NCBI RefSeq assembly: GCF_000739635.1
Contig: NZ_BATQ01000149.1
Span: forward strand, 1-44,925
Length of the DNA stretch: 44,925 nucleotides
From: Verrucomicrobium sp. BvORR034
Lineage (GTDB): Bacteria > Verrucomicrobiota > Verrucomicrobiia > Verrucomicrobiales > Verrucomicrobiaceae
Reading direction: 5' to 3'
Shown here: piece after piece, positions 1 to 44,925 of the stretch
Position numbering within the stretch: position 1 is the stretch's first letter
Layout: each line of letters begins with the position of its first letter
Notes under the pieces: model-generated
Seen by the model: the letters and a program-made list of their open reading frames with translations, nothing else
The model's database searches: none
What the model was told of the DNA's origin: nothing
Made by a program: the position numbers and the translations under genes

Positions 1-557
1 GTAAGCCTCTTGAACCCCCAGAATTGAAAGTGCGAAACTTGACGGACACTACCCGAGCGCCCAAAGCCCCGCGCCGAACTTCCAGGGAGATTGACGCCGT
101 AGCCGTCATTCCTGGCCTGCTCGTCCTGGCTTCAGGTCAGGATGGCCCCGTTCCAAAAGCTGCCAGCCACGTGCTTCTCCTCGGAGAGCTGCAACCGCTG
201 ATATTTGAAGTCACGACGGTCGTCAGCACCTTGGACGCCCTTCAATCGCCCACTCGGCTCGACGCATTGTCAGGCGCAGGCAGGTTGACAAAATATCGCA
301 TCCTGCCTAGGTGGCGACACATAGCCAGACAAGTCGCGCATCCAACCCGGTTCGTGTGCAAGAGGCAGGTTGAAAAACACCGCTCACCCTCCCCAACGGT
401 TGCCGGGAACGAACACTGGATGGTGGCGGGACCGTGTGTTGATGCGTTCGGACGGTAAGAGAGCACGCCCAAAAAGCCCCTGCTCACGAGACACTTGTTT
501 TGGAGCCCCAATTGTCGAAAGCAGCCTGTTGGCACGGCCTGCTATGGGTTGTCACGT
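1..557. other. Region with no supported gene
   Basis: No convincing gene is visible downstream of the immunity gene. Open frames on both strands are short and show no recognisable family. A minus-strand stretch at about 132-258 reads like ordinary protein (it includes FKYQRLQLSEEKHVAG) but is closed by a stop on each side and has no start, so it could be a decayed gene end or chance. Toxin loci of this kind often trail displaced toxin tips or orphan immunity genes; nothing here can be assigned to that. Confidence 0.4.
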
Positions 558-1013
558 TTATTTATTGCGAATTTTACGCTCCAAGAATTCTGCAAAATTA
601 GCCGCGTACAGCTCGCGGTTTTTACCGAATAATCGATAAACGGGATACTCTCCACTTTCGTCCCTCACTGAGGCATCAAGTATGAAAACCTCGCCAAAAT
701 CGGTTTCGCACACGGGAATCTCGCTTGCCGCTATCGTGCCATCTTTTATGTGGGCTAGATACTTGAACACGATGTCACCACCAAAAACTTCTTCAAATTC
801 CATCTGATATATCGAGAACACCTCATCACCAGTGATCTCCCCACCTCCATAGTTCCTCAAAAACCAAAGATAACTTGGAGGGAATGGCATCCCCAATCGC
901 TGCTCTGCTTTGCGGATCCACTGATCACTCGGCGCCCCCTCGGGCTCGCCGAACTCGACCCCATTGCCGCGATGTTGCTCAATCAGAGCTGCTGTCGAAT
1001 GGAATTCTCTCAT
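558..1013 (-). CDS. SUKH (SMI1/KNR4) family immunity protein
   Basis: About 151 residues. Likely antitoxin that binds and blocks the nuclease tip of the RHS protein encoded immediately upstream. The SUKH signature is visible: an N-terminal helix pair, then I-x-x-A-E-x-x-L-G with PFPPSYLWFLRNYGGG (the 'lP.sy..fl...nGg' motif), followed by acidic strands and a C-terminal ...FAEFLERKI helix. I start it at the ATG at 1013 because residues from there match the domain and the RHS stop codon ends at 1015, leaving a 1-nt gap that suggests coupled translation. A longer frame to 1226 lies entirely inside the toxin gene and is unlikely. No clear Shine-Dalgarno. GC over 601-900 is about 48 percent by hand count, well below typical genes in the window (about 67 percent at 13441-13560), consistent with an exchanged toxin-immunity module. 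Confidence 0.85.
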   Translation of the reverse strand: MREFHSTAALIEQHRGNGVEFGEPEGAPSDQWIRKAEQRLGMPFPPSYLWFLRNYGGGEITGDEVFSIYQMEFEEVFGGDIVFKYLAHIKDGTIAASEIPVCETDFGEVFILDASVRDESGEYPVYRLFGKNRELYAANFAEFLERKIRNK

Positions 1014-1014
1014 A

Positions 1015-4000
1015 CTAAAAGTCAGCTGCGCGTTGAATCCAATACTCCGAACGCCATGTGTCGAATACTGCACGGTCAATTCCGGAAGGCAACTGCCCGG
1101 TGTTGATGTGAAGAGTATTATAGTGCATTTGATGGAATCCGCCAGCAACCTCTGCAAGTGGTCCATCGGCAGTTTGGATTGTATGGTGAAGATTAACGGC
1201 TTTCCCGTCATATCCCACAGGAGCACGACCCGTTCTCATCCGCTCAAGATTCGTTCCTTGAACGAACTTTCCACGCTCTTTCCACGTCGTCAACTGTGAA
1301 GGATTAAACAGGTCATTTCGTTGATATACCCTATGACCGTTGATAGCCTTCGGCGTCCACTTGGTGCTTAGCCACCAAGCCCCCCCATCTTTTGCAACTA
1401 TCACCTCCGCTTCAAGCCCCCAACTTGGCCAAAGCGCGTTCCTTGCCGGCAGCAACGGGGCAGTTTCCATGCTCACCGAAAGCACGTAGGGCGCAGCCTT
1501 CCTGGCACCAAAACGGAGCATGCGAGATGCAACGGCAATGCCTTTTTCGGCCGCAGCGGGGCCAACAATCTGGATCGCGTTGCTGGCAAATGCAGCATCC
1601 TCACGTTCATCCTTTGTATAGTTGAGGTAAAGGTAGTTGTTCCAATAGTCTTCACTCAGAGATCCAGCCGATCCAAAAAGCTGGAAAATTTCTGCGGTGC
1701 TCACAAGGAGATGCGCACCGATGCCCCTACTCTGATGCAGCATCCCGCCCCCTGTGGGCACCTTTGGACTTAGCCTCATCGCTATTTCATAGGATGTAGG
1801 GGCACGCTGCTCTTCAATGCTTGATCTAAGATGCTTCCCGGCAAACTCAAACTGAGTAATATCATGCCCATAGTCCATGGGGCTATCTTCAGCCAAAGGG
1901 AGGTCAAACTTTTCGAAGAGTTTTTCTGCGCCTATCCAAGGCCAAGCCATCCCCAGATAATCCCACCGGTTCACCGGATCATTCCCGCAATACCCGTACA
2001 GGTTAAACCCGCCACTCTCCCCAAGCGGATCACGGCTGATCCAGCGCCCCAGCTTCGCGCTGTAATACCTGAACCCAAAGTAGCTCAGCCCCGTCTCCGC
2101 ATCGTGGTACTTGCTCTGATAACGGAACGGGCAGGCGTTGACATCACCCGACTGACCAACCATTTCGCCATAGGGGCCGTAAGAGTATTCTGCGACGGTG
2201 CTGCCCGACGCTTTGTCCACCACCTTGGTGATATTGCCGAGACCGTCGTGGATCGGCAGCAAAATACGACCCCCTTGTTCTTCGATGGCGATCAGTCCTC
2301 CAATGCCGCCTGCACCATCCAGCGTACCGGTGATATCCAACCCCCAAACGAACCTCCTGCGCGGGAGAACGACCCCGTCCACGACTCGATCCTCAAGCAT
2401 GGGGAGCCAGCCGTCCCACAACATGGCGCTAGCCTCCACCTTGGCCGGGAGGTTTACGTACGTGCGGGTTCGAATTCTCTGCACCCGTCGCCCATCACCA
2501 TCATATTGAAAAATCAATGCCTCGCTGATGAGGTCCGCCTCCTTGCTGGTGCCGGGCTTGCGAGCCATGGAGGTAAGATGCCCCATCCCGTTCCACGAAT
2601 ACACCCACTCACTGTCCTGAACCAACCGCCCTGACCCATCATAGACGAAGCTCTCAACCAAGCCTGGCACCACCACCCATACTTGCTTGTCAGCCACCGC
2701 ATTCGTGCCGCCCGTTCCCGCTCCGGCCAAGGTCCCCCGGACCAGCATCTCCACTCGCGTCACCCCCCCGCCATTCCATTCGGGCGCCACCGGCCAGAAT
2801 GCAGAATAGGCCCCTGTGTTTTGGTTCACCGTGATTTCCTCACCCTCTACTGGTCCGAGGGGGTGAAACACTCTGACTTTCGCCCCAGCGGCAACTGACC
2901 CGCTGACCCCATACCCTCTTTGGCCGAGTTCTCGACCGGTAACTTGATCCAGTCCATTGACAAAGAATGTCACCGGGCCGCCGCCGCTCAATCGATTTCC
3001 CCGCGCATCATAGTTGTAGTTCAACGAGGTCCCGTTCCCAAGATTCGCCCCCCGCAGGCATCCATTTCCGTCATAGGTCATGCCCGACCACGACACTCCC
3101 GAATTCGAAGTTCGCGACACTCGAAGCCCTCGCGGATTATAGCCGTGACTGGAGCTCACGACTAGAAGGCCGCCACTTGTCCTGGTCCCTACAGAAGTGA
3201 GCCAGCCCCGGTTGTTGTAGCCCCATGTGGTGGTGAGATTTCCCCGAGTGCAAGTCTGCACCCGTCCAAACGCGTCGTATGTATAGGTGGCAGAAAGTGT
3301 CGATGATCCTGCGGAGGAAATTCGGCCGAAGTTGTCGTAGCCATACGTGCAACTGGACACGATTGCGTCACCCTGGCTGACACTGGCACCGTTGATCCTG
3401 CCTTTGTTGTCAGCCCCCCGCTTTACATCCCACCCAGACCAGACGCCACCCGTGTGATGCTCTTCGGAGAGTTGACCATGAAGATAGGAAAACTGTCGGC
3501 CGTCGGTCAGGCTTTGGACCTGGCGGCGCGCTCCCAAGCTGGAAAAAGTTTGCGTTACGGTGCCAACCCCAGGAAACGTTTCCGCAATCTGGTAGTTGTC
3601 TGAATGAATGGATGTTGCAATATCCAAGCCGACGCCGGAACTCGCCAACGTGCCGTCTGGTCGATAATCAAAATTCTCCACCAATGAACCGGAGGCATAG
3701 TTCTTCTTGAGCACGGCTCCGTTTGCTGCGTGGTCCACGACCAATGACCCATTGACAGAAGTGCGTGTTGTGCCGCCAGCCAGATCAACCGTCGAGGCAA
3801 GAATTGGCTCGGCGACATCCCCGCTCAACTCAGTAAAATCGCCGACTGAGTTCCTTTTCACAACTTGTGTTGTTCCGGTTACGGAATCACTCGTCGTCAC
3901 CTGGTAACCCGGCGCACCACCATACTGGAAGCTACGGTCATACCCAAGTCCAAAGCTGCGAACCATCCTGCCACTGCCGTCCCACTCCATACCGTGTGCA

Positions 4001-7000
4001 ACTCCCCCGATGGATCCTCGAACACTACGAAGCTCTCCGTTCGGATAGGCCCATTGATTCAGATCGAACGCCACTCCTCCGCTACTGCCCGAAATCCGCT
4101 TAATTCTGCCATTTTCCAGCTCGACTTGGGGTTTATCGTCTGTTGGCCCGAGCGTCTGTGTCACGAAGGTTGACGCACCAGGTGCATCAGCTTTCATCTT
4201 GGTCTGGGCAGCAGCGAGCCCCCACGGAGTGAAGGTGGATTCTCCTGTGGTGGGGTCGTAAACCGTCCTGGACACTTCGATCCAGTCTTTCCCGGCATGA
4301 GGGTTTGCTGCGTCAAATCGCAACGCGCTGTTGTCAAATATCTCCTGTATCGTGATTACTTTGTTGTCATCCACCTGATTGACTGTGCGACTACGATCGA
4401 CGCCGCCTTCGCTCACAGTGACCGTAGTCCCATTTGGCTCGTGACTTAGACGCCTGGAAATCGGTTTGAAGGACGGACCTGATCCACCCAGGTAAGTCAC
4501 GGTGTTTGCAGCATCGTTGTAAGTCCAGGTTTCCGCCAGAACGTCATCCCCGCCAGACGGGGCTGGAATCTGGCGCAGCAGGGGTCTGCCATGCCCATCA
4601 AACCAAGTTTTAGTTTCAAAATGGGAGCCATCATTCCCATCTCGAGAGACCGTGGTGGCGCACAATCTCCCCAGCCCGCCCCCATTCTCCATGATTTCCA
4701 CACTCCAGCTCGTGGCGCTCCCACGTCTGCCTAAACCGCCTTTCGAACCTGTGATCCCCCATCGTCCGTCTCCATCCAAGTCGACAGTTCGACCACCTAC
4801 CGTAACGCTTCCTCCATTTGCATTCAAGCTCATGCTGAGGCCAGAGCCTCGGGTGTCACTATGCTCTGTCAGATCGCCGAATGCGGAAAGCGTGCTCGAC
4901 ACCTGCTTGTTGCCAGGCGCGGTCATGCTGGGCTGCAGGGGGGAACTGTAGTCAAAGTGGTATGTCCCTGACCAATTGATAACTTTCTCTGGCCTGAGGA
5001 GCCAATCTGGGCTCTCCAGCACAAACGTGTTTCCAGAGGCATCCGTCCCACCACGGGGACTCCCATAGATTCTCCGCTCGCCTGAGCTTGATACGCCTTC
5101 ATTGTAATAGAGGCTGGTTTTCTCCCCCCTCTTGAGGGTATAGCCTTTAGGCGCACCCCACGCAGTAAATTCAGTCGCTTCTGCGTTGCTCAACTCCAGA
5201 TCACCTGCGGCGGAAATCCGTTTGCTCACCATTCCCCCAAACCTGTTTAAGACAGCCTTGGATTTCACCCCTCCCTGATAAAATTCCCCCCAGCCAGTCA
5301 GCTGCTCGAAGGTGCTTTCATCTTGAAGCAGTGTTCGAACAGTTTTTTCCTGATATCCGTTTGAGTACACTATGCGAGCCACTCTCGATGAGGATGCAGG
5401 ATCAAATTCGACAACGTGACTTGGATGGTCATCTACAGATACACTGTACTTTTGGAGACCTGGTTCATAGGTACCAACCTCAACCCGATATGGAATACCT
5501 CCGAGGCTGCTGACTGTCGTGTGCGACAAGCCCGTCCAAGTATGAGCCAACATATGCTGCTTCCCGTCTACTTGCGACACCTCAAAAGCAGGGAACCCGT
5601 CAGCGTCATAGGTCAGCACCGTTCCATCCCTCTCCCAGTTTGAGCCTGAATACTTGATTTCACTCGGAGTCCACCCGGTAGAATTCCACCCATTCACGGT
5701 CCACTCAGCCTCCATAGTACGCGTTTTCCCGCCAGCAGTAACAACCACCTTTTTGATAATTGGATCCGTACTGGTAAATGGATTGATCCCGCTGAAGCAT
5801 GTGATGGCGGTTTGACTTGCAACCCCATCGTAGAGACTTGTCATCAGCCACTGATTATCCCCCTCGTACTCAAAGTAGAGCGGCCTCTCGACGTCATTCT
5901 TTGAACGACAATCAGAAGGTTCCTCGATACTTGTGACTGGCACCTCGTGGTCGTAGGCACGCACCTTCCAGGTGAGTTTTGGATCTTCAGTCTCCTCGGG
6001 ATCGTCCTTTACCCGCTCCAGCCAATGACTGATCCCGTTGTCCAACACCACCAGATGATTGATGTCAGTTGCCAGACGAGGCGTCTCTTCGGGATCCGGT
6101 CCGGAGGGGTTGCATAGGGTCACTGTCTTGAACGACAAGCTTTCCGTGGGATTGTAGAATCCCCGGGCGTCCTTCTCTCCAGCGTCTTTTGCCCAGTAGA
6201 ACTTCAACTCCTTGCGATAGCTCGTCTTATACACTATCTCGACAAGCAGATCCCCCCCTTTCACCTGGCAAAGCCTCGGCTGATGCCAAGCCGCCAGATA
6301 CGCCGCGCGGCTTTCGAAGCCGCTTTGGTTCTTCTGCTGCTCCGTAAACTCCTCACTTGGCGGGAAGTCAAACGAGCCTGGTTCAACGTTGGCTACGGAA
6401 AGCGGTTTGTCATGATCCACAATCACCACATTCGGGTCCGTCTCGTAGATGACCTCAAAAGCCTCGTTCGAACCCCTCAATTTTAGCGAGCCGAATCCCG
6501 ACCAATCGCATTCCAGCCACGCTGTCTGATTACGGTCGGAAACACCTCGTCCGACGTGAACCCTCACGGGAAACTCCTCCGAGAAGACCGGCTCCACCGT
6601 GCCAATTGCATAAGGCACCACTCCGTCGTTGGCACTGGAATTTGGATAGTGATCAGTAAAATTCGGGAAACCGACGGTCTCCGTCATCAATTGGAATCCA
6701 GCACCCTGGATTGGATAGTGCTGATGTCGAGCTCCGTCAGCATCCGATGAGCCAGTCGATGACCGATAGTAGTTAACCTTTGGCAAAAGAGGCATTTCGT
6801 ATCCAAACACTTCATCAATCGTAAGGCCTTCCTCCCAGTAAAATGACATTGCCATCTCCAGTCTGCCTACAAGATCGGCATCGTCGATATAGCTCGTCCA
6901 ACCGCTATTGCCCACATTGATTTCCGGCAGGTCCATCCAGGTCATGGCGGCTTGATATGCAACTGGCCCAGTACCCGTCCCTCCGTTCTCTGCCCCCCAC

Positions 7001-8136
7001 CTTCTCGATTTGTTCTCTACGACAGAGCCGCCATTTACTTTAATCCAATGGCTACCAGGAAGCTTGGTGGGATACAAGCGACGCAGTTTTTCTCCAATGT
7101 CGCCAAACTTTCCACGACTGTAGTAGGGCACCTCGTATCTTCTTTTGTAGAGCTCCGTCTGCACTTCCAAATGAGGCGCTTCGACTTCTGGCCATACTGA
7201 TGGTTCCACCAAAGTCTCCATTCCTTCTTGAATGGTTGCGGATGTTTGAAGGTGGCCAATCTTTGTGACGCTGTCATCTGGAGCAGTCACCTGAAATGCG
7301 CCGGATTCAACTATCCAGGAAAATCCTTCTGGATCCCTGCTGAACTCAATATTGGGATCGCAGCTCACGGCGTAGCCCCGATGATCACGCTTTGTTCCAG
7401 CATTGGATTGAATGGAAAATGGAGTGGAAAGTGACCCTCCCGTTATCGCATCATACTCAAAGTATGAGCTACCAGTGTTGTCGGGGTGCACCACAGTAAC
7501 CCACCTCGCATTTTCCCACCGACTGCCGACAAAGCCTCGTTTCTGAATGACGGGCCAATTTTCAATCGCACGCAACTGGTCGACAGCCGACGCAAACCTG
7601 GGCAACTGATCGTGGAGATTTTCAGCCGTCGTTCGCCCCAATGGCGTCCACTGTACTTGCCGCGGAATACCAGTTGATTCTGTTTCAACAGTCGAGACGC
7701 TAGCTTTGGCAGCGATGTATCCAGTACGCGTCAGCCAATCCAATTCTGACCGTGCCTGCTCCAGGGCCCTCACACCCAATTTGATGGAATCGATAGCACC
7801 ATCTTCTGGAAACGGATCAAGATCTTCGGGCCAGTCAATCAGTTGTGACTCAGTGATTGGGGTTAGAGTTGGTTCTGGCTCGTTGAAGGTCGCTTCCGGA
7901 TACTCGTCCGGGGCCACGAACGTGTCCCGACGCCACTCCCAGGCCTTGTGGAGACTGTCTTCCTCAATGCGTTTGCGAATCAACAGCATCCAATGCCGTT
8001 CCTGCACTGCTCTGAGCACGGATTCGATTGTCTGAGCTGAAAGCATGGAGCTACACGCGCAAAAGATCAGGCAGAGAAGGAACCTTACATAACGTGGCGA
8101 TTGACGGGCGAAGCTGAATGAGATTGCGTTGAACAT
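1015..8136 (-). CDS. RHS-repeat polymorphic toxin with C-terminal LHH (HNH/EndoVII) nuclease
   Basis: About 2373 residues. Start taken at the ATG at 8136, which gives a clean Sec signal peptide (basic SPRYVR, then hydrophobic FLLCLIFCACSSMLSAQ); an upstream extension to 8214 would overlap the preceding gene. The first thousand or so residues are an exported beta-rich region I cannot name. YD/RHS repeats follow (YTYDAFGRVQT, WGYNNRGWL), and the conserved core ends with GLSYFGFRYYSAKLGRW and DPLGESGGFNLYGYCGND near residue 2062. The remaining 311 residues are the variable tip. Its last ~95 residues carry NLERM-x-TGRAPVGYDGK, L-H-H (residues 2316-2318, bases 1183-1191), GPLAEV, a downstream H-x-x-H pair and a YW..RAADF end, matching the LHH nuclease family of the HNH/Endo VII fold. 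Expected role: DNA-cutting effector released from the RHS shell into competitors, neutralised by the SUKH protein. No PAAR, VgrG or TcdB-type domain is visible. Confidence 0.9.
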   Translation of the reverse strand: MFNAISFSFARQSPRYVRFLLCLIFCACSSMLSAQTIESVLRAVQERHWMLLIRKRIEEDSLHKAWEWRRDTFVAPDEYPEATFNEPEPTLTPITESQLIDWPEDLDPFPEDGAIDSIKLGVRALEQARSELDWLTRTGYIAAKASVSTVETESTGIPRQVQWTPLGRTTAENLHDQLPRFASAVDQLRAIENWPVIQKRGFVGSRWENARWVTVVHPDNTGSSYFEYDAITGGSLSTPFSIQSNAGTKRDHRGYAVSCDPNIEFSRDPEGFSWIVESGAFQVTAPDDSVTKIGHLQTSATIQEGMETLVEPSVWPEVEAPHLEVQTELYKRRYEVPYYSRGKFGDIGEKLRRLYPTKLPGSHWIKVNGGSVVENKSRRWGAENGGTGTGPVAYQAAMTWMDLPEINVGNSGWTSYIDDADLVGRLEMAMSFYWEEGLTIDEVFGYEMPLLPKVNYYRSSTGSSDADGARHQHYPIQGAGFQLMTETVGFPNFTDHYPNSSANDGVVPYAIGTVEPVFSEEFPVRVHVGRGVSDRNQTAWLECDWSGFGSLKLRGSNEAFEVIYETDPNVVIVDHDKPLSVANVEPGSFDFPPSEEFTEQQKNQSGFESRAAYLAAWHQPRLCQVKGGDLLVEIVYKTSYRKELKFYWAKDAGEKDARGFYNPTESLSFKTVTLCNPSGPDPEETPRLATDINHLVVLDNGISHWLERVKDDPEETEDPKLTWKVRAYDHEVPVTSIEEPSDCRSKNDVERPLYFEYEGDNQWLMTSLYDGVASQTAITCFSGINPFTSTDPIIKKVVVTAGGKTRTMEAEWTVNGWNSTGWTPSEIKYSGSNWERDGTVLTYDADGFPAFEVSQVDGKQHMLAHTWTGLSHTTVSSLGGIPYRVEVGTYEPGLQKYSVSVDDHPSHVVEFDPASSSRVARIVYSNGYQEKTVRTLLQDESTFEQLTGWGEFYQGGVKSKAVLNRFGGMVSKRISAAGDLELSNAEATEFTAWGAPKGYTLKRGEKTSLYYNEGVSSSGERRIYGSPRGGTDASGNTFVLESPDWLLRPEKVINWSGTYHFDYSSPLQPSMTAPGNKQVSSTLSAFGDLTEHSDTRGSGLSMSLNANGGSVTVGGRTVDLDGDGRWGITGSKGGLGRRGSATSWSVEIMENGGGLGRLCATTVSRDGNDGSHFETKTWFDGHGRPLLRQIPAPSGGDDVLAETWTYNDAANTVTYLGGSGPSFKPISRRLSHEPNGTTVTVSEGGVDRSRTVNQVDDNKVITIQEIFDNSALRFDAANPHAGKDWIEVSRTVYDPTTGESTFTPWGLAAAQTKMKADAPGASTFVTQTLGPTDDKPQVELENGRIKRISGSSGGVAFDLNQWAYPNGELRSVRGSIGGVAHGMEWDGSGRMVRSFGLGYDRSFQYGGAPGYQVTTSDSVTGTTQVVKRNSVGDFTELSGDVAEPILASTVDLAGGTTRTSVNGSLVVDHAANGAVLKKNYASGSLVENFDYRPDGTLASSGVGLDIATSIHSDNYQIAETFPGVGTVTQTFSSLGARRQVQSLTDGRQFSYLHGQLSEEHHTGGVWSGWDVKRGADNKGRINGASVSQGDAIVSSCTYGYDNFGRISSAGSSTLSATYTYDAFGRVQTCTRGNLTTTWGYNNRGWLTSVGTRTSGGLLVVSSSHGYNPRGLRVSRTSNSGVSWSGMTYDGNGCLRGANLGNGTSLNYNYDARGNRLSGGGPVTFFVNGLDQVTGRELGQRGYGVSGSVAAGAKVRVFHPLGPVEGEEITVNQNTGAYSAFWPVAPEWNGGGVTRVEMLVRGTLAGAGTGGTNAVADKQVWVVVPGLVESFVYDGSGRLVQDSEWVYSWNGMGHLTSMARKPGTSKEADLISEALIFQYDGDGRRVQRIRTRTYVNLPAKVEASAMLWDGWLPMLEDRVVDGVVLPRRRFVWGLDITGTLDGAGGIGGLIAIEEQGGRILLPIHDGLGNITKVVDKASGSTVAEYSYGPYGEMVGQSGDVNACPFRYQSKYHDAETGLSYFGFRYYSAKLGRWISRDPLGESGGFNLYGYCGNDPVNRWDYLGMAWPWIGAEKLFEKFDLPLAEDSPMDYGHDITQFEFAGKHLRSSIEEQRAPTSYEIAMRLSPKVPTGGGMLHQSRGIGAHLLVSTAEIFQLFGSAGSLSEDYWNNYLYLNYTKDEREDAAFASNAIQIVGPAAAEKGIAVASRMLRFGARKAAPYVLSVSMETAPLLPARNALWPSWGLEAEVIVAKDGGAWWLSTKWTPKAINGHRVYQRNDLFNPSQLTTWKERGKFVQGTNLERMRTGRAPVGYDGKAVNLHHTIQTADGPLAEVAGGFHQMHYNTLHINTGQLPSGIDRAVFDTWRSEYWIQRAADF

Positions 8137-8159
8137 GTTAGGCGATGGTGCGGTTGCCC

Positions 8160-10373
8160 TTAGGGAGTTGAAAATCCGGCGGCTGAGAGCCATACTGCGG
8201 GATGATCCTTCCACGCAGGATTTCTCCCTTGCGCCATTTCTGCCGAGTTCACCAATCCGTCCCGATCGGGATCGTTGGGCGGGGCTGAGTTCTTGTCTCC
8301 CACTCCGTCTCCATCAGAATCAGCAAGCGCAGGATTCAGGCCGAGCAGCACCTCGTCACTGTTTGAGAGCGTATCCCCATCTTGGTCCTCATTGGCGTCC
8401 GTGACGCCGTCGGCATCTGTGTCCGCCATCAACGGGTGAGTCCCCAAGTTGTGCTCGACAAGATTCACCAGACCATCCTGATCTGGATCCATCTGAGAAT
8501 CATTGACTCGCAAGTCCAGCCCCTTGGCGGGATACCTCCATTTGCCATAGCGATGCTCCCACAAATCTGACATGCCATCGCCATCAAGGTCACCCGGCGA
8601 AACCCTGGTGAAGACTGGGTTGCTGGATGTCAGCGCAGATTCGGCCCAGTCAGGAACTCCATCGCCATCGGAATCTACTGAGGGGGCATCATTCGCTGGA
8701 TAAAGTCTCTTCTCCATCAACCAGCGGATGTCGGGTGCCCATCCAGGGTGGAGTGCAGACAACGAGTTCGCATTGAATGGGGACAACAACAGCCGCGCTT
8801 CCTCATAATTCAGTACACCGTCCCCATCGGGATCTCCAATGGCGTCATCAGCATTATTTGGATCTAGCCCATATGAATTCTCAAAGACATCGGTCATCCC
8901 GTCGAGGTCCGAATCATATGCTACGAGATCCACATCAAGCGCTATCCCAGCTTGGTACTGCGCCAAGTTGGTGAGGCCATTTGAATCTAGGTCACCTTGG
9001 GCATCAGCGAGATTTAAAGGGTCCAGGCCAAAATGAACTTCGATTCGATCAGGAATTTCGTCACTGTCCTGGTCCGCGGTGTCAACCAGGAAATAGTCTG
9101 TGTACAGTGCCCCCCAACCCAAGCGGTTGCTCAAGTCATAAGCAGAGCTTGGGTCCGTGTAGTACACCATTAGCTCCTCGTAGTCACTGAGCCCATCATC
9201 ATCACAATCGACATCCAGGTCATTGAGCCCGTGCTGCATCTCAAACACGTACCCAAGCCCGTCACCATCGGCATCCGGCCCATAGGGAAGTGTATCCAAA
9301 TGATTTGGGAGACCGTCAAGATCAGCATCGCCCAACACTTCACCGTACCATTTGATGCCGTTGTACCAGCTTAAATTATCTGAATCGTACGCAAACGGAT
9401 CCATTTGATCTCCAATGCCATCCCCGTCAGTATCAATTGGCGTATCAGGATAGGGATCCCAGAAGTTCGCCAAACCGTCCCAATCATTGTCGTAGTAGAC
9501 CCAAGAATCCCAGGACAAACCGTTTATGCTGCTGGTGTTATACAAGTCAAGCGGGGCGGGGTCATAGGAATCGGGAAAGCCGTCGGAATCGGAATCTAAG
9601 GGTAACTCTTCTGGCATGTAATCCCACCAATTCGCCACCCCGTCTCCGTCGGCATCTTCGTAGAGGCGATCATACCATTCTCTATTGTTCACGGTGCTGT
9701 AGTTGGCCACGTCCTGTGGCGCAGGATCGTCAACGTTTGTCACGCCATCATTGTCATCGTCAAAGATGGTGTACGGGTAATAATCGTTGAAATTGACAAT
9801 GCCGTCACCATCGTCGTCTCCGAGCGCGTTTCCGTTCCAGTAATATGTCGCCCCATTTGCTCCATACGACGTGTTTGAAGGATCATAAGGAGCTGGGTCG
9901 TCTGGATTCTTGTATCCGTCGCCGTCATAGTCGTAGTAAGTGGCACCCGCGTATGACGGGAGAATACCCCCTGGGTACTGGACGTCATAGAACTGATAGT
10001 ATTCGTCCCAGTCGCTGCAGGAATCTCCATCGCTATCCCAGGTGGTTAGTGAGACGGGCATGACCAACCGCACAATATGCAGTTCGTCTCCATCACCGAA
10101 GCCGTCCATGTCCGTATCAAAAACAAACGGGTTGGAGCCTTCTTGAGCCTCCTCCAGGTTGGTCGCACCATCTCCGTCAACATCCAGATTCTGCAGATCC
10201 ATTGCTGTCAAGGTGGTGGCAATTTGGGAGACCGGGTTGGTCCATGTATCACTCACACCGTCCGCATTGGTGTCGGACCAGCTTGCACCCAGCGGCAGCA
10301 GGTGGATATGCCAGAAGAGGACGGCTACAGAGAAAGCGGTCAACGCCCCCCTCCTTCCAGAAAAAGCAATCAA
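8160..10373 (-). CDS. Secreted thrombospondin type-3 repeat (calcium-binding) protein
   Basis: About 737 residues. Almost the whole mature protein is made of D-x-D-x-D-G-x-x-D loops (DVDGDGATN, DTDMDGFGDGDE, DDDGDGIVN, DADGDGVAN, DTDGDGIGDQMDP and many more), the thrombospondin-3 calcium-binding repeat. Spacers such as DPAPYDPSN recur between units. Such proteins fold into rigid Ca-dependent rods outside the cell. I choose the TTG at 10373 because it directly precedes a signal-peptide-like run (GALTAFSVAVLFWHIHLL) and has AGGAAAGG four bases upstream; an ATG at 10571 would add 66 residues that do not look like a leader. The stop lies 23 nt before the RHS start, so the two are probably co-transcribed and may work together at the surface. 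The role of the pairing is inference. Confidence 0.8.
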   Translation of the reverse strand: MIAFSGRRGALTAFSVAVLFWHIHLLPLGASWSDTNADGVSDTWTNPVSQIATTLTAMDLQNLDVDGDGATNLEEAQEGSNPFVFDTDMDGFGDGDELHIVRLVMPVSLTTWDSDGDSCSDWDEYYQFYDVQYPGGILPSYAGATYYDYDGDGYKNPDDPAPYDPSNTSYGANGATYYWNGNALGDDDGDGIVNFNDYYPYTIFDDDNDGVTNVDDPAPQDVANYSTVNNREWYDRLYEDADGDGVANWWDYMPEELPLDSDSDGFPDSYDPAPLDLYNTSSINGLSWDSWVYYDNDWDGLANFWDPYPDTPIDTDGDGIGDQMDPFAYDSDNLSWYNGIKWYGEVLGDADLDGLPNHLDTLPYGPDADGDGLGYVFEMQHGLNDLDVDCDDDGLSDYEELMVYYTDPSSAYDLSNRLGWGALYTDYFLVDTADQDSDEIPDRIEVHFGLDPLNLADAQGDLDSNGLTNLAQYQAGIALDVDLVAYDSDLDGMTDVFENSYGLDPNNADDAIGDPDGDGVLNYEEARLLLSPFNANSLSALHPGWAPDIRWLMEKRLYPANDAPSVDSDGDGVPDWAESALTSSNPVFTRVSPGDLDGDGMSDLWEHRYGKWRYPAKGLDLRVNDSQMDPDQDGLVNLVEHNLGTHPLMADTDADGVTDANEDQDGDTLSNSDEVLLGLNPALADSDGDGVGDKNSAPPNDPDRDGLVNSAEMAQGRNPAWKDHPAVWLSAAGFSTP

Positions 10374-10899
10374 GGAACCTTTCCTATGTTTGCGCGATGC
10401 ATCTGGGCGGCCGAAACGGACTCGCCATACCTTCCAATGTGACAACAACCCGCAGAGAGTCACAAAGTTGCGTCTTAAAATTGCATCATGCAGCGCAACC
10501 AACCTCGCTTGGAAACAATCCTTTGATCTAAGAATGAGACAGGGGCCGGTTTCACCTTGTAAACGCTCCATAAGTGGTTGGGACCACGCACAGCATACAA
10601 TTGGCCAAACCTAACGGCTTTGTGGTGAGCCGAGCTTCAAAATCGACCTGCAGCCACTCCCGTACTATTTGCCATCATATTTATATTAGCATGACCCCAT
10701 TGAAATTGAAGCCCAGCCTCATTGACAAGATTACGCAGAGCCAGAGCATTCAGACGTATACCGACACATGAATCACAGCCCCCGATGGCCGCAGCGCCAA
10801 ATGAAGGGGCCCCTGCATAACAAGTCGAGAAAGACTGTTCCCGAATGCCGCTCCAATCGCCCCTCTTGCTCCCGGCATCAGTAACGAGTGGATTTCGCA
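10374..10899. other. Gene-poor interval upstream of the TSP3 gene
   Basis: This contains the probable 5' leader of the thrombospondin-3 gene (or its 66-residue extension if the ATG at 10571 is used). An 87-codon frame on the minus strand (10637-10900) has an ATG overlapping the stop of the upstream gene as TGATG, but its composition resembles random translation and no family is recognisable. No strong terminator hairpin was seen. Confidence 0.35.
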
Positions 10900-11427
10900 T
10901 CAATCACGGGTCTTTACATCAACCTCTGCCCAGGCCTTTTCTTTGTCGGGCGAGCACCAGTAGCCGTGTTGATGTTTGGACGAGGTGGTGATTTCATCGG
11001 TGAGGGTGTCCCCCGTTACCCCCGGGTGACTTTCCCATACGCCGTTGACACGCACCGTTTTCTTTTTGGCGAGATTCTTGCCCTTCCGCACAAACTGAAT
11101 TTCAGCGAGGCCAGGCCGTTCGTTGATGCTTTCGACCACCTCCACCCGGACGGTGTCAGTCGGCACCGAGGGGACGACCACTGAGACGAAAGTATCGGTG
11201 CCGCGTTCCCAAGGAATCACCACCCCATCTTTTCGGAACACTTCTTTGCCCTTGGTGATGAGTACAACATTCAGGACCTTGGATCCGCGGTCGTTGAATC
11301 CTCCATTGTGCTGATTCCAGATCGTCACAGTTGTTCGACGCTCATTCAGAGGTATTTTTTCCGTTTCTTGAGCGCAAAGTCCGACTAAACCAAGGAGCAG
11401 GACCAAAAATGCGGGGATAAACTTCAT
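10900..11427 (-). CDS. Small secreted protein with discoidin-like C-terminus
   Basis: 175 residues, starting at an ATG with a clear Sec signal peptide (MKFIPAFLVLLLGLVGLCAQ). The C-terminal part, NLAKKKTVRVNG-x-WES, then TLTDE and H-x-x-GYW, ending WAEVDVK, follows the usual order of an F5/8 type C (discoidin) or NPCBM-like domain: asparagine-leucine-alanine opening, 'lTDg' turn and a closing W-x-x-x-DL strand. Only the first half of such a domain appears to be present, so it may be truncated. Its own role is unknown; it is probably extracellular and could bind carbohydrate. It is on the same strand as the downstream TSP3/RHS genes but separated by about 0.5 kb, so co-transcription is uncertain. 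Confidence 0.7.
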   Translation of the reverse strand: MKFIPAFLVLLLGLVGLCAQETEKIPLNERRTTVTIWNQHNGGFNDRGSKVLNVVLITKGKEVFRKDGVVIPWERGTDTFVSVVVPSVPTDTVRVEVVESINERPGLAEIQFVRKGKNLAKKKTVRVNGVWESHPGVTGDTLTDEITTSSKHQHGYWCSPDKEKAWAEVDVKTRD

Positions 11428-11659
11428 GGAGCTTTTTGTTGATGGAGTGTTTTTGACCTAAGCGTGTTGTTACCATGAAGTCACCAAGCTTGCAAGAGCG
11501 TGGGCGACCTGAGCTATCGGTCTCAGGCCTCCCCTCAAGCTTGCCGGCATCCGCAAGAAATGTTCTATTCCGATCATCGCGCTACCCGGATACGGCCATT
11601 CCCTCCTGCCGACAGTCTCCAGCCTTGGCAGACCCTCTCGAGTCCCTCAGGAATGGGCC

Positions 11660-12532
11660 ATGCGCTTCTCATTCATCTCTCACCTTCCCGCTCTTTTCCC
11701 CAAGGCAGGGTGGACGGTCCTCACCGGATTGATGTTGCACGTCATGGCGTCGTCGGCCTCGGCCATCCTGGTAGCCCATGACTCCTTTGACTACACGGTC
11801 GGCTCCAGTCTGGCTACGCTGAATGGCGGAGCGGGGTTCTCCTCGCCCTGGAGCATTCAGCAGACGACCAGTGGCGGCAATGGCACGGTGCTGGTGTCCA
11901 CCAGTGGTATCACCTCCACGCCCAGCCATGCGACTAACAGCACAGCGGGCAATGGCATCTATGGGGCGCGTTCGTTTGACCGGATCAACACCGGCACCGT
12001 GTACTTCAGTTTCCTGGTGGACAACGAGAGCGATGGATCCCGGTTCATCGCATTCTCGCTGATGGACGGGAGCTCAGAGAAGGCCTATCTCGGACAGTCC
12101 GGAGGGGGCTCCGTGTGGGGTGCGTTTGGCGCGCTGAATCTCAACTCCAGCACCGCATCCCGCCCAGCGGTATCCGGGATGACACAACTGGTGCTGAAGG
12201 TGGAGTTTGACCAGAGCGGCATTAATGACCGCGCCACATTGTTCGTGAATCCAGATTTGTCGGGTGCAGAGCCCACCTCGGGTTATTTCACATCAACCGG
12301 GGATTACTTCGCCAACGGCCTCAACGGCATCCGCCTGGGTTCAGGGTTCGCCACGGGCAGTCAGACGACCGCCGTGGCCGGCTTTGATGAAGTGCGGATC
12401 GCGACAGACTGGGTCAGTCTGGCCCAGACGCCGGAGCCGGGGCGGGCGTTGTTGCTGGTCTGCGGGCTCGCGGGGATGGCGATGAGACGACGACGTAGCA
12501 CGTATCAGACCGCCACAACTCATTCGGAGTAA
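11660..12532 (+). CDS. PEP-CTERM sorted exported protein
   Basis: 290 residues. An N-terminal signal peptide (TVLTGLMLHVMASSASA) leads into a beta-rich body beginning AHDSFDY-x-VGSSL-x-x-LNGG, a common opening of verrucomicrobial and planctomycete PEP-CTERM proteins with a concanavalin/LamG-like fold. The C-terminus has the three-part sorting signal: PEP (TPEPGR), a hydrophobic helix (ALLLVCGLAGMAM) and an arginine cluster (RRRR). This is recognised by an exosortase, which cleaves and attaches or releases the protein at the cell surface, often with exopolysaccharide. The start is supported by AGGAA about 10 nt upstream. No exosortase gene is in the window. The body gives no catalytic motif. 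Confidence 0.9.
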   Translation: MRFSFISHLPALFPKAGWTVLTGLMLHVMASSASAILVAHDSFDYTVGSSLATLNGGAGFSSPWSIQQTTSGGNGTVLVSTSGITSTPSHATNSTAGNGIYGARSFDRINTGTVYFSFLVDNESDGSRFIAFSLMDGSSEKAYLGQSGGGSVWGAFGALNLNSSTASRPAVSGMTQLVLKVEFDQSGINDRATLFVNPDLSGAEPTSGYFTSTGDYFANGLNGIRLGSGFATGSQTTAVAGFDEVRIATDWVSLAQTPEPGRALLLVCGLAGMAMRRRRSTYQTATTHSE

Positions 12533-12551
12533 AACTCCATCACCTTCCCAC

Positions 12552-12586
12552 CCAACGTAGACTCGCTGGAAGCTCGTCAACGTTGG
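12552..12586 (+). repeat. REP-like GTAG hairpin
   Basis: CCAACGT at 12552-12558 pairs with ACGTTGG at 12580-12586, enclosing GAC/GTC pairs and an imperfect inner stem. GTAG (12557-12560) lies at the stem base, the tetranucleotide typical of REP elements. It is 20 bases after the PEP-CTERM stop and could also help end transcription, though no T-tract follows. Confidence 0.45.
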
Positions 12587-12815
12587 ACTTGTTGCCGAAT
12601 CCCCTTCGAGGAAGAGCTTCGGTTGGAGTAGTGGAGAGCGTTTTTCTTGAAGGCTCACGAAGCGAGGATGTTGGCCAGCGTTGCCGTGCTGTGAACGTCC
12701 CTCGCACAGAGATCGACCTCATCCGTAGTCTTGGCGGAGAGATGCGAAAGAGACAGGAACTTCCTGAGTGGTCAGGAGATTAAGCGTATTGGCCGATCAG
12801 TCCTCCGCTCACCAA

Positions 12816-12836
12816 CCGACGGGGACCGTCGGACTA
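12816..12836 (-). repeat. REP-like GTAG hairpin, minus orientation
   Basis: CCGACGG (12816-12822) and CCGTCGG (12826-12832) form a perfect 7-bp stem with a 3-base loop. Read on the minus strand it is preceded by GTAG (complement of 12833-12836) plus one T, the classic REP layout. The orientation is opposite to the hairpin at 12552. Confidence 0.5.
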
Positions 12837-12919
12837 CACCGCTGTTGTCGCCTTCGGAACAACTTGGCCATATTCGGCGGCTGAGATAGCGTAGGGTGAT
12901 ATGAGCTAATCATCCCCTC

Positions 12920-13744
12920 TCACTCATCCCGGTAGCGCTTGGGCGTCATTCCATACTTCTCCCGGAAATCCCGCGCGAAATGGGATCCGTTCTTGTAACC
13001 TGTCTTCAGGGCAATCACCGCCACGGCATCGGCGCTGGTTTTCAAGAGTTGGGCGGCCCGCTCCATGCGAACCTGTCTGAGGAATGCGTAGGGGGACACA
13101 CCGAGCTTCTGTCGAAAGCACCGGGTAAGATGACTGGCACTCACAAAGCTGACGTTCTGCGCGAGCCAGCCGACCTCCACCGTACTCGCATAGTGGGTGC
13201 AAAGGAAGGAAGTTGCACGCTCCACTGGATCCATCACGGGTGACGCTTCAGCACGTGCCGCGGCGACACGGAACCAACCCGCCTCCAGGTGTTGATGCGT
13301 GGCGGCTTCTGCAACCCAGGGCTCATCCGATGACCAGGCCTGGATGAGAAACTCGTGCTCGCGATAGAGCGTCATCAGGCTGGGCCAGTACACCTCCTGC
13401 ACATGCTGGATCCAGGCCTCCAGCTTCACGTTCACATGCTCCCAGCAGTGCATGAGCGCGTCTGAGTCGCAGGAGGAGACCAGGCTGCGATGGAGTTCCC
13501 CATCCTCCTGCCGGAACTCCAGCAAGCGGCCCTGCCGGGCCCAGGCATGCATCGACTCCAGGCGTCTGGAAAAGTCCTCCAACACCTCCTGGCGCCGGGG
13601 ATGCTGACAGAGACGCACCGCAGCAAAGCCTTCCAGCGTCGAGCGAAGCCGGCAGAGCTCATGCAGGCCCCCCAGGTCGTCGAACGACGAGTCGGCAGCA
13701 GCCATCGCAGGCCTGCCGGGCATCGCCGCCGACTCCATGGGCAT
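12920..13744 (-). CDS. Transcriptional regulator: FCD ligand domain fused to AraC-type HTH
   Basis: 274 residues. Residues ~25-155 read as an all-helical FCD domain, normally the effector domain of GntR/FadR-type regulators: LHELCRLRSTLEGFAAVRL, then D81-x3-H85 (EDGELHRSLV), REH130EFLIQAW and H150/H152. The Asp-x3-His, His, His set is the metal-binding quartet of that family. Residues ~175-272 are a double helix-turn-helix of the AraC/XylS family (VGWLAQNVSFVSASHLTRCF, LGVSPYAFLRQVRMERA, IALKTGYKNGSHFARDFRE, YGMTPKRYR). GntR proteins place a winged helix before FCD; here an AraC domain follows it. It starts 33 nt after the stop of the upstream oxidoreductase gene on the same strand, so it probably senses a sugar acid or related metabolite handled by that enzyme and the MFS transporter. 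Confidence 0.85.
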   Translation of the reverse strand: MPMESAAMPGRPAMAAADSSFDDLGGLHELCRLRSTLEGFAAVRLCQHPRRQEVLEDFSRRLESMHAWARQGRLLEFRQEDGELHRSLVSSCDSDALMHCWEHVNVKLEAWIQHVQEVYWPSLMTLYREHEFLIQAWSSDEPWVAEAATHQHLEAGWFRVAAARAEASPVMDPVERATSFLCTHYASTVEVGWLAQNVSFVSASHLTRCFRQKLGVSPYAFLRQVRMERAAQLLKTSADAVAVIALKTGYKNGSHFARDFREKYGMTPKRYRDE

Positions 13745-13777
13745 AGGGATGAATGATTTCCCAGAACCGTCCGCCTA

Positions 13778-15169
13778 TCAGGCGGGAGCGGCATACTCGC
13801 GATCCCGGTTCACACCAGGAAGCGGCACAGGATAACGACCATTTGCGTCCTCGCGGATCGGGGCGGGTGAATCCAGCGTGAGCTTGTCCACATCCGGCGC
13901 AAACTCATGCGGGCAGTTCAGCATTTGATCATAGGTGATGATCTGCCCGGTATGCGCCGCCATGCGGCCCATGGAGGTCACCAGACTGGCCTGCACGCCG
14001 CGCTCCATCTCATTGTAGGACTCGTTGTTGCGGATGGCATGGAGGAAGTCGTCCCACTCGAGTTGATACGGATTGGGCTCCGGCGATTCGCCCTTCCACA
14101 CGGTCTCTTCCGCACTGCGGCGCTGGCCTTTGAAGATGGCGCTGCGGGCCGGAAGGTGCCCGGCGCTGGAGACGATGGCACTGCCCTTGGTCCCGTGAAT
14201 GGTGGTGGAGAACTCATTGCGGCAGCCGGTGATGTTGCGCCCTTCAAAGAAGAACTTGGAGCCGTCCTTCCACGTGTACTCCACCGAGTAGTGGTCGAAG
14301 TTCTGGTCCACGTACTCTCCTCGATCCGTGCGGCCACCGCTGGCCTGCGCCTCGACCGGCCAGTCGTTCTTCATCCAGCACGCTTCATCGATGTTGTGGA
14401 TGAAGAAGTCGCTGTAAGCCCCACCGCTGGCCCAGAGGAAGGAATGGAACCGCTGGATCTGCCAGATGAGTTCTGGCGTCTCCTCCGGACGGCGCTTGGA
14501 GAAGCAGGAGGCAACTGGGGCCTGCATGCGGTAGGCACGTGCCAGGACGAGATCACCAATCGCACCGTCCTGCACGCGGTTGTAGAGCTCCTTGCGGATC
14601 TTGCAGTGGCGGCACATGAGGCCTACGGCCACCTTCAGTCCCTTTTTCTTTGCCTCTTCATTCAGCTCCAGCATGCGCTTGGCCGTGGGACCATCCACTG
14701 CCAGGGGCTTTTCCATGAAGATGTTCACGCCCTTTTCAATCGCGTACTTGAAGTGCACCCAGCGAAACGCGGGGGGCGTGGCGAAGATGGCCACATCTCC
14801 AGGCTTGAGCATGTCCACCGCCTGCTTGTAAGCGTCGAATCCGATGAACTTCGCGTCTTCCGACACGGACATCTTGTCTGGGTGCTTTTGCGCCAAAGCG
14901 TCGTGAGCAGCATTCAAGCGGTCCTTCTGCACATCGGCCATCGCGACCAGGCGGATGGAGGCATTCCCCACCGACATGGAGTTGCTAGCCGCGCCGGCAC
15001 CACGACCGCCGCACCCGATCAGGGCGGCCCGGACCGTGTCATCCCCCTGGGCATGCACATACGGGATCGTGATGCCAGAGAGCACGGAAAGTCCGGCCGT
15101 GGCCCGGGTGGCGTTCTTGAGGAAGTCGCGCCGCGTATTCGTCTGCTGGAGGGAGGTGAGGGAGTTCAT
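13778..15169 (-). CDS. Gfo/Idh/MocA family oxidoreductase, Tat-exported
   Basis: 463 residues. N-terminal twin-arginine leader (NTRRDFLKNATRATAGLSVL) followed by the NAD(P)-binding Rossmann motif AALIGCGGRGAGAA and the family marker EKPLAVDGP (the EKP lysine of the catalytic centre). The C-terminal half holds the bacterial dehydrogenase-type substrate domain (GGAYSDFFIHNIDEACW, GRNITGCRNEFSTTIHG). These enzymes oxidise or reduce sugars and inositols; Tat-exported versions are thought to work in the periplasm with the cofactor bound before export. It lies between the MFS transporter and the FCD-AraC regulator, all on the minus strand, suggesting a carbohydrate-use unit. The exact substrate cannot be read from sequence. 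Confidence 0.9.
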   Translation of the reverse strand: MNSLTSLQQTNTRRDFLKNATRATAGLSVLSGITIPYVHAQGDDTVRAALIGCGGRGAGAASNSMSVGNASIRLVAMADVQKDRLNAAHDALAQKHPDKMSVSEDAKFIGFDAYKQAVDMLKPGDVAIFATPPAFRWVHFKYAIEKGVNIFMEKPLAVDGPTAKRMLELNEEAKKKGLKVAVGLMCRHCKIRKELYNRVQDGAIGDLVLARAYRMQAPVASCFSKRRPEETPELIWQIQRFHSFLWASGGAYSDFFIHNIDEACWMKNDWPVEAQASGGRTDRGEYVDQNFDHYSVEYTWKDGSKFFFEGRNITGCRNEFSTTIHGTKGSAIVSSAGHLPARSAIFKGQRRSAEETVWKGESPEPNPYQLEWDDFLHAIRNNESYNEMERGVQASLVTSMGRMAAHTGQIITYDQMLNCPHEFAPDVDKLTLDSPAPIREDANGRYPVPLPGVNRDREYAAPA

Positions 15170-15194
15170 GGAGGGAGCGTGAAGATGGACTCAA

Positions 15195-15236
15195 CGCTCC
15201 ATCTCGTCCGATTCCATCAGCGGACGGGATGGAGCG
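15195..15236. repeat. Long intergenic hairpin (CGCTCCA family)
   Basis: CGCTCCATCTCGTCCG (15195-15210) pairs with CGGACGGGATGGAGCG (15221-15236) over 16 bp with one G-T, around a 10-base loop. No T-tract follows on either strand. It shares its end, TGGAGCGA(AG/C)GAAATGAT, with the hairpin at 42276-42297, so it belongs to a dispersed repeat family. Confidence 0.55.
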
Positions 15237-15345
15237 AAGAAATGATGAATTGGGAATGAGCTACCCACCCAAGCGCGACAACCCCCCAGGGTTCGCGGGC
15301 TGTACCCGGGCCACCATTCCTAAATCCTAATTCCTAATTTTTAGC

Positions 15346-16623
15346 TCAGTCCGCCGGCAGGTTCACCTGGTCATCCTGGTCCTTCTCATGCGGCAGCAGG
15401 AAGGCGACGATCGCCGCGGGAATGAAGAGATAGCCAGCATTCAACAGGGCGATGCGGTAGTCATCCACCTTGCCCGTAGCGGCCAGCCCAAAATAGACCG
15501 TGCCCGCAGCGGCCACGATGCGACCGAAGTTGTAGCAGAAACCGGCCCCTGTAGTGCGCAAGAGCGTGGGGAAGAGTGGAGGCAGGCACATGGTGAAAAG
15601 ACCAAACACCCCCTGGCACAAGCCGATCAAGGCAAACAACCACAGCGTGGCCTGATAGCTCCACGTCGTGTGGAAGCACAACCACATGGAGCCGGCGTAC
15701 GCCGCCAGCATGAGCACGATCGCGTTGCGATACCCCAGAAGCTTGGCCAGACCACCGGCCACGAAGTTCCCGATCACAGAGCCCACCATCACCCAGAAGA
15801 GCGACGTCACGGCCACGCTGTTCTTTTCCGCCGCCGTCACATTGGCGAACTCCGGCAAGGCCCGGACGTGCGCCTGCTGCCAGAACATGAAGGCCCAGTG
15901 GGCCGTGAGCGACACGGCGCAAATCAGCAGCACCCGCCAGGTGACTCCTCGCACTTGCGGGCTGAAAAGCTCCATCACCCCCGGGGGCTTCACCTTGTGT
16001 TGGGCAGCCTCCCATTCCTCCGTCTCCGGCACCGCCTTGCGGATCCAGAGCGTGATCAGCGCTGGCAGGATGCCCACCAGGAAGATCAGGCGGTTGCTCT
16101 CGTCCTCTTTGAGGAGAAATCCTGCCAGACATGCCAGCATGATACCGCAGTTCACCGCACTCTGGAGAACCGCCGCAATCCACGGACGCCACTTCTTCGG
16201 CCAGGTCTCCACCAGCAGCGAAGCCCCTACGGCCCACTCCCCGCCGATGCCGAGAGCGGCCAGGAAGCGGCAGATCCCCAGTTGCCACCACGTCTGGGCA
16301 AGGGCGGACAAGCCGGTAAAACACGCATAGGTAAGGATCGTCAACACCAGCGCCTTCCGACGCCCCAGGAGATCCCCCACCCGGCCAAAGAATGCCCCAC
16401 CGAGCGCCCACCCCACTAGGAAGAGTCCCTGGATGATGGAGGACTTCACTTTCACCTGCGGATCTCCGGTATCCGTCATGAGCAGGGCTGCCACGAAAGG
16501 CATCGCCACCAGCGTGTAGAGATGCATGTCCAGCCCGTCGAACAACCACCCCAGCCACGCGGCCAGACCGGAACGTTTTTGCTGCTTGGTCAGATCTCTA
16601 AGTCGGGTCACGGTCTGGGACAT
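15346..16623 (-). CDS. MFS transporter (sugar/organic acid permease type)
   Basis: 425 residues with about 12 hydrophobic segments. The opening (LAAWLGWLFDGLDMHLYTLV) carries the D-G-x-D in TM1 typical of the aromatic acid:H+ symporter, sialate permease and related major-facilitator groups. The loop 2-3 signature is GRVGDLLGRRKALV and the TM4-5 region GEWAVGASLLVETW. It is an inner-membrane, proton-coupled uptake protein for a small organic acid or sugar; the substrate is not deducible. It starts at the ATG at 16623. The downstream Gfo/Idh/MocA enzyme begins 176 nt after its stop, with a strong hairpin in that gap, so it may have partly separate expression. Confidence 0.9.
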   Translation of the reverse strand: MSQTVTRLRDLTKQQKRSGLAAWLGWLFDGLDMHLYTLVAMPFVAALLMTDTGDPQVKVKSSIIQGLFLVGWALGGAFFGRVGDLLGRRKALVLTILTYACFTGLSALAQTWWQLGICRFLAALGIGGEWAVGASLLVETWPKKWRPWIAAVLQSAVNCGIMLACLAGFLLKEDESNRLIFLVGILPALITLWIRKAVPETEEWEAAQHKVKPPGVMELFSPQVRGVTWRVLLICAVSLTAHWAFMFWQQAHVRALPEFANVTAAEKNSVAVTSLFWVMVGSVIGNFVAGGLAKLLGYRNAIVLMLAAYAGSMWLCFHTTWSYQATLWLFALIGLCQGVFGLFTMCLPPLFPTLLRTTGAGFCYNFGRIVAAAGTVYFGLAATGKVDDYRIALLNAGYLFIPAAIVAFLLPHEKDQDDQVNLPAD

Positions 16624-16711
16624 GGCGCGCGAGTGTGAAGGCCACTACGGGATGTGGCAAGCTCGAATTACCGGACAAAACGGTGGGTAACTTCGCAGCC
16701 CCACACGGCGG

Positions 16712-17215
16712 TCATTCAAAGTTCCAGTCCCACTGAAGCATCAGGGAAAACCGATGGGAGCGGGGATACTGCCAAAATCCCCGGTCACCGATTGTCAGGA
16801 TGAATGGAGGCCGCGCCCACTCCTGCTGCAGGACCGAAGGCACGCGCACCTCTCTTCTCTGCCACCCCTGCTGAGTGAGAACAGCCTCAAAGTGTCGAAG
16901 GCCTTCTTCAAAGGTCCCCGGGGCATTGTACTCAGTGTGCCAGGTGATGTGAGTTTTCACCCCATGCAATGGCCCACGGCGGTAAGTGGACAATTCTTCC
17001 TTCAAGGGGCTGTAGAGGGTGCTTCCGGAGGGGAGCGGGACGGTTCTGAGAAATTCCCTTCCGTTGTCCATCGCAACGGCCCGTGCCGCGTCCACTTTGG
17101 GAGCAGTATGGCTGCCGTACCACCAGGATCCGCCGAGCATGCCTATGCCCAAAAAGGCAAGGATGACAAAGAAGATGCCGGTCTTTTTTGCACTCCATCT
17201 TTGGCGGTGTGGCAT
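16712..17215 (-). CDS. Hypothetical single-pass membrane protein
   Basis: About 167 residues. A short basic N-terminus (MPHRQRWSAKKTG) precedes one transmembrane helix (IFFVILAFLGIGMLGGSWWYG); the rest is a soluble extracytoplasmic region of mixed alpha/beta character (HITWHTEYNAPGTFEEGLRHFEAVLTQQGW), resembling a small lipoprotein-like ligand domain but not a family I recognise. I use the ATG at 17215; an upstream ATG at 17230 or a TTG at 17248 would add 5-11 residues. No operon partner is evident. Confidence 0.6.
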   Translation of the reverse strand: MPHRQRWSAKKTGIFFVILAFLGIGMLGGSWWYGSHTAPKVDAARAVAMDNGREFLRTVPLPSGSTLYSPLKEELSTYRRGPLHGVKTHITWHTEYNAPGTFEEGLRHFEAVLTQQGWQRREVRVPSVLQQEWARPPFILTIGDRGFWQYPRSHRFSLMLQWDWNFE

Positions 17216-17720
17216 GGCACACCCGAGCATGGGCGGGGACAAACTCAAGGAGGAGTTGGTGAGCCGCTAAGCTGGACAGGATGGCAAAACTGACCCGTCG
17301 TTTCTCCAAACCGTCTGCAAAGACGGAAAAATCGCGAAACTCTCTAAGATCCCCCCCAATGTCTTCGTTTCCTCATCCGTAGAGCGGATATTTTGAGGTT
17401 TGGCCTGTAAAACAGCAGAGCCCCGCCTCAAGATTCAGGCGGGGCTCTGTGTGGGGTCTTGATGCAGAGTCCAGTGTGAGCAAGGCATCCTGCAGGCGAT
17501 GCCTTCTGGAATCCGTCAAGGGAACTGTGGAAACGGGGCAGCCAAGGTTCCGGACCTGAAAGCATCTTTCCTACGGATGTATTTCAGGCAGAACTTTACT
17601 CGGAACTAACATGCCAAGATACTTCGTTGGGGACAACTGACCCATCGGATAGTATTTTGACATGCTGTTGCAGACGTGGACTCCACTCTGACGACAGGAA
17701 TTCCCCCTTTTTCTAAAAGC
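17216..17720. other. Intergenic region with strong RNA-like folds
   Basis: No protein gene is visible between the divergent membrane protein and the LuxR-type gene. It contains a 13-bp terminator-like hairpin (17416-17449), an 8-bp hairpin AAGGCATC/GATGCCTT (17482-17505), and a three-tier nested stem: GTTCCG 17547-17552 with CGGAAC 17601-17606, CCTGAAA 17555-17561 with TTTCAGG 17582-17588, CATC 17563-17566 with GATG 17576-17579. This could be a small RNA or leader. Confidence 0.4.
17416..17449 (-). terminator. Candidate intrinsic terminator, minus orientation
   Basis: CAGAGCCCCGCCT (17416-17428) pairs with AGGCGGGGCTCTG (17437-17449) over 13 bp with an 8-base loop. On the minus strand the stem is followed by CTGTTTTAC, a short T-tract; on the plus strand no T-tract follows. 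No known gene reads into it, which suggests an unrecognised minus-strand transcript. Confidence 0.5.
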
Positions 17721-18644
17721 ATGACGAACGCTCCTGTACCCCCAGCCGCCAGCGATTCCGCCTCAGACCCCCGCCAATCCCTGCTCAACAGCCGGCTCGT
17801 GGACTTGTACGGCAACGAACCGGAGCTCGCCCAGTTTCCCCGTCTGACGGCGGAGCTGCTCCGTGAGCTGACCATCTCTGATTTTGCCGTGTATGGAGAG
17901 GTGGACCACTCCACATGGCAAAACCGCGGCATGTGCACGGATGACTCACCCGAAGTGCGTGAAGCCCTGAACCGCTACGCTACCACACCGAGGGGCCATC
18001 CCTTCTTTGAGGCCCTGCCCCAGTATTATCAAGGCCGGGTGCTCTTCGCGGCGGAGTGCATGTCGCCTTCAGAACTCGCTGCCAACCCCATCATTCAGCA
18101 GGTGTACGGCCCCATCGGCGTGAAGCACGTCCTGGGTTTCAACTTCCCCTGTGATACCAAAGTGATCGCCTTTGGCGCCATGCGCCGGAGCAGCGCGCCC
18201 TTCAAGGAGGAAGACCGGGCCATCGCGACCCTGCTGCGCCAGCATTTTGAGACTCTGTACATGCATGCTTCGCAGCGGGCGGCCCGCAACATGGGCCTCC
18301 GTCAGCGGCTCATGCTGGTGTACCCGGAACTGACGTCGCGACAGCTGGACGTGGCCGTGTGGCTGGCCATTGGGAAGTCCAACCCCGTGATTGCCCAACT
18401 GCTGAACGTGACCCAGGCAGGTGTGAAATTCCATCTGCGCAGCATTTTCAACCACATCGGTGCGGAGGATCGCACCACCGCCGCGCTCATCCTCTCCCAG
18501 GCTGCCCCCGGTTTTGTTCCCAGTGAGGGGGCCAACCCCAAGACGCCCGGCTTCCTGGCGGCGCCAGCACCGGATGCCTCTGGATTCTCCCCAGTGGAGA
18601 ACGTGCCCGCTCCGGCACCGGCGCGTTCCTCTATCAGGGGGTGA
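17721..18644 (+). CDS. LuxR-type transcriptional regulator
   Basis: About 307 residues. The C-terminal third (residues ~200-258) is a LuxR/GerE helix-turn-helix: ELTSRQLDVAVWLAIGKSNPVIAQLLNVTQAGVKFHLRS in two overlapping pieces, with the usual 'LT.RE.eVl.wla.Gks..eIA..L..s..TVk.H...I' pattern, although the E of 'LTxRE' is Q here. The first 190 residues form a sensory-type domain of unknown ligand (DFAVYGEVDHSTW, PFKEEDRAIATLLRQHFE), GAF/autoinducer-domain-like in outline. The C-terminal ~45 residues are Pro/Ala-rich. No receiver domain, so not a two-component regulator. The ATG at 17721 is preferred over a GTG at 17676. Its stop overlaps the stop of the convergent SNase-like gene by 11 bp. 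Confidence 0.85.
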   Translation: MTNAPVPPAASDSASDPRQSLLNSRLVDLYGNEPELAQFPRLTAELLRELTISDFAVYGEVDHSTWQNRGMCTDDSPEVREALNRYATTPRGHPFFEALPQYYQGRVLFAAECMSPSELAANPIIQQVYGPIGVKHVLGFNFPCDTKVIAFGAMRRSSAPFKEEDRAIATLLRQHFETLYMHASQRAARNMGLRQRLMLVYPELTSRQLDVAVWLAIGKSNPVIAQLLNVTQAGVKFHLRSIFNHIGAEDRTTAALILSQAAPGFVPSEGANPKTPGFLAAPAPDASGFSPVENVPAPAPARSSIRG

Positions 18645-19404
18645 CGACGTGCCACAATCCCGTGCGCTCGGCCTTGGCCTGTGCCATCGCCTTGCCCAGA
18701 CTGGTAATGTAGCGCTCCACCGGGGGCAGACTCTCCGGCATGGGCCGGGTCTGCTGTCCCGCTGGTGAGGCGTAGCCCCGACGCACGAGCATCTCACCCA
18801 GATCCTCAAATTTTCCCGGCTCCACCTCCACCTTGATAAATGCGTAGTAGCGCTCAGTCTCCGGCACCCTCCCCCACTTCGTGTACACCGTGAAGGGGCG
18901 CTTGGAGAGTAGATCCGTCACCCAGCCTAGCGCCTTGGTCCCCGCCTCGATCACCTGATCATCGGGAGTCTTGCGGAAGAACTCCGCCTGATCCCGCAAC
19001 CGACGGGGCCGCATCCAGGTGGTTTCTGCGGCATCCACAAAGTAGAGGGTGAACACATCCTCCTTCGGACCACTGCGGATGCGGAGGGTGTCTGGCTCAC
19101 TGGCGCGGCTCACCACCAGCTCAGGATGCGGCAGCACCCACCAGTCCCCCTCTTTGTACGCCCGAGTTTCATAGACCGTCTCCTCGACCGGGATGGCGAC
19201 AGGAATGGCCTTGGGGACCGCGTCCTCGGTCTCCCCCTTCGATTCTGAGGGCAGCCGATAGCGGGCCTTCAGCAGCATGCCCAGCATCAGCATGAAGAAC
19301 AGGATCACCACGGTCATGATGAAATTGCTGATGGCGGCGCGGGGCGGCATGAACTTCGGTCTCGTGGGTTGGGGTGGCGACGTATTTGGAAGGGTGAATC
19401 CCAC
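18634..19404 (-). CDS. Membrane-anchored SNase-like (thermonuclease fold) protein
   Basis: 256 residues from a GTG at 19404; an ATG at 19350 would shorten it by 18. One N-terminal transmembrane helix (FIMTVVILFFMLMLGMLL) anchors a C-terminal staphylococcal-nuclease-like OB fold: DTLRIRSG, then YFVDAAETTW, DQAEFF, ALGWVTDLLSKRPFTVYTK, YYAFIKVE, LGEMLVRRGYAS and AKAERTGLW. The order matches SNase, but the catalytic D-G-D-T and R-L-x-G-I-D-A-P-E motifs are eroded (FVDAAET in place of GIDAPE), so nuclease activity is doubtful and a binding role is possible. It converges on the LuxR-type gene with an 11-bp overlap of the 3' ends. Confidence 0.75.
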   Translation of the reverse strand: MGFTLPNTSPPQPTRPKFMPPRAAISNFIMTVVILFFMLMLGMLLKARYRLPSESKGETEDAVPKAIPVAIPVEETVYETRAYKEGDWWVLPHPELVVSRASEPDTLRIRSGPKEDVFTLYFVDAAETTWMRPRRLRDQAEFFRKTPDDQVIEAGTKALGWVTDLLSKRPFTVYTKWGRVPETERYYAFIKVEVEPGKFEDLGEMLVRRGYASPAGQQTRPMPESLPPVERYITSLGKAMAQAKAERTGLWHVVTP

Positions 19405-19490
19405 GCTGCTGAAGGCGGCGGGAGCTGATTCCCCAAAAGGAATCCGGGACGGCCATACTGATCAACACATCTTAATTTCCAATCCTGATT

Positions 19491-20111
19491 TTGAAACCTG
19501 AAATCGCATCCCCCGACTGGAACCAGCTCTATGAAACCGGCGAAACCCCATGGGACAAAGGCCTGCCCACGCCCGTGCTGGCGGAGGTGCAGCAACGCCA
19601 TCCCCAGCTCTTCCAGGGCGAGGTGATGGTGCCGGGCTGCGGCACAGGCTCTGACGCCCGCTGGCTGGCCGCTCAGGGCTGCCGCGCCACGGGGGTGGAC
19701 ATTGCCCCGCTGGCCGTGGATCGAGCCCGCTCACTGGACGCAGGACAAGGCGTCCAGTACGTGTTGGCAAGTCTGTTCGACCTGCCTGAGGAGCTCCGGG
19801 GCAAGTTCGACCTCGTCTGGGAGCACACCTGCCTGTGCGCATTGCCTCCGGAATTGCGGAAGTCTTATATCCAGGGCGTGTATGCCGCGCTCAAAGGTGG
19901 AGGCCTGGTAGCGGGCGTGTTCTTCATCGATCCCGAGATGGACCCCGGCGAAACCGGTCCCCCCTTTGGGATCTCGCCGGAGGAACTGACCGGGCTCTGG
20001 GCGGAAGCGGGGTTCAGAGTGCAGGAGTCTTGGGTGCCCACGACCGGCTATCCGGGCAGGGTGGGACGGGAGCGGGTGCTGATCGCGGCGAAGGCGGCGA
20101 AGGCGGCGTGA
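19491..20111 (+). CDS. TPMT-like SAM-dependent methyltransferase
   Basis: 206 residues. Begins W-x-x-LYETGETPWDKGLPTP, the recognisable start of the thiopurine S-methyltransferase family, followed by the SAM-binding motif VMVPGCGTGSDARWLA, the acidic D of motif II (GVDIAPLAVDRA) and DLVWEHTCLCALPPELR, the family's motif IV region. Members methylate thiols, selenols or tellurite, or act on small thio compounds. No ATG is available, so a TTG at 19491 is used. The C-terminal tail has short Ala-Lys repeats. Cytoplasmic; apparently a single-gene unit, with a tandem REP-like array immediately downstream. Confidence 0.85.
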   Translation: MKPEIASPDWNQLYETGETPWDKGLPTPVLAEVQQRHPQLFQGEVMVPGCGTGSDARWLAAQGCRATGVDIAPLAVDRARSLDAGQGVQYVLASLFDLPEELRGKFDLVWEHTCLCALPPELRKSYIQGVYAALKGGGLVAGVFFIDPEMDPGETGPPFGISPEELTGLWAEAGFRVQESWVPTTGYPGRVGRERVLIAAKAAKAA

Positions 20112-20210
20112 AAAGTTGAGAGTGAAAAGTGGTAAGTGGGGCTGCGGCGGGCTCGCGTGGCGGAGGCGTTTTACCGAGCAATTCCGAGCTGCCTACAGAA
20201 AGCCACTCAG

Positions 20211-20318
20211 TCGTGGCTGGGTTCGTGAGAACCTGGTCAGGCCGCTTGTCACCCATGACGAATCAGATCACCCCACAGGGCCGCGCCACCCTCCGCACTC
20301 TCACGAGTGCAGCTACGA
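20211..20318. repeat. BIME-like element, copy A
   Basis: 108 bp. Ends are inverted repeats TCGTGGCTG (20211-20219) and CAGCTACGA (20310-20318). Just inside the left end is GGTTC-GTGA-GAACC (20220-20233); just inside the right end, read on the minus strand, is CACTC-GTGA-GAGTG (20296-20309). Each half is thus GTRG-CTG plus a 5-bp stem with a GTGA loop, the layout of a REP; the two halves face each other. Confidence 0.75.
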
Positions 20319-20341
20319 GCTACCGACGGGAAGCCACTCAG

Positions 20342-20448
20342 TCGTAGCTGGGTTCGTGAGAACCTGGTCAGGCCGCTTATCACCCATGACGACCGGATCA
20401 CCCCACAAGGCCCCGCCACCCTCCGCACTCTCACGAGTGCAACTACGA
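20342..20448. repeat. BIME-like element, copy B
   Basis: 107 bp, direct copy of the element at 20211 with a period of about 131 bp. Left end TCGTAGCTG, hairpin GGTTC-GTGA-GAACC at 20351-20364; right minus-strand hairpin CACTC-GTGA-GAGTG at 20426-20439, right end CAACTACGA (one change against copy A). The interior differs at several scattered positions. Confidence 0.75.
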
Positions 20449-20482
20449 GCTATAACGGAGCGCGGGTGCCGTGCGTCGCCCT

Positions 20483-21766
20483 CTACAACAAATCCTCCAG
20501 TGCCCCGGCGCTGGTATCAAACAGACGCTGGTGCACACGGAAGGCGCTGCGGTCGGTGAGATTCGCAATCCAGTCGCACACCAGACGGGCGCGCTGATCC
20601 TTCTCCGGCTCGGCCTTGATGGCCTTTGCCACAGGCTCTGGCAGCAGGTGCAGGGAGCGGCGTCCCGGTGCAGGTTCGATGTAATGATCCTTCAATGCAT
20701 TGAAGAGCCGCTCAATGACGCTGGCGGCCTTGAAATCCAGCTGCTGAAGCTGCGGGGTGTCGAAGACGAGCTCCTTCGCGATGCGTTTGTTCACCTTGGC
20801 ACGCGCGGCAATGTCAGGCTCCACCACCAAGCCGAAGTGATAGCGACGCGTGCTGGCACTGAGGAAATTACCCCGCTCCTCCAGGTGGCAGGCGCGGATG
20901 TGCTCGCCGATGCTCCGCCCCAGACGGGCCTCCACCTTGCCATCACGCATGGCCTTGAGCAGGAAGTTCACGTGGGCGGCCTCAGCCTCTGAGAGGGTCC
21001 GCCGGCCGGCCCAGGCCTCAAGTTTGACCGGTGTGATAAACCCCGCCTGGATCGCATCGGCGAGGTCGTTGATGGAATACGCCGTGTCATCCGCCCAGTC
21101 CATGATCTGGCACTCCAGAGAGCGGAATCCGTTGCGTTCCTTGCCCGGGGTCAGTTCAGTGGGAAAGGCTTGAGATCCCAGGACGAAATCCAGGTAGGTC
21201 TCCTGGTCGTTGTAGAGATAGTGATTGGCGGCCTCCGGTGTCTCCACCTGCAGGGTCTTGTACTTGAGCACCCCATCGAGCAGCGCCCGGGTGGCGTTGA
21301 TGCCATCGCGGCTCTCAGCAAAGAGCGTCACCGTGAGCTGGCGCAGCGTTTGGGCATTTCCCTCGAACCCTCCATACGGGGCCATGAGGTCGTGCAGCGC
21401 CCTCTCTCCCGTGTGGCCAAAGGGCGGATGCCCCAGGTCATGGGCCAGACAGGCGGCTTCCACGAGGTCCGCATCCACACTCTCCCCGTCTCTCAGCAGT
21501 TCGCTCGATTTGCTGAGCCAGCCACAGATGGAGCGCCCGATCTGGGCCACCTCCAGACTGTGGGTAAGGCGGGTGCGGTAGAAGTCATACTCCCCACCCA
21601 GGAAGGAGTAAAACACCTGGGTCTTCCCCTGAAGGCGCCGCAATGCGGAACTGTGCAGAATCCGGTCCCGGTCGATTTGAAACGGCGTCCGGTGGTCCTG
21701 GCCTGAAGTAAGCCGGGGCTTGGGATGCTCGGTATCGAAGGCCGAGTAGAGTCGGTTCACGGACAT
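20483..21766 (-). CDS. dgt: Deoxyguanosinetriphosphate triphosphohydrolase (dGTPase-like, HD domain)
   Basis: 427 residues from the ATG at 21766. HD-superfamily metal site: RTRLTHSLEVAQIGR (first His), then CLAHDLGHPPFGHTGE (HD pair and following His), and SINDLADAIQ-type later Asp (WADDTAYSINDLADA). The N-terminal DRDRILHSSALRRLQGKTQV is diagnostic of the dGTPase family. It hydrolyses dGTP (or other dNTPs in the short dGTPase-like branch) to nucleoside and triphosphate, adjusting dNTP pools in the cytoplasm. The preceding large lipoprotein gene ends 29 nt upstream on the same strand, so co-transcription is likely. No Shine-Dalgarno is obvious. Confidence 0.92.
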   Translation of the reverse strand: MSVNRLYSAFDTEHPKPRLTSGQDHRTPFQIDRDRILHSSALRRLQGKTQVFYSFLGGEYDFYRTRLTHSLEVAQIGRSICGWLSKSSELLRDGESVDADLVEAACLAHDLGHPPFGHTGERALHDLMAPYGGFEGNAQTLRQLTVTLFAESRDGINATRALLDGVLKYKTLQVETPEAANHYLYNDQETYLDFVLGSQAFPTELTPGKERNGFRSLECQIMDWADDTAYSINDLADAIQAGFITPVKLEAWAGRRTLSEAEAAHVNFLLKAMRDGKVEARLGRSIGEHIRACHLEERGNFLSASTRRYHFGLVVEPDIAARAKVNKRIAKELVFDTPQLQQLDFKAASVIERLFNALKDHYIEPAPGRRSLHLLPEPVAKAIKAEPEKDQRARLVCDWIANLTDRSAFRVHQRLFDTSAGALEDLL

Positions 21767-21795
21767 TGCGGCGCTTGGGAGAGGGAGAAACAGGA

Positions 21796-23994
21796 TCAGT
21801 CGAAGGAAACCACGTCGGAGATCGCCCAATGCAGGGAGTTCCGGGTCACGCCATTCTCTTCAAAGATCCGGCCGTCCAGAGCCCCAAAGGGCTTCACCCA
21901 CTTGAGGTTTTCCTTGAGTTCCTTGGCCTTCTCAGGCGTCTGGGTGGGAGAGAGCGTGGAGGCCACAGCCAGATAGTCGGCCAGGGCACCCACATCCAGC
22001 TTCCACACGCAACCGTCCACCGTCTTCGTCGCCGGCTGGTTCAGGTCGCCCGCAAAAGACTCCGCCGCCTCTTTCGAGGTGCTCAGGAGCAACACCTTGT
22101 CATTGATGCTGGCCACGGGCAGGAGATCCCCGCTCAGGAAAGGCAGCCCGTAGAAGTAGGTGGTGACACCGTTCTTCTCCGACGTGATGGGATCCCCCAG
22201 CTTGAAGAGCGAAGGAGCCCCGGGTTCCGACGGGATCAGACCGTTGATGGATTCGCTGATCGTCGCCCAGCCCTTGCCCAGTTCTTCCCGGTCCTTCACC
22301 GCACCCACCGTGGTGATGCGGGGGAACTTCGAGCCCTTGGACTCCGGAGGCAGGCCGGGCAGTTCAGGCATTTTGCCATTCACGTCCAGGATCACGGCCA
22401 GTTCACTGCCCATGCCCTTGTCGTCCATGTTCTTGTCCGCCTCATAGGCCTTCAGCAGCACTGGGAGGAAGGTCGATTCAAACTGGGCAAACTGCTGGCC
22501 GCCATCGGGCCCGGCAATGCCCGCTTTCACGAGTTCCTGGGCACCGGTGTAGAGCATGCCTGCCAGCTTTTCCATCCAGGCGCGGAAGTCCTTGCCGTAG
22601 CCTTCGTTCCGGTGGTAGGCAATGCCGAAGACCACCCCCGCCTTGTCGATAAGCTTCGCGTAGTCCAGCGGCTTGCCGTGATCCAGGAACTTGGGCTTGA
22701 TGCCGCCGTAGGATTCGAAGTGCACACCCTTGTCCCACCAGGCTGCAGCCGTCAGCGTGCTGCTCTCTGCGCCATAAACCGCCTTTTCCAGCGGAGCCAG
22801 TTCCCCGAGCTGTTTGTCCAGCACGGCGCCCATTTCCTTGAACATCTCGTTCTCCTTCATGGCATCCACCAGACCGCGCAACATTGGCACGAAGGGCTGG
22901 TCATCATTGAGAGCCCCCATCGTTGCAGAGCTGGCGTAGGTCAGACCCACGAGGTTTTTGCCCGTGTAGGGCAGCAGGCGGGCCATTTCCGGCTTGGAGA
23001 GTACTGAGGCTGCAGGATCTGCCACCAGGCTCAGGTGGTCCAGGTTCATGCCGCAAGCCAGCACCAAGTGGCTGTCCACCACGCCCCAGGCCAGCTTGAA
23101 CTTCTTCGCCTGCACCGCGTCGTACGCTTTTTCAATGGTCTTGACCGTCTGTTCTGGCAGCCCTTCGGGGATCATGGCCAGCATCTGGGCTTGGTTCTCC
23201 TCTGGGAGCAGCAGTGCGAGATCCACTGTGGCCACGCGGAAGTCATGACCTCCGGGAGTCTTCAGATCGCTCATCTGGAAGATCTTCTTCTCTTCCAACT
23301 GCTTGGTGTTGTTCAGGAACGCCAGAGCATCCTCCGGCTTGGCAGTCTTCACCCCCACGACCAGCGGCATGAGCTCAAATTTGCCAATGAAGTCCGCCAG
23401 TCGCTCAATCGATGCGGGGTCGCTGAGGAACGACTGCAGGTAGATCATGGGATTGGATCCCACCTCCTCGCCTTTCAGGCTCGCCGCGCCACCCGCGAGC
23501 AGGGCCTTGAAGTACACCTCATTGTAGAGGCGGTTGAAATCCCGCAACAGGGCCGCAGTCTGCGCAAATCCAGCTCCACCGGCGATGAAAATATCATCCC
23601 CCCACATTTCCTGGAGGGTGTTGAGGGACTTGTCTCCCGCCGTGGGCGCAGGCGTTTTGTCCTGCACCAGCGCGTTCATGTCCTTCCAGTAGGCGGACTT
23701 CTTCAGCTCTTCCAGATGCTGCTTGAGCTGTGTGGTGCCGAAGTAGAACTCCGTTCCTACCGGCAGCTTGGCCACAAAGCCGAGCTTCGCCGCATGATCC
23801 GCCAGGGACGGCGCCTTGGGCGGAGGGACCACGGCAGCCGGGGACGGCGAAGCGGGGGCTACGCTGGATGGGGCACCTGAGCCTGCTTCTGCACCTGGGC
23901 CTGGAGTGTCTTTTTTCTCACATTGGGTCAGCGCCAGGGTGACACCGGCTGACAGGAACAGCGCGTGATAACGCAGTCGGGGGGATATTTTCAT
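21796..23994 (-). CDS. Large putative lipoprotein, function unknown
   Basis: 732 residues. The N-terminus (MKISPRLRYHALFLSAGVTL, then ALTQC) looks like a type II signal peptide with Cys at residue 25, although Q at -1 is unusual for a lipobox. A Pro/Ala/Ser-rich linker (residues ~30-60) precedes a long alpha/beta body with repeated amphipathic segments (KLGFVAKLPVGTEFYFGT, MPLVVGVKTAKPEDALAFL, KLDVGALADYLAVASTL), reminiscent of the bacterial DUF3352-type proteins, but I cannot name a family with confidence. Probably envelope-located. The following dGTPase gene starts 29 nt after its stop, suggesting joint transcription without an evident functional link. Confidence 0.75.
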   Translation of the reverse strand: MKISPRLRYHALFLSAGVTLALTQCEKKDTPGPGAEAGSGAPSSVAPASPSPAAVVPPPKAPSLADHAAKLGFVAKLPVGTEFYFGTTQLKQHLEELKKSAYWKDMNALVQDKTPAPTAGDKSLNTLQEMWGDDIFIAGGAGFAQTAALLRDFNRLYNEVYFKALLAGGAASLKGEEVGSNPMIYLQSFLSDPASIERLADFIGKFELMPLVVGVKTAKPEDALAFLNNTKQLEEKKIFQMSDLKTPGGHDFRVATVDLALLLPEENQAQMLAMIPEGLPEQTVKTIEKAYDAVQAKKFKLAWGVVDSHLVLACGMNLDHLSLVADPAASVLSKPEMARLLPYTGKNLVGLTYASSATMGALNDDQPFVPMLRGLVDAMKENEMFKEMGAVLDKQLGELAPLEKAVYGAESSTLTAAAWWDKGVHFESYGGIKPKFLDHGKPLDYAKLIDKAGVVFGIAYHRNEGYGKDFRAWMEKLAGMLYTGAQELVKAGIAGPDGGQQFAQFESTFLPVLLKAYEADKNMDDKGMGSELAVILDVNGKMPELPGLPPESKGSKFPRITTVGAVKDREELGKGWATISESINGLIPSEPGAPSLFKLGDPITSEKNGVTTYFYGLPFLSGDLLPVASINDKVLLLSTSKEAAESFAGDLNQPATKTVDGCVWKLDVGALADYLAVASTLSPTQTPEKAKELKENLKWVKPFGALDGRIFEENGVTRNSLHWAISDVVSFD

Positions 23995-24200
23995 GGAACG
24001 GAAAACTTAATCATGCGTCTCCGTCTGCGCAACCACGTGATTTGCCCCGCAGATTCGCAAAAACATGAATGAGTTTGTCATTGAAAATGAACAGCCGCGG
24101 AGGAAGCCTTGTCACTTGCGACACGGCGGGCTTGGTTTTTGCTGCTCCTGCTGACTGCACCCTTTCCTTCTTCCTCACTTTTTGACACAATCTCACCCAC

Positions 24201-24848
24201 ATGAAAGAATTCGCGTTTATTCACGAGCATGGCCAAGTGCCTGATTCGCTCCGGTCCGTGCCCTTTTTGGGCTCGTTCAGCGAGGAGCAGCTGGATGACG
24301 TGCTGAATTCAAGCAGCTACATTCAGTGCGAAGTCGGCGACGCGATCATTCAGGAAGGCGCGGTCGATTCTCGCATCTACATCCTGCTGAGCGGGGCCAT
24401 GGAGGTCCGCAAGGACGGCAAGAGCCTCGTGACGATCACCCGCCCCGGCGAAATCTTTGGCGAACTGGCACTCGTCAACGAAGACACACGCTCCGCCACG
24501 GTCGTGGCCGCCAAGCCTTCCGTCTGCCTGGCGGTGGACCAGAAGTTCCTGCAGGACATCAAGCCCCGTGAGGAGTACCCCGCCTTCTACGCAGCGCTCT
24601 TTGAGTTCATTGCCCGCATCACCGCCTCCCGCCTCCAGAACACTTCCCGCCGGCTTTCTGAGCTGGAGCTGGAAGTGAAGCTCCTGCGTGGGCAGCTGGA
24701 AGAGCAGGCTGGCAAAGCTGAGGGCAACCACGTAGCCGCCCCGAAAGCGACCCGCACGAAGGCCGCCCCAACGCGTCGGCCCGTCAGCGCCAAGCGCAAG
24801 CCCCTCGCCAAGACGAAGCCGGCTGCTCGCGGCAAGACCCGCCGGTAA
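24201..24848 (+). CDS. Cyclic-nucleotide-binding protein with coiled coil and basic histone-like tail
   Basis: 215 residues. Residues ~17-125 form a CNB (CRP/FNR effector) beta-roll: SLRSVPFLGSFSEEQLDDV, GDAIIQEGAVDSRIYILLSG, and a phosphate-binding cassette FGELALVNEDTRSATV (residues 86-101) with the Glu and Arg that hold cAMP or cGMP. A helix (residues ~130-165, LQNTSRRLSELELEVKLLRGQLEEQ) looks like a coiled coil. There is no CRP-type winged helix; instead the last ~45 residues are Lys/Arg/Ala/Pro-rich (ATRTKAAPTRRPVSAKRKP), like histone H1 tails. That would let it bind DNA or RNA without sequence specificity. The stop converges on the next gene with 10 nt between. Confidence 0.85.
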   Translation: MKEFAFIHEHGQVPDSLRSVPFLGSFSEEQLDDVLNSSSYIQCEVGDAIIQEGAVDSRIYILLSGAMEVRKDGKSLVTITRPGEIFGELALVNEDTRSATVVAAKPSVCLAVDQKFLQDIKPREEYPAFYAALFEFIARITASRLQNTSRRLSELELEVKLLRGQLEEQAGKAEGNHVAAPKATRTKAAPTRRPVSAKRKPLAKTKPAARGKTRR

Positions 24849-24858
24849 TCGGTCCCTC

Positions 24859-26964
24859 TCAACGGACTTCATAAAACACGGGCAGCTCGGCGTCCAGGAC
24901 GTCAGTTGCCCGTAGTTCGCCCTGAAGCTGGGCATGAGCCTCCAGCGGCTCGACGGTCAATTGCTTCAGCGTCCCCGGCTTGGCAGGGGTCTCCACTGGC
25001 TGGCTGCCCAGGATGCACCAGTGCAGCACGACGAGCCGCTTCTCCTTGAGCGTCCCGTCCAGCACCTTGCGTACCTTCCAGACGCTCTCCACGAGCGCGC
25101 GGGTGTAGGGCGCGATCTTCGCAGGATCCGGCAGTGTGCTGCGTTCCACCAGTTCTGCCTCCACCACCAGGCGGGCCGGGGCCGTGCGCTGGGCCCAGTT
25201 TCCCGCTTCATGCGTGTAGAGCTCTGCCGCCTCCCGCGGAGCCAGAGGACGCTGGAAAATCTCGATGCCATCGAGCGCCCCCTGCCAGGGTTCTGTGCCA
25301 TCGGATCGGGAACCAAAGCGGAGACCGGAGGTGCTCCAGCTCATAAATTCCGGCCGCACATTGCTGCTCCGCTCCATCAAACCATTGCGATAGCACTCCA
25401 GCAGGCCATCCGCATATACCAGCAGCCATTGCGTGGGTTCGAGGTCCGACACCGCCCCCATGCCCAGATGCTTCACCTTGCCATCATCGGTCTGCACGGT
25501 GACAAACAACGCAGGCCCCACCTGGTCCACGCTGAGCGCTGGCACCTTGCCCTGCCGGCTGATGGACACCAGCGTGCCTTTGGCATTGCTACCCGTCCTG
25601 GCCGCCTGCGCGCTGAACGCGAGACTGAACGACTGCTGCCCGGAGCAAGCCTGGAGAGCGGCGGCTGTGCTTTCCTCATCCGCCACCAGGGCACCGTTCT
25701 TCAACTCCGCGCCGGACCACGCGTTGGGCACCGCATCCCCTTCCAACACCGCCCTGCAGAAGCGGTTATTTCCACCATCCGGATCAAAGATGGCGTTCGT
25801 GGCCTTCTCATTCTCCCAGCGGAAGACCAGCCCCGGGCTCACCGTCTTGGGCTTCGTGGATTCCCGTTTCCTGGCGAACAATGACTCCGTCTTCACGGGC
25901 TGGATGCCCGTGGCAAACCACGCATCGCCAAAGCACTCCGCCTGCTGGTTGTAGGTGATGCGCACCCATTTCTCGATCTTCGTGAAGTTCACGTCGAAGA
26001 TCCCGGCATACAGTTCCGTGTCGGGCTTTCCCTCCGGTGCCGTCACCGTGAGGATGCGGGGATGATTGCTCCAGCGGGGATGGAACGCGGTGGGAGAACT
26101 CAGCCCCGGCATGGTCGTCATCGAGATGGTCCGGGTGGTCTTGGCAAAGGGGTCGGAGAGCACAATCGCATTGTGCGTGCCGGTGAAGTAAAAGCAGCGG
26201 TCACTGTCATCCGGAGCAATGCCCGGCCAGCACCCTTTGCCCAAGGCGGAGTAGCCGCCCTCACTGATGTTCGCCAGCCCCACCTGCGGCCAGGGGAACG
26301 TATCCACGGCCGCACTGCCGTCCCGGCTGAGCTGGAAATAGGAAATAAAGGGCTGCCCCGTCGGCGCAGCCTGCCAGACCTTCTCCGTCACCTTCGGATC
26401 GTCCAGCCGACAGCGGATGACGGCACCGCGGGTATTCCGATACCCCTGGCGCACATACACCCAGGTGTGGCTGGTTACCGGGTCCCACCAGACATCGGAG
26501 GCGTACCCCTCCATCAACTTGCGCAAACCGGTGCCGTCGAAGTTCACTGCAAAGACAGCCTTCTGGTCCAGATTGGTAAAAACAATCTGCCGTCCGTCAG
26601 GAGAGAGCATGGGCTTCGCGTAGCTGGTCACCTCCTCCAGCAGGCAGCGCTGGCCTTTACCATCCTCCGTATCCAGCACATAGAGCTGGCCCGTCTTCCC
26701 CTGCACGAACAGGTCCTCTACATCCCGCCCCAACACCCATACCAAGCGGGCTGGACCGCTTCCCAATGCCTGGAGCCCCTCAACGACCGAGGGCACCTGG
26801 GCCACCGGAATGGCAGCGGGAGGCTTGGGCTTCGCCGCCTTGCTAGACGCGGGCGAAGCCGCCTCCACGTGCAGCCCAGCAAGGCCGAAGCCCAGCGTCA
26901 ACCACAGGCCCAGAGATCGAGCCCGGCCTGCAAAGTACGTTGGGCGGCGGAATGTTGCTAGCAT
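24859..26964 (-). CDS. Secreted protein with PD40 propeller and LamG-like domain
   Basis: 701 residues. Signal peptide (ARSLGLWLTLGFGLAGLHVEA) then residues ~50-340 with TolB/PD40-type beta-propeller blades (LYVLDTEDGKGQRCLLEE, LSPDGRQIVFTNLDQKAVF, NFDGTGLRKLMEG). Residues ~410-590 form a concanavalin/LamG-like jelly roll (SFSLAFSAQAARTGS, LFVTVQTDDGK, LLVYADGLLECYRNGL, GALDGIEIFQRPLAPREAAELY), the usual LamG end. The last ~110 residues are a further small domain (LVVEAELVERSTLPDPAKIAPY). No catalytic residues are identifiable; an extracytoplasmic binding or scaffold protein is likely. Starts at the ATG at 26964. Confidence 0.8.
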   Translation of the reverse strand: MLATFRRPTYFAGRARSLGLWLTLGFGLAGLHVEAASPASSKAAKPKPPAAIPVAQVPSVVEGLQALGSGPARLVWVLGRDVEDLFVQGKTGQLYVLDTEDGKGQRCLLEEVTSYAKPMLSPDGRQIVFTNLDQKAVFAVNFDGTGLRKLMEGYASDVWWDPVTSHTWVYVRQGYRNTRGAVIRCRLDDPKVTEKVWQAAPTGQPFISYFQLSRDGSAAVDTFPWPQVGLANISEGGYSALGKGCWPGIAPDDSDRCFYFTGTHNAIVLSDPFAKTTRTISMTTMPGLSSPTAFHPRWSNHPRILTVTAPEGKPDTELYAGIFDVNFTKIEKWVRITYNQQAECFGDAWFATGIQPVKTESLFARKRESTKPKTVSPGLVFRWENEKATNAIFDPDGGNNRFCRAVLEGDAVPNAWSGAELKNGALVADEESTAAALQACSGQQSFSLAFSAQAARTGSNAKGTLVSISRQGKVPALSVDQVGPALFVTVQTDDGKVKHLGMGAVSDLEPTQWLLVYADGLLECYRNGLMERSSNVRPEFMSWSTSGLRFGSRSDGTEPWQGALDGIEIFQRPLAPREAAELYTHEAGNWAQRTAPARLVVEAELVERSTLPDPAKIAPYTRALVESVWKVRKVLDGTLKEKRLVVLHWCILGSQPVETPAKPGTLKQLTVEPLEAHAQLQGELRATDVLDAELPVFYEVR

Positions 26965-27122
26965 GCAAATATTTTATATAGCCAAAATAATGCGATTCCA
27001 AGCTTGGGATGCGGGAAAGTGCCACGCGGGTACAAGGGCCGACTACAAATCGAAGGACATCTCCTTGCCACCGGGCCGCTCCCTGCGTTTGATAACCCTC
27101 CTTTTTCTCACTCACCCATACC

Positions 27123-27938
27123 ATGAGCAGTCCCGCTTCGCCCCCCTCTCCGTCCACACCTTCCCTCGCCGGACAGGTCGCATTTGTCTCCGGCACCTCC
27201 CGTGGTCTGGGGGACCGCTTCGCCATGACCCTGGCCCAGGCTGGTGCGGATCTGGTGCTCACCAGCCGCACCCTGAAGTCCCTGGACGACATCGTGAAGC
27301 GGGTGGAAGACCTCGGTCGACGGGCGCTCCCGCTGGAGCTGGACGTGCGGTCTTATGAAAGCATCGTGGCCTCCGTTCAGGAAGCCAAGGCCCACTACAG
27401 CAAGCTGGACATCCTTGTCTGCAACGCGGGCTGCAACGTGCGCAAACCCTCTGTGGACGTCACCTGGGATGACTGGAACCTTATTCTCGACACCAACCTG
27501 CGGGGCTCGTTTTTCCTCGCCCAACAGGCCGCGAAGGAACTCATGATCCCCGCCCAATACGGGCGCATCATTCTCATCGGCTCCGTCACCTGCGTGGCAG
27601 GCTACGCCGGTCTCGCCCCCTATGGCGCAAGCCGCGGCGGGGTGAAACAACTCGCCATGAGCCTGGCCGATGACTGGGGCAAGGACGGCATCACCGTCAA
27701 CGTCCTGGCCCCCGGCTGGTTCAAGACCGCACAGAATGCGGTCATGTACCAGGACGCAGACTGGGTGGACTACCTGACCGACCGCATCCCCGTCAAACGC
27801 CCCGGCAGCATGGACGACCTCGAGTCACCCCTGCTCTTCCTTGCCTCTGAAGGCAGCCGTTATGTCACCGGCCAGACGTTGCTGGTGGACGGCGGCATCA
27901 GCGGCGGGGCAACGCGCGCGCTGCCCCGGAAGAAATAG
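27123..27938 (+). CDS. Short-chain dehydrogenase/reductase with K-to-R in the active site
   Basis: 271 residues, classical SDR fold. Nucleotide site FVSGTSRGLGDRFAM (TGxxxGxG variant), LDVRS acidic turn, LVCNAGCNVRKP (NAG), catalytic Ser in ILIGSVTCVAG, and catalytic Tyr in YGASRGGVKQLAMSLA. The expected Y-x-x-x-K reads Y-G-A-S-R (bases tat ggc gca agc cgc), so the lysine is replaced by arginine. The C-terminus (APGWFKTAQNAVM, YVTGQTLLVDGG) is typical of gluconate 5-dehydrogenase and 3-oxoacyl-ACP reductase relatives. It would use NAD(P)H on a sugar acid or ketone, if active. Starts at the ATG at 27123; no operon partner on its strand. Confidence 0.88.
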   Translation: MSSPASPPSPSTPSLAGQVAFVSGTSRGLGDRFAMTLAQAGADLVLTSRTLKSLDDIVKRVEDLGRRALPLELDVRSYESIVASVQEAKAHYSKLDILVCNAGCNVRKPSVDVTWDDWNLILDTNLRGSFFLAQQAAKELMIPAQYGRIILIGSVTCVAGYAGLAPYGASRGGVKQLAMSLADDWGKDGITVNVLAPGWFKTAQNAVMYQDADWVDYLTDRIPVKRPGSMDDLESPLLFLASEGSRYVTGQTLLVDGGISGGATRALPRKK

Positions 27939-27983
27939 AAGCTGATTTCACAACGGCTGCCGTTCCAAAGACAGCCTCAGAGT

Positions 27984-30122
27984 TCAATTGCCGGATACTT
28001 TCAGCAACTCGATGTCCGTCTTGAGGAAGGCAGCCTGCATCACATCAGCCTTATCATACTCTGGAGCGCCTTCTGGCTTCCAGAGACCAATCAGACGGGT
28101 CATCCCGCTGAGCACGGTGATGGACGTCGTTGTCGTCGCCTTGTGGAAGCCGGTGGCAGGAGCATCGATCTTCAACACCTTGAGATCTTCGCTCTTCAGG
28201 GGCGCGCGCCAAGTGGGGGGCAGATAGTCCCGCTTGAGCTGGTAGTTTACATCGACGGTCTGGCCGTCTGGACCAATCACGGGATCCAGTTCCAGAGTCA
28301 ATCCCACTCTGCTCATCTCGGTGACGCCCGCGATGAAGGATGGATCGCCAGCGTCGCTCTGAGCAGCGCCCTCAGGTGCAGGTGCCGCCGGTGCCTTGTT
28401 GTCGGCAGCCGGCGTTGGGGTGGGTGTTGGTCTAGCCTTGCTTTCGGAAACGGGACTGCCGCCCCCGGCTTCAGGCACCTTCGTGTACTCGCGCCCCACT
28501 TGTGTGGCTATCCGCTGACCAGAACGTCCTCCCAGCCAGAGAGTCTGCACAAACTTGGCTTTGCCCTGAGCCACAGCCTCCTCCAGAGCCTTCCACATCG
28601 CGGTGTGGTCAGCTTCACTGGCATATTGTTCCTCCAGCTTACGAAGGAATGCGCCGTCTGCCTGCACCACCTGCACGTTGAAGGCCAAATTGGCGGGAAG
28701 GGACCTATTGAGCCCTTCAATAAAGGCCTCCACCTCGGAAACATTCTCCGGAGTATTCCTGACGATCAGCTCGCTGGTGCCTGCGGAATAGTTGGCAGAT
28801 GACCCTGGAGGGAACACCAGCCCCTGCGACCTCAAGATGTCCAGCGCGGTCATCTTGACGGACATGCGCGGCTCGGTGGCAGGTGCGGCAGCTGCAGAAA
28901 ACGGATCCGCCGCGCCCACTCCTGCACCGCTGGGATTGGAAAGATCTCCGGAAAAGAAGCTGGGCGGCACGCGAAATCTCCGCAGCTTCATCCCCTTCGG
29001 CAATCCTTGATTCAACAATTCAGCGGGAGCCGTGGCTGGAGTGGGGCGAACCTTCTCTCCTTGGGCGGCAAAGAGGGTCTCCAGTTGCGGCTGCAAAGCT
29101 GGCATGATCCGCACGAGATCCGCTTTCAGAATGGCCACCAGCAGGACGTTCTCCCTGGCCGGTTCAGGTGCCCCTTCGGGCTTCCACACACCAATGAGCC
29201 GCGCCGTCCCTTGCCGCAGCGATTGAGCCGTACTCGCCTCGACGGTGTACAGGTCGGTGACCCGAACATCCGCTTGCTGACCGCTGCCAGACAACGCCAC
29301 TGGCTCCCAACGATCTTGTGGGGCACGGTAGTGATGATTCAAGGCAAGGTTAAGATCAATGATCTCATCATCAGGCCCAAGCACCGGGTCCACTTCCATC
29401 TTGGAACCCACCGGTCTCATTTCGTGGCTTACTGACGTCCACCCCTTGAACGAGCCCTCGAACTCTGACACAAGGAGACGCTCCTCCCCTCTCTCCACTG
29501 AGGCCCGCTGTCCGCTCCGAGTTTCCACCCGCAACAAATCGACCTGCCGTGCCTTGCCCTCCCCGACAAGCGCCCGCAGTTTGGCCAATTGAGGGCTGTG
29601 ATCGCCATTGCCAGCAGTCTCGTTCACGATTTGGCGCACAGTCGCGGCCTCGGCCTCAATCAGATACGTGCTCAGGTGAATGGTCTTGGCCACGCGTTTC
29701 AACAACTCGTACGAGTAAACCTGGAGTTCTTCATGGGCCCTGCCAGAGGTGCGGGCCACCAACGTTTGATTCACCGGATCGAAACTCATGAGCGATCCTT
29801 CGGGCACTTGTATCCCCATGGTCTTGAGGTACTGCGTGACCACCATGTCAGAGCGTTTGAGGAAAATCTCCCCGTCCTCCACAGGAGCATTCGCTTTCGG
29901 GATTTGCGGCGCTCTGAGTTGTCCTACCGTGGGTGAGACGAACCCCTGTGCCATTTCAGAGGCAGGAAAGCGATACGTCTTGGTGGACCAGACGTCCGGG
30001 GTTGGAGCGACTTCCAATGGCGGACTGGCTGCAGGCGCGACCGGTGCCGCAGGGATCTGACCAAAAGCACCGGCCACCAAAAAAGCGGCCCACAACGCGG
30101 GGATTACGTAAGAGGGTTTCAT
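27984..30122 (-). CDS. Exported protein with two secretin-like halves
   Basis: 712 residues with a Sec signal peptide (VIPALWAAFLVAGAFG). Two related halves are visible. Half 1 (about 90-345) and half 2 (about 425-710) share the same order: a short N-domain (YLKTMGIQVPEGS / ILRSQGLVFPPGS), a helix, RSGQRASVERGEE / RSGQRIATQVGRE, MEVDPVLGPDDEIIDLNL / LELDPVIGPDGQTVDVNY, and TARLIGVWKPEGAPE / MTRLIGLWKPEGAPE followed by a hydrophobic strand. These are motifs of the secretin homology region in type II/III secretion and pilus secretins, but the usual gate signature is absent. A Pro/Ala-rich linker separates segments within half 2. Likely periplasmic or outer-membrane; function unproven. Confidence 0.75.
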   Translation of the reverse strand: MKPSYVIPALWAAFLVAGAFGQIPAAPVAPAASPPLEVAPTPDVWSTKTYRFPASEMAQGFVSPTVGQLRAPQIPKANAPVEDGEIFLKRSDMVVTQYLKTMGIQVPEGSLMSFDPVNQTLVARTSGRAHEELQVYSYELLKRVAKTIHLSTYLIEAEAATVRQIVNETAGNGDHSPQLAKLRALVGEGKARQVDLLRVETRSGQRASVERGEERLLVSEFEGSFKGWTSVSHEMRPVGSKMEVDPVLGPDDEIIDLNLALNHHYRAPQDRWEPVALSGSGQQADVRVTDLYTVEASTAQSLRQGTARLIGVWKPEGAPEPARENVLLVAILKADLVRIMPALQPQLETLFAAQGEKVRPTPATAPAELLNQGLPKGMKLRRFRVPPSFFSGDLSNPSGAGVGAADPFSAAAAPATEPRMSVKMTALDILRSQGLVFPPGSSANYSAGTSELIVRNTPENVSEVEAFIEGLNRSLPANLAFNVQVVQADGAFLRKLEEQYASEADHTAMWKALEEAVAQGKAKFVQTLWLGGRSGQRIATQVGREYTKVPEAGGGSPVSESKARPTPTPTPAADNKAPAAPAPEGAAQSDAGDPSFIAGVTEMSRVGLTLELDPVIGPDGQTVDVNYQLKRDYLPPTWRAPLKSEDLKVLKIDAPATGFHKATTTTSITVLSGMTRLIGLWKPEGAPEYDKADVMQAAFLKTDIELLKVSGN

Positions 30123-30327
30123 AGCAGGAATGTGCGTGAGCGCGCATTCTGCCGGGAAAATTCCACGACAGGCAAGATGAAACTCCTCCTTCCGGCGTCA
30201 CATTCGGCTTCCAGCGAAAGAAACACCCTGCCAACTTTGTTGTCCAAAACTCCTCTTACAGGACTCACGCTATTGCCCCCACCGCGCCTCTGTGCGGCGG
30301 AGGCGCCTTCCTCTTTTTACTGAACCC

Positions 30328-32667
30328 ATGATGAGATCCCATCTGCCCACCCTGCTGGCAGCCGCGATGACACTGGCTGTGTCTCCGGCTGTGACCCATG
30401 CTGCGAACTCCGCTTTCATTGAGGCCGAGTCGTTCGACACCTACGGCGGCTGGGTGCTGGACACCCAGTTCATCGAGATCATGGGCTCCCCCTACCTCAT
30501 GGCCCACGGCCTGGGGACGCCTGTGAAAGACGCCACCACCACGGTGCAGAAGTCCGTGCCCGCCGGGAAATACCGCGTCTGGGTGCGCACGAAGAACTGG
30601 GTGGGCCACTGGGACGCCAAGGGCGCTCCTGGCAAATTCCAACTCAGCCTGAACGGCAAGACACTGGACAAGGACTTCGGCACCACCGGCAAGGACTGGC
30701 AGTGGGATGATGGCGGCACCGTGGACCTCGCGGCTGGCCCGCTCAAAATCGGCCTGCAGGACAAGACCGGCTTCAACGGCCGCGTGGATGCGATTTACCT
30801 CACCACAGACCTCGACGCCAAGCCCCCGGTGGAGGCCAAGGCTCTCGCCAGCTTCCGTCACAAAGAACTCGGTCTGCCCGACACGCCCCCCGAAACGAAA
30901 GAGTATGACCTCGTCGTCGTGGGCGGCGGTTACGCTGGCACGGCTGCTGCCTTGAGCGGTGCCCGCCAGGGGCTCAAAGTGGCTCTGATCCAGAACCGCC
31001 CCGTGCTGGGTGGCAACGGCAGCAGCGAGGTCCAGGTGTGGGCCCAGGGCGGCACCCGCCGCGGCCTCTACCCGCATCTGGGCGAGATCGTGGAAGAGTT
31101 CACTGACCGCGCCAGCAACAGCCCAGGCCTGCCGGAGGAATATGGTGACGAACTCAAAGAAGGCGTCGCTCGCAAGGAGAAGAACCTCGACCTCTTTCTC
31201 AACAACCACGTCTGGAAGGTGGAGATGGACAAGAGCCGCGTGCCGAAGATCCGCGGTGCCGTGGCCCTCAACACCAAGACCGGTGAAGAGAAGAAGTTCG
31301 TGGGCAAGTACTTCGTGGACTGCACAGGCCACGGCTACCTCGGCGCCCTGGCCAAGGCCAGCTTCACCATGCTGGAAAAAGGCCACCTGGGCATGAGCAA
31401 CATGTGGGTGGTGGGAAAGAAGGACAGTGCACAAAGCTGGCCGGAAACACCCTGGGCCCTGGAGTTGACTCCTGAAGAAGACTTTCCCACCCCGCGCCCC
31501 CTCAAGGAAAAGAACTTCCCGAAGAACACCACCTTCAAGCCCAGCGACCTGCTCCATGGCGAGTGGTTCTGGGAATCGGGCTTCGACAAGCACCCGATTG
31601 AAGACCTCGAACTCGTGCGTGACTGGAACTTCCGCGCCGTCTTCGGTGCCTTCAGCGCCATGCGCAAGTCCAACCCGGAGAAGTACGCCAACTACGGCTT
31701 CCAGTGGCTGGCCTTCATTGGCGGCACTCGTGAGTCACGTCTCCTTCAGGGCGACGTCGTGCTCACCCAGGAGGACATCGTCTCCAAGAAGGAATTCCCG
31801 GACGGTTGCGTGCCCACCACCTGGGATTTGGACCTTCACTATCCCAAGGAGCAGTACATGAAGAAGTACGGGGACAATCCCTTCATCTCCCGCGCCGCCT
31901 TCGGCAAGGGGGTGGACCGCCGCAATGGCTACCCGGTGCCCTACCGCTGCTTCTACTCCAAGGATGTGGAAAACCTCTTCATGGCGGGTCGCAATATTTC
32001 CGTGGACCACAATGCTCTGGGCACCATTCGCGTGATGCGCACCTGCGGCATGATGGGTGAAGTGGTGGGCAAGGCAGCGTACCTCTGTGTGCGTCACCAG
32101 ACTTCTCCCCGCGGCGTGTATGATCAATATCTGGACAACCTCAAGGACCTCATGCGCCAGCCCGGTGCCATGCGCCGCGATGCCATCGAATCCCCCCTCT
32201 ATCTGCCCAAGGACGCTGCCAAGCTTCCCGAGATCGAGGTCGACCATATCGCCATCAACACCCTTGAAGGCATCGTGATTGATGACAACGACGCGGAACT
32301 GACCGGCAAGTGGACCGTGGGTGAAGGTCTGAAACCCTTCGTCAATGAAGGCTATCGCTACGGTCAGGACGCTGGTGCCACCGCTCGCTTCGCTTTCAGC
32401 GTGAAGGAAACCGGCAAGTACGAAGTGCGCATGTCCTGGCAGCCCCATCAAAATCGCTCCAAGGAAGCGCCCGTGTCCGTGCTGAGCGCCGACGGCGAGA
32501 AGACCTTCAAGGTGGACCAGAGCAAGGCCGCAGAACTGCCGAAAGGCTTCCACTCGCTCGGCACCTTCAAGTTCAACGCTGGCGAAGAAGCCGCCGTGGT
32601 GATCCGCACCGCCGGAGCCAAGGGCAACGTGCACCTCGACAGCGTGCAGGTGCTGCCAGCGAAGTGA
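30328..32667 (+). CDS. Exported FAD-dependent oxidoreductase with golvesin-like C-terminal domain
   Basis: About 779 residues. Start chosen at the ATG at 30328 (ATGATG), which gives a clean signal peptide (LPTLLAAAMTLAVSPAVTHA); a GTG at 30292 would add an arginine-rich stretch. Residues ~25-165 are a carbohydrate-binding-like beta domain (FIEAESFDTYGGWVLDTQ, KYRVWVRTKNW). Residues ~190-600 are an FAD_oxidored-type flavoenzyme: LVVVGGGYAGTAAALSGARQG, NRPVLGGNGSSEV, and late FAD contacts (FMAGRNISVDHNALGTIRV). Residues ~640-779 match a golvesin/xanthan-lyase CBD-type jelly roll (GYRYGQDAGATARF, YEVRMSWQPHQNR, HSLGTFKF). It probably oxidises a polysaccharide-derived substrate in the periplasm. 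An intrinsic terminator follows. Confidence 0.88.
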   Translation: MMRSHLPTLLAAAMTLAVSPAVTHAANSAFIEAESFDTYGGWVLDTQFIEIMGSPYLMAHGLGTPVKDATTTVQKSVPAGKYRVWVRTKNWVGHWDAKGAPGKFQLSLNGKTLDKDFGTTGKDWQWDDGGTVDLAAGPLKIGLQDKTGFNGRVDAIYLTTDLDAKPPVEAKALASFRHKELGLPDTPPETKEYDLVVVGGGYAGTAAALSGARQGLKVALIQNRPVLGGNGSSEVQVWAQGGTRRGLYPHLGEIVEEFTDRASNSPGLPEEYGDELKEGVARKEKNLDLFLNNHVWKVEMDKSRVPKIRGAVALNTKTGEEKKFVGKYFVDCTGHGYLGALAKASFTMLEKGHLGMSNMWVVGKKDSAQSWPETPWALELTPEEDFPTPRPLKEKNFPKNTTFKPSDLLHGEWFWESGFDKHPIEDLELVRDWNFRAVFGAFSAMRKSNPEKYANYGFQWLAFIGGTRESRLLQGDVVLTQEDIVSKKEFPDGCVPTTWDLDLHYPKEQYMKKYGDNPFISRAAFGKGVDRRNGYPVPYRCFYSKDVENLFMAGRNISVDHNALGTIRVMRTCGMMGEVVGKAAYLCVRHQTSPRGVYDQYLDNLKDLMRQPGAMRRDAIESPLYLPKDAAKLPEIEVDHIAINTLEGIVIDDNDAELTGKWTVGEGLKPFVNEGYRYGQDAGATARFAFSVKETGKYEVRMSWQPHQNRSKEAPVSVLSADGEKTFKVDQSKAAELPKGFHSLGTFKFNAGEEAAVVIRTAGAKGNVHLDSVQVLPAK

Positions 32668-32705
32668 GGGGTGGTGGCCTGAACTGCATTTAAACAAAGA
32701 GATTC

Positions 32706-32737
32706 AAAAGGCGTGGAGGCAACTCCACGCCTTTTTT
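32706..32737 (+). terminator. Intrinsic terminator of the FAD oxidoreductase gene
   Basis: AAAAGGCGTGGAG (32706-32718) pairs with CTCCACGCCTTTT (32723-32735) around a GCAA loop, and a run of T continues to 32737. It is a strong rho-independent terminator about 40 nt after the stop. Confidence 0.9.
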
Positions 32738-32825
32738 AGTGACAAGTTGAGAGGGAAAAGTGAAAAGCAGAATTGCTGCGGCAGACTCAGGTCGCGTGCT
32801 GATCTCCGAGTCCAGCGCGCTCACT

Positions 32826-32848
32826 GTAGGGCAAGCGCTCCGCTTGCC
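32826..32848 (+). repeat. REP-like GTAG hairpin
   Basis: GTAG (32826-32829) is followed directly by GGCAAGCG (32830-32837), loop CTC, CGCTTGCC (32841-32848): a perfect 8-bp stem. A similar but imperfect core, GCAGGCGCTCCGCTTGC, occurs near 33281 at the end of the peptidase gene. Confidence 0.55.
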
Positions 32849-33041
32849 ACGAACGTCTCCTGATGCGGCAACCGAGGCGGTCGCCCTGCAACCTTAGGTG
32901 TTTGGTCGTGGGAAGAGGCAGACAATCTCACGGGTGGTTTGGGATCGCACCGGGACAGGAATATTCCTCACGCCTGCTACTGAGCTCGCACCCGGCACAT
33001 CCAATCGTGCGCCTGCTCATGTCTGGCGTCTTATATCTCCA

Positions 33042-33248
33042 CTACGTCGTGTGCTGTCCCTCCTCAATGATATCATCATCCACGAGGTTCTCGTCCATCG
33101 GGGCATCACTGAGTTCAGATCCGAGTTTCTTACCGACCTCTTGTCCCTCCTTCATTTTTGCCAGGTTCTGATCATAGGGCATCATCTTCTGTTCGTCGGC
33201 TTCGTCCTGCGTAATGATGTGGTCGTCGGGCGTTGGGTCAGGGTTCAT
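33042..33248 (-). CDS. Small acidic protein, unknown function
   Basis: 68 residues, very acidic (PDPTPDDHIITQDEADEQK, then LVDDDIIEEGQ) and without signal peptide or hydrophobic helix, so cytoplasmic and possibly disordered. It is supported as a real gene by a good Shine-Dalgarno (AAGGAG, 9 nt before the ATG at 33248) in a genome where such sites are rare. It begins 19 nt after the stop of the M15-type peptidase, so it is probably in the same operon. No family is recognised. Confidence 0.7.
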   Translation of the reverse strand: MNPDPTPDDHIITQDEADEQKMMPYDQNLAKMKEGQEVGKKLGSELSDAPMDENLVDDDIIEEGQHTT

Positions 33249-33267
33249 GAAGTTGTTCTCCTTCTAT

Positions 33268-35136
33268 CTACTGAGACATCGCAGGCGCTCCGCTTGCTGG
33301 ATGAAATGTCGAACCCGAATCCACAGGTCTTGCCCATGGCGCACGCCAGTCACTCCCAGCCAGATTTGCCATGAGAACGCTCACGTCGTGTTCATGGCCG
33401 CAGCCATCGTCACAGGGTTGAGTCATACGACCCGTACCCGGGCGAAAGCGATTGTTTGCCTGAGGGAAGCCCCAGCGGGTCGGTTCACCCCGCGTGTCCG
33501 TGTGAATGAAAGCGGTCGCCGGGGACTTGAACGGATAGAGCCCCAGCCCGCCTTCGAAGGCCGCGGGGAAGCTGGAGCTGACCTCTGCCACCAGCTTGGT
33601 CAGCCACACCGTGTCCTTGGCATCTATCTTGCCGTCTTTGTTCAGGTCATCCAGACGCGCGTTTCGATCCTGGTCCACCAGAATGTCTGCGGCATCGCCG
33701 TAAAGGTGGCGGCTGTAGATGGTCGTGTTACCAAGGGCCTTATTGTAGGCCGGCGTGCGATAGCCGCTGGCCACGAAAATGCTTCCCTCCTTGATCCCGC
33801 GCTTTTCCAGCCCCTCCACCAGGGCCTCGAGTTTCAGGAGCAACCTCGATTCCAACAACACAAACTTGGGATAAGTGGAGATCTGTTTGCACATGAACTG
33901 CCTCAACTGGAAGTGGGGAGTGACCCAAGTGTCCTCCATGTCCTTCGTCACACGGAACAACCCCAAAGGCATGGCGTAGCGGAGATTGTTGTTGAGCGGT
34001 GTCTTCTGATATTGTCCGATCTGGTAGCCTTGCAGTTGTTCCTCACCCCGGTAGGGTACACAGACCAGTCCGTGCAGACACATCATTCCACCCGTGTCAC
34101 GGTTGGTAATCTGGAGACAATAAATGCCTGGGGTTTCAGGAACCACCCAGTTCCACACCAGCAGTTCGTTGCGCTTGGGCGTGGCGGCGCCCCCCTCCGC
34201 TTTCACTGCAAAGTTCCCCTTCCCACGGGGGGCCACCACTTTGATCTCGACCGTCTCGCCAGGCATGCAGAGGGTGGACATCAATGGATAGGGGTTGACC
34301 AGTCCGCGAAAAGCGATGCTGAAACCCGCTGGATGCAGCCCGGCTTTTTTCCGGATGGCCACGAGCTCCTCAGGCTTCCCAGACCACATATGATTGCAGT
34401 CTTCCACCTCCTCAACCGGGGCCAGGGGCTCATCCGCCATCTGGGTTCGAGGACTGCGCAGAGGCTCATGCTCCTCCCTGGGCATCATCGCCACCAGATC
34501 CTGTGAAACCGGCCCCCCAGGCAGGGTGCCGGACTTGCCGCCCTCCACGAGCAGTGGGGCGGGTGGAGGATCCGACCGCGTCACCACGGCAGGCGCAGGC
34601 TCAGGCAGGCCGGCCGCTCCAGGGTTCATGGCAACTACCACTTCATTTTCCGCCACCGGATCCGCCATGGGCTGGGGCATGGTCTCAGGGGATACCACCG
34701 GAGGCTTGACCTCGGCCGGTCCCGGAGCGGGCTGGACCTCGGCTGCCTCGGCAATCTCTGCCGCAGTCAGGGCGGGGAAGAGGATGGGCTCTATCACAGA
34801 TGCCGGGTGCGCCGCGGGATCATTCTCCGGCGTGGAGATCTTCACCGACTGCGGTTCGGGTGCGTTGGTCAAGGGATCCTTCAAAGACGCCGTCTGAGGC
34901 TTGGGCGGCAACACCTCGAGGACGGGCGTGCTCACCTTTGGAGGAGGGTTGTCCAGCTCCGCCATCATGCGGGAGAACTCGTCGTCCGCAGACTTGGCAG
35001 ACCTCCTGTCGTCATGCCGGGGGTTGTGGGGAGCGATGATGCCGGCCAATGCCAAAAGCAAAGCCAGGGTCGCCACCGCCGCCACTCCCATGCCGGCAAG
35101 CCTCCACCCCTGGTCCGCTGACCATTCCGTTTTCAT
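33268..35136 (-). CDS. Membrane-anchored M15-like peptidase with EF-hand loop
   Basis: 622 residues. One N-terminal transmembrane helix (residues ~10-32, LAGMGVAAVATLALLLALAG), a long Pro/Glu-rich linker (to ~240), a beta domain, then a C-terminal peptidase_M15/DUF882-type domain (about 395-560): FVLLESRLLLKLEALVEGL, VASGYRTPAYNKALG, S475-R-H477-LYGDAAD484 (the S-x-H-x-x-G-x-A-x-D zinc motif) and FIH545TD. These act as zinc carboxypeptidases on peptidoglycan peptides. Between the two zinc motifs lies DLNKDGKIDAKD (497-508), a consensus EF-hand/dockerin calcium loop. The C-terminal tail holds CDDGCGHEHD. The small acidic protein gene follows 19 nt after the stop. Confidence 0.82.
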   Translation of the reverse strand: MKTEWSADQGWRLAGMGVAAVATLALLLALAGIIAPHNPRHDDRRSAKSADDEFSRMMAELDNPPPKVSTPVLEVLPPKPQTASLKDPLTNAPEPQSVKISTPENDPAAHPASVIEPILFPALTAAEIAEAAEVQPAPGPAEVKPPVVSPETMPQPMADPVAENEVVVAMNPGAAGLPEPAPAVVTRSDPPPAPLLVEGGKSGTLPGGPVSQDLVAMMPREEHEPLRSPRTQMADEPLAPVEEVEDCNHMWSGKPEELVAIRKKAGLHPAGFSIAFRGLVNPYPLMSTLCMPGETVEIKVVAPRGKGNFAVKAEGGAATPKRNELLVWNWVVPETPGIYCLQITNRDTGGMMCLHGLVCVPYRGEEQLQGYQIGQYQKTPLNNNLRYAMPLGLFRVTKDMEDTWVTPHFQLRQFMCKQISTYPKFVLLESRLLLKLEALVEGLEKRGIKEGSIFVASGYRTPAYNKALGNTTIYSRHLYGDAADILVDQDRNARLDDLNKDGKIDAKDTVWLTKLVAEVSSSFPAAFEGGLGLYPFKSPATAFIHTDTRGEPTRWGFPQANNRFRPGTGRMTQPCDDGCGHEHDVSVLMANLAGSDWRAPWARPVDSGSTFHPASGAPAMSQ

Positions 35137-35334
35137 AACGCTCTCCTAAAACTCACGATTCGTGCCAGCTGGTCCCGCAATACTTTCCCCCTTGCTCTGA
35201 ACCACTTGCGACACTGCCGCACCAACTCCCAAGGCTTAGACAGGCGATGTGCAACCTTCGTTGTTGCAAGTTGCACGAACTATTTCCACGCACAGGTTTA
35301 TCATTTCCTGATTCTCAATTAGAATCGCGTTTTT

Positions 35335-36573
35335 ATGGACTGGACCATTGCCCAACAACTCATGGTTTCCCTCGGTTTGGGCATGCTCATCGGCCTCCAG
35401 CGGGAGCGCAGTGACAGCGCCATTGGCGGAATTCGGACTTTCCCTCTCATCACGCTGCTGGGAACCATCTGCGGACTGCTGGCTCGTGACTACGGCGGTT
35501 GGATTGTGGTAGCGGGTTTCCTCTCGCTCAGCCTTCTACTCTTCATCCCCAACATCCCACGGGTGAAAAATGGCACCGCCAGCGGAATGACCACGGAGGT
35601 GGCGGTGCTGCTCCTCTACGCCCTGGGGGCCTATCTGGTAGTCGGCCCCATCCTGCTGGTTGTGGCCGTCGGTGGCGTCGTGGCCCTGCTCCTGCACTGG
35701 AAACAGGCGCTGCACCAGTTTGCCCGGACAATGGGCGACCAAGACATGCATGCCATCATGCGGTTTGTCCTCATCTCGATGGTGATCCTGCCCATTCTGC
35801 CCAACCAGTCCTTCGGGCCGTATGCCGTCCTCAACCCCTTTGAGATCTGGCTCATGGTGGTGCTCATCGTCGGCCTGGGTCTGGGAGGCTATGTCGCTTA
35901 CAAGATCCTGGGGGCACGAGGCGGAGTGCTTCTTTCCGGTATTCTCGGCGGGCTGATCTCCAGCACCGCCACCTCGGTCAGTTCCGCCCGCAGCGTGCGT
36001 GACGGCGCGCAATCCCCGGCTCTGGCCAGCCTCGTCATCATGATCGCTTCCACCATCGCCATGGTACGGGTGCTGGTGGAGGTGGGAGCCGTCGCCACCA
36101 CCAAGTTCCCCTCCCTGGCGGGCCCCTTGGGAGCCATGCTCGGTGCGATGATCGTCATCACCTTCGTGGCATGGCTTCTGACGCGGAAGGAGCAGGAGGC
36201 CAGGCTCCCAGAGCAGCACAACCCCGCGGAGTTGCGTCCTGCCTTTGTGTTCGCCCTCATCTATGCCTTTATCAAGCTGGCGGTGGCCGCTGCCAACGAT
36301 CACCTGGGGCACAGCGGTCTCTACATCGTCGGCGTGGTCTCCGGTCTTGCGGACATGGACGCCATCACGCTTTCCACAGCCAGAATGGTGGACTCCCAGA
36401 AGCTCGACCCGGCGACCGGCTGGCGGGTGATCCTCATCGCCTCCATGTCGAACCTGGCCTTCAAGGGCAGCATCGTGGCCTCCCTTGGTGGCATCAAGGT
36501 GTTCACCCATGTCGCTCTGTGGTTCGGGGCCAGCCTGCTTGCGGGAGGCGTCATCCTGCTGCTGTGGCCCTAG
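35335..36573 (+). CDS. MgtC/SapB-DUF4010 family membrane protein
   Basis: 412 residues with about 12 hydrophobic helices. The N-terminus (MVSLGLGMLIGLQRERSD, GIRTFPLITLLGT) is the MgtC/SapB signature, with the G-L-x-R-E motif. The C-terminal half (GILGGLISSTATSVSSARS, SGLADMDAITLSTARM) is a DUF4010 domain, which contains the conserved S-T-A-T and D-x-D-A-I segments. Inner-membrane protein; transport or ion-homeostasis roles have been proposed but the function is not settled. It lies 55 nt upstream of the first KtrB codons on the same strand, so it may form an operon with the K+ uptake genes. Confidence 0.9.
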   Translation: MDWTIAQQLMVSLGLGMLIGLQRERSDSAIGGIRTFPLITLLGTICGLLARDYGGWIVVAGFLSLSLLLFIPNIPRVKNGTASGMTTEVAVLLLYALGAYLVVGPILLVVAVGGVVALLLHWKQALHQFARTMGDQDMHAIMRFVLISMVILPILPNQSFGPYAVLNPFEIWLMVVLIVGLGLGGYVAYKILGARGGVLLSGILGGLISSTATSVSSARSVRDGAQSPALASLVIMIASTIAMVRVLVEVGAVATTKFPSLAGPLGAMLGAMIVITFVAWLLTRKEQEARLPEQHNPAELRPAFVFALIYAFIKLAVAAANDHLGHSGLYIVGVVSGLADMDAITLSTARMVDSQKLDPATGWRVILIASMSNLAFKGSIVASLGGIKVFTHVALWFGASLLAGGVILLLWP

Positions 36574-36628
36574 CAACCGCCAGAGGTTTGTTGACATTTC
36601 GATCCCTCTCACACTTTCCCACTTTCGC

Positions 36629-36795
36629 TTGTCCGCCCCAACTTCTCATAAGGACTCCTCGATCCCGAAGGCCCTGCCCCCGGCACGGCCCCTGCCACGG
36701 CTGTTTGCACTCGCTCTGGGTCTGGGGGCTCTGGCCCTTCTGGTGCTTCAGGTGGGTTTCGTCGGGGAAGTCACCCCCTTCTGCACGGAGCCACC
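36629..36795 (+). pseudogene. Out-of-frame N-terminal segment of the KtrB gene
   Basis: From a TTG at 36629, frame 2 reads MSAPTSHKDSSI, then PKALPPARPLPRLF and a hydrophobic helix (ALALGLGALALLVLQVGF) followed by VGEVTPF. After F at 36779-36781 frame 2 turns into cysteine/proline-rich nonsense, whereas frame 1 from 36781 reads LHGAT and joins the KtrB body (VLLSFLFALEQ). One base is therefore missing near 36778-36783. The likeliest reading is that this is the first transmembrane helix of KtrB, separated by a 1-nt deletion or sequence error. Confidence 0.6.
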
Positions 36796-38406
36796 GTGCT
36801 GCTCTCCTTTCTGTTTGCCCTGGAGCAGACCCTCACCTGGCTATCCCGCCGCCACCTGCAGGCCTGGGCACCACGCGAAACCCTGCTGCTAGCGGTGGCT
36901 CTCACCGTGTTTGGGAGCACCGTCGTCCTGGCGCTGGCTGCCTGGATGGGCGGGAAGGACGCCCGGCTCTCCCTGCTCGCACATACAGCCGTGCAGTCCG
37001 TCATCCTCGCGGTGCTCTCGCTCCGTGGTCTCCGCCATCAGGCCAGGCTCACAGCGATCACGCTGCGCCCCGGGTGGCTGTTGATCGGTAGTTTCCTCTT
37101 TCTCATCGTCGCCGGCACCGTCCTGCTCAAGCTGCCCCGGGCCGTGGTCCCTGGGGAGCACCTCACCTGGCTCAACGCCCTCTTCATGAGCACCAGTGCC
37201 GTGTGCGTGACCGGCCTTACCGTGGAGAACCCAGCCACCTTCTTCACCCCCACCGGACAGGTCATCCTGCTGGGACTCATGCAGATTGGCGGCCTGGGCA
37301 TCATGACGCTCACCTTCTTCATGGCGGCCATCGTGTTTCAAGGCATCTCCCTGCACGATCACCTGCTGCTGGGAGAGATGATTGCAGAGAAGCGCCTCGC
37401 TCATGTGGGTGAAACGCTGAAATTCATCGTCCTCTTTACCGTGGTCTGCGAAGCCGCCGGTGCTCTGGCCCTCTTCCTGGTTCTGCCATCAGAGGCGGCT
37501 GTGGGAGCCAGGATCTACCATGCGGTGTACCACTCGGTCTCCGCCTTCTGCAACGCGGGCATGTCCACCCTGCCCAACAATCTGGCTGAAGGCGTCCTTC
37601 GTCACGACATCCTCCTGCAACTCGTTATCTGCGCCCTGGTTGCCTTGGGCGGTATCGGCTCGCTCACGGCCTTCGACACGCTCCGCTTCGTGCGATCAAG
37701 AGTGGCCTGTGCTCTCAATCCCACCCTGCCACGCCCCCGGTTGCGTGTACACACACGCATCGTGCTGCTCACCACTGCCATTCTCATTGTGGGCGGTGCG
37801 TTGGCCGTCTATGTCAGCGAGTTCCTCCTTCACTCCGGCCAGAGCAATGGCGGCGCAGGCATCACCTCCTTCTTCCATTCCATCACTGCCCGTAGCGGTG
37901 GCTTCAACACTGTGGACATGGCAAAGATCGGTCCGGTCACCATTCACGTGCTCGTCTTTCTCATGTTCGTCGGCGGATCTCCCGGCAGCACGGCAGGCGG
38001 CGTACGCACCACCGTGTTCGCCGTGGCCGCGCTCCATCTCTGGAACCAGATTCGCGGCATCTCCCAGATAGTGGTCTTCCGCCGGCGTCTGCCAGACGGC
38101 ATCGGTGCCCGGGCTCTCGGTGTGATTGTATTTTCATCGATCTGGCTCTTCGTCAACTTTGCGGTGTTGCGCCAGTTGCAGCCGGATGTGACCGACACCG
38201 CGCTGGTGTTTGAACTCGTCAGCGCCTTTGCCACCGTGGGGCTGAGCTTGAACCTCACCCCAGAACTCACAGAGGCCGCCAAGGGGCTCATCATCCTGAA
38301 CATGTTTGTCGGCCGTATCGGACTCCTCACGCTCATCACCACCTTCATGCCGCGGGCGCGCAAGCCTCTCCATTCTCACCCCCAGGAGGACATCCTCCTC
38401 GCCTGA
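36796..38406 (+). CDS. ktrB: TrkH/KtrB family potassium uptake channel subunit
   Basis: 536 residues from a GTG at 36796; the natural protein probably starts upstream (see 36629-36795). The four pore-loop repeats carry the K+ filter glycines: SAVCVTGLTV, SAFCNAGMS, ARSGGFNTV and FATVGLSL. The loop GGSPGSTAGGVRT is also typical. It forms the membrane pore of a K+ (or Na+-coupled K+) uptake system and works with the RCK protein encoded 20 nt downstream. If translation really begins at 36796 it would lack the first helix. Together with the MgtC/DUF4010 gene this is a small ion-transport operon. Confidence 0.88.
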   Translation: MLLSFLFALEQTLTWLSRRHLQAWAPRETLLLAVALTVFGSTVVLALAAWMGGKDARLSLLAHTAVQSVILAVLSLRGLRHQARLTAITLRPGWLLIGSFLFLIVAGTVLLKLPRAVVPGEHLTWLNALFMSTSAVCVTGLTVENPATFFTPTGQVILLGLMQIGGLGIMTLTFFMAAIVFQGISLHDHLLLGEMIAEKRLAHVGETLKFIVLFTVVCEAAGALALFLVLPSEAAVGARIYHAVYHSVSAFCNAGMSTLPNNLAEGVLRHDILLQLVICALVALGGIGSLTAFDTLRFVRSRVACALNPTLPRPRLRVHTRIVLLTTAILIVGGALAVYVSEFLLHSGQSNGGAGITSFFHSITARSGGFNTVDMAKIGPVTIHVLVFLMFVGGSPGSTAGGVRTTVFAVAALHLWNQIRGISQIVVFRRRLPDGIGARALGVIVFSSIWLFVNFAVLRQLQPDVTDTALVFELVSAFATVGLSLNLTPELTEAAKGLIILNMFVGRIGLLTLITTFMPRARKPLHSHPQEDILLA

Positions 38407-38426
38407 CCTTTCAACCCTTCCCCACC

Positions 38427-39110
38427 ATGCGTTTCTGCATCATCGGCCTTGGCAGCTTTGGCACCCACCTCGCCCGTCAGCTCGTGCGCGACGGGCATGA
38501 GGTCATCGGCGTGGACATCAATCCGGAACACACCGACGACATGAAAGACGAGATTGAGTTCCTCGTCACCGCGGACTGCTCGGACATCGAGGTCTTCGAG
38601 GAAATACCCGTGGCGGAGTGCGACGCCGTCATCGTCGCCATTGGCGAGGACTTCGAGGCCGCTCTGTCTGTGGCGGCGAATGTCCAGCAGCTGGGAGCCA
38701 AGCGCATCATCAGCCGCATCATCAATCCCCTCCACGCCCGGTTGCTCAAGCTCCTGAAGATCGAGGAACTCCTCATCCCCGAGTCCATGGCCGCCGCATG
38801 GCTGGCGAGATCCCTCCGCATGCCCGATGTGCTGAACACCTTCCCCATTGGCCAGGGGTATGAGATCGCCGAAATCAATGTGCCCAAGGCTCTGGTGGGC
38901 AAGAGCCTGGCTGACGCCGATCTCCGCGGTCGCTTTGAGCTGAACGTGGTGACCATATTGAAACGCAAGATCGCCAGTTCCTGCACCTCCATCACCCCTC
39001 AAATCGATACCGTGTACGGCATCCCGGAGCCGGACCGCGTGTTTGAAGCCTCCGACATCCTGGTAGTCTTTGGCCGGGAGCAGAATGTGAAGAAGCTGCT
39101 GGATTCGTAG
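38427..39110 (+). CDS. ktrA: KtrA/TrkA-type RCK regulator of K+ uptake
   Basis: 227 residues. N-terminal TrkA-N (RCK) Rossmann domain beginning MRFCIIGLGSFGTHLARQL, with the GxGxFG dinucleotide/ATP-binding loop and the acidic end of strand 2 (GVDINPEH). The C-terminal ~75 residues (from about EIAEINVPKALVGKSLADADL) form an RCK-C domain. It sits on the cytoplasmic face as a ring gating KtrB in response to ATP/ADP or NAD(H). The 20-nt gap to ktrB indicates one transcript. A weak hairpin follows at 39138-39162. Confidence 0.93.
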   Translation: MRFCIIGLGSFGTHLARQLVRDGHEVIGVDINPEHTDDMKDEIEFLVTADCSDIEVFEEIPVAECDAVIVAIGEDFEAALSVAANVQQLGAKRIISRIINPLHARLLKLLKIEELLIPESMAAAWLARSLRMPDVLNTFPIGQGYEIAEINVPKALVGKSLADADLRGRFELNVVTILKRKIASSCTSITPQIDTVYGIPEPDRVFEASDILVVFGREQNVKKLLDS

Positions 39111-39137
39111 TGTTTCTCACCCGGCCCGGACTCAGGG

Positions 39138-39162
39138 CATGTGGATTTCAGATAGCCACATG
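39138..39162. repeat. Hairpin downstream of ktrA
   Basis: CATGTGG (39138-39144) pairs with CCACATG (39156-39162) around an 11-base loop, about 30 nt after the ktrA stop. No T-tract follows, so it is at most a weak terminator or RNA-stability hairpin. Confidence 0.35.
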
Positions 39163-39311
39163 TGGGGCAGACTGAGCATTGTCACGAAAGTTCCCCGGAC
39201 GGCCTGAGTTTCAAGGGCATGCATTTTCTTGCTTGGGCAGAACAGTCCCCGATACCGCCCTGGCCGTGGAAGCCCGCGTACGGAAAAGCAGCCCATTGAT
39301 CCCCTTTTGTC

Positions 39312-40814
39312 ATGATCCGCCCCTTCACCACCGCCACCCTGGCACTCGCCTGCGCGGCTTCGGTTGTTTCAGCCAACCCCGCCGCCGCCCGTCCCAACGT
39401 CCTCCTGCTGTGCGTGGACGACCTCAAGCCCGTGCTCGGTTGCTATGGGGACGCGCTGGCCAGAACGCCAAACCTCGACCGGCTCGCCAGCCGGGGCCTG
39501 CGGTTTGACCTGGCCTACTGCAACCAGGCGGTCTGCTCGCCGTCGCGGAACAATCTCATGCTGGGCTCCCGCTCCACCTCCCTTGGCATCTACGGCTTGA
39601 AGGAGAACTTCCGCGAAGCCGTGCCCGATGCCGTCACGCTGACGCAATATTTCATGAACCACGGCTGGCGGGCCGAGGGGGTGGGCAAGATCCTTCACAA
39701 GGGTCACGGCAATCATGATGATCCGGCCTCGTGGAGCGTGCCATTCCAGCCAGACAGCGTGGTGGAGTACCGCGACACGAGCAGCCCCACCGCCGGGCAG
39801 CTCACCCGTGAGGAGGCTTACTTCGGCAACCAGCAGCTGGGCAAGATCGGCAGCCTCCCCCGCGGCCAGGCATGGGAGGCCCTGGACGTGCCCGACAACG
39901 CCTATGCCGACGGTCGTATTGCGGAGGAGGGAGTGAAACGGCTCCAGGATTCACGGCAGCGGCCAGAGACTCCGTTTTTCCTCGCACTCGGTTTTGTGAA
40001 ACCTCACCTGCCCTTCACCGCGCCGAAGAAGTACTGGGACTTCTACGACCGTTCCAAGTTTGTCCTGCCCACCCTGCGCAACGCCCCCGAAGGAGCCCCG
40101 GGCTACGCGGGCAAAACTTTGGGGGAACTCAACAACTACGATCCCATCCCACAGCGTCCGCCGCTCAGCGAGGAGATTCGCCGACAGATCCTGCATGGCT
40201 ACTATGCCAGCATGAGCTACATGGACGCGCAGATCGGCAAAGTTCTGAATGAGCTGGACCGGCTCAAGCTGGCAGACAACACGATCATCGTCCTCTGGGG
40301 AGACCACGGCTGGCACCTGGGTGACCATGGCATGTGGACCAAGCACACCAGCTACGAACAGGCCAATCATATCCCGTTGCTGATGGTCGCGCCAGGCGTG
40401 ACGAAACCCGGCACTCACACCCGACAACTTGCGGAAACGGTGGATATCTACCCCACGCTGGTGGAGTTGGCTGAGCTGCCTATGCCTGTAGTCCCCCAAC
40501 CCATGGATGGGGTGAGTCTGGTGCCCGTGCTGAAGGATCCAGAGAAACGTGTGCGGGATCACGCCTACCATGCTTTTCCTCGGCAGCGCGATGGGAAGCA
40601 GGTAATTGGCCGCGCCATCCGGACAGAGCGCTACCGGCTCGTAGAGTGGAAAGTCCCCGGTGAGGCGGCCGATACGGCGGATCTTGAGTTGTATGACTAT
40701 CAGGCCGATCCCGCCGAGTCACGGAATTTGGCGAAGGAGAAGGTCGAGGTTGTGGCGGAGCTACGGAAGATCTTGGGTCGCCATCCAGAAGCGAAGCCCA
40801 AGCCAGGGGCGTGA
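39312..40814 (+). CDS. Exported sulfatase, iduronate-2-sulfatase-like
   Basis: 500 residues. Signal peptide (TTATLALACAASVVSA) then the sulfatase core: RPNVLLLCVDDLKPVLGCYG with the metal-binding DD (residues 36-37), and the C75-S-P-S-R79 motif in which cysteine is converted to formylglycine. Later metal/substrate residues appear in FFLALGFVKPHLPF and IIVLWGDHGWHLGDHG. The layout (KPHLPF, DHGW-x-LG) is that of the iduronate-2-sulfatase/choline-sulfatase side of the family. It removes sulfate from sulfated polysaccharides in the periplasm, a common trait of Verrucomicrobiota. A sulfatase-modifying enzyme is not in the window. Starts at the ATG at 39312. Confidence 0.93.
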   Translation: MIRPFTTATLALACAASVVSANPAAARPNVLLLCVDDLKPVLGCYGDALARTPNLDRLASRGLRFDLAYCNQAVCSPSRNNLMLGSRSTSLGIYGLKENFREAVPDAVTLTQYFMNHGWRAEGVGKILHKGHGNHDDPASWSVPFQPDSVVEYRDTSSPTAGQLTREEAYFGNQQLGKIGSLPRGQAWEALDVPDNAYADGRIAEEGVKRLQDSRQRPETPFFLALGFVKPHLPFTAPKKYWDFYDRSKFVLPTLRNAPEGAPGYAGKTLGELNNYDPIPQRPPLSEEIRRQILHGYYASMSYMDAQIGKVLNELDRLKLADNTIIVLWGDHGWHLGDHGMWTKHTSYEQANHIPLLMVAPGVTKPGTHTRQLAETVDIYPTLVELAELPMPVVPQPMDGVSLVPVLKDPEKRVRDHAYHAFPRQRDGKQVIGRAIRTERYRLVEWKVPGEAADTADLELYDYQADPAESRNLAKEKVEVVAELRKILGRHPEAKPKPGA

Positions 40815-40905
40815 GGGATTAGAGATGCGATAGTTCCCAGATCCGCTCGCTCCCCAATTGTCTCTTGATCCCCTTTCCGCTTCGCATTGCCACCCAGTCA
40901 ATCAG

Positions 40906-41009
40906 TCGTAGCTGCGTTTGTAAAAACGTGGTCAGGCCTCTGCTCCCCCAGGGCTTTCTTTCCACCCACAGACCGCGCCACTCTCCGCACTCTCACGAGT
41001 GCAGCTACG
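40906..41009. repeat. BIME-like element, copy C
   Basis: 104 bp. Left end TCGTAGCTG (40906-40914), hairpin CGTTT-GTAA-AAACG (40915-40928); right minus-strand hairpin CACTC-GTGA-GAGTG (40988-41001) and end CAGCTACG. Against copies A/B the left stem has changed on both sides of two base pairs (G-C to C-G, C-G to T-A), and the loop changes from GTGA to GTAA. The middle is unrelated in sequence. Confidence 0.75.
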
Positions 41010-41043
41010 CACTCATCCCCTCGCGCACAGCCACCCCGGTCAA

Positions 41044-41145
41044 TCGTGGCTGCGTTTGTAAAAACGTGGTCAGACCTCTGCTCCCCCAGGGCTTTCTTTC
41101 CACCCACAGACCGCCACCCTCCGCACTCTCACGAGTGCAGCTACG
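41044..41145. repeat. BIME-like element, copy D
   Basis: 102 bp, direct copy of the element at 40906 with a 138-bp period. Left end TCGTGGCTG, hairpin CGTTT-GTAA-AAACG (41053-41066); right minus-strand hairpin CACTC-GTGA-GAGTG (41124-41137), end CAGCTACG. The interior is nearly identical to copy C. Confidence 0.75.
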
Positions 41146-41222
41146 CATTCATTATCTGACGCCCCCACCCCCAACTGAAAACTTGAAACTCACCCCTCCT
41201 CCCCTACGCTGGCGGAGTCGCC

Positions 41223-42266
41223 ATGATCCAGGTCTCCAACGTTCACGTCCGCACCAATACCGCCCTCCCTTCCCCGCAGGAGCTCTGCACTGAGATTCCC
41301 CGCAGCGATGTGCATGCGGACTTTGTCGCAAAATCCCGCCAGCAGATCAGCCGCATTCTCTCCGGGGCAGACAAGCGTTTCCTGGTGATCGTGGGTCCGT
41401 GCAGCATCCATGACCTGAAGGCGGGACAGGCGTACGCTCAGAAGCTGGCCGCGCTGGCCGATCGCATCAAAGACCGCATCATGGTGGTGATGCGGGTGTA
41501 CTTTGAGAAGCCGCGCACCACCATCGGATGGAAGGGGCTCATCATGGACCCCCATCTGGACGGCACCCACGACATCCCCCAGGGGATGCGCCTCGCCCGC
41601 ACTTTCCTGCGCGAGGTCATCGCCCTGGGTCTGCCCACGGCCACGGAGATGCTGGACCCTATCACCCCCCAGTACATCGCGGACCTCACCTGCTGGAGCG
41701 CCATTGGAGCCCGCACCACGGAATCACAGACCCATCGCCAGATGGCCAGCGGACTCTCCATGCCGGTTGGCTTTAAGAACACCACCAGCGGCGGCGTGCT
41801 GCCTGCGATCAACGCCATCAAGGCAGCCCGCCAGCCTCAGACTTTTCTGGGTATCGACGAGAGCGGCCGCGCCAGTGTGGTGGCCACGGAAGGCAATCCC
41901 GACTGCCATGTCATCCTCCGTGGCGGCGAAGCAGGCCCCAACTACGATGCGGCGTCCGTGAGTGAAACTCTGGCCCTCCTCAGCAAAAACCACCTCCCGC
42001 CGGTGGTCATGATCGACGCCAGCCATGCGAACTGCTCGAAGGATTTCCGCCGCATGTCAGCCGTCTTCCACGACATCGTCCAGCAACGCCGCGCTGGCAC
42101 GCAAGGAGTGATTGGTGCCATGCTAGAGAGCAACCTCGTCGAAGGCGCGCAGGCCCTCCAGGAGTCACTCGACCAGCTCAGCTACGGTCAGTCCATCACC
42201 GACCCCTGCCTTGGCTGGGAGGAAACGGAGCGGATCCTGCTGGAAGCCGCCGAAGCCGAAATGTAG
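41223..42266 (+). CDS. aroF: 3-deoxy-7-phosphoheptulonate synthase (DAHP synthase, class I)
   Basis: 347 residues. Catalyses phosphoenolpyruvate + erythrose 4-phosphate to DAHP, the first step of the shikimate pathway, in the cytoplasm. The E. coli AroF/G/H-type order is complete: VIVGPCSIHD, MRVYFEKPRTTIGWKGL, DPHLDGTHDIPQGMRLAR, ATEMLDPITPQYIADL, GARTTESQTHRQMASGLS, PVGFKNTTSGG, HVILRGG, IDASHANCSKDFRRM, GAMLESNLVEG and SITDPCLGWEET. Metal ligands (Cys in GPCS, His in DASH, Glu in MLES, Asp in TDPC) are all present. Starts at the ATG at 41223 and appears monocistronic; which aromatic amino acid inhibits it cannot be told from the sequence. Confidence 0.96.
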   Translation: MIQVSNVHVRTNTALPSPQELCTEIPRSDVHADFVAKSRQQISRILSGADKRFLVIVGPCSIHDLKAGQAYAQKLAALADRIKDRIMVVMRVYFEKPRTTIGWKGLIMDPHLDGTHDIPQGMRLARTFLREVIALGLPTATEMLDPITPQYIADLTCWSAIGARTTESQTHRQMASGLSMPVGFKNTTSGGVLPAINAIKAARQPQTFLGIDESGRASVVATEGNPDCHVILRGGEAGPNYDAASVSETLALLSKNHLPPVVMIDASHANCSKDFRRMSAVFHDIVQQRRAGTQGVIGAMLESNLVEGAQALQESLDQLSYGQSITDPCLGWEETERILLEAAEAEM

Positions 42267-42275
42267 CGCCTCCGC

Positions 42276-42297
42276 CGCTCCAGGTTGAGCTGGAGCG
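42276..42297. repeat. Intergenic hairpin (CGCTCCA family)
   Basis: CGCTCCAG (42276-42283) pairs with CTGGAGCG (42290-42297) around a 6-base loop, 10 nt after the DAHP synthase stop. The 3' flank GAAATGAT is shared with the hairpin at 15195-15236. No T-tract follows. Confidence 0.5.
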
Positions 42298-42316
42298 ACG
42301 AAATGATCCCGCAGCA

Positions 42317-42844
42317 TCAAAGCCCCAGCGATCTCAAAAGACTGGAAGTAATGCTGCCGGTGGGGCGCATGCCATGGTCCGCCTGATAGCGGGCGATGGC
42401 ATTCCTCGAACCCGGACCGATGTCTCCGTCAATGGGACCACGGTAGTAGCCGCGCCGGGCCAGAGCCCGCTGCACCTCCGCCTCTGTGCGGCTGTAGGAA
42501 GAGCCACCACCACCCCAGTAGTGTCCGGGAACGGCTTCACGGGTGGGATAGTAGGCCACGCCGCTCCGCTCATAGTAGTAGGAGGCATTGGGAGGGCCAT
42601 AGTAGTAGCCGCGCCCTGCATACCCGGTGCCGAACGTGATCACAAAGGAGTTCCGGGGGCGCGACAGGTACACATACCGGTCGTCATGGTGGTACTTGTT
42701 GTGTTTGTGGGAGTACTTTGAGTGGTAGTACTTCTCCGCTTTCTTGCGCTCCTTGTCTTTGTCCTTGGCCTGGACAGATACGGGCAAGGCCGCTGCAAAG
42801 GCAATGGCCAAAAAGGTGAGGGAACCAGGGATGAACGTTTTCAT
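42317..42844 (-). CDS. Exported peptidoglycan-binding-domain protein (paralog 1)
   Basis: 175 residues. Signal peptide (IPGSLTFLAIAFAAALPVSVQA), a Lys/His/Tyr-rich segment (YYHSKYSHKHNKYHHDDRY), a central Gly/Tyr-rich part (FGTGYAGRGYYYGPPNASYYYERSG in overlapping motifs), then a C-terminal PG_binding_1 domain (about 118-175): VQRALARRGYYRGPIDGDIG, AIARYQADHGMRPTG, ending LLRSLGL. Such domains dock exported proteins onto the cell wall. It has no catalytic domain. A close paralog lies 218 nt upstream on the same strand (43063-43680), evidently a tandem duplication. Confidence 0.85.
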   Translation of the reverse strand: MKTFIPGSLTFLAIAFAAALPVSVQAKDKDKERKKAEKYYHSKYSHKHNKYHHDDRYVYLSRPRNSFVITFGTGYAGRGYYYGPPNASYYYERSGVAYYPTREAVPGHYWGGGGSSYSRTEAEVQRALARRGYYRGPIDGDIGPGSRNAIARYQADHGMRPTGSITSSLLRSLGL

Positions 42845-42960
42845 AGGGAGTCAGGAAGTCTGTTGCCCATGAATCGAGTGCAGCCACGGCAGCGGTCCTG
42901 TCATGCTTGCGCAAGTTGACCATTGCGTGCCGCAATGGCGATGCCTTTTTTAAACAGAAA

Positions 42961-42998
42961 GCCCTGCTCCGGGGACACTTGTCCGCCCGGAACAGGGC
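42961..42998 (-). terminator. Probable intrinsic terminator of paralog 2
   Basis: GCCCTG-C-TCCGGG (42961-42973) pairs with CCCGGA-A-CAGGGC (42986-42998) with one C/A mismatch. On the minus strand the stem is followed by TTTCTGTTT. It lies about 65 nt after the stop of the gene at 43063. Confidence 0.6.
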
Positions 42999-43062
42999 AC
43001 CACCACTCCTTCCAACTGATCACTTGAAAAACAGGACGGCTCAGCTGGCGACTCCGAACGCA

Positions 43063-43680
43063 TTACAGCCCCAGCGATCTCAACAAACTGTCGTTGATGG
43101 CTCCTGTGGGCTTCATGCCCTTGTCGGCCTGATACCTCGCCACTGCGGCTCTGGAACCAGGTCCCATATCACCGTCAATGGGGCCACGATAGTAACCGCG
43201 CTGTGATAGCGCCCGCTGCACGGATGCCTCGGTCCGGCTGTAGTTTTCACTTACCGAAGTCTCGCGCCACTCACTGCGCCAGTACTGACGGGGCACAGCA
43301 TCCCGATCGCGGTAGAACCTCACACCGGAGCGCTCATAGTAATAGCCAGCGTTCGGCGGGCCATAATAGTACCCGCGGCCGGCATAACCGTTCCCGAGCG
43401 TCAGCACGAAGGTGCTGGCCGGGCGCGAGTTGTAATTGTCGCGGTCCCGGTCATGATCACGATCCCTGGGACGATCCCGATCATAATCACGGTCTTTGTC
43501 GCGAGAGCGATCACGATCACGCTCCCGATCCTTTTCTGAAGTCGCATCCAGGAACTTCTCCGCAAGTCGTCGTCCCTTGTCGAGGGTCTTGTCTTCGGCG
43601 CGGGCCGACTGGGGCACTGCCGCAAACGAGAACGCCGCCAGCGCAATGCATGTGGGAATCAAAGTCTTCATGTCGTTCAT
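43063..43680 (-). CDS. Exported peptidoglycan-binding-domain protein with Arg/Asp-rich region (paralog 2)
   Basis: 205 residues. Signal peptide (LIPTCIALAAFSFAAVPQSARA). Residues ~45-90 are an Arg-Asp alternating tract (KDRERDRDRSRDKDRDYD and continuing), absent from paralog 1, where a Lys/His/Tyr-rich segment stands in its place. Then a shared Gly/Tyr section (GNGYAGRGYYYGPPNAGYYYE) and a C-terminal PG_binding_1 domain (VQRALSQRGYYRGPIDGDMG, AVARYQADKGMKPTG, LLRSLGL). Probably a wall-associated non-enzymatic protein. The start is the ATG at 43680; a second ATG three codons in (43671) is equally possible. Confidence 0.85.
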   Translation of the reverse strand: MNDMKTLIPTCIALAAFSFAAVPQSARAEDKTLDKGRRLAEKFLDATSEKDRERDRDRSRDKDRDYDRDRPRDRDHDRDRDNYNSRPASTFVLTLGNGYAGRGYYYGPPNAGYYYERSGVRFYRDRDAVPRQYWRSEWRETSVSENYSRTEASVQRALSQRGYYRGPIDGDMGPGSRAAVARYQADKGMKPTGAINDSLLRSLGL

Positions 43681-44014
43681 AGGGTTGTTTCATTGAAGCT
43701 GACAACACCCGTCATTTACGAACGACTCCTGTTGGAACGCCTTCCGCGGGGGACAGCTTGCTATGACTGAATCGGGTACCTCGCGGCTGCGGTTCCTTTT
43801 TCCCATCGTGGGCAACAGCATCCACCCCGGTCCGTTGCGGAGCTTGCAGACGGAATCAATCCCCCTTCAGCTCAGCGTCAGGAGGTTGGAGAAGGCACGG
43901 CGCCCCCTGGGCAGGACAAAACCCGCACAGAAATTTATTCTGCAGGCCCAAGGAAATTACTTCCGCTGGCAACCATGTCGGCAGCCAACCTGCGCCATGA
44001 ACGAGTCGAAGGGG
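43681..44014. other. Intergenic region with no identified feature
   Basis: Between SmpB and paralog 2, no gene, tRNA-like fold or strong hairpin was recognised. The part next to 43680 presumably contains the promoter of the paralog 2 gene; the part next to 44015 is the 3' side of smpB and shows no obvious T-tailed terminator. Confidence 0.4.
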
Positions 44015-44494
44015 TCAAGAGGCTTTGCCCTTGGCCTTGCCACCACGATCATTGAAGCGGGCCATCTCACGCTGGGCCTCGCGGTTCTCCACCTTTTCCT
44101 TCAGGTCGTGGCGTTGGTCGCGCTGGTCTTTGCCGCGGCCGACCGCGATCTCGATCTTCACCTTTTTGTTTTTCCAGTAGGCACGCAGGGCCACGATGGT
44201 GAGCCCCTTCTGCTGGCTGGCGCCGTAGAGCTTGAAGATCTCGTTCTTGTGCAGAAGCAGGCGGCGGCTGCGCTTGGCCTCATGCTGCTCGTGGCTGGCC
44301 TTGTCATACGGTTTGATGTCGCAACCGTAGAGGAACACCTCCCCACGTTCCACCCGGGCAAAGGCATCACTCAGCGTGATATGCCCCTGACGGAGGGATT
44401 TGATCTCTGTGCCCTTGAGTTGAACTCCCGCCTCATACCGTTCCAAGATGTGATAGTCCCGGGGAGCCTTGCGGTTGATGGTGATGTCACTCAT
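44015..44494 (-). CDS. smpB: SsrA-binding protein SmpB
   Basis: 159 residues. Binds tmRNA and delivers it to stalled ribosomes for trans-translation. Family motifs are complete: INRKAPRDYHILERYEAGVQL, GTEIKSLRQGHITLSDAFARV, VFLYGCDIKPYDKASHEQHE, RSRRLLLHKNEI, GLTIVALRAYWKNKKVKIEIAVGRGKDQRDQRHDLKEK (read in parts), and a basic C-terminal tail that enters the mRNA channel. The start is the ATG at 44494. The rpoZ gene lies upstream on the same strand with a terminator between, so smpB has its own promoter or relies on read-through. The tmRNA gene itself is not in the window. Confidence 0.96.
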   Translation of the reverse strand: MSDITINRKAPRDYHILERYEAGVQLKGTEIKSLRQGHITLSDAFARVERGEVFLYGCDIKPYDKASHEQHEAKRSRRLLLHKNEIFKLYGASQQKGLTIVALRAYWKNKKVKIEIAVGRGKDQRDQRHDLKEKVENREAQREMARFNDRGGKAKGKAS

Positions 44495-44507
44495 GGCACA
44501 ATCTAAA

Positions 44508-44541
44508 CAAAAAAACGCGGCGGGGCACGAGGCCCGCCACT
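44508..44541 (-). terminator. Intrinsic terminator downstream of rpoZ
   Basis: On the minus strand GGCGGG and CCCGCC form a stem around a short loop, followed by GCGTTTTTTTG. The element occupies 44508-44541, about 70 nt past the rpoZ stop and just upstream of the smpB start. Confidence 0.7.
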
Positions 44542-44610
44542 GGATTCACTTCTCTTCCCTTTGGCAACCCTGTCTTGAGCAGGGGCCGAAAGAACCGCCC
44601 CGCGGCGGAA

Positions 44611-44820
44611 TCAGACCGGAATTTCTTCGATGTCTTCGCGCTTGATCTTGCCTTCAATGATCTCTTGAAGAGCGATGTCGGCCTCCCGCATACCAGGACG
44701 GCGTTCCACCAATGCAGGGCGACCCTGATTCAACTGGCGCACCCGCTTGGACACCATGTTGATGAGCACCGGGGGATCGTTGATGATTTGAGCGGCTTTG
44801 TCGACAAGGTCAGATCTCAT
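44611..44820 (-). CDS. rpoZ: RNA polymerase omega subunit
   Basis: 69 residues. Small subunit that assists folding and assembly of beta-prime in RNA polymerase. It shows the omega pattern: an N-terminal helix, P-x-LINMVSKRVRQLNQGRPALVE, a short loop, then ADIALQEIIEGKIK, ending in an acidic tail (REDIEEIPV). Shorter than the E. coli protein but like other Verrucomicrobia and Chlamydia-group relatives in outline. Start at the ATG at 44820. The window ends 105 nt upstream, so an upstream operon partner (gmk is the usual neighbour) cannot be checked. Confidence 0.9.
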   Translation of the reverse strand: MRSDLVDKAAQIINDPPVLINMVSKRVRQLNQGRPALVERRPGMREADIALQEIIEGKIKREDIEEIPV

Positions 44821-44925
44821 GATAGCGTTCCGGTTCCGTTAAAAACTAAGGGGGTAAGAGGGTAGCGAACTTAGCAAGGCAGACTGAGAACGCAAGCAGA
44901 ACCTCTCGCCCAGGGCTCTAGCTCC

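Follow-up and report, generated by a model that had tools for sequence, protein, structure and literature searches.

REP elements of the GTAG super-family carry a GTRG tag at one end and a stem usually of 6-9 bp, form facing dimers with the tag outside (HH dimers), among which heterodimers are common, as well as tandem clusters, and occupy sites downstream of genes, often between convergent genes (PMC3733652). The transposase TnpA-REP (RAYT) binds the REP hairpin in single-stranded DNA, and the GTAG tag helps to choose the cut (PMC8266576). According to the same source, TnpA-REP has been tested from E. coli, Stenotrophomonas, and Marinomonas, and how REPs spread is still open. In Pseudomonas fluorescens SBW25 the inverted REP doublet (REPIN) is the proposed unit, lies near a specific RAYT, and forms ordered tandem clusters; the largest one given in PMC3116915 comprises four REPINs and a further REP, and 12 GI and GIII sequences are described there in two REP arrays of the tandem type. 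In the BIMEs of E. coli, REP types face each other in tandem, and the REPs are longer with a required bulge (PMC8266576). The Stenotrophomonas maltophilia Group 3 (subclass 2.5) REPtron with its transposase TnpA-Sm has an 8-bp perfect stem after GTAG, a 3-nt loop, and a transposase with HUH and Tyr motifs (PMC8266576). The Verrucomicrobium elements described below share the tag, the stem length range, the facing heterodimers, the tandem clusters, and the downstream sites with the GTAG super-family; the inverted doublet, the nearby RAYT, and the ordered clusters with SBW25; the tandem facing types with E. coli; and the 8-bp stem directly after the tag and the HUH plus Tyr protein with S. maltophilia. 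They differ from the S. maltophilia REPs in a 4-nt GTRA loop and one T-G wobble, and from those of E. coli in stems of 8 bp that are unbulged. Unlike SBW25, they include an array of 19.8 copies of a 135-bp unit and a transposase gene inside an array, both in a sister genome (G067).

The architecture, the dimer type, the tandem clusters, and the RAYT link are thus already known for GTAG REPs. New within the literature searched are the Verrucomicrobium family, its GNRA-type loop, a candidate transposase located within an array, and the length that arrays can reach. The portions of main text covered by our literature search contain no account of REPs in Verrucomicrobium. Opitutus terrae is the REP-rich species of the phylum in PMC3733652, where the words "spinosum," "GNRA," and "tetraloop" are absent from the main text. 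Comparison with the 24 families of that study (for example O. terrae GTAG-20, mostly GTGG) was by its text rather than by its consensus table, and one of its O. terrae families may be related to the Verrucomicrobium modules.

The window, i.e., the whole stretch of 44,925 nt from Verrucomicrobium sp. BvORR034 (the host) that was analyzed, contains two sites that we read, with a probability of about 90%, as BIMEs (REPINs): two facing, non-identical GTRG REP modules that are recognized, cut, and moved or re-joined by a TnpA-REP/RAYT transposase. The features of the window are as follows.

20211-20318, + strand: BIME copy 1, a facing REP pair with GTRG outside; matches to model R1 (see below) at 20211-20241 (+) and 20288-20318 (-)
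20211-20236, + strand: left REP module of copy 1, TC-GTGG-CTGGGTTC-GTGA-GAACCTGG
20293-20318, - strand: right REP module of copy 1, TC-GTAG-CTGCACTC-GTGA-GAGTGCGG
20319-20341, no strand: 23-bp spacer between BIME copies 1 and 2
20342-20448, + strand: BIME copy 2
20342-20367, + strand: left REP module of copy 2, TC-GTAG-CTGGGTTC-GTGA-GAACCTGG
20423-20448, - strand: right REP module of copy 2, TC-GTAG-TTGCACTC-GTGA-GAGTGCGG
40906-41010, + strand: BIME copy 3, at site 2; modules at 40906-40931 (+) and 40985-41010 (-)
41044-41146, + strand: BIME copy 4, at site 2; modules at 41044-41069 (+) and 41121-41146 (-)
19491-20111, + strand: ORF left of site 1 (ORF call only)
20483-21829, - strand: HD-domain phosphohydrolase right of site 1 (PF01966, PF13286)
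39312-40814, + strand: sulfatase left of site 2 (PF00884)
41223-42266, + strand: DAHP synthase right of site 2 (PF00793)

Site 1 consists of two direct BIME copies of 108 and 107 bp, as the first-pass annotation of this DNA had read from the letters; their spacing is 131 or 130 bp, and their reported likeness is 89% and 95% in two blocks. The left ends of copies 1 and 2 are TCGTGGCTG and TCGTAGCTG, and the right ends are CAGCTACGA and CAACTACGA. The inverted ends that the annotation gave as TCGTRGCTG/CRGCTACGA hold broadly, with CRGCTACGA slightly wrong since the second right module reads GTAGTTG. Its inner stems, GGTTC-GTGA-GAACC in the left module and CACTC-GTGA-GAGTG (minus strand) in the right one, are exact in both copies; the stem length of 5 bp has to be corrected, because the CTG before the 5-bp stem pairs with the YGG after it (C-G, a T-G wobble, and G-C or G-T), so that the stem has 8 bp and GTRG abuts the hairpin. 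Each module is built as TC-GTRG followed directly by the hairpin CTGYRYTY-GTRA-RARYRYGG. In a set of 76 modules collected from the first 30 host loci with a search pattern that demanded GT[AG]G and inner pairing and left the outer three pairs free, GT[AG]G abuts the 8-bp stem in every case, as it does in the 44-sequence set introduced below, and the loop is GTGA in 48, GTAA in 26, and GTCA in 2. The module pattern with up to two mismatches has 9 matches in the window (100 shuffles gave a mean of 2.22 and a maximum of 7, none reaching 9); eight of them are the modules of the two sites, and the ninth, at 44289, is single and has no partner. The right module at 20293..20318 folds as an 8-bp hairpin with DNA parameters. 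Against shuffles, one single module folds better (z -2.81) and the other less so (z -1.88), and the whole BIMEs fold no better than their own shuffles (z -0.77 and -0.34). An integron attC, suggested by the unit size, was set aside by eye, as the BIME ends lack attC core sites.

Gene context was scored for the clusters of site 1 and site 2, which both lie between larger ORFs. The ORF at 19491..20111 (+) and the gene at 20483..21829 (-) are convergent, so site 1 lies downstream of both; a 147-aa ORF at 20116-20559 (TTG start) that crosses site 1 is taken as spurious. Two other observations were made in the window. Short AT-rich words, e.g., GAAAAGTTGAGAGTGAAAAGT or AACTGAAAACTTGAAACT, occur at 20111, 32742, and 41178; two of them adjoin BIME sites, and they are possibly another short dispersed motif. 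A 2399-aa ORF at 1015-8214 (-) matches an RHS repeat, carries at its C terminus an LHH (HNH/Endo VII-like) nuclease domain, and, judged by these matches, encodes a putative polymorphic-toxin-like protein.

Model R1 was built from 44 sequences (43 of the 63 distinct ones in the 76-module set plus one more). In the 8.58-Mb host assembly it finds about 148 modules, which form 48 clusters on 34 contigs; the module number may be an undercount since it comes from the best 150 places, of which two (E 0.5 and 2.1) were dropped. At least two modules are present in 36 of the 48 clusters and at least four in 18. When the 100 neighboring module pairs were classified, 56 were facing with GTRG outside, 55 of these being 97-121 bp long; 34 had the opposite order with gaps of 15-48 bp, and 10 pointed in the same direction (7 one way, 3 the other). 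The host thus has inverse REP pairs with a linker, often in tandem, as in BIMEs/REPINs. Inverted ends and a facing-pair length mostly within 97-121 bp would also suit MITE-like tandem repeats of a DDE-type or other non-Y1 transposon, an origin that we regard as hardly credible given that each end is a hairpin with GTRG on one strand, which is the TnpA-REP form, and that REP-type Y1 genes are found among the modules in G067 and at a further locus, L160 (see below). The two modules of a facing pair are usually different. In the host, 51 of 54 facing pairs have unlike stems, each combining a "G-class" with an "A-class" stem (G or A at the second inner stem position); this count uses 54 of the 56 pairs, leaving out one of 416 bp and one lacking its full sequence, and its tandem pairs are non-independent.

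Stem pairing was examined in two sets. Among 348 distinct stem-blind copies, all five inner pairs are formed in 326, four in 20, and three in 2, compared with a mean of 115 and a maximum of 135 fully paired copies when the 3' arms were redealt (200 shuffles); this test is the less biased one, with outer bases fixed by the pattern and loci mostly fetched for holding modules. In the 44 sequences of R1, two-sided base swaps are seen at three stem positions (A-U/G-C 24/20, U-A/C-G 28/16, and C-G/U-A 32/12). Paired cells, two-sided changed cells, and the covariation score in this set are above all 500 shuffles, and its rows had been picked for pairing, with the inner five pairs 100% paired by construction. 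Two further measures on the same set do not stand out: the number of pairs with two-sided change was as high in 151 of 500 shuffles, and that of further pair types in all 500. GTRG at the foot of a stem-loop, stem covariation, and a dispersed high copy number are features that the modules share with REP elements.

The sister genome G067 contains 229 matches to a pattern in which the ten inner stem letters are free, and the reversed control gives 0. The stems of the facing pairs are unlike in 79 of 79 cases, and in 49 of these a G-class faces an A-class stem; the pairs come from 12 of 14 stretches chosen from the pattern matches, the other two having given no facing pair. A strict rule that every dimer combines G-class with A-class was rejected, since it describes 51/54 pairs in the host but 49/79 in G067, and only the rule of unlike stems is general. 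The units within one G067 array are 93% identical on average, versus 66% between arrays (98 and 132 sampled pairs, respectively). R1 at E <= 0.001 has matches in 16 of 68 genomes of the taxonomic family, with at least 107 in the host, at least 107 in G067, 100 in G063, which belongs to another genus, 12 in G065, and between 1 and 7 in each of the other twelve; at E <= 1e-5, 13 of 384 genomes across the class have matches, host included. Four stretches of G063 and G065 (38.6 kb) contain 4 modules standing alone at >=40 bits, one further weak match of 24.1 bits, and no facing pair. The exact module pattern was found in 31 stretches of named genomes, 28 labeled as Verrucomicrobiota of several groups, 2 labeled just "bacterium," and 1 Lentisphaerae. 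The annotation had proposed a REP/BIME family and counted a low copy number or stems without covariation against it. The proposal is supported by the copy number in the host and G067, by the stem pairing well above shuffled arms, by the facing layout, and by the RAYT genes in relatives described below.

The same sites were compared between genomes. Window site 1 has two BIMEs in the host, 12 modules forming six facing pairs in G067, and none in G065, where the DNA of both neighbors is present and the modules are absent. Site 2 has two BIMEs in the host, none in G065, and a different, 144-bp tandem array in G067. Junctions at both sites were assessed by eye, with insertion points that are approximate; the site alignments revealed neither an excision junction nor a target duplication. 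The modules might instead be RNA elements (terminators or mRNA stabilizers) kept by selection for a transcript hairpin, their mobility being incidental: site 1 lies between convergent genes, a frequent REP place (PMC3733652), and hairpins with G-U pairs form in RNA too. We consider this improbable, because Rfam gives no match at gathering score in the window, G065 lacks the site 1 modules while retaining DNA of both neighbors, and a terminator has no need of the 19.8-copy array. Selection may act on some copies after insertion. As a separate observation, the G067 counterpart of site 2 (L252, G067:C1:1979600-1982500) has 5.7 copies of its 144-bp unit at 400-1295 and 3.4 copies at 2015-2504, with a 217-aa Y1-like ORF (1380-2033, PF01797) between the arrays and only a partial 12.2-bit R1 match. 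A tandem array thus encloses a second transposase-like gene, here with a different repeat.

A divergent Y1 transposase frame lies at C1:4876656-4877300 of G067, within the array beside tpiA and with 17 modules around it, 11 on the left and 6 on the right. The frame has 215 codons between stops, or 201 from the first GTG, and was found by checking a weak PF01797 match (30.5 bits) for modules. Against the NCBIfam model NF047646, "REP-associated tyrosine transposase," it scores 61.1 bits, below the cut-off of 80, a difference from TnpA-Sm; these scores would place the predicted protein near the NF047646 model and outside it. The best solved relative by sequence is PDB 4er8, E. coli TnpA-REP with a REP hairpin (E 0.0025), and the predicted fold (mean pLDDT 83.8) also has 4er8 as its best Foldseek match (E 5e-8; TM 0.70 by target and 0.55 by query length), followed by the IS608 and ISDra2 transposases. 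The motif MPDHxH (HUH) and Tyr152 of YIxxNP show no variation among the 6 aligned proteins. The stretch WQRDSYDHVLRN aligns with the WQ region of TnpA-REP, in which W94, Q95, E100, H101, and R104 have been discussed for GTAG recognition (PMC6006769); W-Q and H..R line up.

Twelve loci, the query included, score at least 116 bits in 29 genomes that were mostly chosen for holding modules. GTRG plus an 8-bp stem and a GNRA loop occurs within 600 bp at 6 of the 12, on both sides in five, namely L208 (the query, G067), L209 and L228 (G052), L214 (G344), and L216 (G443), and on one side at L212 (G022); at the other 6 high-scoring loci no such module was found within 600 bp. This means that 5 of the 11 nearest relatives of the G067 transposase have GTRG hairpins of this build beside them, and the background is 1 match in 66 loci (207,400 bases), itself the REP of another Y1 gene. 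Three of the six flanked loci (L209, L212, and L228) have stops in frame. The stems vary between genomes (for example CTGCGGGC-GCAA-GCCCGTGG in G052), and the tag, the length, and the GNRA-type loop are constant. In a tree of 15 of the 21 proteins (a motif filter left out L210, L213, L214, L220, L230, and L231), eight high-scoring rows group together at 93/96, just under the strong-support mark of the tool. The flanked proteins do not form one clade in this 15-row tree: flanking takes three changes, and 64 of 500 shuffles were as low.

An independent case is L160 ("bacterium isolate WY5.bin88"), which was picked by the exact module pattern alone, independent of any transposase. A transposase frame at 245-1075 (minus) there scores 239 bits against the six-protein profile, and all 8 R1 matches in its 7,287 bases lie within 74-1234, on both sides of the conserved part of the frame, with none elsewhere. 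The other 30 of the 31 exact-pattern loci show no such transposase in the DNA searched (up to 8 kb each). A Y1 HUH gene flanked by the same REP, the arrangement called REPtron, is therefore seen in G067 (both sides), in G344 (L214, both sides), and around or inside the L160 frame. The annotation had expected a RAYT gene among the same modules of the host; this was borne out in the G067 array and at L160, and not in the host assembly, where the best relative of the G067 protein scores 29.9 bits. We also note that two L160 modules (527-556 and 560-590) lie inside the transposase frame, introducing no stop, just before the WQ..DH..R stretch. REP insertions have been reported in some subclass 2.8 transposases (PMC6006769).

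Of the 15 PF01797 matches in the host, six are full length, and the two of these six that were checked (L031 and L034) are IS200-like by NCBIfam. On this basis the resident full-length IS200-like Y1 transposases could be supposed to move the modules. We judge this very unlikely: R1 run over 43 PF01797 loci of nine genomes, all 15 host matches included, gave one match with E 0.82 and no hairpin, five further Y1 genes gave one R1 match of 11.3 bits and E 0.27 (L190), and beside three of the six host genes there are GTRG hairpins particular to those genes, whose stems are different. The IS200-size Y1 genes were accordingly rejected as the source of the modules, there being no convincing modules beside them, as there would be for IS200/IS605 ends, and their own hairpins being different. 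A profile of the IS200-size Y1 proteins found nothing in 156 module-bearing loci (582,462 bases, many overlapping), and the same profile also misses the G067 transposase at E 1e-4. The own hairpins of L032, L034, and L035 are inverted and flank each gene, at 1428 (-) and 1970 (+) in L032, 1334 (+) and 1962 (-) in L034, and 1349 (-) and 2037 (+) in L035; one example is GTAG-CCGGTGGT-GAMA-ACCACCGG. L034 matches the IS200 type at 63 bits (cut-off 55) and the REP type weakly at 25.9 bits (cut-off 80). In addition, G067 has many copies of a larger Y1-type protein (about 361 aa; frames span roughly 355-392 aa, e.g., C1:4066157 and C1:4068672) in which PF01797 is matched as two pieces, and the host has several (L037, L040, L041, and L043).

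The tpiA locus carries the transposase with arrays on both sides in G067. The host counterparts are split between two contigs, the left gene lying at the start of C123 and tpiA near the end of C125, with modules up to both contig ends, which indicates that the assembly breaks inside the tpiA array; in G065 the two genes are about 0.1 kb apart and there are no modules, i.e., the site is empty. For eleven of the 48 host clusters, a contig end is found within 200 bp. Together with the break in the tpiA array, this makes the absence of the transposase from the host assembly weak evidence, and we infer that the host may still carry the gene. The host family may otherwise be an orphan whose transposase has been lost and whose copy number changes only by unequal recombination or replication slippage within arrays, a possibility that we take seriously at rather less than even odds. 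That the host assembly has nothing closely related to the G067 transposase points that way, as do arrays that are homogenized within and diverged between in G067, as from recombination. The assembly break and the clusters at contig ends weaken the first of these points, and local recombination by itself would not account for dispersal to 48 places. Such loss would concern the host only and is compatible with TnpA-REP mobility as the explanation for the family.

The preferred reading, BIMEs moved by a TnpA-REP, can be put as a series of steps. The RAYT would recognize the module hairpin and the GTRG tag in single-stranded DNA, cut next to the hairpin, and move or re-join the BIME unit. Tandem arrays would then be built by local copying, either through the transposase or through unequal recombination, and would be homogenized array by array. 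The G067 protein would bind and cut the modules in this way, and movement may be ongoing. As to the cut position, E. coli TnpA-REP cleaves at a CT on the 5' or the 3' side of the REP (PMC8266576), and a similar cut near the modules is conceivable. The tag base (A or G) was compared with upstream CT or CC, and CT within ten bases before the module occurs for 51 of 66 GTAG and 54 of 73 GTGG modules (9 of the 148 being cut off or off-pattern and left out), which is uninformative. Because 51 of 54 host pairs combine G- and A-class stems, and all 79 G067 pairs have unlike stems with 49 of them G with A, we also entertain a bolder version, which we think unlikely as a whole. Here the whole heterodimer would move as one unit, its two ends differing in function as the left and right ends of IS200/IS605 do, the RAYT would drive array growth, the gene in its own array would be the source locus, and the proteins and modules would represent an undescribed RAYT clade and REP class, with a GNRA-type loop and an 8-bp stem, that has spread through Verrucomicrobiota.

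These arrays carry a warning, in that they can break an assembly at the very place where the transposase may sit. The family also provides a clean REP case in another phylum, with a complete sister genome that has more than 200 modules and arrays of up to about 20 units, one candidate transposase in an array, related transposases whose REPs keep the build and change the stem, and full, expanded, and empty sites in close relatives. With these resources in G067 and its relatives, the identity of the mobile unit and the growth of the arrays become testable.
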